Of a DNA stretch of 44,802 nt, positions 1 to 44,802 are shown one piece after another. Numbering within the stretch: position 1 is the first letter of the stretch; every line of letters begins with the position of its first letter. The notes below the pieces were generated by a model. That model saw nothing but the letters and a program-made list of their open reading frames with translations. It was not told the DNA's origin and did not search any database. Position numbers and translations under genes: made by a program. Source of the stretch: Phycisphaerales bacterium (lineage in GTDB: Bacteria > Planctomycetota > Phycisphaerae > Phycisphaerales > SM1A02); contig JAKVBT010000013.1 in assembly GCA_022446905.1 (NCBI GenBank), positions 44,136 to 88,937 of the forward strand, in the 5' to 3' direction.

Positions 1-474
1 GTCAACGGTGTGGCTGCGGGCGCTGGCTGCAGTCTTGCCCTTGCTTGCGATATGCGTATTGCCTCAGAGCACGCCAAATTTATCGAGGTATTTGTCAATG
101 TCGGCTTGGTGCCGGACTCAGGCAGCACTTGGACACTGCCAAGATTGGTTGGCATCGGGCGTGCTATGGAGTTATGCCTGACGGGCCGTCCGGTTAAGGC
201 AGATGAAGCGCTGTCCATTGGCCTTGTCAATCAGGTCGTTCCTGCTGATGAACTCGAAGCTGCAACGGCCAAATTGGCAAACAAACTGGCCTCGCTACCA
301 GGCAAGGCGCTCTCACTGACCAAACGCTTGTTAAATGAATCTCTAGAGCGACCCCTTATGGATCAACTTGAGGCTGAGTCCTTTGCACAGGAAACAGCAG
401 GTCGTACCAAGGACCATTTCGAAGGCGTCACGGCCTTTCTCCAAAAACGCACTCCTGAGTTCACTGGTCAATAG
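1..474 (+). CDS. paaG: Enoyl-CoA hydratase/isomerase PaaG, 5' end missing
   Basis: The reading frame is open from base 1, so the gene begins left of the window; 157 C-terminal residues remain. The crotonase fold is clear: VNGVAAGAG is the oxyanion-hole region, and LVPDSGSTWTLPR matches the PaaG segment that carries the catalytic Asp. The tail TPEFTGQ resembles the E. coli PaaG ending SPQFTGK as I remember it. PaaG (1,2-epoxyphenylacetyl-CoA isomerase) turns the ring epoxide into the seven-membered oxepin-CoA, and the family also acts as an isomerase later in the pathway. The next gene, paaH, starts 9 bases after the stop, and the other paa genes nearby support the assignment over a general fatty-acid crotonase. 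The missing N-terminus limits certainty. Confidence 0.85.
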   Translation, partial: VNGVAAGAGCSLALACDMRIASEHAKFIEVFVNVGLVPDSGSTWTLPRLVGIGRAMELCLTGRPVKADEALSIGLVNQVVPADELEAATAKLANKLASLPGKALSLTKRLLNESLERPLMDQLEAESFAQETAGRTKDHFEGVTAFLQKRTPEFTGQ

Positions 475-483
475 GAACGAATC

Positions 484-1689
484 ATGCACAAAGTAGGAAT
501 ACTCGGCGCCGGCGCCATGGGCGCCGGCATTGCGCAAGTGGCAGCAACGGCTGGCTGGAGTGTTCAATTGATCGATGTTGATCTCGATACCGCAACACGG
601 GCGATTGAAGGCGTCAGTGCACGACTCAAACGCAGCGTCGACAAGGGCCGAATCAATCAGGAAACAGCCACCGCGATCCAGAAACGCCTGCATGCTAGCA
701 CGGTGTCAGAGCTATCCGAATGTGACCTTTTCATTGAGGCCATCGTTGAAGATATGGACATCAAGGTCTCAGCGATGTTGCCAGTTGTTGAAGCCATTCC
801 CAACTCTTCCATCATTGCCACCAACACTTCATCACTCTCGGTTTCGGAACTAGGCCAACGACTTGGACAAGCACATCGCACCTGCGGTATGCACTTCTTC
901 AATCCCGCACCTGTGATGAGACTGGTAGAAGTAGTCAAGGGAAGTCGGACCAATCCAGAGAATGTTGATCGGGTCGCAGACATTGCCCTGTCATGGGGCA
1001 AGCAGGTCGCGCGATGCGCTGATACACCAGGCTTTATCGTCAATCGAGTTGCACGCCCCTACTACCTTGAAGCCTTTCGATGCCTCGAAGAGGGCATTGA
1101 TGGCCCTGATGCCATTGATGATGTGATGAAGCGCCTCGGTGGCTTCCGTATGGGGCCCTTTGAGTTAACCGACTTCATCGGTCACGATGTCAACACGGCC
1201 ACAACGCGCACCGTCTGGGAGCAGTGGAATCGACCCACGCGACTCACCCCCAGTTTTGCGCAGGAACAGTTGGTGGCTGAAGGCACGCTCGGTCGCAAGA
1301 CTGGCTGTGGGGTCTACGACTGGTCTGGAGAAGCTCCAGTGGCTGTACTTGGGCCAGCGCAGGAGTGCTGCACGGTGAATGCGTCTGTAGTCTCGGCTGC
1401 TCGCCTGTTTGCTGAGGGTGTAGGGCAGTCCACTGCGTTCACGGACCGACAGAGCGTCGCTTTGACACGCATCCTTTCCGCAGTCATCAATGAAGCTTCG
1501 TGGGCGCTCCACGACGGCGTCGCTGATCAGGCGGATATCGACATCGCCATGCAAGCAGGCGTTAACTACCCGCACGGTCCCTTTGCTTGGGCTGAACACA
1601 TTGGACTCGATCTGGTTGCAGAGACACTTGCTGTATTGAATACAACAACTGACGATGGGCGCTTTGTCACACCACCAGTGTCTAACTGA
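484..1689 (+). CDS. paaH: 3-hydroxyacyl-CoA dehydrogenase PaaH
   Basis: This 401-residue protein has the NAD-binding Rossmann motif GAGAMGAGIAQ at residues 8-18 and the catalytic His in CGMHFFNPAP (His137). The first 3HCDH C-terminal domain ends near GRKTGCGVYDW, and a second, partial one (about residues 325-390) contains YPHGPFAWAEHIG. In the phenylacetate pathway this enzyme oxidises 3-hydroxyadipyl-CoA to 3-oxoadipyl-CoA, the substrate of the PaaJ thiolase. It is shorter than the usual 475-505-residue PaaH. An AGGAA ribosome-binding site sits 6-7 bases before the ATG, and the short spacing from paaG implies one transcript. The stop lies 6 bases from the stop of the converging kinase gene. 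A general FadB-like role is possible, but the context favours paa. Confidence 0.88.
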   Translation: MHKVGILGAGAMGAGIAQVAATAGWSVQLIDVDLDTATRAIEGVSARLKRSVDKGRINQETATAIQKRLHASTVSELSECDLFIEAIVEDMDIKVSAMLPVVEAIPNSSIIATNTSSLSVSELGQRLGQAHRTCGMHFFNPAPVMRLVEVVKGSRTNPENVDRVADIALSWGKQVARCADTPGFIVNRVARPYYLEAFRCLEEGIDGPDAIDDVMKRLGGFRMGPFELTDFIGHDVNTATTRTVWEQWNRPTRLTPSFAQEQLVAEGTLGRKTGCGVYDWSGEAPVAVLGPAQECCTVNASVVSAARLFAEGVGQSTAFTDRQSVALTRILSAVINEASWALHDGVADQADIDIAMQAGVNYPHGPFAWAEHIGLDLVAETLAVLNTTTDDGRFVTPPVSN

Positions 1690-1695
1690 GGCCCC

Positions 1696-4600
1696 TCAGG
1701 GTTTCGAATCCCTGGGCAAGGAGCGGTACTCATTCAGCATCTCTCGCAACTGCTCCAAGTCATCTGGGCTTGCTTCAATCATCGCCCGCTCCTGCCAAGC
1801 AATGGCTTCGTCTATAGATCCCAGTTCAGCAAAGATCGATGCGATCACCTCAGCCCCTATGAGATCATCTGATTCTGTACTTTGACGAGCGTCAACCAAC
1901 ACCTCAACCAGTGACGGTCCAAGCGCCTCGATCATCCGCGGCTGTTCGAGGGCCAACATCCGCTTCGCAACCCGCAGTGCCTCATCAAGGCTTTCCCTTG
2001 CAGTGGCCAGTATCTCATCCTGCAACGGCAGAATCTCGTCGCTGCGATTTAGGGCGAGCAGCGCATCCGCCTTCAAAAGTGCTACAAGCACTAACTGATC
2101 TGGATCTGGATCTGCGCGTTGCACATTGCCAGCGGCCGATTCACTGATCAGATCAAGCGCCTCATGCGCGTAGCCACGCCGTAACTGAATATGACCCAAC
2201 GTTGCGAGCGCGCGAGCACGCATCAGAGATGTTGGTCCCCGATGTTCACGCACGGACTCAACCACTTCAATCATGAGCGCATATGCAAAGTCGTTTTTTC
2301 CTGCTATCCCATACAGCTTTGCAACATCCAGCTGCATTTCATACAAGGCCTGGGAACCAGGATCCATGTCATCCTCCGCACGACCCAGCACATCCTGAGC
2401 AAGCGCCACACCCTCCTCGCTCATGTTGTTTTGGATCATGGCGTTAGATGACAACAACTGAAGTTGAAGTACTTGATTGTGACTTGGACCCACCAGTCGA
2501 GCAATCTGCTCGGTCACCTGATCCATCAGCGGAAGTCCTTCCTCGAGTTGGTCATCTTGAAGCAAGCCCACCGCAAGCAAAGCACGCGCGCGCAGAACAT
2601 CGTGATGGTCCTCGTCGTGAATTTCCAGAAGATGTTCATAGGAGGCCCTCAGGGCCTGGGTCTTCATGACGCCAGTGATCATTCCCTTGGCCTGCTCAAG
2701 GTCAATCTCAATGGCTCTGAAGAGTGGATGATCTGCACCCACGCTCCTGAGATACCCCGCATGGGCCTGCTCAAGAAAGTCGCGGCCTATCTCCAACATG
2801 CCCTGATCGCCAACATTGGCACCCACAAACATGAGACCTCGGCCATACTGATGCAGATAGTCGAGGACCACAGTGTGGTCAGCACCTAAAACCAACTTGA
2901 GCTCCTCCAGCGCGTCTATGAACTCGTCGGGCTCATGACTACCCTTCTCTGTCAATACACGGAACACATCCACATAGGTCTTCATGGCCCGAGCTTGCAC
3001 TGTGACAGGATGACGATCGCCAAGATGAATCTGCGCCGCCTTGGCCGCCTCCACAAGATGGTCATACCCCACCCTTTGCAATGATTCTTGAAGTTCCTCG
3101 TCCTGCGACAAAGCGCCATGCTTGATGAGAAGTCGCCCATGAACACCAACTGCCTCAATCGTTAACTCGTGGTGTTCTCCGTAATGACTTCGAGAGGCTT
3201 CCACCCACTGTTCGCTGAACTCCAAAGCCTCGCCAGTGCGGGTTAGAAACTCCAGAACCAAAGAGCGGGCACCCAAGACTTCGATCATGACAGGATCCGC
3301 ATCGACCAGAACATCACGGGCACGATCGATTAAGTCCGCAGAAACTGCATCAGCGTCCTCAGCCCTTCCAAGTTCGGTCAGTAGACGAGACCGAATGCTC
3401 ATCGCCTCAAGCACACGCTGATCTGAAACTCCATCACTCCTTTCAAAAAGAGTCGTCGCTGCTCTAAGTTGTTCGTCGGCACTGCCAAACATCTGCAACT
3501 CGTACATCACTTCCCCAATAGTTGCCCGTGTTTCAGCTGCCAGTTCTGGATGATCAATGAACTTTGCTTCAATGCCCTCAGCAGCCTCCAGCAAAACCTC
3601 CTGCATACTGAGGTCCCGGCCCTGTGCATTGCGAGGGCTCGTCATGCTCAGCACATCCTCTAGAAAGGACTGCTGCGCAGCGGCTTTGACAAGTTCAGCT
3701 TCGATTACGGCCTGGGATGCAAGTGCCCGCTCCTCTGCAGATCTGGCCTTAACCGCCAGCGCCACACTGACAATGGTCCCAATGATCAAGATGGCCGCAA
3801 CGGTCACCGCGGCAAGGACAGCTGCTTTGTTTCGCCGAACCATCAGAGAAAGTTGATAGGACAGGCTCAGCGGCCGAGCTGAAATCGGTTCGCCTCGACT
3901 GAATCGCTCTAGATCCTGCCGTAGTTCCAAGGCCGATTGATAGCGATAGTCCGGGTCCTTGGCCATCGCCTTTGAAACGATGGTTTCGAGATCGCCACGT
4001 AAGAGTGGATTGATGACTGATAGCCGTGTTGCCGGTTGCTCTCGTACGACCTTGGCCGCCTCGTAGATCGGCATCGAACCCAAATCGTACGGCGTCTTGC
4101 CGCAGAGAAGTTCGTAAAGCATTACACCTAAGGCGTAGACATCACTACGCGTGTCAATAATGTCAGGATCGGCTTCACACTGCTCGGGACTCATGTACTG
4201 CAATGTTCCGACAAGCGCTCCAACATCGGTCTGCTGCGTGGTTACTGCCAAATCCGAATCGGTGGATCTGGCGACGCCAAAATCGATGACTTTTGGGTTG
4301 CCATTTCGATCCACCAGAACATTTCCAGGCTTGAGATCGCGGTGGATGATGCCCTTCTGATGACCATGGTGAACGGCATCACAAATCTGGATGAACAAGT
4401 TTATTTTTTCAGTAGAGCCAAGATCTTTGTCCGTGACAAATAACGTCAAGGGCTTGGCACCGGCAATGAATTCCATTGCGAAGAATGGTGCTCCACCTGT
4501 TCCGTCATCCCACGTGCCCGCTTCATATACCTGCGCAATGCCTGGATGATGGAGACGAGCGAGCACTTGAGATTCAAACTGGAAGCGCCGCAGTGCACTA

Positions 4601-4950
4601 TTACTGGTCACCCCTCGCTTCATGACTTTGATTGCCACCTTGCGACGGGGGTTGTCCTGCAGCGCCTCATAGACCGTACCCATACCCCCACTTCCAATCA
4701 CCCTGCGTATGGAGAAATGACCGATTGACTTGGGCATATCAATGGTCAAGACCGAAGGCACGGGCGTCTGAACGGTCGGTTGATTTCTGATGTTCTCAAT
4801 TTCCTGCAACTCACTGACCGCCGCCGCGACCTGATCAATCATGCATTGATCGCCTCCAGCCATCTCCTCGATGACCTTGGAGCGTGCTTCACCCTCGTGC
4901 CGCATCGCTTCCTGAGCGATCTGACGAGCGCGATCGGACACCTCTACCAC
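1696..4950 (-). CDS. Transmembrane Ser/Thr protein kinase with C-terminal TPR-like region
   Basis: Residues 78-350 form a Hanks-type kinase: glycine loop IGSGGMG (85-91), Lys108 in VAIK, HRDLKPGN (203-210), DFG (223-225) and a YMSPEQ activation-segment end. One hydrophobic helix follows (about 375-400), then roughly 680 residues of helical, degenerate TPR-like repeats that would face the outside or periplasm. This layout is typical of planctomycete kinases. I chose the GTG at 4950 because a GGGAGG ribosome-binding site lies 9 bases upstream; the frame also extends to a TTG at 4974. It diverges from paaJ and converges on paaH, so it splits the paa genes. The sequence does not show what it senses or phosphorylates, and regulation of phenylacetate use is only suggested by position. 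Confidence 0.93.
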   Translation of the reverse strand: MVEVSDRARQIAQEAMRHEGEARSKVIEEMAGGDQCMIDQVAAAVSELQEIENIRNQPTVQTPVPSVLTIDMPKSIGHFSIRRVIGSGGMGTVYEALQDNPRRKVAIKVMKRGVTSNSALRRFQFESQVLARLHHPGIAQVYEAGTWDDGTGGAPFFAMEFIAGAKPLTLFVTDKDLGSTEKINLFIQICDAVHHGHQKGIIHRDLKPGNVLVDRNGNPKVIDFGVARSTDSDLAVTTQQTDVGALVGTLQYMSPEQCEADPDIIDTRSDVYALGVMLYELLCGKTPYDLGSMPIYEAAKVVREQPATRLSVINPLLRGDLETIVSKAMAKDPDYRYQSALELRQDLERFSRGEPISARPLSLSYQLSLMVRRNKAAVLAAVTVAAILIIGTIVSVALAVKARSAEERALASQAVIEAELVKAAAQQSFLEDVLSMTSPRNAQGRDLSMQEVLLEAAEGIEAKFIDHPELAAETRATIGEVMYELQMFGSADEQLRAATTLFERSDGVSDQRVLEAMSIRSRLLTELGRAEDADAVSADLIDRARDVLVDADPVMIEVLGARSLVLEFLTRTGEALEFSEQWVEASRSHYGEHHELTIEAVGVHGRLLIKHGALSQDEELQESLQRVGYDHLVEAAKAAQIHLGDRHPVTVQARAMKTYVDVFRVLTEKGSHEPDEFIDALEELKLVLGADHTVVLDYLHQYGRGLMFVGANVGDQGMLEIGRDFLEQAHAGYLRSVGADHPLFRAIEIDLEQAKGMITGVMKTQALRASYEHLLEIHDEDHHDVLRARALLAVGLLQDDQLEEGLPLMDQVTEQIARLVGPSHNQVLQLQLLSSNAMIQNNMSEEGVALAQDVLGRAEDDMDPGSQALYEMQLDVAKLYGIAGKNDFAYALMIEVVESVREHRGPTSLMRARALATLGHIQLRRGYAHEALDLISESAAGNVQRADPDPDQLVLVALLKADALLALNRSDEILPLQDEILATARESLDEALRVAKRMLALEQPRMIEALGPSLVEVLVDARQSTESDDLIGAEVIASIFAELGSIDEAIAWQERAMIEASPDDLEQLREMLNEYRSLPRDSKP

Positions 4951-5110
4951 GGCATGAAACCTCCCTGCGGACAAGATACTCCACCTGCCGTCCTCGAAGA
5001 CGGCACTTCCAACCCCGAAATGCCGTTGTCAACTTCCCAACTTTGAGATACCCCTCACTGAATATTCCCTTCGGGATGCCGATATGGCTTGGAGATACAA
5101 TGCATTGTCC
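4951..5110. promoter_or_regulatory. Divergent promoter region between kinase gene and paaJ, with a 7-bp inverted repeat
   Basis: This interval must hold promoters for both the kinase gene and the paaJ-paaABCD unit. It contains a perfect inverted repeat, TGCCGTC (4986-4992) and GACGGCA (4999-5005), with a 6-base spacer, which could be an operator or a leader hairpin for the kinase transcript. A second TGCCGT half-site occurs at 5022-5027. I see no convincing -35/-10 pair and no known PaaX or PaaR operator. Confidence 0.4.
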
Positions 5111-6319
5111 ATGACACGCCGCGCCGCCATCGTTTCCGCCTGCCGAACTCCATTTGGTCGATATGGAGGTGGCCTTAGTGGGGTTCGTCCTGACGATCTT
5201 GCCGCGCATGTGATTCGCCATGCAGTAGAAACCGCTGGCATTGACCCCACATCGATCGATGACGTCTACATGGGGGCAGCCAACCAGGCAGGAGAAGACA
5301 ATCGCAACGTCGCGCGCATGTCCGCCTTGCTGGCAGGCCTCCCGGTCACCGTCCCAGGAAGTACGGTTAATCGACTATGCGCCTCAGGCCTTGAAGCAGT
5401 CAACATTGCAGCCCGCATGATTGAAGCCGGTTCTGGAGATGTGTTTGTCGCCGGTGGCGTTGAAAGTATGAGTCGCGCCCCATTTGTCATGGCCAAGGGC
5501 GAGCGTGCATTTGATCGCAAACATGAAGTGCATGACACCACCATCGGTTGGCGATTCACCAATCCGGCGCTTGCCGCCATACACCATCCATATGGCATGG
5601 GTGAAACTGCCGAGAACGTGGCTCGAAAATATCAGATCACCCGTGAAGAACAAGATCGATTTGCACTACTCAGTCAACAGCGTTGGGCGTTGGCTCAGGA
5701 ACTTGGACAGTTTGAGGAAGAATTGCGTCCCCTCGATATTCCACAACGCAAGGGGGATCCATTGACGGTCGATGTGGATGAACACCCACGACCTGGAACC
5801 ACGCTTGAAGCCCTGGCCAAACTCCGACCCGCATTCGCCAAAGATGATCTTGGCACTGTGACTGCTGGCAACTCCAGCGGTGTCAATGATGGCGCCGCCG
5901 CATTGGTACTTATGGAAGCTGAGCGAGCCCATGCCGAAGGTCGAAATGTTCTCGCCTTGGTCGGACCATCTGCATCTGCTGGTGTTGATCCGGCCACGAT
6001 GGGGATCGGCCCTGTTCCCGCGACACGCAAAGCCCTTGATCGCGCTGGCTTGACCTGCCAAGACATCGGGCTCTTTGAACTCAATGAGGCCTTTGCCGCG
6101 CAATCCATCGCCTGCGTCCGTGACCTTGATCTCGATGTTGATCGAGTCAATGTCAAGGGTGGTGCCATTGCCATCGGTCATCCACTAGGCGCCAGCGGTG
6201 CTCGGCTGGCAACCACGCTGATTCATGAAATGAATCGTCGTGGATCTGACCGTGGTGTGGCTACACTCTGTGTAGGAGTCGGCCAAGGGCTGGCCACCGT
6301 GTTTGAACTGCCGGGCTGA
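5111..6319 (+). CDS. paaJ: Thiolase PaaJ (3-oxoadipyl-CoA / 3-oxo-5,6-dehydrosuberyl-CoA thiolase)
   Basis: This 402-residue thiolase has all three catalytic elements: acyl-accepting Cys90 in [10 protein letters not shown], His357 in [12 protein letters not shown] and Cys387 in TLCVGVGQG, plus the NEAFA motif. In the phenylacetate pathway it releases acetyl-CoA from both 3-oxo intermediates, the last giving succinyl-CoA. I chose the ATG at 5111 because the protein then begins [16 protein letters not shown], as thiolases normally do; an in-frame ATG at 5084 would add nine unlikely residues. The next gene, paaA, starts 28 bases downstream, so it heads the paaJ-paaABCD unit. PcaF, FadA and PaaJ are hard to separate by sequence alone, so the name rests partly on context. 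Confidence 0.87.
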
Positions 6320-6347
6320 CTAAACCCGGAATGCAGAGGATTCCACT

Positions 6348-7370
6348 ATGAGTGGCGCCGCCAACCCAGTCGCCCCGGCCGAAATCACGATCGACGAGGA
6401 TCCGGACCGTCTGGCCGAATTTGAACAACGCATTGCAGATGGCGTACTAATTGAGCCAGGCGACTGGATGCCAGAGGCCTATCGCCTGCTCCAACTGCGG
6501 ATGGCAGAGCACCATGCGAATTCGGAAATCGTCGGAGCCCTACCAGAGGGCGAATGGATTACTCGCGCGCCGGGAATGCTGCGCAAACTAGCGTTGACTG
6601 CCAAGGTGCAGGACGAGGTGGGCCATGGCCAGATGCTCTACCGCGTGTCCCAAGAACTTGGCAAGAGCCGAGACGACATGCTTCGTGATCTGGTGACAGG
6701 TAAAACTAAGTATCACAACTGTTTTAACTATCCCTGTCCGACGTGGGCTGATATTGCCATGGTCCAGTGGCTGATCGATGGCGCTGCGATCATGAACCAG
6801 AAGACACTCGCAGATGGCGCCTATGGTCCATATGTTCGGACCATGAATCGGATCAACATGGAAGAGGCCTTCCACTTCAAGAGCGGTGAAGACATGGTGC
6901 TCACGCTGATGAGTGGCACTAAGGCGCAAAAGGCGATGACACAAGAGGCTTTTGATCGATGGTGGACCATTGCGCTAGCTTTCTTTGGGCCCCATGACAA
7001 GCCCGGCGCCGAGGACATGCCCGCTATGCGATGGCGTATGAAGATTGAACGCAACGACTCGCTCCGACAGCGATTCGTCAACCGCTTCGCCCCCGCGGCC
7101 ATCGACCTTGGATTGGTCATCAATGTTGTGACTAAAAATGAACAAGGCCTTGTGACGTCTGCAACACCAGATGAGCAACTCGGCGTTGATGAGTCCACTG
7201 GTCAGTGGTCGTTCACAGAGCCCGACTGGGATGAATTCTGGAAGGTGATCCGCGGCCATGGACCATGCAACGCGCAGCGGCTGGCACTGAGACGATTCTC
7301 CTATGAGCAAGGCGCCTGGGTTCGCCGCGCCATTGCGCACGGAGCGGTGGTCACTCCACCGGCGGCCTGA
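6348..7370 (+). CDS. paaA: 1,2-phenylacetyl-CoA epoxidase, catalytic subunit PaaA
   Basis: PaaA is the di-iron catalytic subunit of the multicomponent monooxygenase that epoxidises the ring of phenylacetyl-CoA. The two ExxH iron-binding motifs are both present: KVQDEVGHG (Glu90, His93) and MEEAFHFKSGED (Glu173, His176). Other family stretches are FNYPCPTWADI and WLIDGAAIMNQ. At 340 residues it is slightly longer than the 309-residue E. coli protein, mainly through an N-terminal extension. An AGAGGA ribosome-binding site lies about 9 bases before the ATG. The paaB start codon follows the stop with no gap, which suggests translational coupling of subunits that must assemble together. Confidence 0.97.
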   Translation: MSGAANPVAPAEITIDEDPDRLAEFEQRIADGVLIEPGDWMPEAYRLLQLRMAEHHANSEIVGALPEGEWITRAPGMLRKLALTAKVQDEVGHGQMLYRVSQELGKSRDDMLRDLVTGKTKYHNCFNYPCPTWADIAMVQWLIDGAAIMNQKTLADGAYGPYVRTMNRINMEEAFHFKSGEDMVLTLMSGTKAQKAMTQEAFDRWWTIALAFFGPHDKPGAEDMPAMRWRMKIERNDSLRQRFVNRFAPAAIDLGLVINVVTKNEQGLVTSATPDEQLGVDESTGQWSFTEPDWDEFWKVIRGHGPCNAQRLALRRFSYEQGAWVRRAIAHGAVVTPPAA

Positions 7371-7979
7371 ATGTCGAAGATTCGCGAGCAAGCCCTCACA
7401 TTTGGCGAGGAACTGCCTCCCCCAACGCCTGACACAATGCATTGGGTGGTCTATACCTGCAAAAAACCGGGGGCTCCATTCAAATGGGCCGGCTATGTCG
7501 ATGCACCTGATGAAGCGCTCGCCCTGCAGTACGCGCGGGAGCACTATGGCCTCGATGAGGCATGTGTTGGACTCATCACGCACCGCCATGAGGACGCGAT
7601 TGATAGTGAATATGCGCTGAAAAACCTAGAGCCCATCGATGCGTCTGGGACCGATGGCGATGAATGGACGGTGCTGACGCTGAATCGAAGAGGCGGCAAT
7701 CACCAAACTGCTGGTGTCGTGCATGCACCCAATGCCAACACCGCGCTTGCCCGGGCCCAGGCATCGTTTGCCGGCTCCAAGGTCTGCAGCATTCGCGTTG
7801 TCAAGAGTAGTCAGGTTCTGGAAACCAACGAAGAAGAACTCCTGATCTGGCGCCACCACGACATGAGCTACAAACTCGCGCGTGGCTATAGCAAACAAGT
7901 ACGTTCCAAATGGACACGCATTCGAGATGAACAAACCTATGAAGACTATCGGCAAGAAGACATCGCCGATCATTTCTGA
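7371..7979 (+). CDS. paaB: 1,2-phenylacetyl-CoA epoxidase subunit PaaB, tandem two-domain form
   Basis: PaaB is the small non-catalytic subunit that bridges PaaAC heterodimers in the epoxidase. The E. coli form is about 95 residues; this one is 202. Residues 23-76 (beginning MHWVVYTCKKPG) and 96-152 (beginning DEWTVLTLNRRGG) each show the PaaB pattern: a beta strand, a GYV/GVV turn, an H/DAP-(N)-A--AL helix, then a strand ending ITHR or VVKSSQV. So the gene appears to be an internal tandem duplication or fusion. The second copy ends like canonical PaaB (LLIWRHHDMSYKL); a charged tail of about 30 residues follows. It begins directly after the paaA stop. Its position between paaA and paaC makes the assignment firm. 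Confidence 0.93.
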   Translation: MSKIREQALTFGEELPPPTPDTMHWVVYTCKKPGAPFKWAGYVDAPDEALALQYAREHYGLDEACVGLITHRHEDAIDSEYALKNLEPIDASGTDGDEWTVLTLNRRGGNHQTAGVVHAPNANTALARAQASFAGSKVCSIRVVKSSQVLETNEEELLIWRHHDMSYKLARGYSKQVRSKWTRIRDEQTYEDYRQEDIADHF

Positions 7980-7989
7980 GGCCACTTCA

Positions 7990-8760
7990 ATGACCATGCA
8001 GGACATGCTGAATGATCTACTGGCGAATGTCGTCTTGATGCACACAGACGACAAATTGATGCTTGGCCATATGCAGAGTGACTGGACAGGACTCGCACCG
8101 ATCCTCGAAGAAGACATTGCCGCTTCTGCCATGTCACAAGACGACCTGAGTCACGCCATGATTCTCATGGAGTGGCTATCTGAAAAGTATGGCTTAGATG
8201 TTGACTCTATTGGCTTTCGTCGCCGCGCCGAGGATTATCGCTGCTGCGATCTCGCAACTGTTCCAGATAATTTCGACTGGTCTGTATCGCTCGTCCGTCG
8301 CTGGCTTCTTGCAACATTCTCCTCAATTGGCATCGATCGACTCGCGACCACCGATGATGCTTCTCTCAGCGCTCGCTGTCGACGCATTCAAGATGAGCAG
8401 GCGATCCAACTCAAGTACCTATCCGCCTGGATGGTGCGATTGGGTTCGGGAACAGACGAGTCACGGGAACGTATGCAGACGGCCCTTGAGTTGTTGACTC
8501 CAGAAGCCGGCATGATGTTTGAGCCTCCCGATGCCACACTGTCTGACAAAGATGCCTGCTGCTCCGATCGCGATGATGTCTTCCAACAATGGATTGAAAT
8601 TGTCAGCCCAACGCTACGCGATGCTGGACTGACCACCACTTTTGAACTTCCTGACAGACAGGCGACTGGTGGCCGTCGTGGAATCCATGCTGCGCACTTC
8701 ATCGAGCAACTCGAAGAGATGACCGAGGTGATCGGCACCGATGCCGATGCATCATGGTGA
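7990..8760 (+). CDS. paaC: 1,2-phenylacetyl-CoA epoxidase structural subunit PaaC
   Basis: PaaC is a ferritin-like, catalytically inactive partner of PaaA that stabilises the epoxidase heterodimer. The clearest family signature is the C-terminal TGGRRGIHAAHFIEQLEEM, which matches TGGKKGLHTEHLGPMLAEM of E. coli PaaC, together with KYLSAWMVRLGSGTDES in the middle. I chose the ATG at 7990 (256 residues, beginning MTMQDML), 10 bases after the paaB stop; a longer frame back to 7882 overlaps paaB and adds 36 residues that look unlike the family. An in-frame ATG at 7996 is also possible. The stop overlaps the paaD start by 7 bases, indicating a tight operon. Confidence 0.92.
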   Translation: MTMQDMLNDLLANVVLMHTDDKLMLGHMQSDWTGLAPILEEDIAASAMSQDDLSHAMILMEWLSEKYGLDVDSIGFRRRAEDYRCCDLATVPDNFDWSVSLVRRWLLATFSSIGIDRLATTDDASLSARCRRIQDEQAIQLKYLSAWMVRLGSGTDESRERMQTALELLTPEAGMMFEPPDATLSDKDACCSDRDDVFQQWIEIVSPTLRDAGLTTTFELPDRQATGGRRGIHAAHFIEQLEEMTEVIGTDADASW

Positions 8761-9257
8761 CCAAAGACGACATTCATGCCGCACTTGAATTGGTGCCTGA
8801 CCCGGAACTGCCGGTCAGCATCGTAGAACTTGGGCTGGTTGAAGATGTCACCTGTGATGGCTCCAAAGCCATTATCGCGCTACTGCCAACATGGTCCGGA
8901 TGCCCTGCACTCCCAATGATCGAGTCAGATGTACGACAAAGAGTCAGTGCACTCGACGGCATCGATGTGTGTGAGGTGCAATGGCGGTATGAACCAGCAT
9001 GGACACCGGACCGCATCTCCGCTGATGGTCGCTCCAAACTCAAGGCACATGGAGTCACTACTCCCCAGGCTTGTGGGAGCAAGACGCTTCAGGCCGGGGT
9101 GTCCCTGACAACCTCAGCCATGAAATGCCCCTACTGTGGCTCAAATCAGACCAGGCTCGACAGTCCCTACGGGCCCACACGATGTCGGGCAATTTACTTC
9201 TGTGATGGATGCCGCAATCAGTTTGAGCACATGAAGCCACGGAGTACCAGCCTCTAA
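8754..9257 (+). CDS. paaD: PaaD, iron-sulfur/maturation protein for the epoxidase
   Basis: This 167-residue protein has an N-terminal MIP18/DUF59 domain (about residues 3-80, with DPELPVSIVELGLV) and a C-terminal zinc ribbon (CPYCGS near residue 124, CDGC near residue 151). This combination defines PaaD, which is essential for epoxidase activity in vivo and is thought to help install metal or iron-sulfur centres, probably in the reductase PaaE. The start overlaps paaC by 7 bases. In the usual paaABCDE order paaE would follow, but here 122 non-coding bases and an unrelated secreted-protein gene come next, so the reductase must be encoded elsewhere or replaced. Confidence 0.95.
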   Translation: MVTKDDIHAALELVPDPELPVSIVELGLVEDVTCDGSKAIIALLPTWSGCPALPMIESDVRQRVSALDGIDVCEVQWRYEPAWTPDRISADGRSKLKAHGVTTPQACGSKTLQAGVSLTTSAMKCPYCGSNQTRLDSPYGPTRCRAIYFCDGCRNQFEHMKPRSTSL

Positions 9258-9379
9258 GGGTGAGTTTCTAGGCCCTTGCTGTCCGATAACGCTCGATTTG
9301 CTGCTTCTGGCCATCCAATAGCACACGCTGAGACCCCTTCTCCATAGGTGGTTCTGCATTGCTTACAGGAGCCAAAATC

Positions 9380-10804
9380 ATGTCACAACGTTCCTTGCGA
9401 ACCATCCTTGCGTGCTGCCCACTCTTTGCACTGACCGTCGTATCAAGCGTCGATGCACACCCTGCCGAAGAGCTTTTGCGAATCGAGCCCAACGTCGCCG
9501 GAAACGGAGATCAGTTCGGCCAGAGCATTGCAATTGCCGATGCCTTTCTTGTGATTGGCAGCCCTGGGGATGACGATGCTGGCAGCAATACTGGCACGGT
9601 CACCATCGTGTGGCCCGATCCTTTCACCGGGCTTCCCGCGAGCTCCAACCTCGTTACACCGGCGGGCATCAACGTCGATGCCTACTTTGGTATGAACGTG
9701 GCTGCCGATGGCAACACCTTTGCCGTCAGCGCCCCGCACGCCTTCAATGGGGCCATGTCTCCAGTCGGAAAGGTCTTTGTATTTACGGCTGACTCCGGTA
9801 CTGGTGTGGTCACGATGCAGGCCAGCTTTCAACCTGCCGGCCTCTCCCCGTCAGATATGTATGGCTTTGACATCGACCTGGTTGGTGACACACTCGTCGT
9901 TGGTGCTCCGGGCAGGTCTGGCAATGAAGGCAGCATCTGGGTCTATGAACGCACTGCTGATGATTGGGACAGTGGCGTTGAATTTCAGTGTCCCCATGGA
10001 GAAGAAGGCAACCACTTCGGCTGGTCAGTTGCGATCAACCATGAAGATGAATCGAAGATGATCGTTGGTGCTCCCTGGGACTATGACGCAGGTACCGATT
10101 CTGGCCGAGTCTTTTATCTTGAGAAGGCCAGCACCGTGTGGCTGAACACTGCGGAGATTGACCAAGGTGATCTTGGTGTCACCACCATGAACCTTGGCTC
10201 GGAACTGGACTACGACGGTGATCACATGGCCATCGGCGAGCCTCTAAATGAGCGCATTCATGTCATGGGCTGGACCAGCAGCGTGCCGCTCTGGGGCCTT
10301 GTGGACACGATTGCTCCAACTACAACGGCATCGACAAACTACTTTGGTGAAGCCTTCGCTCTGGAAGGTGAACTGCTCGCAGCCGGCGTACGTTTCAGCA
10401 ATCTCAATGGTGCCCATTCTGGCGCTGCCTACCTGTTCAGACTCACCGATAGCAATGAATGGGTACAACTTGCCGAGTTGGAAGATTCCATTGGCGCGGC
10501 CAGTTGGGCCATGGGCCGCGGCATTGCCATGCTTGGTGAAATTCTGCTCATCGGATCCAATGCTGCGGAATCGGACTCGGTTGCCAATGCGGGTGTCGCC
10601 TTAGGCTTCGATGTGTCCTCTACTCCAGGATGTCCCTCCGATGTGGTGATGACTGGTGAAGTAGATGATGCCGATGTGCTCGATCTGCTCTCTTCCTGGG
10701 GCCCTTGTGGGGGTGGATCATGTCCTGGAGACCATGATGACAATGGCATGATCGACGTTGTCGACTTGCTGATCTTGGTCGCCGATTGGGGCTCCTGCGG
10801 CTGA
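9380..10804 (+). CDS. Secreted FG-GAP-type beta-propeller protein with C-terminal dockerin-like tail
   Basis: The ATG at 9380 gives 474 residues with a signal peptide (SQRSLRTILACCPLFAL, cleavage probably after VDA). An AGGAG site lies 9 bases upstream. The body has about seven repeats of FG-GAP/integrin-alpha type, for example FGQSIAIADAFLVIGSPGDD, YGFDIDLVGDTLVVGAPG and FGWSVAIN...MIVGAPWD, consistent with a seven-bladed propeller. The C-terminus (about 415-474) carries two dockerin-like segments ending in WGPCG and WGSCG; the second has the full calcium-loop pattern DHDDNGMIDVVD. No catalytic motif is visible. Such proteins may bind matrix components or other proteins outside the cell. It is probably transcribed alone: an inverted repeat follows the stop. 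Confidence 0.88.
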   Translation: MSQRSLRTILACCPLFALTVVSSVDAHPAEELLRIEPNVAGNGDQFGQSIAIADAFLVIGSPGDDDAGSNTGTVTIVWPDPFTGLPASSNLVTPAGINVDAYFGMNVAADGNTFAVSAPHAFNGAMSPVGKVFVFTADSGTGVVTMQASFQPAGLSPSDMYGFDIDLVGDTLVVGAPGRSGNEGSIWVYERTADDWDSGVEFQCPHGEEGNHFGWSVAINHEDESKMIVGAPWDYDAGTDSGRVFYLEKASTVWLNTAEIDQGDLGVTTMNLGSELDYDGDHMAIGEPLNERIHVMGWTSSVPLWGLVDTIAPTTTASTNYFGEAFALEGELLAAGVRFSNLNGAHSGAAYLFRLTDSNEWVQLAELEDSIGAASWAMGRGIAMLGEILLIGSNAAESDSVANAGVALGFDVSSTPGCPSDVVMTGEVDDADVLDLLSSWGPCGGGSCPGDHDDNGMIDVVDLLILVADWGSCG

Positions 10805-10827
10805 CCGCAACCCCCATCTGACTCCCC

Positions 10828-10864
10828 ACCGCCGGCGGATCGCTCCATGCGACCCGCCGGCGGT
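10828..10864 (+). terminator. Perfect 11-bp inverted repeat downstream of the FG-GAP gene
   Basis: ACCGCCGGCGG at 10828-10838 pairs perfectly with CCGCCGGCGGT at 10854-10864 across a 15-base loop. It lies 24 bases after the FG-GAP gene stop and 66 bases before the E1 alpha start, where a terminator is expected. The stem is very GC-rich, but no T-run follows on the plus strand, so termination may be weak or need a factor. Confidence 0.55.
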
Positions 10865-10930
10865 ATCTGTTGGGGCCTGACCATCAAACTGCTTCAGCCC
10901 GACTGACGCCCCCGCTACCATGAGTGGTTC

Positions 10931-12097
10931 ATGCCTGAAGCCAATCAACCAACTCGAGCGGAGCAGAACACCCCCTCCGAGGTCCCTCCACCGGGACATA
11001 TTGATGGCCCATTTGATTCCAGATCCATTGATCTGGGTCGAATTGAATCCCTGCAAGTGCTTGATGAGCATGGGCAGGTTGAAGACGGGCTTGACCCCAA
11101 GTATGACGATGAGACCCTGCTCAAGGTGCATCGAGCCATGGTGCTAACCCGGGCCTTTGATGCCCGCATGCTTGCTATGCAACGTCAGGGGCAGATGGGC
11201 ACCTTCGCACCCAATCTTGGGCAGGAAGCCTGCATGATCGGCCAAGTCTGGTCACTGGGTCCTGATGACTGGTTCGCCCCGTCCTACCGCTCATTTGGCG
11301 CCCAAATCTGGCGAGGTTGGTCGATGGAACACCTCATGAGGTTGTGGGCCGGGTACCACAGTGGCTTCCCTCCGCCAGACGGCGTGAAGGACTTGCCATT
11401 CTCCATTGTGATTGGTTCGCATGTACTTCCATCCGTGGGTTTGGCAATGGCAATGCGGCGTGCCCAAGACGCCCACTGCGCCGTTGTCAACTTCGGCGAT
11501 GGTGCATTCTCACAGGGATCGGTGTCTGAAGCGCTGAATTTTGCCGCGGTCGAACAGGCCCCGATTGTCTTCGTATGCGAAAACAATGGCTGGGCCATTT
11601 CAACACCCATCGACAAGCAGTCGGGCAATGATGTGCTCGCGACCCGTGGACTCGGATTTGGCGTGCGTTCATTACGTGTGGACGGCAATGACATTCTTGC
11701 CATGATGATGGCTACCCAGGAGGCTTGTCGCCGTGCTCGCGAGGGCCAGGGGCCCACCCTCATCGAAGCAGTGACCTATCGCATGAGTTTGCACACGACC
11801 GCTGATGATCCGAGCGTCTATCGCGACGAGTCACTGGTTGACGCATGGAAGAACCGCTGTCCGATTGCCCGATTTGAAACCTACCTCGCCAACAGAAATC
11901 TACTCTCCTCCGAACAAGCCGATCAGGTTCGCGCTGCATGTGAACAAGAAGTTCTCGATGCCCGCACCCAGTTTCGTGAGACCGCCGTTGCTGAGCCACG
12001 TCAGATCTTTGACCATCTCTATGCTGAGATGCCCGATGAACTGGAAGAACAGCGACTTGAGTATCTGCGGCGTCTTGACCGCAAAGGAGTGAAGTGA
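10931..12097 (+). CDS. pdhA: 2-oxoacid dehydrogenase E1 component, alpha subunit
   Basis: This is the thiamine-diphosphate-binding alpha subunit of a heterotetrameric 2-oxoacid dehydrogenase E1 (388 residues). The ThDP/Mg motif runs from FGDGAFSQG (Gly-Asp-Gly at 189-191) to ENN (Asn218-219), and the phosphorylation-loop region reads MSLHTTADDPSVYR. It resembles Gram-positive-type PdhA (MGTFAPNLGQEA, WFAPSYRSF) more than proteobacterial AceE. It decarboxylates a 2-oxoacid and passes the acyl group to E2. Pyruvate is the default substrate, but branched-chain or aromatic oxoacids cannot be excluded. The first roughly 60 residues are a polar extension, and no clear ribosome-binding site precedes the ATG. 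The stop overlaps the E1 beta ATG by one base. Confidence 0.9.
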   Translation: MPEANQPTRAEQNTPSEVPPPGHIDGPFDSRSIDLGRIESLQVLDEHGQVEDGLDPKYDDETLLKVHRAMVLTRAFDARMLAMQRQGQMGTFAPNLGQEACMIGQVWSLGPDDWFAPSYRSFGAQIWRGWSMEHLMRLWAGYHSGFPPPDGVKDLPFSIVIGSHVLPSVGLAMAMRRAQDAHCAVVNFGDGAFSQGSVSEALNFAAVEQAPIVFVCENNGWAISTPIDKQSGNDVLATRGLGFGVRSLRVDGNDILAMMMATQEACRRAREGQGPTLIEAVTYRMSLHTTADDPSVYRDESLVDAWKNRCPIARFETYLANRNLLSSEQADQVRAACEQEVLDARTQFRETAVAEPRQIFDHLYAEMPDELEEQRLEYLRRLDRKGVK

Positions 12098-13083
12098 TGC
12101 CATCGATCACTATGGTCGAATCACTGAATCTTGCGCTTGATGAAGCACTCGCGCAGGACAACCGGGTCTGCCTGATGGGTCAGGATATTGGTGTCAATGG
12201 CGGTGTCTTTCGTGTCACCAAGGGATTGCAGGCTCGATATGGGAAAGACCGTGTGATGGATTCTCCACTGGCTGAGTGCGGCATCATCGGCACCGCCGTG
12301 GGCATGGCCATCTACGGCATGAAGCCAATCGCTGAAATTCAATTCTCTGGGTTCTCGCTGCAGGCATTCGACCAAATCGAACAGAACATGTCTCGATTAC
12401 GCAACCGCACTCAAGGTCGATTTGAAATCAGCATGGTGATGCGTACGCCCTACGGCGGCGGGATCCGTGCAGTCGAACACCATAGTGAGTCACGGGAGAC
12501 CTACTGGGCCCACACACCAGGACTGAAAGTGGTTATTCCTTCCGGGCCACGCAATGCCAGATCCTTGCTTGCCGCTGCGATCGCAGACCCTGACCCAGTC
12601 GTCTTCTATGAACCGAAGTCGATTTACCGAGCGTTCCGTGAAGATGTTCCAGAAGAACCTGAGACCATGCCTCTAGGCAAGGCCCAGGTTGTTCGCCCCG
12701 GCGAAGACATCACCATCATTTCATATGGCGCCATGATCAGACCAGTCCGCGAAGCCGTGGATGACCTGAGTGATCAGCACGGCATTGATGTCGAACTTAT
12801 TGATCTGCTGACTATTTCCCCGATGGACACAACTACGCTGGTGGAGTCAGTCCGCAAAACCGGACGATGCATCGTCGTACACGAAGGCCACCGAACTTGC
12901 GGCATCGGCGCAGAAGTCGTTGCCCGACTCGCCGAACATGGCTCATTTGAATACCTTGTCGCGCCGCTGCGCAGACTGACGGCCCCTGACCTCCCCTTCC
13001 CCTACTTCCAAGTCGAACAGCACTTTCTTCCAGATCCCGACGACGTGGTTGAAACGGCTTGCGAGTTAATGAACTGGAACTGA
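12097..13083 (+). CDS. pdhB: 2-oxoacid dehydrogenase E1 component, beta subunit
   Basis: This is the transketolase-like beta subunit of E1 (328 residues). Family stretches include MGQDIGVNGGVFRVTKGLQ, DSPLAECGIIGTAVGMA, FSGFSLQAFDQI, TPYGGGIRAVEHHSES and the C-terminal HEGHRTCGIGAEV. I chose the ATG at 12097, which overlaps the E1 alpha stop by one base (TGATG); AAAGGAG lies 7 bases upstream, a strong ribosome-binding site that makes this start secure over the adjacent in-frame GTG at 12094. E2 starts 6 bases after the stop, so E1 alpha, E1 beta and E2 should be made in matched amounts from one message. Substrate preference cannot be read from the sequence. Confidence 0.92.
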   Translation: MPSITMVESLNLALDEALAQDNRVCLMGQDIGVNGGVFRVTKGLQARYGKDRVMDSPLAECGIIGTAVGMAIYGMKPIAEIQFSGFSLQAFDQIEQNMSRLRNRTQGRFEISMVMRTPYGGGIRAVEHHSESRETYWAHTPGLKVVIPSGPRNARSLLAAAIADPDPVVFYEPKSIYRAFREDVPEEPETMPLGKAQVVRPGEDITIISYGAMIRPVREAVDDLSDQHGIDVELIDLLTISPMDTTTLVESVRKTGRCIVVHEGHRTCGIGAEVVARLAEHGSFEYLVAPLRRLTAPDLPFPYFQVEQHFLPDPDDVVETACELMNWN

Positions 13084-13089
13084 GCGAAC

Positions 13090-14412
13090 ATGACCGCAGC
13101 AGTCCAACAAGAGTTTCGACTTCCTGATTTGGGTGAGGGTGTACACGAAGGCCGCATCATTCGCCTCCATGTTGTAGCAGGGCAGTCAGTCAACGAAGAC
13201 GAACCGCTCATGGAAGTTGAAACTGACAAAGCGGCGGTTGAGATCCCATCACCAGTGACCGGCATTGTGACCACCGTGCACATCGAGTCGGGTCAACTGG
13301 TCCATGTTGGCGATGTGATGATCACCTTTGACGGTGATAGCGGCGCACCACCAGATGCCGCAAGAGAAACGCCAATGGCCACCGCCTCGGCAGCAGCCAC
13401 ATCGGTAAGCGCAACAACACCAAGTGCCACCTCACCGACCCGACGCAAACCCGCGTCTCCATCTGTGCGCCGCATGGCCAGAGAACTCGGACTGTCAGTC
13501 CAAGACATTGCAGGATCCGGCCCTGGTGGACGGATCACTCGGGCAGATGTAGAGCGCGCGTCAAATACACCTGCTGCAGAATCCCCAATGCCCACGGCTG
13601 CTGCTGTAGTCCCTGCGACTGCAACACCGACGCCGATCGGCACACCGCAACCACCACTGCATTCGGTCACCACTCCAGGCATGGAATTGGAAGGTCAGCG
13701 CGATCAAGATGCCTATGGCGAAATTGTGCGCCAGGATCTGTCACAAGCCCGTAAGACCATTGCCCAGGTCATGCAGATCTCATGGCAGACGATCCCGCAC
13801 GTGACCGATTGCAATGATGCTGACATCACCAATCTTGAGGAGATGCGCCGCGGCTTTGTAGATCCAGAACGTCCAGACCGTAAAGTCACAACGCTCGCCT
13901 TTGTCATCCGAGCTATCTGTCGGGCGTTGCTCCGTCACCCCATTCTCAATGCAACAATTGATACGGATCGCCAAGAGGTGGTCTACCGCCAGTACATCAA
14001 CATCGGGATCGGTGTTGAAACACCGCGTGGGTTGGTAGCGCCCGTCATTCGCAATGCCCATCTCATGGGTGCTGGCGATATCGCTGACCACCTTGCGGTG
14101 ATCACGCACAATGCAAGATCGGGCCAGTTTGGTGTTGAAGACACCCGCGGCGCGACCTATGTGATCTCCAATGCCGGGGCCATGGGTCGAACCCGGTACT
14201 CGACGCCAATCATCATGCCTGGCACTGTGGCCTGTCTGGCGGTAGGTCGTGCACGCAAGATGCCATGGGTCGTAGATGATGAAATCGTGCCTCGGATCAT
14301 TCTGCCGCTCAGCCACTCCATGGATCACCGACTGGTCGATGGGGGTCGCGAAATCCCCTTTATTGAGCACCTCATCGATGATCTCGAACACCCGATGCGA
14401 TTTGCACTCTAG
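13090..14412 (+). CDS. pdhC: 2-oxoacid dehydrogenase E2, dihydrolipoamide acyltransferase
   Basis: This 440-residue E2 has one lipoyl domain (about 7-82, lipoylated Lys47 in EVETDKAAV), an Ala/Thr/Pro-rich linker, a peripheral subunit-binding domain (about 120-157, SPSVRRMARELGLSV and GSGPGGRITRADV), a second flexible linker and the catalytic acyltransferase domain from about 205. The active site HSMDHRLVDGG gives His413 and Asp417. It takes the acyl group from E1 onto lipoate and transfers it to CoA. The single lipoyl domain matches Gram-positive PDH and branched-chain complexes. No E3 follows directly; the candidate E3 gene is 1.3 kb downstream beyond a thioredoxin-like gene and a terminator. 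Confidence 0.93.
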   Translation: MTAAVQQEFRLPDLGEGVHEGRIIRLHVVAGQSVNEDEPLMEVETDKAAVEIPSPVTGIVTTVHIESGQLVHVGDVMITFDGDSGAPPDAARETPMATASAAATSVSATTPSATSPTRRKPASPSVRRMARELGLSVQDIAGSGPGGRITRADVERASNTPAAESPMPTAAAVVPATATPTPIGTPQPPLHSVTTPGMELEGQRDQDAYGEIVRQDLSQARKTIAQVMQISWQTIPHVTDCNDADITNLEEMRRGFVDPERPDRKVTTLAFVIRAICRALLRHPILNATIDTDRQEVVYRQYINIGIGVETPRGLVAPVIRNAHLMGAGDIADHLAVITHNARSGQFGVEDTRGATYVISNAGAMGRTRYSTPIIMPGTVACLAVGRARKMPWVVDDEIVPRIILPLSHSMDHRLVDGGREIPFIEHLIDDLEHPMRFAL

Positions 14413-14472
14413 CGCAGCATCAATCGATGCAATTGAAGGCCCAATTGAAGCGTTCCTGCTATCGTGGACCGC

Positions 14473-14490
14473 TTGGGCATCTCTGCCCAA
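14473..14490 (+). repeat. 7-bp hairpin in the leader of the TlpA-like gene
   Basis: TTGGGCA (14473-14479) and TGCCCAA (14484-14490) form a perfect stem with a TCTC loop. It sits between the E2 stop and the TlpA-like gene, 20 bases before that gene's ATG. No T-run follows, so it may trim or stabilise the message rather than terminate it. Confidence 0.4.
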
Positions 14491-14510
14491 AGACCGAAAG
14501 GAAGAACCTT

Positions 14511-15587
14511 ATGAACCGACTCATTACGACTGCTGCTGCATTTGCTTGCAGCCTATCAACGGTAACCATCGCGCAGAACAGCGCACCCACGCTGAGCATT
14601 GGCGACAAGGCGCCCGAGATCAAGGTTGCCAAGTTCTACAACGGAACGCCCGTCAACCAGTTCGCCCCCGGCAAGGCCTATGTCATGGAATTCTGGGCTA
14701 CGTGGTGCGGACCTTGCATCGCGCAAATCCCGCATCTTGCCAAATTGCAGAAGACCTACGCTGATGCCGGCATCACTGTCATGAGCACTGCCGTCTGGCA
14801 ACGGGAAAAGACCCAGGAAGATCAAGAAAAGGCGGTAGGTGATTTCGTCAAGTCCAAAGACGGCGCCATGGCTTACACGATCGCAATCGATGACAACGGC
14901 TGGATGGCTGAGCACTGGATGAAAGCTGCCGGCCAGAATGGCATTCCTGCAGCATTCCTTGTTGGCAAAACCGGAATCATTGAATGGATCGGCCATCCTG
15001 CAACCATCGACAGCGTGATGACCCAATATGTCGCCGGTGAATGGGATGCGCAGAAGGCCAAGGAAGAAATGGCCAAAGAACAGGAACGAGAACGACAGTT
15101 CATGGAAGTCATGATGCCGATTCGTCAGGCCATGATGAGCAATGATCGAGACGCAGTGCTCGCCGCATTTAAAACAGCCGACGAAAAGATGCCTAATGAC
15201 ACAACGATCATGGGCATGCAATTCGAGTATCTGATTACCGACACGACAACTTGTGATCAGGGCTATGCCATTGGCCGAAAGATGATGGAAAAGAACTGGG
15301 ACAATCCGAATCTCTTGAATTCGATTGCTTGGACAGTGGCCGACGACCCTGATGTAGCCCATCGCGATCTTGATTTCGCCATGAAGGCCGCCAATCGAGG
15401 CGTCGAACTGACCGAATCCAAGGACGCTTCCATTCTTGACACACTTGCCCGCATCTACTGGGAGCAAGGTGTGCAAGCGAAAGCCAAAGCCATCGCTTGG
15501 CAAGAAAAAGCCGTGGCGGCTTCAGAGGTCGGCCCGATGAAAGACTCGCTGGAGGCCACACTGGCCGGATACACCGAGTCCGACTGA
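14511..15587 (+). CDS. Secreted TlpA-like thioredoxin-fold protein with helical C-terminal region
   Basis: The ATG at 14511 (AAAGGAAG about 7 bases upstream) gives 358 residues starting with a signal peptide, MNRLITTAAAFACSLSTVTIAQ. Residues 25-170 form a TlpA/AhpC-type thioredoxin domain with WATWCGPC (Cys66 and Cys69) and the later cis-Pro region NGIPAAFLVGKTG. Residues 185-358 are helical and TPR-like (LDTLARIYWEQG). The family reduces or isomerises disulfides outside the cytoplasm, for example in cytochrome maturation. An in-frame ATG at 14427 would remove the N-terminal signal and has no ribosome-binding site. It lies between the E2 and E3-like genes, but a secreted protein is unlikely to be part of the cytoplasmic complex. 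Confidence 0.88.
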   Translation: MNRLITTAAAFACSLSTVTIAQNSAPTLSIGDKAPEIKVAKFYNGTPVNQFAPGKAYVMEFWATWCGPCIAQIPHLAKLQKTYADAGITVMSTAVWQREKTQEDQEKAVGDFVKSKDGAMAYTIAIDDNGWMAEHWMKAAGQNGIPAAFLVGKTGIIEWIGHPATIDSVMTQYVAGEWDAQKAKEEMAKEQERERQFMEVMMPIRQAMMSNDRDAVLAAFKTADEKMPNDTTIMGMQFEYLITDTTTCDQGYAIGRKMMEKNWDNPNLLNSIAWTVADDPDVAHRDLDFAMKAANRGVELTESKDASILDTLARIYWEQGVQAKAKAIAWQEKAVAASEVGPMKDSLEATLAGYTESD

Positions 15588-15611
15588 CACAGCCCCCTCA
15601 CGAGAATATTC

Positions 15612-15645
15612 CGAGCCCCTGTCCATATGGACAGGGGCTCGTTTC
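15612..15645 (+). terminator. Strong intrinsic terminator after the TlpA-like gene
   Basis: A perfect 30-base palindrome (15612-15641) has arms CGAGCCCCTGTCC and GGACAGGGGCTCG around ATAT, followed by TTTC. It lies 25 bases after the TlpA-like stop and should end the E1-E2-TlpA transcript. It also rules out the ATG at 15627 as the start of the next gene, since that codon lies inside the hairpin. Confidence 0.85.
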
Positions 15646-15695
15646 ATCATGCGGGGAGCCGTCAATCCGAGTCCAATGCCTCTACAGTGTGTGCC

Positions 15696-16994
15696 ATGGT
15701 GGTCGGAGAGTTCACTCAGGATGCCGACGTAGTTGTGATCGGCGCAGGGCCTGCGGGCTACAGTTGCGCCTTTGCAGCTGCAGAGGCTGGACACGAAGTC
15801 ACACTGGTGGATCCAAACGCTACGCCCGGCGGACAATGTCTGACACAAGCATGTATTCCAAGCAAGGCCATGCTACATGTTGCGGCAAGTGCTGCCACAG
15901 CTACGAGTGCCGGTCTCACTGGCAACCCACTCACTATAGATCCCAGCTCGGTTGAGTCTTGGGTCAAACGATGTACGAACCGACTTGGCAAGGGTCTCGC
16001 AGGTGCTGCAGACCAACGGCGGATCACACAATTGCGAGGACAGGCGCGATTTCTCAGCAATCGAGAAATTCAAGTGGCTGGCGAAGAGGTAATTCGCCTG
16101 CGATTTAAGCGTGCCGTTGTTTGCACCGGGAGTCGTCCAAGCCCACACCCAGAATTATCAAATCACCAATCGGTGTGTACCCCCGAAGCCCTGGCTGTTG
16201 ACCCTTCACTGGCTGTTGGACGCGTCGTCGTGGTTGGACACGATGTCGTCGCCGTCGAATCAGCCATCATGGCCCAAGCACTGGGTGCCAAAGTCAGCTT
16301 GCACACCAATGGATCCGTACTACTACCTGATATCCCCACAGAGTTGCGGGATGCAGTCCTGCAATTCAACCACATTGAAGTGGATACTGCAGCCTGGTCA
16401 ACACCGCCGCAAGCAGATCTTGTTGTTGATGCCGCTAGAAGACAAGCAAACATTGAACACTTGGACCTCCATGTGACGGACGTTCAAGTCAAGGACAACT
16501 GGATCCTCACTGATGCTCACCTCAAGACACAAGCAGGTCGCATCTTGGCTGCTGGAGATTGTGCTGGGCCTCCCTTGTGGGCCGGAGCAGCCTTAGCGCA
16601 GGGACGGATAGCTGCAGAATCCATTGATGGCCAAGGGTACTGGGAACCCGCCAGTGTGCCACGCGTGCTCTTTGGTCCTGTAGAAATGAGTTGGTCAGGC
16701 GATGCAGCGGATGAAGCGGATGTTGGAACCATCAGCGTGCCGTGGTCATACAGCGGCCTCGCTGTTGCCAAAGGCGCCGCACAAGGACTGACCCATCTCC
16801 GCTGGGACCGCACTCATGGAACGATCATTGGGGCTGGCGCCGTCGGACGCGGCGCCGCTGAATTTGCGACAGCGGCAACCCTCGTTGTCGAACTGGGTGC
16901 GACGCTACAAGATCTTGCTGACATGGTTCCAGCGCACCCGACCTGTAGCGAGCTATTGCTTGAAGCGGCCCAACAAGCATTGTCGGAGTCATAG
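15696..16994 (+). CDS. lpdA: Divergent dihydrolipoamide dehydrogenase (E3)-like flavoprotein
   Basis: This 432-residue flavoprotein has the FAD motif VVVIGAGPAGY (12-22), the redox disulfide CLTQACIPSK (Cys48, Cys53) and the E3-type C-terminal HPTCSE (His414, Glu419), so the catalytic core matches dihydrolipoamide dehydrogenase, which reoxidises E2 lipoate with NAD. The NAD-binding motif is degenerate: where E3 has GGGxxG, this has GHDVVA (VVVVGHDVVAVE, near 16216-16260). The NAD domain is also short. NADH formation is therefore uncertain, and a related disulfide oxidoreductase role is possible. I chose ATG 15696; a GTG at 15687 is in frame, and the longer frame to 15627 runs into the terminator. 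The stop overlaps a GTG three bases before the next gene's ATG. Confidence 0.78.
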   Translation: MVVGEFTQDADVVVIGAGPAGYSCAFAAAEAGHEVTLVDPNATPGGQCLTQACIPSKAMLHVAASAATATSAGLTGNPLTIDPSSVESWVKRCTNRLGKGLAGAADQRRITQLRGQARFLSNREIQVAGEEVIRLRFKRAVVCTGSRPSPHPELSNHQSVCTPEALAVDPSLAVGRVVVVGHDVVAVESAIMAQALGAKVSLHTNGSVLLPDIPTELRDAVLQFNHIEVDTAAWSTPPQADLVVDAARRQANIEHLDLHVTDVQVKDNWILTDAHLKTQAGRILAAGDCAGPPLWAGAALAQGRIAAESIDGQGYWEPASVPRVLFGPVEMSWSGDAADEADVGTISVPWSYSGLAVAKGAAQGLTHLRWDRTHGTIIGAGAVGRGAAEFATAATLVVELGATLQDLADMVPAHPTCSELLLEAAQQALSES

Positions 16995-16996
16995 TG

Positions 16997-17473
16997 ATGG
17001 AAGAAGGAAAGCCACTCTTTGGCCGCTTCATGCTCTTCTTGTTTGTATCGCAAGCGATGTTCATCGGAGGCATCGTGGCGCTCATGACTGCTAATCCAAC
17101 GATTTCATCAAGCTTGATCAGTGTTGGGAGCCCTTTGATCATCCTGATAACGCTGCATTTGGCATTTCGCTGGCTATGGAACCGAATGACCTCTCCATTT
17201 CCACCACAAGAAATGCATCACACTGCAGAGCATCGCCATTTTCAGTCGTTTTCTTGGGGCTATGTCAATATGGGGCTGAGCATTCATGCTGCCGTAGATG
17301 ACACATATCTCCATATGGAACCACTTCTGCTCTGGCGAGTGCTCGGCGCCAACTCAGCGAGCATCCCTTTTTCGTCTATGACACCAGCGGAGCGTGGACG
17401 AGGTGTCCGCATCAATGGCATGACCATGATGGGACCGAAGTGGTGTTTTCAAAAACTTGAGAAAAGCAAATAA
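16997..17473 (+). CDS. Small membrane protein with two predicted helices, function unknown
   Basis: I do not recognise a named family. The 158 residues contain two hydrophobic helices (about 11-31, FMLFLFVSQAMFIGGIVALM, and 38-61) and then a roughly 100-residue polar domain. That domain ends in a beta-rich segment (LLLWRVLGANSASIPFSSM ... GVRINGMTMMGPKWCF) that vaguely recalls bacterial PH-like domains on membrane proteins. The ATG at 16997 begins two bases after the flavoprotein stop; the GTG at 16994 overlapping that stop is an alternative. The tight spacing means it is cotranscribed with the E3-like gene. It ends 4 bases from the converging paaY stop. Confidence 0.7.
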   Translation: MEEGKPLFGRFMLFLFVSQAMFIGGIVALMTANPTISSSLISVGSPLIILITLHLAFRWLWNRMTSPFPPQEMHHTAEHRHFQSFSWGYVNMGLSIHAAVDDTYLHMEPLLLWRVLGANSASIPFSSMTPAERGRGVRINGMTMMGPKWCFQKLEKSK

Positions 17474-17477
17474 GCAA

Positions 17478-18083
17478 TCAGTCGCGACTGGTGCGCTTCG
17501 TCTCGTATAGAACATCGGGCACGCGCTGGCCCATTCGGGTGTCATCGGCTTCGGCAAGAGGCTCAACTTCGCTCTCAGTTGCTTGATGCCGCGCAGCCAG
17601 ATACTGGTAGACATCAGTCCCTCTGGACTTCCAGCCGATCTCCTCGGCAGTGAGTTCCTTAATTTGCCTTGCCGGTGATCCAGCCCACAGCGTCCCAGCT
17701 GGGATCTCCGTTCGCTCCTTCACAAAAGCAAGCGCACCGACGATGCTGTTCTCCCCCACATGCACATCATCCATCAGTACTGCATTCATACCGATCAGAG
17801 CATTACGCCCGACTGTGCATCCATGCAGCACCGCACCGTGCCCTACATGACCATGTTCATGCACGATGACATCCTTACCTGGGAAACAGTGCACAACACA
17901 GGTGTCCTGAATGTTGCTTCCAGCCTCCATGATGAGCCGACCGATGTCACCACGAAGCACGGCACATGGACCCACTAGACATCTCGGGCCCACATGCACA
18001 TCCCCAATCAGTACCGCAGACGGATGCACAAAGGCATCCGGGTGTACGACGGGTGTAATGCCTTCGTAACTGAAGCAGGGCAT
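17478..18083 (-). CDS. paaY: PaaY, left-handed beta-helix thioesterase/gamma carbonic anhydrase family
   Basis: This 201-residue hexapeptide-repeat protein matches PaaY along its length: ITPVVHPDAFVHPSAVLIGDV, RGDIGRLIMEAGSNIQD, HGHVGHGAVLHGC, ALIGMNAVLMDDV, ENSIVGALAFVK and the C-terminal AEEIGWKSRGTDVYQYLAAR. The metal-binding histidines of gamma-type carbonic anhydrases are present (HCFPG, HVGHGAVLHG). In enterobacteria PaaY is a thioesterase that hydrolyses dead-end CoA adducts such as 2-hydroxycyclohepta-1,4,6-triene-1-formyl-CoA, freeing CoA. Its ATG overlaps the paaN stop by one base (TGATG), so the two are translationally coupled. It is the second gene of a paaN-paaY operon. Confidence 0.92.
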   Translation of the reverse strand: MPCFSYEGITPVVHPDAFVHPSAVLIGDVHVGPRCLVGPCAVLRGDIGRLIMEAGSNIQDTCVVHCFPGKDVIVHEHGHVGHGAVLHGCTVGRNALIGMNAVLMDDVHVGENSIVGALAFVKERTEIPAGTLWAGSPARQIKELTAEEIGWKSRGTDVYQYLAARHQATESEVEPLAEADDTRMGQRVPDVLYETKRTSRD

Positions 18084-19780
18084 CAGCCCACAACCTCTTC
18101 AACTTGCGAAGGAACAAATGTCCGACTCGCAACCATGCGGAAGCGATCTGCCACAAATGCTGCATCGCACAAAGTGGCGTTGCCAGCAGGATTGGCACCT
18201 GAGACATGAAAGTCGCTAAATGCAGCGGACTGATTGATCCAGATCTGACCGGCAAGATTGCAGGAGGTTGCCACCCCCGCATCGGTCAGCGCCTCAACAG
18301 CCTTCTCCTGCACCTGCGGATCACCAGTCCACACACCCGCGGTCAATCCACCTTGTTGACGGGCCGAGTCAGCAGCAAGTTCGATGGACTCTGCAGTACT
18401 CGAGGTTCGCACGACATACACAATGGGGCCGAAGGCCTCCGAGCGCCACGATGGATCATCAGCTTCGACTTGCACAATCAGCGGCGTTGCCGTTCGCGCC
18501 GATGGAAATCTTTCATTTTCTATTGCTGATGAAGAACGGAGCACAGTATCTGCGTCACGTGAAATTGAACTGACCCTTGCAGCAGTAGCTTCTGACTGAA
18601 TCGCACCGAGCACTTCCGCAGCACGGGCGGGGTCGGACACAAACCAATCAACCGCCTTGACAATCGCTCCAACAACTTCGTCGAATCCCAGCATCCCTTC
18701 CGGACCGCGAATTCCCGACTCGGGAATAAAGATATTTTGAGGTGTCGTACACATCTGACCGGAAAAGAGACAGAGTGAGAAAGCGATATTTCCTGTCACA
18801 GCCCGCAAATCTTCAACACCATCCAAAATGATCGAGTTCACGCCTGCCTTTTCGCTGTAGACCCGCGCCTGGGTTGCATTGGACTCAATCCAATCACCAA
18901 AGACATTGCCACCAGTGAAGTCCACGATGCGAATCTCATCGCGGATCACAAGATCCTGCGCCACTGGCTGCTCCACAGAATCGCATGCCAGAGTGACCAG
19001 ATTGGGATCAAAGCCAGCGTCCCGCAACACTGCCCTGGCAGTCTCTACGGTAATTGCCAACGGCAACACAGCGCCGGGATGTGGCTTAACCATGACAGCA
19101 TTCCCTGTCATGAGACTTGCAAACAAGCCGGGGTAGCCATTCCAAGTCGGGAAGGTTGAGCACCCGATGTTGGCAGCAATGCCACGTGGAACCACGCGCC
19201 AAGTCTTGTCGAGAGTCACGACTTCCGTCTTTGATACCTTCTTTGTCCAAGTCGCCTCACGCGGGCATCGGGTCATTTCACGCCAGGCGTATGCGACTGC
19301 TTCAAGACCTCGATCCTGCGCATGCGGACCACCTGCCTGAAATGCCATCATGAATCCTTGACCAGTGGTGTGCATGACAGCCAGCGCCATTTCAAAAGAC
19401 TGCGCATTCAATCGGCTCAGAATTTCTAAACAAACTCCAGTGCGATCCTCAATCGATGCCCGCTTCCAGCTATCCATGGCACTGGTAGCTGCGGGAATGA
19501 GCACATCAAGATCGACCCGGGGATAACGGATTCCCGTTTCGATGCCATATGGCGACTGCTCGGTATCAACCCATTCAGTGACACCAGGCTGTTCCAGATC
19601 GAACTGACCTCCGAGTCGCGCTTTCCATGCAGCCATCCCCTCGTCTCGGGCGGTCTCGCCATAGATCCGCCCACTGGGCACCTCGGGATAAGCCGACCAG
19701 AAAGTGCGTGCGTCAATCGCTTCAAGAGCGCCGTTAAGCCTCTCACGATGTGTGTCCAGCCAATTCGTCGTCACGGGCAT
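18083..19780 (-). CDS. paaN: PaaN, aldehyde dehydrogenase family protein of phenylacetate degradation
   Basis: This 565-residue protein matches the PaaN aldehyde-dehydrogenase type found in phenylacetate clusters. It has the ALDH nucleotide loop DFTGGNVFG (288-295), the general-base Glu310 in YSEKAGVNS and the catalytic Cys344 in FSGQMCTTPQN. About 90 extra N-terminal residues precede the ALDH fold, as expected for PaaN. In organisms lacking PaaZ, PaaN is thought to oxidise the ring-opened semialdehyde to 3-oxo-5,6-dehydrosuberyl-CoA, with ring hydrolysis supplied by a separate hydratase. No PaaZ or MaoC-like hydratase is in this window. AAGGAG lies 5 bases before the ATG. It is divergent from a permease gene with 114 bases between. 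Confidence 0.92.
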   Translation of the reverse strand: MPVTTNWLDTHRERLNGALEAIDARTFWSAYPEVPSGRIYGETARDEGMAAWKARLGGQFDLEQPGVTEWVDTEQSPYGIETGIRYPRVDLDVLIPAATSAMDSWKRASIEDRTGVCLEILSRLNAQSFEMALAVMHTTGQGFMMAFQAGGPHAQDRGLEAVAYAWREMTRCPREATWTKKVSKTEVVTLDKTWRVVPRGIAANIGCSTFPTWNGYPGLFASLMTGNAVMVKPHPGAVLPLAITVETARAVLRDAGFDPNLVTLACDSVEQPVAQDLVIRDEIRIVDFTGGNVFGDWIESNATQARVYSEKAGVNSIILDGVEDLRAVTGNIAFSLCLFSGQMCTTPQNIFIPESGIRGPEGMLGFDEVVGAIVKAVDWFVSDPARAAEVLGAIQSEATAARVSSISRDADTVLRSSSAIENERFPSARTATPLIVQVEADDPSWRSEAFGPIVYVVRTSSTAESIELAADSARQQGGLTAGVWTGDPQVQEKAVEALTDAGVATSCNLAGQIWINQSAAFSDFHVSGANPAGNATLCDAAFVADRFRMVASRTFVPSQVEEVVG

Positions 19781-19894
19781 GTGCTCCTTCCGGGCGAGGC
19801 ATTGTAGATCAAGCCGCCTAGGACCATCTGACGGCCGATACCAGCCCGTACTACAATCAAATCCGCCATCTATGATCGGGGCGGCATCGATCCG
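19781..19894. promoter_or_regulatory. Divergent promoter region between paaN-paaY and the permease operon
   Basis: These 114 bases must drive both paaN-paaY (minus) and the permease-hdeD pair (plus), which suggests shared control. Two imperfect direct repeats, ATCAAGCCGCC (19812-19822) and ATCAAATCCGCC (19857-19868), about 45 bases apart could be regulator sites. On the minus strand a TACAAT hexamer lies about 30 bases upstream of paaN. I do not recognise a named operator. Confidence 0.4.
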
Positions 19895-22015
19895 ATGGCA
19901 CCTGCAGCACAGTCCGGCACGTTGCGCAAAGAGATCACACTCTTTGGCGTCTTTGCAATTGCACTTGGCACCACTGTCAGTGGCGGCCTCTTTTTGCTTC
20001 CAGGCATCGCCTTTGAAAAGATCGGCCCAGCCATTCTGCTGGCCTATCTGCTGGCCGGACTGGTCGCCCTGCCCCCGCTGCTGTGCATGTCCGAGTTGGC
20101 CACAGCGATGCCTCGAGCAGGCGGATTCTACTTCTACGTCGATCGTGCCTTCGGACCGTTGGCCGGCACTGTCGCTGGTATCGGGACCTGGCTGACCCTG
20201 ACGCTCAAAACTGCTTTCGCGCTGGTTGGCTCGGGCTACTACCTCGGCCTCTTCATGGATGATCCACCAGTCACCCTGATTGCGGCGGTCTTGGCAGTCG
20301 CCTTTGGCTTGCTCAATCTCATGGGCGCTGGCAAGGCAAGTTGGATGCAGTCAGCGTTGGTCATTGCTGTCTTGGCGATTCTCGCCTGGTTCATCGCCTT
20401 CGGTAGCCCGGAAATCAACACAACCCACTTCGAAGGACTCTGGTCCACCAGCGGAAGTGCTGTTGCCTCCATGATTGGCGTGGTTCTGATCTCATACATG
20501 GGACTGACCAAAGTGGCGAGTGTCGCTGAAGAAGTACGCAATCCTGAACGGAACATCCCGAAAGGCATTCTGCTTGCACTGGTTGCAGCCATTCTGATTT
20601 ACATGGCCGCCCTGGCGATCATGATCGGAATCATTCCAGCTGATGAACTCTCCAGCACCTACACACCCGCCGCCGTCGCCGCTGAATACTTCTCGGGATC
20701 TGTCGGCACCATCGTGATTTCAATTGCTGCCATCGCATCCTTCCTTGCGGTAGCCAATGCTGGCATCTTGAGCGCGTCCCGCTATCCACTGGCTATGGGA
20801 CGAGATCACATCTTCCCGAGTCTCTTCCGCAGGCTTGGGAAAATGGGTACTCCAGCCCCCGCGATCTTCCTCACTGTCGCACTGGTTGTGGTCGAAGTAC
20901 TGCTCCTCGATCCTTTGGTTATTGCCAAGTATGCCGGCACAATCCAACTGGTGATCTTTGCTGCCTTGTGCGCCGCAGTGATCATCATGCGTGAAAGTCG
21001 GCTCAACTCCTATGACCCTGGTTTTCGCGTGCCCTTCTATCCTTGGATGCCGCTCATCGGCATCGTGCTTTCCCTCACAGCCGTTGTGCTGCTCGGGTGG
21101 ATTCCTGTGCTCTTCACACTCGGGATGATCGTCATCGCAGTGATGTGGTTCCATTGGTATGCAGCACGTAGAAGTCGACGTTATGGCGCCATCTTTCATG
21201 TATTTGCGCGGCTCGGAGAAAATCGATTTGACCCATTGGATGTGGAACTTCGTGGCATCATCAAAGAGAAGGGCCTACGGGCAGCAGATCCTTTTGAACA
21301 AATCATCGCGCATGCCAGATTTATCGATGCAGATCAAAACGACGATTTTGAATCACTTATTCAGAAGGCCAGCGAGTCACTGGCGGGCGAAACCCGCCGC
21401 GGCACTGAGCACTTCATGGATGGCTTTCATGAAGGAACGCGTGTAGGCGCGACACCCGTTGCCGGGGGAGTGGCATTGCCACACATGCGCCTTGATGGAC
21501 TCGATCGCTCTCACTTAGTGCTTGTGCGATGTCGGGAGGAATTGCAGATTGAATTGGGCAGCGGCGTCCCTGGAAGCCACTCAGTCATCGGCGTACACGC
21601 GATTTTCTTCATGGCCAGTCCAGAGTCAGATCCAACCCAACATCTGCGACTGCTTGCCAGCCTCGCTGGAGCAGTGGAACAAGATGGTTTCATGGATCAC
21701 TGGCTCAGCGCGAATGGCCCCACCGAAATCAAGCATGCCCTCCTGCGAAGCGAATACAGCCTCACGCTCCGTATCGACCAGGACACGACCACACGCGTAT
21801 GGCTCAACCAGTCCATTGCTGAACTCAAGTTGGCCGAAGGCATCCTGGTCGCGCTGGTGTATCGTGACGGCCAACGCCTGATCCCGACTGGACGTACGGT
21901 TCTAATGGAGAACGACCGCGTCATCCTGATCGGAGAACCCGAAGAGATCATGGCGCTGCGATCACAACTTCAACTCGACTCGCCCACTGGAACATCCCCG
22001 GAGACCATGTCATGA
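19895..22015 (+). CDS. APC-family permease fused to PTS EIIA-like and RCK_C-like domains
   Basis: Residues 1-425 form a 12-helix APC amino-acid permease: the first helix has the GTTVSGGLFLLPG substrate motif, and the second-helix region has MPRAGGFYFYVDRAFGP. A cytoplasmic linker follows. Residues about 470-620 resemble a PTS EIIA type-2 (PtsN-like) domain with the would-be phosphorylated His in GGVALPHMR (codon at 21482). Residues about 635-695 resemble an RCK_C/TrkA-C ligand-binding domain (ENDRVILIGEPEEI). Such tails could gate transport according to PTS or nucleotide signals. The substrate is unknown; divergence from paaN makes an aromatic compound or amino acid plausible. The stop overlaps the next ATG (ATGA). 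Confidence 0.87.
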   Translation: MAPAAQSGTLRKEITLFGVFAIALGTTVSGGLFLLPGIAFEKIGPAILLAYLLAGLVALPPLLCMSELATAMPRAGGFYFYVDRAFGPLAGTVAGIGTWLTLTLKTAFALVGSGYYLGLFMDDPPVTLIAAVLAVAFGLLNLMGAGKASWMQSALVIAVLAILAWFIAFGSPEINTTHFEGLWSTSGSAVASMIGVVLISYMGLTKVASVAEEVRNPERNIPKGILLALVAAILIYMAALAIMIGIIPADELSSTYTPAAVAAEYFSGSVGTIVISIAAIASFLAVANAGILSASRYPLAMGRDHIFPSLFRRLGKMGTPAPAIFLTVALVVVEVLLLDPLVIAKYAGTIQLVIFAALCAAVIIMRESRLNSYDPGFRVPFYPWMPLIGIVLSLTAVVLLGWIPVLFTLGMIVIAVMWFHWYAARRSRRYGAIFHVFARLGENRFDPLDVELRGIIKEKGLRAADPFEQIIAHARFIDADQNDDFESLIQKASESLAGETRRGTEHFMDGFHEGTRVGATPVAGGVALPHMRLDGLDRSHLVLVRCREELQIELGSGVPGSHSVIGVHAIFFMASPESDPTQHLRLLASLAGAVEQDGFMDHWLSANGPTEIKHALLRSEYSLTLRIDQDTTTRVWLNQSIAELKLAEGILVALVYRDGQRLIPTGRTVLMENDRVILIGEPEEIMALRSQLQLDSPTGTSPETMS

Positions 22016-22593
22016 CCCAAGATCCCGCAACTCACGCCGTCAGCGAAGCCCGTGATCGAATTCAGCACCAAGGCACCTGGGTGGTGATGCTTGATGGCAT
22101 CCTTCTCATTCTGCTCGGCGTCTTTCTGGTCATCCCAGACGAGTCGGCCCATGATCTGATCATTCGTGGACTGGGCATTCTGTTGTGTGTTGCTGCCATC
22201 ATGGTTGGTGCCAGATTGTGGACCAGCGCGATGTCGCGGCACATGGGGCCGCTGGCATGGCTGGCATGCATTGCCCCAGCTGTCATCGGGCTGATTCTGA
22301 TCATCTGGCCGAGGGAATCTCTCGAGGCCATTGCAGTGACTGTGGGTGTGGTCGTTTTGCTTCGCGGCATCATTGAGACCGCGGTAGGACTATCAGTTCG
22401 GCCACAAAAAGGGTGGGAGTTTCTCAGCCTTCGAGGGGTCGTCACTATTGCTCTTGGGATCTTTTTCCTGGCATTCAGAAGCTGGGCGGCCTACCTGTTG
22501 TTGATCTTGCTTGGCATTGATTTGATCGCGCGTGGGGCCACAGGGGTGAGCACCGCTCGAGCACTACGCCGCGCCGATGGCAGCACCTCATGA
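22012..22593 (+). CDS. HdeD/DUF308-family membrane protein
   Basis: This 193-residue protein has about six hydrophobic helices in three pairs and the DUF308 pattern, with repeated GI(L/V)L-L-G--L---P segments (VMLDGILLILLGVFLVIPD, RGVVTIALGIFFLAFRSWA). HdeD is linked to acid resistance in enterobacteria, but most family members have no defined role. The ATG overlaps the permease stop by 4 bases, so expression is coupled to that transporter; a helper or stress function for it is possible. The charged C-terminus (ARALRRADGSTS) is cytoplasmic-looking. Confidence 0.82.
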   Translation: MTQDPATHAVSEARDRIQHQGTWVVMLDGILLILLGVFLVIPDESAHDLIIRGLGILLCVAAIMVGARLWTSAMSRHMGPLAWLACIAPAVIGLILIIWPRESLEAIAVTVGVVVLLRGIIETAVGLSVRPQKGWEFLSLRGVVTIALGIFFLAFRSWAAYLLLILLGIDLIARGATGVSTARALRRADGSTS

Positions 22594-22941
22594 CTCAGGA
22601 CAGCAGGCCCAAAGCCTCCAACTCCAAGCTGCTTCATGGGCTATAGGCCCAGTAGGCCCTGATGCACTTGCCTAGTGCGAGATCCCCTCTTGCACATAGC
22701 GTTTTCAGGCACCTCCCACCGATCCGCCAAGCAGATGGAGCAAACCCACGGATTCGACAGAATCCCCCCATATTGACCCCAAAATGCCGTTAGATGACAC
22801 CATCAGGGGCTTCTAACGAAATCAGCCACCGGATTTCTCCCTTCTCAAGGTGGATTCGGTCACACACCACTAGGTTGACCCCATAGGTGGTTGTGCAGGC
22901 TAGCCATGACGCTGGTCGCCACTAATGACGAGGAGCCGTCC
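22594..22941. other. Non-coding interval upstream of the HD-GYP gene
   Basis: No convincing gene is seen in these 348 bases. The first part has GGGC/GCCC repeats (22635-22668) that can fold in several ways, a possible end of the hdeD transcript. The second part has two copies of TTGACCCCA (near 22773 and 22875), a -35-like hexamer with extension, and CCACC/GGTGG arms near 22828-22856. CCATAGGTGGTTGTGCA at 22881-22897 nearly matches a stretch upstream of the FG-GAP gene (9342-9358). AGGAG at 22931-22935 is the ribosome-binding site for the next gene. Confidence 0.5.
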
Positions 22942-23604
22942 ATGATCGACAGCACACCACTGATCAACATCCCAGCAGCCACGGTGCTGCACCGCATCAG
23001 CCCTGACCATCTGGCAATCCCTGAGGATCTGCCTGAGGCCGCCAAGACGGTGCTGACTCAACTACACCGCTGGGATACAGACACCATGGAACACTGCCTG
23101 CGAGTTGGCAAAATGTGTGAAGACTTTGGTCGCTGGCTGAATCTCGACCAAGACGAACTGGCACTTCTTCGCCTAGCCGCCTATGTGCACGACGCTGGCA
23201 AGCTCCGCGTTGGAACCGACATTCTGACAAAGGACGGTCGGCTGACTGACTATGAATACGACACCGTCAAGAAGCACGCGGAGTGGGGCGAGGTCATCCT
23301 TCGACGAGCAGGGTTTGACCAAAACGTTCTCGCAGTAGTGCGCGGGCATCACGAGCGTTGGGATGGTCACGGATATCCAGATGGTTTGAGTGCCACAGAC
23401 ATTCCACGCGCCGCCCGGATCATTGCACTGGTGGACACCTTGGACGCAATGTCCGCAAAGCGTAGTTACCACCGCCGACGAACCAACTTCCTTGCACTGG
23501 CTGAGATTCGACGATGCAGTGGCACGCAGTTTGACCCTGAACTCGCCACCACCTTCATTGATTTCGTCTGCCAGCAACTGACCTCAGATCGACGCGTCGC
23601 CTGA
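22942..23604 (+). CDS. Stand-alone HD-GYP domain phosphohydrolase
   Basis: This 220-residue protein has the HD-GYP metal ligands in order: His51, His83-Asp84 (YVHDAGKL), His112, His136-His137, and the signature HHERWDGHGYPDG with Gly-Tyr-Pro at 144-146, then ALVDTLDAM. HD-GYP enzymes hydrolyse cyclic di-GMP or related cyclic dinucleotides. No receiver or sensor domain is fused; the first 40 residues are short and unassigned. I chose the ATG at 22942 because AGGAG lies 6 bases upstream; an ATG at 22906 and a TTG at 22891 are in frame without such a site. A tRNA gene follows after 40 bases. Confidence 0.9.
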   Translation: MIDSTPLINIPAATVLHRISPDHLAIPEDLPEAAKTVLTQLHRWDTDTMEHCLRVGKMCEDFGRWLNLDQDELALLRLAAYVHDAGKLRVGTDILTKDGRLTDYEYDTVKKHAEWGEVILRRAGFDQNVLAVVRGHHERWDGHGYPDGLSATDIPRAARIIALVDTLDAMSAKRSYHRRRTNFLALAEIRRCSGTQFDPELATTFIDFVCQQLTSDRRVA

Positions 23605-23644
23605 CATCGAAGAGAATCACCGGTGCAGTACCATGCATGGTCAT

Positions 23645-23718
23645 GCCCCGGTAGCTCAGTTGGATAGAGCAGGGCTTTCCTAAAGCTCAGGTCGTAGGTT
23701 CGAATCCTGCCCGGGGTG
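23645..23718 (+). tRNA. tRNA-Arg (anticodon CCU)
   Basis: The sequence folds as a cloverleaf: acceptor arms GCCCCGG and CCGGGGT with discriminator G, a D-arm GCTC...GAGC, anticodon stem GGGCT/AGCTC with loop TTCCTAA (anticodon CCU, reading AGG), and a T-arm with loop TTCGAAT. CCA is not encoded. The first acceptor pair is G-T. The HD-GYP gene ends 40 bases upstream and a 12-base palindrome, ACCATGCATGGT, lies at 23630-23641 just before it. Confidence 0.93.
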
Positions 23719-23776
23719 TTGTTGCCACCCATCGCAGCACACTCCACACAAGGCACAGTTCGAAGCGTCTCAGCAT

Positions 23777-25339
23777 TCAAGCCAGGATGTATTCAGCAGC
23801 CAATGCCTGAAACTGTGCAACTTGCCTTGCCTGCCAAGCTGCATCGTGCCCAAGTTCGCTGGCCATAATCTCAGCAGTCGCCGCCGCACAGGCGGAAGCC
23901 GCGCGAGCATCAAGTAGCAAGGCTCTAGTCCGGCGTGCCAGTACATCTTCTACTGACCAAGCAAACTCATGTCGCACAGCATGCGCTACGACACCGCGTG
24001 GGTATGGCAGTCGTTCATTCAAAAGTTCATGCCCGCCATCAATTTCATCACACACACTGAGCACTTCCAACGCATCTGCACCGTACACACGAAGCCAGTT
24101 CTGCTCCGGCATCGCAGGGTCTGATCGATCCACCCAACCACGAAGGTGCAAAGACTCGGTCACACAAGGGTGATGTTCGAGACCTCCAACATCAATTGCA
24201 TGGTCGAGCACGTCAGCAGCCATGCGCCGATAGGTAGTCCACTTGCCCCCGATGACTGAGACAAGCCCACCACGCGAGACGAGCACCTCATGTTCACGAC
24301 TGATTTGCTTGGTTGCCTGACCCTCGTGCTTGACCAATGGCCGCAAACCTGCAAAAACGCTGAGGACATCACCTCGATTCGGATCACGCGCGAGATAACG
24401 CGCAGCGTTGCGCAATATGAAATCCACCTCCTCATCAGTCGCGCGAGGTTCTAGAACTGGCTCAGGGGCGTGCTCATCAGTCGTGCCCACCAAACACCGC
24501 TCATGCCAAGGAATGACAAACAAAATGCGCCCGTCATCTGTATGCGGCACCATGATGGCCGTCTCACCCTGTAGAAATGAACGGTCTAGTATCAGATGCA
24601 CACCGCGACTTGGCTCCACGACCGAAAGAGCCTCAGGATCTTCCATCCGACGAATGCTGTTGCTGAAGACGCCAGTTGCATTGACAACAACCCTTGCCCC
24701 AACCTGATAGTGCTCCCCAGTCAACGCATCGGTCACGTGCACGCCATCTACATGCCCGGATGCATCATGACTGAGTCCAGTGACCGGGGTGTGATTGAGG
24801 GCCACCCCGCCATGATCAATCAGAGTGCGCACCAAGGTGACGCACATTCGTGCATCATCGAATTGACCATCGTGATACTCGGTACCGCCATCGAGCCCTT
24901 TAGATTCCAGATTTGGAATCAACTCCAATGTCCGTTTGGCGGAAAGCGAACGCGACTTGGCTAGATTTAATTTTCCCGCTAGCAGATCGTAGAGTTTGAG
25001 CCCGATGCCATAGAACGGACCTTCCCACCATTTGTAACGCGGCACAACAAACGCGAGATTGGTGACAAGGTGCGGGGCATTGTGATACAGAAGACCCCGC
25101 TCATGAAGGGCTTCCCGAACCAAAGATAGGTTGCCCTGTTGAAGATACCGCACGCCACCGTGCACTAGTTTGGTAGACCGACTGCTTGTTCCCTTGGCAA
25201 AATCCTCTTGCTCAAGAAGGAGCGTTCGATATCCGCGCGTTGCCGCATCTACGGCCGTTCCCAATCCACTGGCGCCACCACCGATGACGATGACATCAAA
25301 TGATGTCTTGAATGCTTCGTGTAATGACTCACGTGTCAT
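23777..25339 (-). CDS. glpD: Aerobic glycerol-3-phosphate dehydrogenase GlpD
   Basis: This 520-residue FAD enzyme oxidises glycerol-3-phosphate to dihydroxyacetone phosphate and passes electrons to quinone at the membrane. The FAD motif VIVIGGGASGLGTAVDAATR lies at residues 16-35, followed by the GlpD hallmark GTSSRSTKLVHGGVRYL. Later conserved stretches are VVNATGVFSN, SRGVHLILD, VIPWHERCLVGTTD, VFAGLRPL and GGKWTTYRRMA, then the C-terminal DAO_C helical domain. The start overlaps the glpK stop by 11 bases, so the two are coupled, with glpK first. The length fits the family (about 500-550). Confidence 0.95.
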   Translation of the reverse strand: MTRESLHEAFKTSFDVIVIGGGASGLGTAVDAATRGYRTLLLEQEDFAKGTSSRSTKLVHGGVRYLQQGNLSLVREALHERGLLYHNAPHLVTNLAFVVPRYKWWEGPFYGIGLKLYDLLAGKLNLAKSRSLSAKRTLELIPNLESKGLDGGTEYHDGQFDDARMCVTLVRTLIDHGGVALNHTPVTGLSHDASGHVDGVHVTDALTGEHYQVGARVVVNATGVFSNSIRRMEDPEALSVVEPSRGVHLILDRSFLQGETAIMVPHTDDGRILFVIPWHERCLVGTTDEHAPEPVLEPRATDEEVDFILRNAARYLARDPNRGDVLSVFAGLRPLVKHEGQATKQISREHEVLVSRGGLVSVIGGKWTTYRRMAADVLDHAIDVGGLEHHPCVTESLHLRGWVDRSDPAMPEQNWLRVYGADALEVLSVCDEIDGGHELLNERLPYPRGVVAHAVRHEFAWSVEDVLARRTRALLLDARAASACAAATAEIMASELGHDAAWQARQVAQFQALAAEYILA

Positions 25340-26828
25340 TATTGTCCTCGCGGGCCCATCCCTTCACACGCTCAACAGCGCGTGCCCATATAGCCAATTT
25401 GGAGGCACGATAGGCGGCATCCACATCAGGCTCAAAGCGGCGGTCGAGATGCCAATGACCCGCAGCATCTTCGGGGCCAAGAAAAGTTCCAGACCCAATC
25501 CCGGACATCGCCGCAGCCCCCCAAGCAGTAGTTTCCAACATCTTCGGGCGTAACACTGTGGTCCCAAGCACATCGGATTGGATCTGCATCAGGAGATCAC
25601 TTGCCGCAGCACCACCATCTACTCGGAGTTCATGTAAGGACAAAGAGGCATCCCGTTCCATCGATTGCAATACATCCGCTACGCTCATCGCAATGCCTTC
25701 GAGGGTTGCACGCGCAATGTGCGCCGCAGTGGTCCCACGCGTCATCCCCATGATGGCTGCCCGACCCCATGAATCCCAATGTGGCGCACCAAGACCTGCA
25801 AACGCAGGCACCAACACGACACCGTCGGCGCTATCGACGCTGGCCGCGAGTTCATTGACCTGCGGTGCAGAATCGATGATGCCAAGTCCATCGCGAAGCC
25901 ACTGAATGGTGGCACCACCCATAAAGACACTGCCCTCCAAGGCATAGTTCACAGTTCCATCGGGAAGCTGCCAGCCAACTGTGGTCAATAAACCACTCGT
26001 ACTGGCCACCGATTCCTCCCCGGTATTCATCAAGAGAAAACAACCCGTGCCGTAGGTCGTCTTGGCATCTCCAGGCTGAAGACAACCCTGTCCAAATAAT
26101 GCCGACTGCTGATCACCAATCATGCCGGTCACCTCAAGCCCTGATGCCATCTTCACAGCCCCAAAGCGGCCGGCGCAGGGGACCACCTCGGGCAGAATCG
26201 ACTCTGGAATATCAAAGAGCCCAAGCAGATCTGGATCCCACTGGCCCCTGTTGATGTCGTACAACATGGTGCGTGCTGCATTGCTCGCATCCGTAGCATG
26301 CGTAGCCCCATCCGTCAGCGACCAGAGAAGCCAAGATTCGATCGTTCCAAAGGCCAGATGTCCCTCATCTGCTGCCGCTCGAGCCCCGTCGACGTGATCC
26401 AACATCCACTGAATCTTGCTGGCGGAGAAATACGGGTCAGGAATGAGCCCCGTCCGCTCCCGAATGAGCTGAACGATGGCCTCGTCCTGGGCGATCGACT
26501 CCATCATTGAGGCGGTGCGACGGTCCTGCCAAACAATCGCCCTGGAAATTGGCTTTCCGGACCGACGATCCCAGATCACCACGGTCTCGCGCTGGTTCGT
26601 CACCCCCAGTCCAGCAACCTGCTTAGGACCACCAATCTCCTCCAGAACAGTTCGAAGCGTCTCAAACTGACGATCACGGATCTCAGTGGCATCATGCTCT
26701 ACCCAGCCAGCCTGTGGATAGTGCTGTTGGAACTCCTGCTGGGACACACACTTGACGTTCCCATCAAGATCAAATGCCACCGTTCTACAACTGCTTGTGC
26801 CTTCATCGAGTGCCAAAAGCAACCCCAT
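25329..26828 (-). CDS. glpK: Glycerol kinase GlpK
   Basis: This 499-residue FGGY kinase phosphorylates glycerol to glycerol-3-phosphate. It begins MGLLLALDEGTSSCRT (ATP loop), and contains GVTNQRETVVIWDR, AIVWQDRRT, GMIGDQQSALFGQ, KTTYGTGCFLL and LRVDGGAAASDLLMQ, all typical of GlpK. I chose ATG 26828 because a strong site (GAGGAGGG) precedes it by 8 bases; a GTG three codons upstream lies within that region. It is the first gene of a glpK-glpD operon with no transporter (glpF) or glpR seen nearby. A 14-base palindrome 70 bases upstream is a candidate operator. Confidence 0.96.
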   Translation of the reverse strand: MGLLLALDEGTSSCRTVAFDLDGNVKCVSQQEFQQHYPQAGWVEHDATEIRDRQFETLRTVLEEIGGPKQVAGLGVTNQRETVVIWDRRSGKPISRAIVWQDRRTASMMESIAQDEAIVQLIRERTGLIPDPYFSASKIQWMLDHVDGARAAADEGHLAFGTIESWLLWSLTDGATHATDASNAARTMLYDINRGQWDPDLLGLFDIPESILPEVVPCAGRFGAVKMASGLEVTGMIGDQQSALFGQGCLQPGDAKTTYGTGCFLLMNTGEESVASTSGLLTTVGWQLPDGTVNYALEGSVFMGGATIQWLRDGLGIIDSAPQVNELAASVDSADGVVLVPAFAGLGAPHWDSWGRAAIMGMTRGTTAAHIARATLEGIAMSVADVLQSMERDASLSLHELRVDGGAAASDLLMQIQSDVLGTTVLRPKMLETTAWGAAAMSGIGSGTFLGPEDAAGHWHLDRRFEPDVDAAYRASKLAIWARAVERVKGWAREDNNDT

Positions 26829-26897
26829 CGGCCTCACCCTCCTCTATCCAGATCACCAGAGCCTACCAATTCACTATGCATGATTACGGGATCGCCA

Positions 26898-26911
26898 GTG
26901 GACAAGTCCAC
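26898..26911. promoter_or_regulatory. Perfect palindrome upstream of glpK, candidate operator
   Basis: GTGGAC-AA-GTCCAC is a perfect 6+2+6 inverted repeat centred about 76 bases upstream of the glpK ATG, a usual place for a repressor or activator site. No regulator gene is adjacent and I do not recognise the site as a known GlpR operator. Confidence 0.4.
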
Positions 26912-27188
26912 AACCCAAGGTCACGAAAGATCTTTGCAATGAGAACGATTCACGACTGGCATCATGCCCGCATACAAATACATACGCAATACCTTTGAAT
27001 ACATAGGCTTGCGAGTTATCTGTGCTAGTTGTGAGTGGTCTGTGGAGTGATCGTGGGCATCTTAAATGCACCACCGTTGATGCAAAATTTAGATTAATTT
27101 CAAGGAAGGAGGTTGTCGGCATCCGATAACGATTTGTAGGTGGTCATGCCACCCATTCCGGATCCAGACTTCCTTCTCTTCTCTTCCG

Positions 27189-27218
27189 TCACCTCCAGGC
27201 TTCGCGGCCTGGAGGTGA
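27189..27218 (+). terminator. 12-bp hairpin followed by a T-rich run
   Basis: TCACCTCCAGGC (27189-27200) pairs perfectly with GCCTGGAGGTGA (27207-27218) across TTCGCG, and TTTCTTTG follows on the plus strand. The base arrangement is that of a plus-strand intrinsic terminator, yet no plus-strand gene lies upstream. On the minus strand it lies 43 bases after the small lipoprotein gene, so it could serve that transcript, but a purine-rich stretch follows there. Confidence 0.6.
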
Positions 27219-27260
27219 TTTCTTTGAGCGGTGGCTCAAATACTTGAACGGCCAGGCAAG

Positions 27261-27533
27261 TCAGTGTGCCTGTGCTTGCACATACTGCTGCTGCTGCTCT
27301 GAATCCCACTGCGTCCATCGCTGCGCGCAGCCACCACAACAGAAACCAACTGCTCGCCCATCCGCCAGAGTGGCCTCAGGTGCGCCCGGTCCAACTGGCT
27401 GGCCCGAGAAGGGACAGGTGTCATTGATCATGCCAGTGGCTGGCAATGGCGTGGCTTGACCGCGAACGGCCGAACCGCATCCACCCATCATCAACATCAT
27501 CATCACGCTTGCGCTCAAGACAACCCGTTTCAT
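27261..27533 (-). CDS. Small lipoprotein with a YHS/TRASH-like cysteine motif
   Basis: The 90-residue product starts with a lipoprotein signal (MKRVVLSASVMMMLMMGGC; lipidated Cys19). The mature part has CPFSGQPVGPG, then 19 residues later FCCGGCAQRW, a pattern seen in YHS-type domains, which bind metal ions, often copper. A short Gln-rich tail (EQQQQYVQAQAH) ends the protein. It would be anchored in a membrane facing the periplasm. The function is unknown; metal handling is the likeliest reading. The neighbouring upstream gene encodes a copper-dependent LPMO, which may be coincidence, as 150 bases separate them. Confidence 0.8.
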   Translation of the reverse strand: MKRVVLSASVMMMLMMGGCGSAVRGQATPLPATGMINDTCPFSGQPVGPGAPEATLADGRAVGFCCGGCAQRWTQWDSEQQQQYVQAQAH

Positions 27534-27683
27534 GTTCTCTAGTCCTTTATGTGTTCAGCGCCGATTCCCGGCGTGGACACATCCTACCCCAGCACGAAGC
27601 GCATCACCGTGACTTGGCTAGAGAGCCCTGCTGCTCAAGTGCCGCATAGGACTTTGCTCTGGGCTAGCACAATGAGAACAGAT

Positions 27684-29060
27684 CTATGGAGCCTGCGGCA
27701 CAGCATTGCCATTGATCGTGACCTCGGTTGGAACAGCCGGATTTCCAGTGGCGATAAAGCCAATTGTGACACTCTTCCCAGAACAAATGCGGTTGTTCCA
27801 GTCCTCATTCACCACACGCACCTGAGTGTCCTTCTGAGACACAAAGCGAGCGCCCCACACCTGATCGATGACGTAGTCCACATGAAACAATAATTCCCAT
27901 CCAATCACACATTGCGGCTCGTCGTTATAGATTGTGATTGCTCCCTGAAATCCACCATCCCAAGTCGATTCGACATCGAACGAAAAACTCAGCCCGTCGA
28001 ACTGACACGCATCCAGAACGCCATTGCCATCAGCATCGCCATCGGCCAGTTCACATTGGTCAGGGATGAGGTTGAGATTGCAATCAGTATGGGTTCCCTG
28101 AATCACATCACATATGTCAGGAATCCCATTTCCATCACAGTCGGAGGGCTGCTGACACACATCGGGCACACCATCAGCATCACAGTCCAAGGCGCCCTCA
28201 CTAATCTCTACGGCATCCGGAATGCCATTGGAATCACAATCAGGACCACATGACCCCCACGCCGACAGCGTGTACGTGAGATCAGAGACATCTACGACAC
28301 CATCTTCGACGACATCGAAGGTCTCATCGGAAGTCCCCCACGCAGCAATCAAAGCCATCAGATCGACCACTGTGATCTGTCCATCGTCATCAAAATCTGC
28401 TGGACACTCTGTTGGATCAACTGACTGACCAAAGTCAACATCAGCCACTGCGTAGAAACCCTCGCCAACCGGATCTAGACGCTGCCAAATGACATAGATC
28501 ACATGTTTGCCAGTGCGATGTGGGAGTATGGCATTGAATCGATACGCTGAGTCTTCAAGACTGACCGGGCCGATCGACAGCGCTTCCATATGCGCCCAAT
28601 CCAGAGGCATGTTGGGGTCCCAATCCTCAGTCGTGATCCAGGCTCGATGCACGCTCGGATCATGCGGCGTCGTGGCATACCACACGAACTCGAATGGGCC
28701 TGGCTGCAGTTCGGTCGATGGCCAATCACTCCGTACTTGATCGAAGCCGGCATACTTCGCATTGCCAGCGCTAGCGAGTTGCCCGTCAGGAATTGTCTGC
28801 GAATAGTCGATCACGCGCTGTTGATCACTGGTCCCGGGGTGGAAGTTGACCAGTTCATTCCAGTCATACAGCGGCTGGGTCCCCCCGATCGCGATTGCAT
28901 CAATCACTGCATCGGAAACCGGTTGCTCAGGCCCTTCCTGAAACGCGCTGTAGATTCGAGATGGCGGGTGAGACAGCGAGCCATGCCCAAATGCAAGCCC
29001 GGTGGGCACTGCCAAGACCAACAAGCACACGAGGTTTCGACTGATGCCGGACCGTTCCAT
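27684..29060 (-). CDS. Secreted AA10 lytic polysaccharide monooxygenase with dockerin-like repeats and CBM2-like domain
   Basis: The mature protein begins at His26 (LAFG|HGSLSHPPSR), the N-terminal copper ligand of AA10 LPMOs. The second histidine-brace ligand is His133 in TTPHDPSVHRAWIT, and the axial aromatic lies in GFYAVADVDF (Phe202). HRTGKHVIYVIWQR is also diagnostic. Residues 219-271 are dockerin-like (CPADFDDDGQ ... WGSCG); 274-352 contain calcium-loop repeats such as DCDGNGIPDICD; 357-454 resemble a CBM2, with Trp367, Trp388 and Trp421. It should oxidatively cleave chitin or cellulose outside the cell. ATG 29060 has AGGAGGG 7 bases upstream; the in-frame codon at 29093 is less likely. 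A 6-bp hairpin (29082-29100) lies in the leader. Confidence 0.92.
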   Translation of the reverse strand: MERSGISRNLVCLLVLAVPTGLAFGHGSLSHPPSRIYSAFQEGPEQPVSDAVIDAIAIGGTQPLYDWNELVNFHPGTSDQQRVIDYSQTIPDGQLASAGNAKYAGFDQVRSDWPSTELQPGPFEFVWYATTPHDPSVHRAWITTEDWDPNMPLDWAHMEALSIGPVSLEDSAYRFNAILPHRTGKHVIYVIWQRLDPVGEGFYAVADVDFGQSVDPTECPADFDDDGQITVVDLMALIAAWGTSDETFDVVEDGVVDVSDLTYTLSAWGSCGPDCDSNGIPDAVEISEGALDCDADGVPDVCQQPSDCDGNGIPDICDVIQGTHTDCNLNLIPDQCELADGDADGNGVLDACQFDGLSFSFDVESTWDGGFQGAITIYNDEPQCVIGWELLFHVDYVIDQVWGARFVSQKDTQVRVVNEDWNNRICSGKSVTIGFIATGNPAVPTEVTINGNAVPQAP

Positions 29061-29242
29061 GCGGACACCCTCCTGAAATGACCGCGCCAGCACAGCGCGG
29101 CCTCAAGAACAGATGTACGAAGGATCTACAGTAGGGATCGAGCAGGTCGCTGATTTCCCAAAAAATCGCATCGGATCAAGCCTAAGTGACTGATATGGCG
29201 ATGCCCAAGGCCGCATGGGCAACTGCACCTCTGAAAACGCCA

Positions 29243-30280
29243 TTAGACGTTGAAGAGAAAGTGCACGACATCGCCATCCTGCATGGAGTAGCCCTTGCCC
29301 TCACTGCGGAGTTTGCCTGCTTCCTTGATCGCTTTCTCATCACCCAGTTCAAACAGATCATCACAGTGATAGCACTCGGCGCGAATAAACCCACGCTGTA
29401 GATCACTATGAATCGCACCAGCGGCTTCTGGCGCAGAAGCACCATGCGGGATGGACCACGCACGAACCTCTTTTTCCCCAGCCGTATAGAAAGTCGATAA
29501 GCCAAGCAATTCATTGATCGCTGCAGCAAGCACACCAATAGCGGGCCGCTCAATGCCCATCGAAGCCAACATGTCGGCACGATCACTCTCATCGAGTTCT
29601 GCAATCTCAGACTCGATGGTTGCGCAGACCGTCACTACTGGCTCAGAACCAGCCACTTTTTGCACTGATGCAGCTGCAGCAGAGCCGCTACCAACGTCTT
29701 CCTCATCCACATTGGCCACCAGCATCACCGGCTTGGCCGTCATGAATCCATACGACTTGAGCACCGCAGCTTCGGCCTCGGCCCACTTTCCACTGCGCAC
29801 TGGTTGTTCATCCTCGAGCAATGCTACGGTTTGTTCAAGCACTGCCAGGCGTAACTTGGCATCTGCTTCCCCACCACGAGCAGCCCGTCGCGCCCTGTCG
29901 ATCGCACCTTCAGCCACGACCAAATCAGCCAAAATTAACTCCGCCCGCATTGATTCGACTTCAGATCCACCATCACCATTCCAACAATTGACCACTTGAG
30001 CCAACGCATCAACGCTTCTGATATGTGCCAAGACTTGATTCAGGCTTGATGCCCCGCCGCCGGATGGCACACCAGGAATATCAACAATCTGCACTGTCGC
30101 TGGGATCACCTTCTCCGGAGGTATAAATTCCGCAATACGTTCCAGACGAGCATCAGGCATTGGGGCAATGCCAAGGTTGGGCTTCATCCCACCAGCCTGT
30201 ACTGGAACAGCATGGGCAGTGAGTGCCTGAAAAAGCGTGGTCTTGCCCACACCCTGCATTCCAATCAATCCACACTCCAT
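29243..30280 (-). CDS. ychF: Redox-regulated ATPase/GTPase YchF (OLA1 family)
   Basis: This 345-residue P-loop protein begins MECGLIGMQGVGKTTLFQAL (Walker A), with IVDIPGVPSGG (Walker B region), and ends in a TGS domain with FYTAGEKEVRAWSIPHG, HSDLQRGFIRAE and the terminal SEGKGYSMQDGDVVHFLFNV. YchF binds ATP rather than GTP in characterised members and associates with ribosomes and the proteasome or stress response. The Walker A is slightly variant (GMQGVGKTT), and the NKxE specificity motif is replaced by NVDEED (position near 29712), in line with relaxed nucleotide specificity. I chose ATG 30280; the frame extends to 30307 without family support. It is apparently monocistronic. Confidence 0.94.
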   Translation of the reverse strand: MECGLIGMQGVGKTTLFQALTAHAVPVQAGGMKPNLGIAPMPDARLERIAEFIPPEKVIPATVQIVDIPGVPSGGGASSLNQVLAHIRSVDALAQVVNCWNGDGGSEVESMRAELILADLVVAEGAIDRARRAARGGEADAKLRLAVLEQTVALLEDEQPVRSGKWAEAEAAVLKSYGFMTAKPVMLVANVDEEDVGSGSAAAASVQKVAGSEPVVTVCATIESEIAELDESDRADMLASMGIERPAIGVLAAAINELLGLSTFYTAGEKEVRAWSIPHGASAPEAAGAIHSDLQRGFIRAECYHCDDLFELGDEKAIKEAGKLRSEGKGYSMQDGDVVHFLFNV

Positions 30281-30454
30281 CGCGTTAACGCTCCTACGAA
30301 AGTTCAAACATGGTAGTCGGCGAATCCATGAGATTCAGATGTCCAGCTTCAGCCAACACGCTGGGACAGAGCCCGGATAGGTGTTGCCGATTTGGCGCAT
30401 CACCAAAGTCCATCCGTAATGACACACCAACAGTTGAGCACGCAATGGATCGGT

Positions 30455-31909
30455 CTAACGAGCGGACCCTGATGGTCCGGCCATGGTGGACTGGCAATAA
30501 TTCACCCAGCCGCCATAGCCACCAGCCAGATTGATCGGCTGCCCACCGTTGCGAGCAATCAAACTGCATGCCGCAGCACTGCGAATCCCTGCAGCGCAAT
30601 GCACGACGATAGGCCGATCGCTGGGCAACTCCTCAAGTCGGCCAAGTAGCCGCGTGTACGGAACCCGAATCGATCCTTCAACCGCACCACGTGCCACTTC
30701 GCCAGTGGTCCGCACATCCAAGACCACAGCACCTGCTTCCGTAGCACCAAGGAAATCAGCCGGGCCAATCTCTTCGATGGTGTCACCGCCACCGATCGAA
30801 GCCAGGGCCACCGTCAATGATGAAGGACTTGCCCATCCAACAACGCGATCAAGCCCAATGCGAATGCAACGCCTCACTGCTTCTTCTAACTGATCACGTT
30901 CAACAATCAGCACGATGTCTTCATCGGGCTGCACAAAGGAGCCTACAGAAGCAAGAAAGCCAACACCTCTGAGGGGATGCAAACTGCCCGCAAGATGGCC
31001 CGATCGATACTCCGACCACGAACGAGTGTCTACGACAGCACAGGTATTGGTGTTGATTGATGCCAGTTTCTCTGCCGTGAGTTGTTCCGGATTAGGCAAC
31101 TGCGATAGCACTGGCACACCGTCCCGATTCAGTTGCTTCATACGAGCGAAGTAGTACGGTGGATCAGGCTGATCCTGAAGAATGAACTCAACAAAGGATT
31201 CAGAGTCACCACTGATCTGCAAGGCCCGATTAAAACGGCGCTCATAGCCAACGGTGCTTTGCGGAACTGCGCCAAGTGCCTTACCACAAGCACTGCCACT
31301 GCCATGTGCCGGCCAAACCTGAAGATGATCTTCATGCTTAAGGAAGTTGACTGCTGAAACTGCCAGTGCGCGAGCACCTTCTTCCTTGCTGTTATCAATG
31401 CCCGCAGCAGTCTCAAGTAGATCGGGTCGTCCCAGATCACCCACGAACACAAAGTCGCCGGTCACCAAGCCCATCGGCTCAGAAGCACCAGCCCCCAGAT
31501 CTGTTACCTCGTAGCAAATATGTTCCGGTGTGTGCCCTGGTGTGTGCATAGCACGAAAGCGAATATGTCCGACCTGAAAAGTGTCCCCATCGTGAAGAAG
31601 ACGATGGTGATATTGCCCGCCACCAACACGATCATGAAGCCAGCCGTAACTCCAGTCCGAGCCACCCTCCCCTGAGACATAGACCATGACATCGAGCTCT
31701 TCAGCGAGTTGCCGAGTTCCGGCGAGGAAATCAGCATGGATATGCGTTTCCGCTGCCGCCACAATGCGAAGGCCATTGGCTGCAGCAAGTTGGACATATC
31801 GATCGATATCCCGCTCCGGATCAAAGATGATGGCTTCTCCGGTTGCTTGACAGCCAATGAGATAACTCGCTTGGGCAAGAGAATCGTCGTAAATCAGGCG
31901 AAGAAGCAT
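30455..31909 (-). CDS. Metallo-beta-lactamase fold / double rhodanese protein (persulfide dioxygenase-like)
   Basis: The N-terminal 250 residues are a metallo-beta-lactamase domain of the ETHE1 type, with THIHADFLAG, HTPGHTPEHICYE, TGDFVFVGDLGRPD and WPAHGSGSACGK. Two rhodanese domains follow. The second has an active-site Cys (VVHCAAGIRSAA). In the first the corresponding loop reads IVERDQ, so it lacks the Cys and is probably structural. Fused proteins of this kind oxidise glutathione or CoA persulfides and transfer sulfur, in sulfide detoxification. AGGAG lies 8 bases before the ATG. The gene stands alone between ychF and a lipoprotein gene, with 174 bases downstream and 248 upstream. Confidence 0.92.
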   Translation of the reverse strand: MLLRLIYDDSLAQASYLIGCQATGEAIIFDPERDIDRYVQLAAANGLRIVAAAETHIHADFLAGTRQLAEELDVMVYVSGEGGSDWSYGWLHDRVGGGQYHHRLLHDGDTFQVGHIRFRAMHTPGHTPEHICYEVTDLGAGASEPMGLVTGDFVFVGDLGRPDLLETAAGIDNSKEEGARALAVSAVNFLKHEDHLQVWPAHGSGSACGKALGAVPQSTVGYERRFNRALQISGDSESFVEFILQDQPDPPYYFARMKQLNRDGVPVLSQLPNPEQLTAEKLASINTNTCAVVDTRSWSEYRSGHLAGSLHPLRGVGFLASVGSFVQPDEDIVLIVERDQLEEAVRRCIRIGLDRVVGWASPSSLTVALASIGGGDTIEEIGPADFLGATEAGAVVLDVRTTGEVARGAVEGSIRVPYTRLLGRLEELPSDRPIVVHCAAGIRSAAACSLIARNGGQPINLAGGYGGWVNYCQSTMAGPSGSAR

Positions 31910-32157
31910 AAATGGCTCCTAGTCGTGGTGGCGCGTTGCCCCATTGGTGAAGTTCGAATTCTCATGGTACCCGCTAAAGATCGCTCTGAGATACCCACAC
32001 GAAATACTGCACACAATCGAGCGAATGAAATCTGAGGATTGATCAGTTGCTGAACACCACGGCGTGATATCGAACTCAAGGCAAGGGAAGTATGCGCACC
32101 TGGTATCTGAAGGGCCGTCTGCCCAATAGTTGAGTGCTGACCTGTGCTGATTCGCAG

Positions 32158-32745
32158 TTAATGCGCATCCTGCCGCGGTGGCTTATAACCAGCAGCGATC
32201 AGTGCACTGATCTGACTGGCGTACCCCTGAAACGCCTTGCCAGCATGTTCCAACAGCGCGGTCCGCTGACGATTCACATCAGCAACGGCCAGTGCCCCAC
32301 AGAGTGCTGCGGCATAACTACATGCCTTCTCCTGTGAAACCAACAGCTGAATCTCAAACGACCGCCCCGCAAGCAAGAGGCTCGCTGCTGTGCTGTTGGC
32401 CAGCGCATGGCGAGCACTCACCTCGATCAGCGGCAGACCCGTTGTATCCATTGGTACTGCTGGAGGATCATCCGCCAAAGCGAGTAACTCACGCCGGGTA
32501 GATGCAGCGGTATCAGCCACCTGGCTCAACAACGCCTTGACATCTTCAGGAGCATGTTTGAGTCCAAAGATCAGGGTGACATCGGATTCATCATGAAGCA
32601 ATTGTGTAAGTAGGGCATATCCATGACCTAGCGTGATTGGCACAGCCTCAGAATGGGCAGCATCATCAAGTGGCCCTTTGAGAACCGGCGCGCAACCACT
32701 GTGATGAAGGGGCAACAACGAAACAGCCAGGATCAAGAGCGTCAT
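32158..32745 (-). CDS. Predicted lipoprotein, function unknown
   Basis: No family is recognised. The 195-residue product starts MTLLILAVSLLPLHHSGC, a signal ending in a lipobox-like HSGC, so it is probably a lipoprotein. The rest is largely alpha-helical and Ala/Leu-rich (LLSQVADTAASTRRELLALA, LEHAGKAFQGYASQISAL), with few charges clustered. I use the ATG at 32745; a GTG two codons upstream is in frame. The end is PPRQDAH. It diverges from the secreted-protein gene at 33121 and is followed by 248 bases before the MBL/rhodanese gene, so it is probably transcribed alone. Confidence 0.72.
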   Translation of the reverse strand: MTLLILAVSLLPLHHSGCAPVLKGPLDDAAHSEAVPITLGHGYALLTQLLHDESDVTLIFGLKHAPEDVKALLSQVADTAASTRRELLALADDPPAVPMDTTGLPLIEVSARHALANSTAASLLLAGRSFEIQLLVSQEKACSYAAALCGALAVADVNRQRTALLEHAGKAFQGYASQISALIAAGYKPPRQDAH

Positions 32746-33120
32746 CCGCACGATCGGAGGCTACCACGTGAGGCGTTTTCTCAGGTTTAGGAGCAGATGC
32801 CAGCAAATCGATCGATAGGGAATTCTCACTGGTAGATTCCAACATCATCGACGCTGACTGCAAGGAAGCCTGCAGATGGCTCTAAGCCGGGCAGATTCGG
32901 CCTCGATCACTGGAAGTTGGGAATCACAAACCGCTCTGGCCGGCCTCGAAGTGTGAGGTGCGGCTCTTGGAATGGCTGGCCTCTCACCGCGCAATAATTG
33001 CCCTACTCCACCGAAGTCCTGAACAGATCGCTGCCTTCATGCCGAATCGAGGCCGATCGGACCATCACGCGTCTCGGACGGACCCGAGCGCATCGCACCC
33101 CTCAAGATGAGACCAGACCC
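32746..33120. other. Divergent non-coding interval with a repeated CGGCCTCGA word
   Basis: These 375 bases separate the unknown lipoprotein gene (minus) from the PEP-CTERM-like gene (plus). CGGCCTCGA occurs at 32898-32906 and 32941-32949, and inverted as TCGAGGCCG at 33047-33055; the outer two are also flanked by GATTC/GAATC, so they form a longer imperfect inverted pair. They could be regulator sites. An open frame runs through the right part (from 32998) but its residues look non-coding before the signal peptide at 33121. Confidence 0.4.
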
Positions 33121-33813
33121 GTGCGAACCCTACTGATTGCTTTTGTGTGTGGCCCACTTGCATTGGGCATTTCCCAGGCGGACGTGCTCTTTGATCAGAT
33201 TGGCAACAGTGATGGATCATCGCTGGCCGGTGACATCTATGGCAGCCAATCATTCATCCCTGAGTCCGATCTAACCGCCCCCATCGAAGCCGTTGACAAT
33301 TTCACATTGAATGCAGACAGCCAGATTGATGCCATTGAGTTTGTTCTGGATGGCTGGAACGGCTTTGACGGACCAGACGGGGTGGTTTCCTGGACAGTAA
33401 ATATCTACAGCGATCTTCAAGCCGCAGCTTCAAATCTCGTTGGTGACGTCTTGTCCCGCACAGTGGTTCCCGAGGTCAATCCGACATGGCAAGGTGCGGG
33501 CTGGCTGGTGAATCTACCGCTGGATGATGTCCTGGAATCAGGCGACTACCTTGTCGGTGTGCTCATGGCCAATCCCTATCCCGATCATGGTTGGGCAGGC
33601 GTTGCGACCAGCATGATCGGTGACCAATCGGCCTGGCAAATCAGCCCCGATGGCGAAGGCATCTACGTCTTTGTGCCGTACATCCAGACCACAGACAATC
33701 TTGCCTATCGGGTGCTTGGATCCACGATCCCCGCACCAGCAAGCGTATTCGGCCTGATCCCACTTCTGTTGGGGCGACGCAGGCGCAGTGCACGCTCCAC
33801 CCTGCCACAATAG
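33121..33813 (+). CDS. Secreted protein with PEP-CTERM-like sorting tail
   Basis: Starting from GTG 33121 the product has 230 residues: a signal peptide (RTLLIAFVCGPLALGISQA), a beta-rich body of about 185 residues with several Asp/Asn-Gly turns, and a tail IPAPASVFGLIPLLLGRRRR. The tail has a short Pro-containing motif, a hydrophobic segment and an Arg cluster, the layout of PEP-CTERM-type sorting signals, with a variant IPAPAS start. The GTG is preferred because the frame upstream (to 32998) has no signal-like character, but no strong ribosome-binding site is visible. The body is not recognised. Such proteins are exported and processed by an exosortase. The sulfotransferase gene starts 4 bases after its stop. 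Confidence 0.78.
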   Translation: MRTLLIAFVCGPLALGISQADVLFDQIGNSDGSSLAGDIYGSQSFIPESDLTAPIEAVDNFTLNADSQIDAIEFVLDGWNGFDGPDGVVSWTVNIYSDLQAAASNLVGDVLSRTVVPEVNPTWQGAGWLVNLPLDDVLESGDYLVGVLMANPYPDHGWAGVATSMIGDQSAWQISPDGEGIYVFVPYIQTTDNLAYRVLGSTIPAPASVFGLIPLLLGRRRRSARSTLPQ

Positions 33814-33817
33814 GGGC

Positions 33818-35572
33818 ATGGCCAAGCGATCTCCCAATCTAGTGGCACAGGCGGCTGATCTGCCGCCAACGGAAGCTGAGGCACTGCTCAAGAAACACTT
33901 GCGGAAGCGGCCACGCGATTTTGCGGCGCTTGAAGCGCTCGCTGGGGTGCTTGCCAGCCAATCTCGACTTCCTGAAGTGGCCTCCAATCTAGTCAAGGCC
34001 GCCATGACGGATCGCGCCTCAGAGGGTTTGATCCTCAAAGCGTGTGAGGCTGCGCAGGCCATGCACGAAGCAGAGGCCGCACTTCATCTGGCTCATCGAG
34101 GCACCAAACGATATCCAAATTCCTGGTCACTCTGGTACATGCTTGGCAAGTCACAGATGGCCACGTCAGATGCCCCCAGTGCCGCAACCTCTCTTGAGCG
34201 AGCGCACAGCCTTGCTCCTGACAACATGAACGTACTGGCCGCGCTCGCTGATGCAGATCTTTCTCGAGGGGCCTTTCCCGTACCTGATCGACATGCCCGG
34301 GAACTACTGAACCGAGCACCACAAGAGGCTGTGCATCATGTGCGCCTTGGAACAGCCCACCGATTCAATGATCAACTCGATGATGCAGAGACCTGCTTTC
34401 GCCAAGCCATTGATCTGGATCCGACACTACAGACAGCACATGCTGGATTAGCGGAAACATTGGAATCCAAAGGAGACAGCCAAAGTGCCTCTGATCAGCT
34501 CGAACCACTTATCTCTGGCGGAATGCCCTCATTTACGGTCGTCTCTGCCTGGGCCAGAGTACAGCAACAACTTGGGCATTCGGATCGTGCCATTGAAGCG
34601 ATGGAGCAGTACTTGGCTGCTGCACGCGGCACTCAAACGCATCGCAACAATGTGCTGATGCGACTTGGTCGCGCCTATGAAAAAGCTGGACGCCACAGCG
34701 ATGCCTTTCGATGTTGGACACAGGGCAATCAGACGCACAAAGGGCGCTGGAATCCAGAGACACAAGAAGCACTCATTGAGCAAATGATGACAGCACTCAA
34801 TGGCGGGCAGTTGGCATCACTGCCGCGTGCCGCGCCAGCTTCGATCACGCCAATTCTCGTCGTTGGGATGTATCGAAGCGGCACCACACTGACTGAGCAA
34901 ATTTTGTCAGCGCATCCAGACATCGCGCCCGTAGGCGAAAGTCCGGCCATGCCACGTGCGGTTGAACATCTGGCTTCTGCACTAGGACCTTTAGATCAGT
35001 TTCCAGGGTCATTGGCTGGCGTCACTCGTGACCAACTCGAAGCTGCACGCGATGTGTACATCTCGGAAGTAACCTCATTTGCTGGCGATGCGCCGTACAT
35101 CGTCGACAAACTTCCATTGAATTACCTGAATCTCGGCATCGCCTCACTGATTCTTCCGCAAGCGCGGGTGTTGCATTTGATGCGGGATCCACTTGATACC
35201 GCGCTCTCTTGCTACAGCCAGTCATTTGCATCACGGATGGCTTTCACTGCTGATCTAGATCACCTCGGCCGCGCACTGGTTCAAGAGCGACGCATCATGC
35301 GTCATTGGCATGAAGCAAGTGACTTGCCAATTCAAGATGTCAAGTACGAGGATATGGTGTCTACCCCGGAGACCGTACTACCCATCATGCTCGAGTTCAT
35401 TGGCCTTCCATGGACTGATGCGTTGATGCGGTTCCATACCTCTACCCGAGTCGCCGCCACCCCAAGCATGGATCAAGTGCGTCGTCCCATTAATACATCC
35501 GCCATCGGTCGCGCTGCCCCCTTTGGTGAATTGCTCGACCCGCTTCGTCAGGCCCTCGGCGACTTAAGCTAG
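33818..35572 (+). CDS. TPR-domain sulfotransferase
   Basis: Residues 1-330 contain tetratricopeptide repeats (for example ALEALAGVLASQSRLPEVA, LAALADADLSRG and AETCFRQAIDLDPTLQTAHA). Residues 345-584 are a sulfotransferase domain with the PAPS 5'-phosphosulfate loop VVGMYRSGTTLTEQIL (about 34860-34907) and the 3'-phosphate motif VLHLMRDPLDTALSCY. This fusion is common in planctomycetes and other marine bacteria; the acceptor is unknown, possibly a polysaccharide, lipid or tyrosine. I chose ATG 33818 (MAKRSPN), 4 bases after the previous stop; an in-frame ATG at 33788 overlaps that gene. It converges on the RND gene, the two stop codons overlapping by 4 bases. Confidence 0.93.
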   Translation: MAKRSPNLVAQAADLPPTEAEALLKKHLRKRPRDFAALEALAGVLASQSRLPEVASNLVKAAMTDRASEGLILKACEAAQAMHEAEAALHLAHRGTKRYPNSWSLWYMLGKSQMATSDAPSAATSLERAHSLAPDNMNVLAALADADLSRGAFPVPDRHARELLNRAPQEAVHHVRLGTAHRFNDQLDDAETCFRQAIDLDPTLQTAHAGLAETLESKGDSQSASDQLEPLISGGMPSFTVVSAWARVQQQLGHSDRAIEAMEQYLAAARGTQTHRNNVLMRLGRAYEKAGRHSDAFRCWTQGNQTHKGRWNPETQEALIEQMMTALNGGQLASLPRAAPASITPILVVGMYRSGTTLTEQILSAHPDIAPVGESPAMPRAVEHLASALGPLDQFPGSLAGVTRDQLEAARDVYISEVTSFAGDAPYIVDKLPLNYLNLGIASLILPQARVLHLMRDPLDTALSCYSQSFASRMAFTADLDHLGRALVQERRIMRHWHEASDLPIQDVKYEDMVSTPETVLPIMLEFIGLPWTDALMRFHTSTRVAATPSMDQVRRPINTSAIGRAAPFGELLDPLRQALGDLS

Positions 35573-38028
35573 CAACGGCGACTCAGCCACTGCAAAGCCG
35601 CTGGCACCACCATCAGGGAAGCCACAAGACACGCCAAGCATCCAATGGCCATAAGACCGCCGAGGCTCGCAAGCCCTCGGTGAGCCGCCAGGAGCAGGCT
35701 TCCAAAGCCCACCATAGTCGTCAATCCAGTCAATAGCACCGCGCGCCGAGTTGAGCCATCCGATTCCCCATGCCGTGCGCGATGAATCATGTGAACCGCC
35801 CCGTCAACTCCCAGTCCAAACAGAACCGGCACGGCAAAGAAGTTGGCAAGGTTCAGGTGCAAACCCACCACCTCTGCCAGACCCAACGTCCACGCGGCGC
35901 CAATTGACAATGCCAAGACACAGATCAAAGGCTCACGCCAACCTCGTGACTCAATCAAGAGCAATAAGAGAACAAGTCCAGCGGCAACCACCGTCATCGT
36001 GCCGAAACCACGTCGCATATCGCCAATGGACTCCAAGTGTGTAATTGGCACTCCTGTCACGTTCTTATCTACACGTCGAATTGCCTCCACAAAACGAGTC
36101 ATCGCTGCCTCATCCCATACATCTTCAGCAGGGTGGGCCATGACCAGTAGCGTCCCATCCGGAGCGATGGAGTCATTGCGAATCGATTCTGGCAATACCT
36201 CGCGTAATGTCATCGCCGCCCCCTCCTTGGCCGATGCCATCACCATTTGCGCATGCGCAACCCCCACCGCAACTTCGTCAGCCGTCATGCCACTGATAGC
36301 TGCCGCCAGCACATCCAAATCATCTGCTTCTTCAGGCTGACGGCTGCGAGCTGCTGCTGCCACAGCAGAAAGTGCCCGCACGGCCCGCTTCACTGCATCA
36401 GGACCTCCGGTCACTACTTGAGCTGGCACACACTCGACTAGGGCAGCACGTGCCCTCGCACGCGCTGCATCTGGTTCTGAAACGACATCGAGCACACTCC
36501 GTACTCGGCCAATCGCAGGCTCAGCCTGAGCACGCTGTATCAATCTTGCAACGTGCGCCTGGTCCTCTGCTTCCATGGCCGCAAACCAGGTTGGCGCGCC
36601 AGCATCTTCGGCAATCCGTCGCTCCCAGGCGCTTGCTGGGAGATCTGCCGCCTGCAAGGCCAGAAGATTCGTCTCGAACCGAAGTTGGCTGGCAAAGATC
36701 GCTGATACTCCTGCAGTCACTAGGGCAATCAAAAGCACCAGGCGTGGCCGACGCCCTGATCGAACTGAGGGCAATGCCTGATGCCCAGACCCGAGATAAC
36801 GGTCAAAGACCACCAGGAGCGCAGGCAGCACAGTAGACATGGCCACCACGCTGAACCCGATACCCACTGCTGCAATGATTCCGAGTTCCTGCAATCCCCC
36901 AAAATCGGTTGCCAACGCAGAAAGAAAAACAGCCACACTCGTCAGCGCCGCGACCAAATTCGCTCTTCCAATCGTCTGCATGACCGTGCGAATAGCGTCA
37001 TCCCGACCCAGCGCTGTGCGCAGCGACCAGTGACGAGAGACCACATGCACACCAAAGTCGAGACCAACACCAATCATGACCAACAAAAAGACAATGCTCA
37101 GCAGGGTCAGGCGACCCATCGCCAGCGCCACAAAGCCCCAAGTCCACCCAACAGCCATCGCAAAGGCCAGCACTGCAAGCAGCGGCCGTTTCCACTGACC
37201 AAGTAAAGCGATGACTAGTGCCGTTACGAGGACCATTGCGATCAAGGCTGCACGCGTCATATCGGCATTGCTCGTGCGCATCTCGTCGGCCTGAAGTACT
37301 GGCTTTCCAGTCAAACCAATGTCGATGTCAGGAAACTGAGCACGTGCCTGCTTGAGCACATTTCGGACCGCTGCAAGTGGCTCTTCAATGACTGCGAGGG
37401 TGCCGTAGTCCTTACCTGGAAGAATGCCGATGAAATGCAAACGGCCGGATGGAGAAGTGATATAGCGATCCGCGGTTGGCAGATCATCACCAACGATCAA
37501 CTGAACTGCAGCAATGGCTCCAATCGCGATTCGCTGACGCGTTGCTTCATCTGGCCCCACCACATTCGTGACTTGCTGTAGGTCAGCCGCAATTGCCGCC
37601 ATGACATCTAATGCGGTACGTTCTGAACCACCAAGCAGGCTGCATGCATCGACCAAGGCCGCAAGTTGATCCGCTGATGCAGACCATGAAATCAGTCGAG
37701 CCTGTTCTGCCACATCCACCCGAGCGACGACCTGAGGCAATTCCAGCGCGGCCAGTTTTGGCTCCATCCAATCAATGACTGTTCGCGCCGCCGCAGGATC
37801 ATCCCCACTATCTACAACCACCCAGATTCGTTCTAGATCTCCAAAGCGTTCCTTGAACGCTTCATAGCGCTGCATGAAAGGACGATGGGGAGAAATGAGA
37901 TGATCTGTGTCTGCATCGAGACGCACCCAGGCGGCACCAGCAATCGCCCCGCCGACTGCCATCAACGCACCCAACACCAGCACCCACCATGGGTGTCGAA
38001 TGATCAGTCGAGCCAGCCAGTCGAACAA
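35569..38028 (-). CDS. RND-superfamily (MMPL/HpnN-like) exporter
   Basis: This 819-residue membrane protein has the RND/MMPL layout: one N-terminal helix (HPWWVLVLGALMAVGGAIAG), a large outer loop, five or six helices with the IGVGLDFGVHVVSRHW signature, a second loop, then a second helix bundle with GLGVDGAVHMIHRARHG. Conserved Asp residues in both GxGxDxGVH motifs are consistent with proton-driven transport. It most resembles HpnN-type exporters, which move hopanoids to the outer membrane, but no hopanoid genes are near, so the cargo is uncertain. The reading frame starts with TTG at 38028; AAGGA lies about 9 bases upstream and the first residues (FDWLARLIIRHPWW) fit the family N-terminus. 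Confidence 0.88.
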   Translation of the reverse strand: MFDWLARLIIRHPWWVLVLGALMAVGGAIAGAAWVRLDADTDHLISPHRPFMQRYEAFKERFGDLERIWVVVDSGDDPAAARTVIDWMEPKLAALELPQVVARVDVAEQARLISWSASADQLAALVDACSLLGGSERTALDVMAAIAADLQQVTNVVGPDEATRQRIAIGAIAAVQLIVGDDLPTADRYITSPSGRLHFIGILPGKDYGTLAVIEEPLAAVRNVLKQARAQFPDIDIGLTGKPVLQADEMRTSNADMTRAALIAMVLVTALVIALLGQWKRPLLAVLAFAMAVGWTWGFVALAMGRLTLLSIVFLLVMIGVGLDFGVHVVSRHWSLRTALGRDDAIRTVMQTIGRANLVAALTSVAVFLSALATDFGGLQELGIIAAVGIGFSVVAMSTVLPALLVVFDRYLGSGHQALPSVRSGRRPRLVLLIALVTAGVSAIFASQLRFETNLLALQAADLPASAWERRIAEDAGAPTWFAAMEAEDQAHVARLIQRAQAEPAIGRVRSVLDVVSEPDAARARARAALVECVPAQVVTGGPDAVKRAVRALSAVAAAARSRQPEEADDLDVLAAAISGMTADEVAVGVAHAQMVMASAKEGAAMTLREVLPESIRNDSIAPDGTLLVMAHPAEDVWDEAAMTRFVEAIRRVDKNVTGVPITHLESIGDMRRGFGTMTVVAAGLVLLLLLIESRGWREPLICVLALSIGAAWTLGLAEVVGLHLNLANFFAVPVLFGLGVDGAVHMIHRARHGESDGSTRRAVLLTGLTTMVGFGSLLLAAHRGLASLGGLMAIGCLACLVASLMVVPAALQWLSRRC

Positions 38029-38046
38029 GCGTCGAGTCCTTTCAGC

Positions 38047-38066
38047 CTAAACCTCATATGGTTTAG
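38047..38066 (-). repeat. 7-bp inverted repeat at the end of xylA
   Basis: CTAAACC (38047-38053) and GGTTTAG (38060-38066) form a perfect inverted repeat overlapping the xylA stop codon, with TCATAT between. It lies between xylA and the RND gene. It may slow or end the xylA transcript, though no T-run follows on the minus strand. Confidence 0.4.
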
Positions 38067-39382
38067 CGCAGCAGGTCATTGAAAATGGACCGAATCAATT
38101 CTTCACGTCCTGAGTTCAATTCAGGGCGGCCGCTGTGCATTGCATGGTCTTCAAGTTGTTCAAGTGAAATCTCTTTCTGCTCAATGCGCTTGCCGAGTGC
38201 CCCATCCCAACTGCGGTATCGATCATGGAACATCTCATCAATACGACCATCAGCTCGAATCGCTGCAGCAATCTGCAAGCCGCGCGCAAAGGCATCCATC
38301 CCGGCGATGTGCGCATGAAAGAGATCGATTGGCTCAAAGGAACCGCGTCGACGCTTGGCATCAAAGTTGAGCCCGCCATGTGGGAGTCCGCCAACTTGCA
38401 ATAGACAGCGCATCACCATGGTTGTGAGATACAGATCAGTTGGAAAATGATCCGTATCCCATCCAAGTTGAGGATGGCCCATATTGGCGTCAATCGAACC
38501 AAGCGAGCCCGCCGACGCCGCCACATCAAGTTCATGAGGCATGGAGTGGCCAGCCAGGGTCGCGTGATTGGTTTCGATATTCAAATCGAAATCATCGAGC
38601 AGATCGTATTGGCGCAAGAAGTTCAGACAGGTAGCTGCATCAAAGTCGTACTGGTGCGTTGTAGGCTCTTTCGGTTTTGGCTCAATAAAAAATGACCCTT
38701 CAAAGCCAATCTGCCGCGCGTACTGCACCGAAAGATGCAAGAACGACGCCAGATGATCGAGTTCACGTGACATATCAGTATTGAGCAGTGTGTCGTATCC
38801 CTCGCGACCACCCCAGAAGACATATCCCAGCCCGCCAAGGCGGTGGGTGGCATCGATCGCCGCACGCACTTGTGCTGCAGCATGGGCAAAGACATCAACA
38901 CTAGGTGATGTCGCTGCCCCATGCACGTACATGGGATCAGCAAACAAACACGCCGTCCCCCACAGCAGTCGCTTTCCAGTTTCGGATTGCCTCTGGGCAA
39001 GATGATCTGTCACGAGTTCGAGATTGGCCCGAGATTCAGCCACCGTCGCACCCGCAGGGGCGACATCTCGATCATGAAAGCAATACCAATCGATCCCGAC
39101 CTTCTCGAGAAACTCAAAGAACGCATCGACCCGACGGATGGCATTGTCCATCGTTTCAGTTCCGTCATCCCAAGGCATCACAGCAGTTCCAACGCCAAAT
39201 GGATCCGCCAGAGTGTTGCGCATCGTGTGCCAGTAGGCTGAGGCAAAGCGGAGATGCTCGCGCATCGGCTTGCCTTCAACTTCGGCTTCCGCGTCATACC
39301 AACGGAAACTCAGTGGATTCTCTGAATCCAGACCTTCATAGACGATCTTCGGAACATCAGGAAAAAACTCATTCATGTGCAT
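38063..39382 (-). CDS. xylA: Xylose isomerase, class II
   Basis: This 439-residue enzyme converts D-xylose to D-xylulose. The catalytic His103 lies in [10 protein letters not shown] (with Asp106), the metal-ligand segment reads [16 protein letters not shown], followed by [28 protein letters not shown] and [11 protein letters not shown]. The length of about 440 and the N-terminal extension ([15 protein letters not shown]) are those of class II isomerases. The ATG at 39382 follows the stop of the oxidoreductase gene with no gap; an ATG two codons later is an alternative. The divergent kinase gene xylB completes the route to xylulose-5-phosphate. Confidence 0.97.
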
Positions 39383-40525
39383 TCACCGCTTTAGAGCAAC
39401 CCAACCGGCACCATCAGCTGCAACAACTGCATTGATGAACTTGACCCCACGAGCGCCCGCCCGCACATCCGGATAGTCAAAGGCAGCCCCGTCGTCACGT
39501 CCTGCGTGAATGGCCGCAGTCACGCCACGATAAATATTGCCGAATGCCTCAATAAATGCCTCGGGATGACCACCAGGAAGTCGCGCGGCCTGCTGTGCAG
39601 CTTCGCAAAGCCCAGCATCTGCAGTCCGAAGGACAACATCAGGACCATCCAGACTGGTATGCAGCAAACTATTGGGTGTTTCCTGTGCCCACTCCAAACC
39701 ACCGGTCTCGCCCCACACCCGCAATCGCAGACCATTGCGGCATCCCGAACACACCTGCGATGCTGCAAGCACACCTGTTGCTCCATTATCAAATCGAAGC
39801 AGCACCGTCGTATCGTCATCAAGCGCACGGCCTGCGACATGCGTAACCACCTGGGCATTGATCTCGGCTACCTGCAATCCGGTGACATAGGACATGATGT
39901 TCTCGGCATGCGAACCGATGTCGCCCATTGCACCTCCGGCGCCGGCGCGAGATGGATCGGTCCGCCATCCAGCCTGCTTCTGACCGGACGTTTCAAGCGG
40001 TGTTGCCAACCACCCCTGCAAATACTCGACCATGACCTTACGCACCGCACCAATGGCACCCTGATTGATCATGTGGCGCGCCTGTTTGACCAGTGGATAA
40101 CCCGTGTAGTTGTAGGCCACACCAAAGACACATCCTGTGACTTGCTGTAGTGCAGCCAGTTCGTCTGCCTGCGCATCGGTCACTACTAGAGGCTTGTCGC
40201 AGACCACATGGAAGCCAGCAGCCATAGCGGCCTTGGTGACTTCGAAATGCACATGGTTTGGCGTGACAATCACGACCACTTCTATGCGATCGTCCTCAGA
40301 ACGCTGAGATTCCCCGTCGAGCATCTCCTGCCAACTGCCATAACAGCGATCCTCGGCAAGCCCCAGATCGCGTCCACTGGCTATTGATTTCTCCGGCGTC
40401 GAGGACAATGCACCTGCCACTAGGCACATGCTGTTGTCCAATCTTGAGGCCATCCGATGCACCTCTCCGATGAAGGCATCACGGCCCCCACCAACCATTC
40501 CCATTCGAATTGGACGATGCTGCAT
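39383..40525 (-). CDS. Gfo/Idh/MocA-family NAD(P)-dependent oxidoreductase
   Basis: This 380-residue protein begins MQHRPIRMGMVGGGRDAFIG, with the Rossmann GxGGxxx motif, and contains VVVIVTPNHVHFEV and the family catalytic segment VVCDKPLVVTDAQ (Lys of the xKPL motif). A C-terminal beta-sheet domain follows from about residue 130, with GDIGSHAENIMSYVTG holding the conserved His. Members oxidise or reduce sugars, inositols and sugar derivatives. I chose ATG 40525 because AGGAG lies 10 bases upstream; the frame continues to 40687 but that part overlaps xylB. The stop directly abuts the xylA start, so it is the first gene of a two-gene operon with a pentose role likely. Confidence 0.9.
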   Translation of the reverse strand: MQHRPIRMGMVGGGRDAFIGEVHRMASRLDNSMCLVAGALSSTPEKSIASGRDLGLAEDRCYGSWQEMLDGESQRSEDDRIEVVVIVTPNHVHFEVTKAAMAAGFHVVCDKPLVVTDAQADELAALQQVTGCVFGVAYNYTGYPLVKQARHMINQGAIGAVRKVMVEYLQGWLATPLETSGQKQAGWRTDPSRAGAGGAMGDIGSHAENIMSYVTGLQVAEINAQVVTHVAGRALDDDTTVLLRFDNGATGVLAASQVCSGCRNGLRLRVWGETGGLEWAQETPNSLLHTSLDGPDVVLRTADAGLCEAAQQAARLPGGHPEAFIEAFGNIYRGVTAAIHAGRDDGAAFDYPDVRAGARGVKFINAVVAADGAGWVALKR

Positions 40526-40598
40526 GAGACTGTTTCTCCTGTGGGAAGGCATCGTACTATCCACACTCCGATGGCTCGCCGGATAGCCTGAATGGGTC
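40526..40598. promoter_or_regulatory. Divergent promoter region between xylB and the oxidoreductase-xylA operon
   Basis: Only 73 bases separate the two divergent starts, so both pentose units probably share control. CTATCC (40557-40562) and GGATAG (40581-40586) form an inverted pair 18 bases apart, a candidate regulator site. I see no clear -35/-10 pair, and no xylR-like gene is in the window. Confidence 0.4.
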
Positions 40599-42068
40599 AT
40601 GGCTGAACCGACACACGTCCTTGGCATCGACATCGGCACGGGTGGGTGCCGAACGCTGGTCATTGGGCTGTCCGATGGCAAGGTCACGGCCGCTGCGGAT
40701 GCGTCCTACCCACTGAGCACCCCCGCACCTGGATGGTCTGAGCAGGACCCCGCTGACTGGTGGCAGGCCTGCTGCCAGTCCATCGCATCAGCGATGCAGC
40801 GTGCCAATATCGAGCCGAGCCATATCGCCTGCGTTGGACTCACCGGGCAGATGCATGGCCTGGTTGTTCTCGACAAGCATCATGAGGTGCTCCGACCGGC
40901 AATGCTGTGGAACGATGGACGCACTGAAGCAGAGTGCGCCGACATGGATCAGCGCATTGGCCGGGAACGCTTGATTCAAATCACTGGCAAGCCCGCACTG
41001 ACCAGTTTTACTGCGCCAAAGTTGCTTTGGCTACGTGCGCATGAACCAGCGGTGTGGTCGCGCATTACTCAGGTCATGCTCCCCAAAGACGAGATTCGTC
41101 GACGTCTGACTGGAGTCTGCGCCATTGATGTCACCGACGCATCAGGAACCTCCATGCTTGATGTCTCAACACGCAACTGGTCGCATGAAGTACTAACACA
41201 TCTTGATTTGGATCCATCATGGCTTCCCGATGTCCACGAAAGCCCAACGGTGGTCGGTGCCATCACTCCAAACGCTGCCAAGCAGACGGGACTAATGGCT
41301 GGCATTCCAGTAGTCGCTGGCGCGGGTGATCAGGCTGCAGCCGGACTTGCTTGCGGCATCGCGGACGATTCGGTGATCTCGGTCAATCTGGGCACCTCAG
41401 GTGTGATCTTTGCAGCCTGCCAAGATGCGCCAATTGACGTCAGCGGCAGCATGCACACTTTTTGTCATGCCGTACCTCATACCTGTCATCTCATGGGTTG
41501 CATGCTCAGCGCCGGCGGAAGTCTGCAGTGGTATCGAAACACGTTTTGTCCGGATCTGGACTATGACACCATCATCAATGAGGCGACATCTGTGGACATG
41601 GGCTGCGAAGGCCTGAGCTTTGCGCCCTATCTCACAGGCGAGCGCACACCTCACCAGGATGCCTCCCTGACCGGCGCGTTTCACGGCATTACCAATCGAC
41701 ACAGCCGTGCTCATTTTAGTAGAGCTGTACTTGAAGGCATTCTGCATGGACTGCTCGACAGCATTGACCTGGTGCAACAGATTGGCCGGCAACCCACACA
41801 TGTTCGCATGACTGGCGGCGGCGCGCGAAGCGCCACATGGCGCCGAATGGCTGCTGACATTTTTGGACTACCAGTCACTACCGTTAACGTGACTGATGGC
41901 TCAGCCTATGGGGCTGGCATGCTGGCCATGGTCGCTGCGGGTCGCTATCCAGACGTCAGTGACTGCATGACAAACATCATTGAGGAAACGTCCAGCATCG
42001 ATCCTCAAAACCATGATGTTGATCGACATACGGCCTGGATGCAGGCAGCACACCCTCGTAAGGATTGA
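40599..42068 (+). CDS. xylB: Xylulokinase
   Basis: This 489-residue FGGY-family kinase phosphorylates D-xylulose to xylulose-5-phosphate. It begins with the ATP loop VLGIDIGTGGCRTLVI and has the XylB-type segments GLTGQMHGLVVLD, LWNDGRTEAECADM, MLPKDEIRRRLTG, VVAGAGDQAAAGLACG and NLGTSGVIFAA. The Asp of GAGDQ is the predicted catalytic base. Domain II carries VRMTGGGARSATWRRMAADIFG, the second ATP-binding motif. It diverges from the oxidoreductase-xylA operon. The metallophosphatase gene starts 6 bases after its stop, so the two may be cotranscribed. Confidence 0.96.
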   Translation: MAEPTHVLGIDIGTGGCRTLVIGLSDGKVTAAADASYPLSTPAPGWSEQDPADWWQACCQSIASAMQRANIEPSHIACVGLTGQMHGLVVLDKHHEVLRPAMLWNDGRTEAECADMDQRIGRERLIQITGKPALTSFTAPKLLWLRAHEPAVWSRITQVMLPKDEIRRRLTGVCAIDVTDASGTSMLDVSTRNWSHEVLTHLDLDPSWLPDVHESPTVVGAITPNAAKQTGLMAGIPVVAGAGDQAAAGLACGIADDSVISVNLGTSGVIFAACQDAPIDVSGSMHTFCHAVPHTCHLMGCMLSAGGSLQWYRNTFCPDLDYDTIINEATSVDMGCEGLSFAPYLTGERTPHQDASLTGAFHGITNRHSRAHFSRAVLEGILHGLLDSIDLVQQIGRQPTHVRMTGGGARSATWRRMAADIFGLPVTTVNVTDGSAYGAGMLAMVAAGRYPDVSDCMTNIIEETSSIDPQNHDVDRHTAWMQAAHPRKD

Positions 42069-42074
42069 AGCACC

Positions 42075-44802
42075 ATGATTCGCATGCTCATCTTGTTGTG
42101 CGCCTCCATTTCCGTTGCAAGCACTGCTGTCCAAGGTGAACCTCTGATCGTGCAGCCATACCTGCAACACCCCACCCCCTCCTCCATCATTGTCGGTTTT
42201 GAAACAGCAACGAATACCAATGGCACAGTGGAATGGGGACCCACACAAGCGCTTGGCTCCTTCGCCAGCACCGCTGCCAAGCAATCGACTGCTGGGACGT
42301 ACATCTACCACGCAACGCTCAAGGGACTGCAACCAGACACTCGGTATTGGTATCGCGTGCTGATCGATGGCTCGCCAACTGCCACTTGGCCCTTCATGAG
42401 CGCATCGGCACCTACCAGTGAGTCTCCGACCACCTTCGTCGCCATATCAGATGCACAAATGGGTGACGACAAGACCAAACTCACAGAGATCATCGAGGAT
42501 GGGATCATCGCGTTCATGTATCAGGATTCAGGCGGCCAAGATCTCGATGTGTCGACTGACTTCATGATTATCCCAGGCGATCTTGTCAGCACTGGCAGCA
42601 ACCACACACATTGGACGGACCATTTCTTCGCCCAAGCCGCTCCATTACTTCGACACGTTGCGCTGTTACCGGCGCTAGGCAATCATGAAGCCAACGCCGA
42701 TTTGTACTTCGAATATTTCGAGTTGCCATCTGAAAGCGGAACTGAAAACTGGTACGTCACTGACTTCAGTAATGTGCGCGTGCTCACGCTTGACTCAAAT
42801 ATCGCTGGTGATGCTCAACTGCAGTGGGTTGATGAACAACTTGCTAATGCCGCGATGCAGTCGCATCTTGACTTTGTAGTCGCCCAACTCCACCATCCTC
42901 ACGAATCTGAGCAGTGGCTTCCGGGCGAGTCCACCTTTACCACTGCTGTGGTGCGGCGCCTGGAAACATGGAGCACACAAACCGGTAAACCAAGCATCCA
43001 CGTCTTTGGACACACACACGGGTATTCACGCGGACAGCGGCGGGACCATCGTCATCTCATGGTCAATGCCTCGACCGCCATGGGCAGCCTTGACTACTGG
43101 GACTTCTACCCCAACAACGACTACGAGGACTTCACTGTCAGTCGGGTCGACTATGGGTTTTGTGTCTTCAATACCGAAGCGGGCGACAACCCCCATTTAC
43201 GACTTCGACGCATCAGTCGCGGCAACCCGTATATCCCACGCGACAATGAGCTCGTTGACACAATCACCATCCGCAAGTTCAATGATTCACCACAAACCCC
43301 AACTGGCATGAAACCCTCACTGAGGGATGCGCCATCCATTGGATGGGCAGTGCAGTTGGAAGCAAGTGCGTTTGAGGATCCTGATGGTGACGGTCCGCTG
43401 GCGAGCCATTGGCAAATCTCCACCAAGGCGGATGACTGGTCTGCACCTGTGATCAATGAACTCAAGAACCGCGAGAACTGGTATCGACCACGCAACGGCG
43501 AGTTCTGGTACTCCGAGAACTACGTCACAGACCCGACCATCAGCCGTGTTGATCTGCGGCAGGCAGCACCTGGATGTTCCACCTTGTACTGGCGTGTTCG
43601 CTACCGCGATGACGGCCTGCAGTGGAGCGCGTGGTCGGAACCGATGACATTCCGAACTGGGGCCTCCGACTTTGGCAATCAGGGCCCGACACCAGCAGAC
43701 GGCCAGTCCAGCGTGTCACGACAACCGGAACTGCATTGGTCTCAATGTGATGGAGCCGATTCATGGGACGTCTATCTCGGCTTTGATCCCATGTTGACTG
43801 AAGTTGATTTGATGGCCGAGACCTTTGCCTCTTACCTCACGACCGCGCCGCTCCCTGAGCACACCACGATGTACTGGCGTGCGGATGCGCATCGCCAGGG
43901 CAAGGTGATTCCTGGCAAGGTGTGGTCATTCACCACGGGTCGCAGCTTCCCCACGCCATGGACCAGCGAATGGCGTTTTAACCAGCCCTGTGCTGCGGAT
44001 ACTGCGATGCTGCCCCCTGCCCGTGGCACCACACCGCTCTATCCAACGGGAATTCGGCACGGCACCGACTGGATGTGCCTGAACACATCCAGCGACACGA
44101 GCATTCCACCCATTGATCATGCGCCAACATCTTGTGTTGTCAGTCGTGGCATCTACGGTCAAGACTGCGGCTTTCGCACTTGGTGGAAAGCACCGGGGCA
44201 TGGAGGTGATGTCAATCGCTGGACGCTCATCATGGATCTCTATGTCGAGCCTGGTCAGACTGGGCGAGTTCCGCTGATTCAAGGCAATGACCGCAATGCC
44301 AATGCGGCAGAAGTGTCCCTTGATGTGGATTCCTTGGGCTTCCATGTGCATGGCACAGGACTGGTTGGACCGAGCACCTGGAAGCCTGGCGAGTGGTTCC
44401 GCCTGGCGGTGCGTTGTGACTACAGCACACGTGAAGCAGCCGTCCATGTCAATGGCGTCGAAGTGGTCAGTGCTGACACCGTACGAGCACCAGACTGGAT
44501 GTGGGGCGGACCCAGTGGCAAGTCAATCTGGTTCCTGACCGATGATGGTCCTGCCTCAGAGACAGGGCCCATTGCATGTAGTGCCATTGCGCTGGTTGAT
44601 GACATGATGAGCGCAGATGATGTGGCCGCCCTTGGTCGGCCCGATGCCCGCGGCATCTTTGTCCGTGACAAAGAAGCATGCCCTGGCGATCTGGATGGCA
44701 ACGGCAGGGTTGAAGTCGGCGATGTTCTTGAAGCGCTCTCGAGCTACCACACGATGTATGGCCCCCCCGATCTGCGAACCGTGCTTGAGTCACTTGGCCA
44801 GG
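42075..44802 (+). CDS. Secreted modular metallophosphatase with dockerin-like tail, 3' end missing
   Basis: The frame from ATG 42075 stays open to the window edge (909 codons), so the gene is cut. A signal peptide (IRMLILLCASISVASTAV) is followed by a purple-acid-phosphatase-type Fn3-like domain (LIVQPYLQHPTPSSIIVGFE) and a calcineurin-like phosphoesterase with all metal motifs: SDAQMGDD, IPGDLVSTG, LGNHEAN, LHHPHE and FGHTHGYSR. Two Fn3-like segments follow (near 43380-43660 and 43680-43930), then a LamG/concanavalin-like region (about 44000-44620) and the start of a dockerin-like module (CPGDLDGNGRVEVGDVLEAL). It would release phosphate from an extracellular substrate. It starts 6 bases after xylB; cotranscription would be unusual, as the functions differ. 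Confidence 0.87.
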   Translation, partial: MIRMLILLCASISVASTAVQGEPLIVQPYLQHPTPSSIIVGFETATNTNGTVEWGPTQALGSFASTAAKQSTAGTYIYHATLKGLQPDTRYWYRVLIDGSPTATWPFMSASAPTSESPTTFVAISDAQMGDDKTKLTEIIEDGIIAFMYQDSGGQDLDVSTDFMIIPGDLVSTGSNHTHWTDHFFAQAAPLLRHVALLPALGNHEANADLYFEYFELPSESGTENWYVTDFSNVRVLTLDSNIAGDAQLQWVDEQLANAAMQSHLDFVVAQLHHPHESEQWLPGESTFTTAVVRRLETWSTQTGKPSIHVFGHTHGYSRGQRRDHRHLMVNASTAMGSLDYWDFYPNNDYEDFTVSRVDYGFCVFNTEAGDNPHLRLRRISRGNPYIPRDNELVDTITIRKFNDSPQTPTGMKPSLRDAPSIGWAVQLEASAFEDPDGDGPLASHWQISTKADDWSAPVINELKNRENWYRPRNGEFWYSENYVTDPTISRVDLRQAAPGCSTLYWRVRYRDDGLQWSAWSEPMTFRTGASDFGNQGPTPADGQSSVSRQPELHWSQCDGADSWDVYLGFDPMLTEVDLMAETFASYLTTAPLPEHTTMYWRADAHRQGKVIPGKVWSFTTGRSFPTPWTSEWRFNQPCAADTAMLPPARGTTPLYPTGIRHGTDWMCLNTSSDTSIPPIDHAPTSCVVSRGIYGQDCGFRTWWKAPGHGGDVNRWTLIMDLYVEPGQTGRVPLIQGNDRNANAAEVSLDVDSLGFHVHGTGLVGPSTWKPGEWFRLAVRCDYSTREAAVHVNGVEVVSADTVRAPDWMWGGPSGKSIWFLTDDGPASETGPIACSAIALVDDMMSADDVAALGRPDARGIFVRDKEACPGDLDGNGRVEVGDVLEALSSYHTMYGPPDLRTVLESLGQ

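Follow-up and report, generated by a model that had tools for sequence, protein, structure and literature searches.

A pyruvate dehydrogenase-type complex paired with phenylacetyl-CoA genes in many uncultured planctomycetes: a predicted ligase-free route from phenylalanine to phenylacetyl-CoA

The window, by which we mean the whole stretch of 44,802 nucleotides analyzed here, from a member of the Phycisphaerales, contains a cluster of phenylacetyl-CoA degradation (paa) genes that encloses genes for a 2-oxoacid dehydrogenase complex (Table 1). Profile matches bear out the preliminary description, according to which genes for E1α, E1β, E2 and an E3-like protein lie between paaJABCD and paaY-paaN; these four assignments stand, and a thioredoxin-like gene that had been missed has to be added. 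The likeness to the canonical paa pathway consists in PaaA, PaaC, PaaD and PaaN over their cut-offs, clustered with relatives of PaaB, PaaG, PaaH, PaaJ and PaaY; for the epoxidase subunit PaaB, only the Pfam score is exceeded, with PF06243 matching in two stretches, and the true start of paaC is probably downstream of the listed GTG. Genes for a PaaF-like protein and an FlK-type thioesterase are located on the same contig, farther upstream than paaG. The TlpA/ResA-like thioredoxin starts with what, judged by eye, resembles a signal peptide, and is therefore probably exported and located outside the complex. The small ORF without a family is present in many, not all, of the relatives' loci, and the APC-family permease adjoins paaN in 9 of 20 fetched loci, none of them in genus g19, several other loci ending earlier.

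Table 1. Predicted genes in and around the 2-oxoacid dehydrogenase locus (window coordinates; scores in bits)
Gene or product	Coordinates	Strand	Basis or remark
paaG, C-terminal part	10..474	+	gene start upstream of window
paaH-like 3-hydroxyacyl-CoA dehydrogenase	484..1689	+	TIGR02279 393.3, below 669.4
paaJ/pcaF-like 3-oxoadipyl-CoA thiolase	5084..6319	+	TIGR02430 542.9, below 597
paaA, phenylacetyl-CoA epoxidase subunit	6348..7370	+	TIGR02156 377.6, cut-off 280
paaB, long form, 202 aa	7371..7979	+	60.5, below 85.45; PF06243 over gathering score
paaC	7882..8760	+	143.2, cut-off 133.35
paaD	8754..9257	+	153.7, cut-off 108.15
FG-GAP repeat protein	9359..10804		
E1α	10931..12097	+	PF00676; TIGR03181 405.6, just under 411.35
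E1β	12094..13083	+	4-base overlap with E1α
E2	13090..14412	+	one lipoyl domain, E3-binding domain, acyltransferase domain with HRLVDG
TlpA/ResA-like thioredoxin with CGPC	14427..15587	+	domain match, motif read from sequence
E3-derived flavoprotein (pseudo-E3)	15627..16994	+	TIGR01350 239.4, below 408.8
159-aa ORF without family	16994..17473	+	small protein
paaY-like hexapeptide protein	17478..18083	-	270.3, below 319.6
paaN aldehyde dehydrogenase	18083..19780	-	770, cut-off 578.75
APC-family amino acid permease, C-terminal PTS EIIA-like and TrkA-C domains	19895..22015	+	

The Pfam domains of E1α, E1β and E2, all over their gathering scores, identify an E1α2β2-E2 complex of the pyruvate dehydrogenase (PDH) type, and the thiamine motif of E1α can be read from the sequence (GDG at residues 189-191, NN at 218-219). 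These domains and catalytic motifs are shared with PDH and the branched-chain enzyme BCKDH, from which the window complex differs in that it belongs to its own clade, is tied to paaA and has a degenerate E3 subunit. The closest family profile to E1α is TIGR03181 ("PDH x"), narrowly missed (405.6 bits), and the TIGR03182 score (196.3 against 393.85) is also too low for a pyruvate dehydrogenase proper; TIGR03181 cannot separate functions because it is passed both by the E1 ortholog of G175, a planctomycete of a different class (432.4 bits), and by another E1 of the window genome, on contig C12 (424.8 bits). In the E1α tree, 24 paa-linked sequences, extending to the class of G175, form one clade (support 100/100) that is separate from the PDH, OGDH and third E1 of the same genome; the clear PDH placement that the preliminary description had named as speaking against its proposal was thus not obtained. 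A quick tree of E1β also recovers the clade (99 SH-aLRT) and, unlike the E1α tree, nests the G175 sequence within it, with weak support. Two of the four sister rows of the clade were seen in E1-E2-E3 operons without paa genes. The paa context, together with the separation of E1α from human BCKDH and of E1β from Pseudomonas putida BCKDH, argues against assignment to the branched-chain E1s. Nearly fixed changes in the clade adjoin a Tyr-Arg pair, which we take to be thiamine-binding, and lie near the E1β His.

That this locus might encode the sole PDH-type complex of the genome, another circumstance raised against the aromatic route, is ruled out by a PDH at C45:134716 (TIGR03182, 426.4 bits, over 393.85), an OGDH at C45:155403 (1132.9 bits, over 764) and a third E1-E2 pair at C12:13670. 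The latter is located beside genes for a Glu/Leu/Phe/Val dehydrogenase, an acyl-CoA dehydrogenase and two enoyl-CoA hydratase-family proteins, a context that suggests a branched-chain complex; given the Glu/Leu/Phe/Val-type dehydrogenase, it could itself accept aromatic oxoacids. One normal lipoamide dehydrogenase (Lpd) over cut-off is encoded elsewhere in the genome.

The linkage of E1 to paa genes, whose conservation had been suggested as a check, is kept in relatives. Among 151 genomes of the GTDB family, an E1 ortholog was detected in 53 of the 57 with a PaaA match versus none of the 94 without, counts that are not independent of phylogeny; in two of the four exceptions (G071 and G148) the contig ends inside the cluster. 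E1 and paaA share a contig in 42 of the 53 genomes, with match starts 2.4-6.3 kb apart in 41 of these. The arrangement goes beyond chance: as far as the contigs extend, 20/20 loci from relatives have E1α amid paa genes with an unchanged relative gene order, and it is found amid paa genes in 32/32 named Planctomycetota loci with the ortholog, many of which come from the same genomes as the family survey. Across 392 genomes of the phylum, PaaA exceeds the cut-off in 10, seven of which have E1; the remaining three are G257, G221 and G444, the last two being incomplete genomes in which an E1 ortholog and a good PaaK match are both lacking. The PaaA of G175 is of a different type (554 bits, 48% identity to the window PaaA), and the operon for E1, E2 and an intact E3 in this genome adjoins genes for PaaX (276.6 bits) and PaaE (459.3 bits), both over cut-off. 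In G009, paaA is 511 kb distant and E1 is still beside paaBCD. Outside the planctomycetes, a scan of 80 named loci with two short peptide patterns of the Phycisphaerales clade, by which other types are hardly detectable, gave no PaaA match in the flanks of 48 distant E1s (41% identity or less); PaaG-, PaaJ- or PaaN-family matches (22-43% identity) in some of these loci belong to common families. Five haloarchaeal plasmid E1s have no paa-annotated gene in the stretches inspected, the plasmid gene table being incomplete. An E1-E2 operon about 8 kb from paaA in Deinococcus psychrotolerans was discounted, another Deinococcus having such an operon without paa genes in the stretch inspected.

Profile searches agree with the earlier observation that the window lacks PaaK, the phenylacetate-CoA ligase, and across the genome (2.58 Mb, 96% complete) retrieve a single PaaK match of 36.5 bits, far from the cut-off. 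None of the 151 family genomes has a PaaK over this cut-off (646.3), a strict one that only one of 14 control genomes passes. G257, with PaaA and no E1, has a PaaK-like match of 576 bits, below the cut-off, and PaaK-like enzymes of 154-244 bits occur in six E1-bearing genomes, five from the same order (G057, G024, G009, G515 and G451) and G175; in view of these and of weak ligase-family matches here, another ligase could activate phenylacetate. Neither IorA over cut-off (best 52 bits) nor a phenylalanine hydroxylase (Biopterin_H) match was found in 18 genomes, 17 E1-bearing ones and G257. PaaE exceeds its cut-off in only one of these 18 (G175); the 16 E1-bearing members of the order and the 14 controls all fall short of it, and the best score in the window genome is 33.6 bits.

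Gene content, conserved linkage, co-occurrence, a separate clade, no PaaK over cut-off and the presence of other 2-oxoacid dehydrogenases are the observations on which we base the prediction, in our view a likely one, that the dehydrogenase complex encoded here is dedicated to arylpyruvates, most probably phenylpyruvate, and supplies the epoxidase. To our knowledge, 2-oxoacids are not substrates at any other point of the paa pathway. We also count the amino acid permease beside paaN in favor of this reading; the nearest profile ("PDH x") and the sister rows in operons without paa genes count against it. In the proposed scheme, phenylalanine would be deaminated to phenylpyruvate, which E1α2β2 with thiamine diphosphate would decarboxylate, and the lipoyl arm of E2 would transfer the phenylacetyl group to CoA; phenylacetyl-CoA would then enter PaaABC(D), followed by PaaG, PaaN, PaaF/H and PaaJ, directly. 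The dihydrolipoyl group would probably be reoxidized by the ordinary lipoamide dehydrogenase of the genome, the local E3 copy presumably having turned into a flavoprotein partner of another kind. If phenylacetyl-CoA is made directly by the complex, the entry compound would be phenylalanine rather than free phenylacetate, and PaaK would not be needed. The direct route put forward in the preliminary description thus gains support, with phenylpyruvate as the presumed substrate: none of the three circumstances named against it was encountered, and no PaaK over cut-off was found.

This entry via a 2-oxoacid dehydrogenase, along with the lack of PaaK and PaaE over cut-off in the window genome, would distinguish the system from the canonical pathway (paaABCDE, paaK), although a missing PaaE would not by itself set it apart, since PaaA-bearing controls have none over cut-off either. 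According to PMC7089894, PglB/PglC (phenylglycine biosynthesis, pristinamycin, Streptomyces) are a PDH-type E1α/E1β pair proposed to convert phenylpyruvate to phenylacetyl-CoA, as we propose here; that system is biosynthetic, and the five pgl genes named there include neither E2 nor E3. In a Streptomyces xanthii operon that we identify as pgl-like (L291), E1α and E1β are 39% and 46% identical to those of the window, with no shared diagnostic residues seen in the stretches compared, and these comparisons gave no sign of orthology with the phenylglycine-operon E1; because the clade-specific residues are not common to this PglB/PglC homologue, the residues give the substrate no support. The indolepyruvate/phenylpyruvate:ferredoxin oxidoreductases (IorAB, VOR) are described in PMC5109826 and PMC13290082 as converting arylpyruvates to arylacetyl-CoA, the same net reaction; they belong to a different enzyme class, and the IorA search noted above was negative in 18/18 genomes.

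Pyruvate or branched-chain oxoacid activity had been regarded as the simpler reading; we rate both below the phenylpyruvate one. A second PDH traveling with the paa cluster, for example to keep acetyl-CoA or the supply of CoA in balance while aromatic compounds are degraded, would accord with the nearest profile, which the G175 ortholog passes, with the closest solved E1, which we take to be that of Bacillus stearothermophilus PDH, and with the two of four sister rows in paa-free E1-E2-E3 operons. It is nevertheless unlikely: a PDH scoring over the TIGR03182 cut-off is already encoded elsewhere in the genome, such an enzyme should be useful without paa genes yet the paa-linked one is kept by none of the 94 PaaA-less genomes, and the nearly fixed changes fall beside the presumed thiamine-binding pair and near the E1β His. 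A second branched-chain or broad-range enzyme, acting on the oxoacids of Val, Leu, Ile, Met and perhaps Phe in general amino acid catabolism, with phenylpyruvate as one substrate among several, seems quite unlikely in view of the C12 E1-E2 with its amino acid and acyl-CoA dehydrogenases and hydratase-family genes, and of the tie of the paa-linked E1 to paaA, even though the locus includes an amino acid permease and there is a parallel in Streptomyces rimosus. In that strain, according to PMC10612213, genes named branched-chain α-keto acid dehydrogenase have locus tags near paaCDE and rise together with them, and a phenylacetate-CoA ligase gene is also present, elsewhere. Finally, the complex could have nothing to do with phenylacetyl-CoA supply, an unrecognized acyl-CoA ligase activating phenylacetate and the linkage being a by-product of inheritance or transfer as a block; the weak PaaK-family match here and the PaaK-like enzymes of the six E1-bearing genomes fit this scenario, but it appears most improbable considering that gene order is kept across many genera, that E1 also accompanies the other type of PaaA in G175 and that the link survives where paaA has moved off (G009).

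The pseudo-E3 gene, with a conserved start, MVVGEFTQD, at 15696, was rejected as an ordinary E3: in addition to the low TIGR01350 score, the GxGxxG of the NAD domain is lost, the corresponding sequence being VVGHDVVAVESA, with CX4C and HPT..E retained. Of 36 pseudo-E3 copies, 34 lack the strict NAD motif and 8 lack at least one redox cysteine (six lack both). The family evolves under purifying selection, and the predicted fold is that of E3 (AF2 pLDDT 91.9; TM 0.86/0.80 to E. coli E3, 4jq9). Conceivably, but very improbably, pseudo-E3 has ceased to reduce NAD+ and stands in for PaaE by supplying the phenylacetyl-CoA epoxidase with electrons drawn from the dihydrolipoyl arm or some other donor, in which case phenylpyruvate oxidation would directly pay for ring epoxidation. 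The lack of PaaE over cut-off in the 16 genomes of the order, the intact E3 of the PaaE-bearing G175 and the purifying selection allow this; the six copies devoid of both cysteines speak against it, and the PaaE/intact-E3 contrast comes from one genome. Moreover, the absence of PaaE needs no substitute because PaaE over cut-off is also missing in E1-less G257 and in 14/14 controls, three of them with PaaA over cut-off.

Among the papers listed by searches of the open-licence literature, none was seen to describe this route or complex, which is weak evidence of novelty. Judging from sequence, a PDH-type complex is paired with phenylacetyl-CoA genes in many uncultured planctomycetes and probably makes phenylacetyl-CoA from phenylalanine without a ligase. 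Many of the Phycisphaerales genomes concerned have marine sample names. If the prediction is correct, a lipoate-dependent complex would let uncultured Phycisphaerales channel phenylalanine aerobically into the phenylacetyl-CoA pathway without a ligase, saving the ATP spent by PaaK, and a likely substrate would be available for E1 genes that automatic annotation would call pyruvate dehydrogenase. The pseudo-E3 would provide a testable case of an E3 retained while its NAD site decayed.

The window corresponds to C5:44136-88937 of the source genome (2.58 Mb in 79 contigs, 96% complete). The paa cluster starts upstream of the window with genes for a FlK-type thioesterase, a PaaF-like hydratase, PaaG and PaaH, followed by a Ser/Thr kinase, PaaJ, PaaA, PaaB, PaaC, PaaD, an FG-GAP protein, E1alpha, E1beta (with a four-base overlap between the two), E2, a TlpA-like thioredoxin, an E3-like protein, a small ORF, PaaY and PaaN (opposite strand) and an amino acid permease. 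The preliminary description was correct apart from two points: it left out the thioredoxin-like gene, and the E3-like gene is degenerate. The PaaB protein is roughly double the size of its family models (89-90 positions) and matches PF06243 in two stretches; it is perhaps a duplicated PaaB. The kinase gene is found near the same place in several relatives, albeit not in all.

Features of the window and of compared loci
Feature	Location	Strand	Remark
Large Ser/Thr kinase	1696-4974	opposite	between paaH and paaJ
PaaB	7371-7979		202 aa
E1alpha	10931-12097		
E3-like protein	15627-16994	+	mosaic decay
Amino acid permease fused to PTS EIIA-like and TrkA-C domains	19895-22015		
LPMO_10 with CBM2 domain	27684-29093		possible exported polysaccharide monooxygenase
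E1-E2 locus with Glu/Leu/Phe/Val-type dehydrogenase, source genome, contig C12	L277:7212-15629		
E3-like protein of a compared locus	L248:14309-15694		mosaic decay
Phenylglycine-type operon between NRPS genes, Streptomyces xanthii plasmid	L291:8619-14496		

Using the E1alpha protein and the PaaA model as queries against 151 genomes of the GTDB family, we identified an E1 ortholog (at least 58% identical, with fragments counted) in 53 of the 57 genomes with a PaaA match, four of which fall below the PaaA cut-off (curated profile score), and in none of the 94 genomes without one (Fisher p = 1.8e-36, a guide only, given that the genomes are related). In 42 of the 53 genomes, E1 and paaA are found on one contig, and 2.4-6.3 kb separate the match starts in 41 of these. 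The remaining genome, G009, has its paaA at a distance of 511 kb, yet E1 adjoins paaBCD. Among the genomes with a PaaA match that lack an E1 ortholog, G071 and G148 have contigs that break off within the cluster, paaA is apart from paaBCD in G061 (500 contigs, 76% complete), and G112 has a PaaA fragment (58 bits). In all 20 relatives compared, E1alpha is embedded among the paa genes and the relative gene order is preserved to the extent that the contigs cover it, so that the linkage, which had been proposed as a check, is indeed kept; the genes for the thioredoxin and the FG-GAP protein and the small ORF are variable, and the permease adjoins paaN in 9 of the 20 loci. The 32 named loci with an E1 ortholog are labeled as Phycisphaerales, Phycisphaerae or Planctomycetota MAGs. 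The locus consists of ordinary parts in an unusual, very conserved arrangement.

A PaaK over the cut-off, not seen in the window originally, was found in none of the 151 family genomes or six further genomes (1 of 14 control genomes exceeds it). The best match among the E1-bearing genomes of the family scores 180 bits (G057, followed by G024 and G009); outside the family, PaaK-like matches in E1-bearing genomes reach 176 (G515), 154 (G451) and 244 bits (G175). Among 18 genomes, namely G257 and 17 that carry E1, no IorA exceeds the cut-off (highest score 52 bits; exceeded in 2 of 14 controls) and there is no Biopterin_H match (1 of 14 controls). Thus, neither the ferredoxin route nor phenylalanine hydroxylation was found in these genomes, which makes the E1-E2 complex the evident candidate for the source of phenylacetyl-CoA. 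Neither the source genome nor any of 15 further genomes with E1 that were tested from the order has a PaaE over the cut-off, and it is also missing from the controls with PaaA.

Published work describes ferredoxin-type enzymes that convert phenylpyruvate to phenylacetyl-CoA (PMC5109826, PMC13290082) and proposes the same conversion for the PDH-like PglB/C (PMC7089894). A study on Streptomyces rimosus reports "branched-chain dehydrogenase" E1/E2 genes that rise with paaCDE (PMC10612213); the nearby locus tags suggest that the two are adjacent. The phenylglycine-type operon of S. xanthii encodes a hydratase/isomerase family protein, E1alpha, E1beta, a hydrolase, MbtH and an aminotransferase. On a Deinococcus psychrotolerans plasmid (L292), roughly 8 kb separate paaABCD-paaZ from an E1alpha-E1beta-thioesterase-E2 operon; in another Deinococcus, such an E1-E2 operon comes without paa in the stretch shown.

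The E1 Pfam model matches five places in the source genome, the window's own included, and the search for another pdh/bkd locus called for in the preliminary description yielded a PDH (C45:134716, E1alpha-E1beta-E2; TIGR03182, 426.4 bits, over 393.85), an OGDH (C45:155403; 1132.9 bits, over 764) and a further E1-E2 locus (C12:13670), besides a partial match at C1:16375 (39 bits). The C12 E1 has as neighbors E1beta, E2, the Glu/Leu/Phe/Val-family dehydrogenase, two genes of the enoyl-CoA hydratase family and one for an acyl-CoA dehydrogenase. This complex looks like one of amino-acid catabolism and is taken as branched-chain, which is not certain because the dehydrogenase family also includes phenylalanine dehydrogenases; accordingly, our confidence in a dedicated phenylpyruvate dehydrogenase is slightly lowered. 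Of the NCBIfam models, the one for tryptophan dehydrogenase ScyB fits the C12 dehydrogenase best (312.9 bits, below 600). The only lipoamide dehydrogenase over the cut-off is on C14 (523.1 bits).

In the phylogeny that had been suggested for E1, a 67-row E1alpha tree, the 24 paa-linked rows, a chosen subset, form one clade (support 100/100, G175 at the base) apart from the PDH and C12 E1 of the genome, Bacillus PDH and human BCKDH. A quick-method tree of E1beta recovers the same clade (99% SH-aLRT), with G175 nested inside. Four sister rows join the clade (94/85 and 82), and two of the four, those with contigs long enough to show it, belong to E1-E2-E3 operons without paa, which makes a PDH-type operon the probable origin of the paa-linked complex. 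Near-fixed in the clade and rare elsewhere are, among others, E1alpha S121 (23/24) and F122 (22/24), beside Tyr-Arg, N187 before GDG (24/24), and E1beta W138 and Y172 (23/23 each), which may line the substrate pocket; a PglB/PglC homologue does not share the clade-specific residues.

Across the phylum, 10 of 392 genomes encode PaaA over the cut-off, and seven of these have an E1 ortholog: four of the family (the source genome included), G451 and G515 from a different family within the order, and G175, related to the source genome at the level of the phylum alone. G175 has a different type of PaaA (554 bits vs 375 for the window's; 48% identity), and its locus comprises PaaA, PaaC, PaaD, PaaE and the regulator PaaX, a phenylacetyl-CoA-responsive repressor, then E1alpha (53% identity to the window), E1beta (62%), E2 and an intact E3. 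The E1-less genomes G257, G221 and G444 have PaaK-like matches of 576, 96 and 18.7 bits, respectively; the latter two being less complete, this is one clean contrast (G257), not three.

The E3-like protein retains the FAD motif and a start that reads MVVGEF or nearly so. With identical rows merged and two cut ones set aside from 38 distinct rows, 36 full-length copies were compared. Of these, 34 have lost the strict GxGxxG of the NAD domain, which persists in G175 and L264, and 12 have the looser GxGxx[G/A]; both redox cysteines are kept in 28, one is lost in 2 and both in 6, and the H..E pair is kept in 28. One cysteine-less group retains GxGxxA, so motif loss across Phycisphaerales is mosaic rather than orderly. 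The G175 protein is a full E3 (490.6 bits, over the cut-off), with 462 residues from MVVGEF vs 432 in the window copy. The dN/dS of the E3-like gene is nevertheless low, at 0.09-0.21 in the 13 of 14 pairs where it is finite, including 0.11-0.15 for three pairs from the cysteine-less group; that of E1alpha is 0.05-0.17 in 11 of 14 pairs. Several dS values are close to saturation. The AlphaFold model of the window protein (pLDDT 91.9) adopts the fold of an E3, and E. coli E3 is one of its top structural matches. The plain reading is that this pseudo-E3 is a structural or regulatory partner of E2; a bold one would have it carry electrons to the epoxidase.

On genomic grounds, the case for a dedicated phenylpyruvate dehydrogenase complex is strong, and we consider it likely that this complex, with phenylpyruvate as its predicted substrate, is the entry of a PaaK-less paa pathway.
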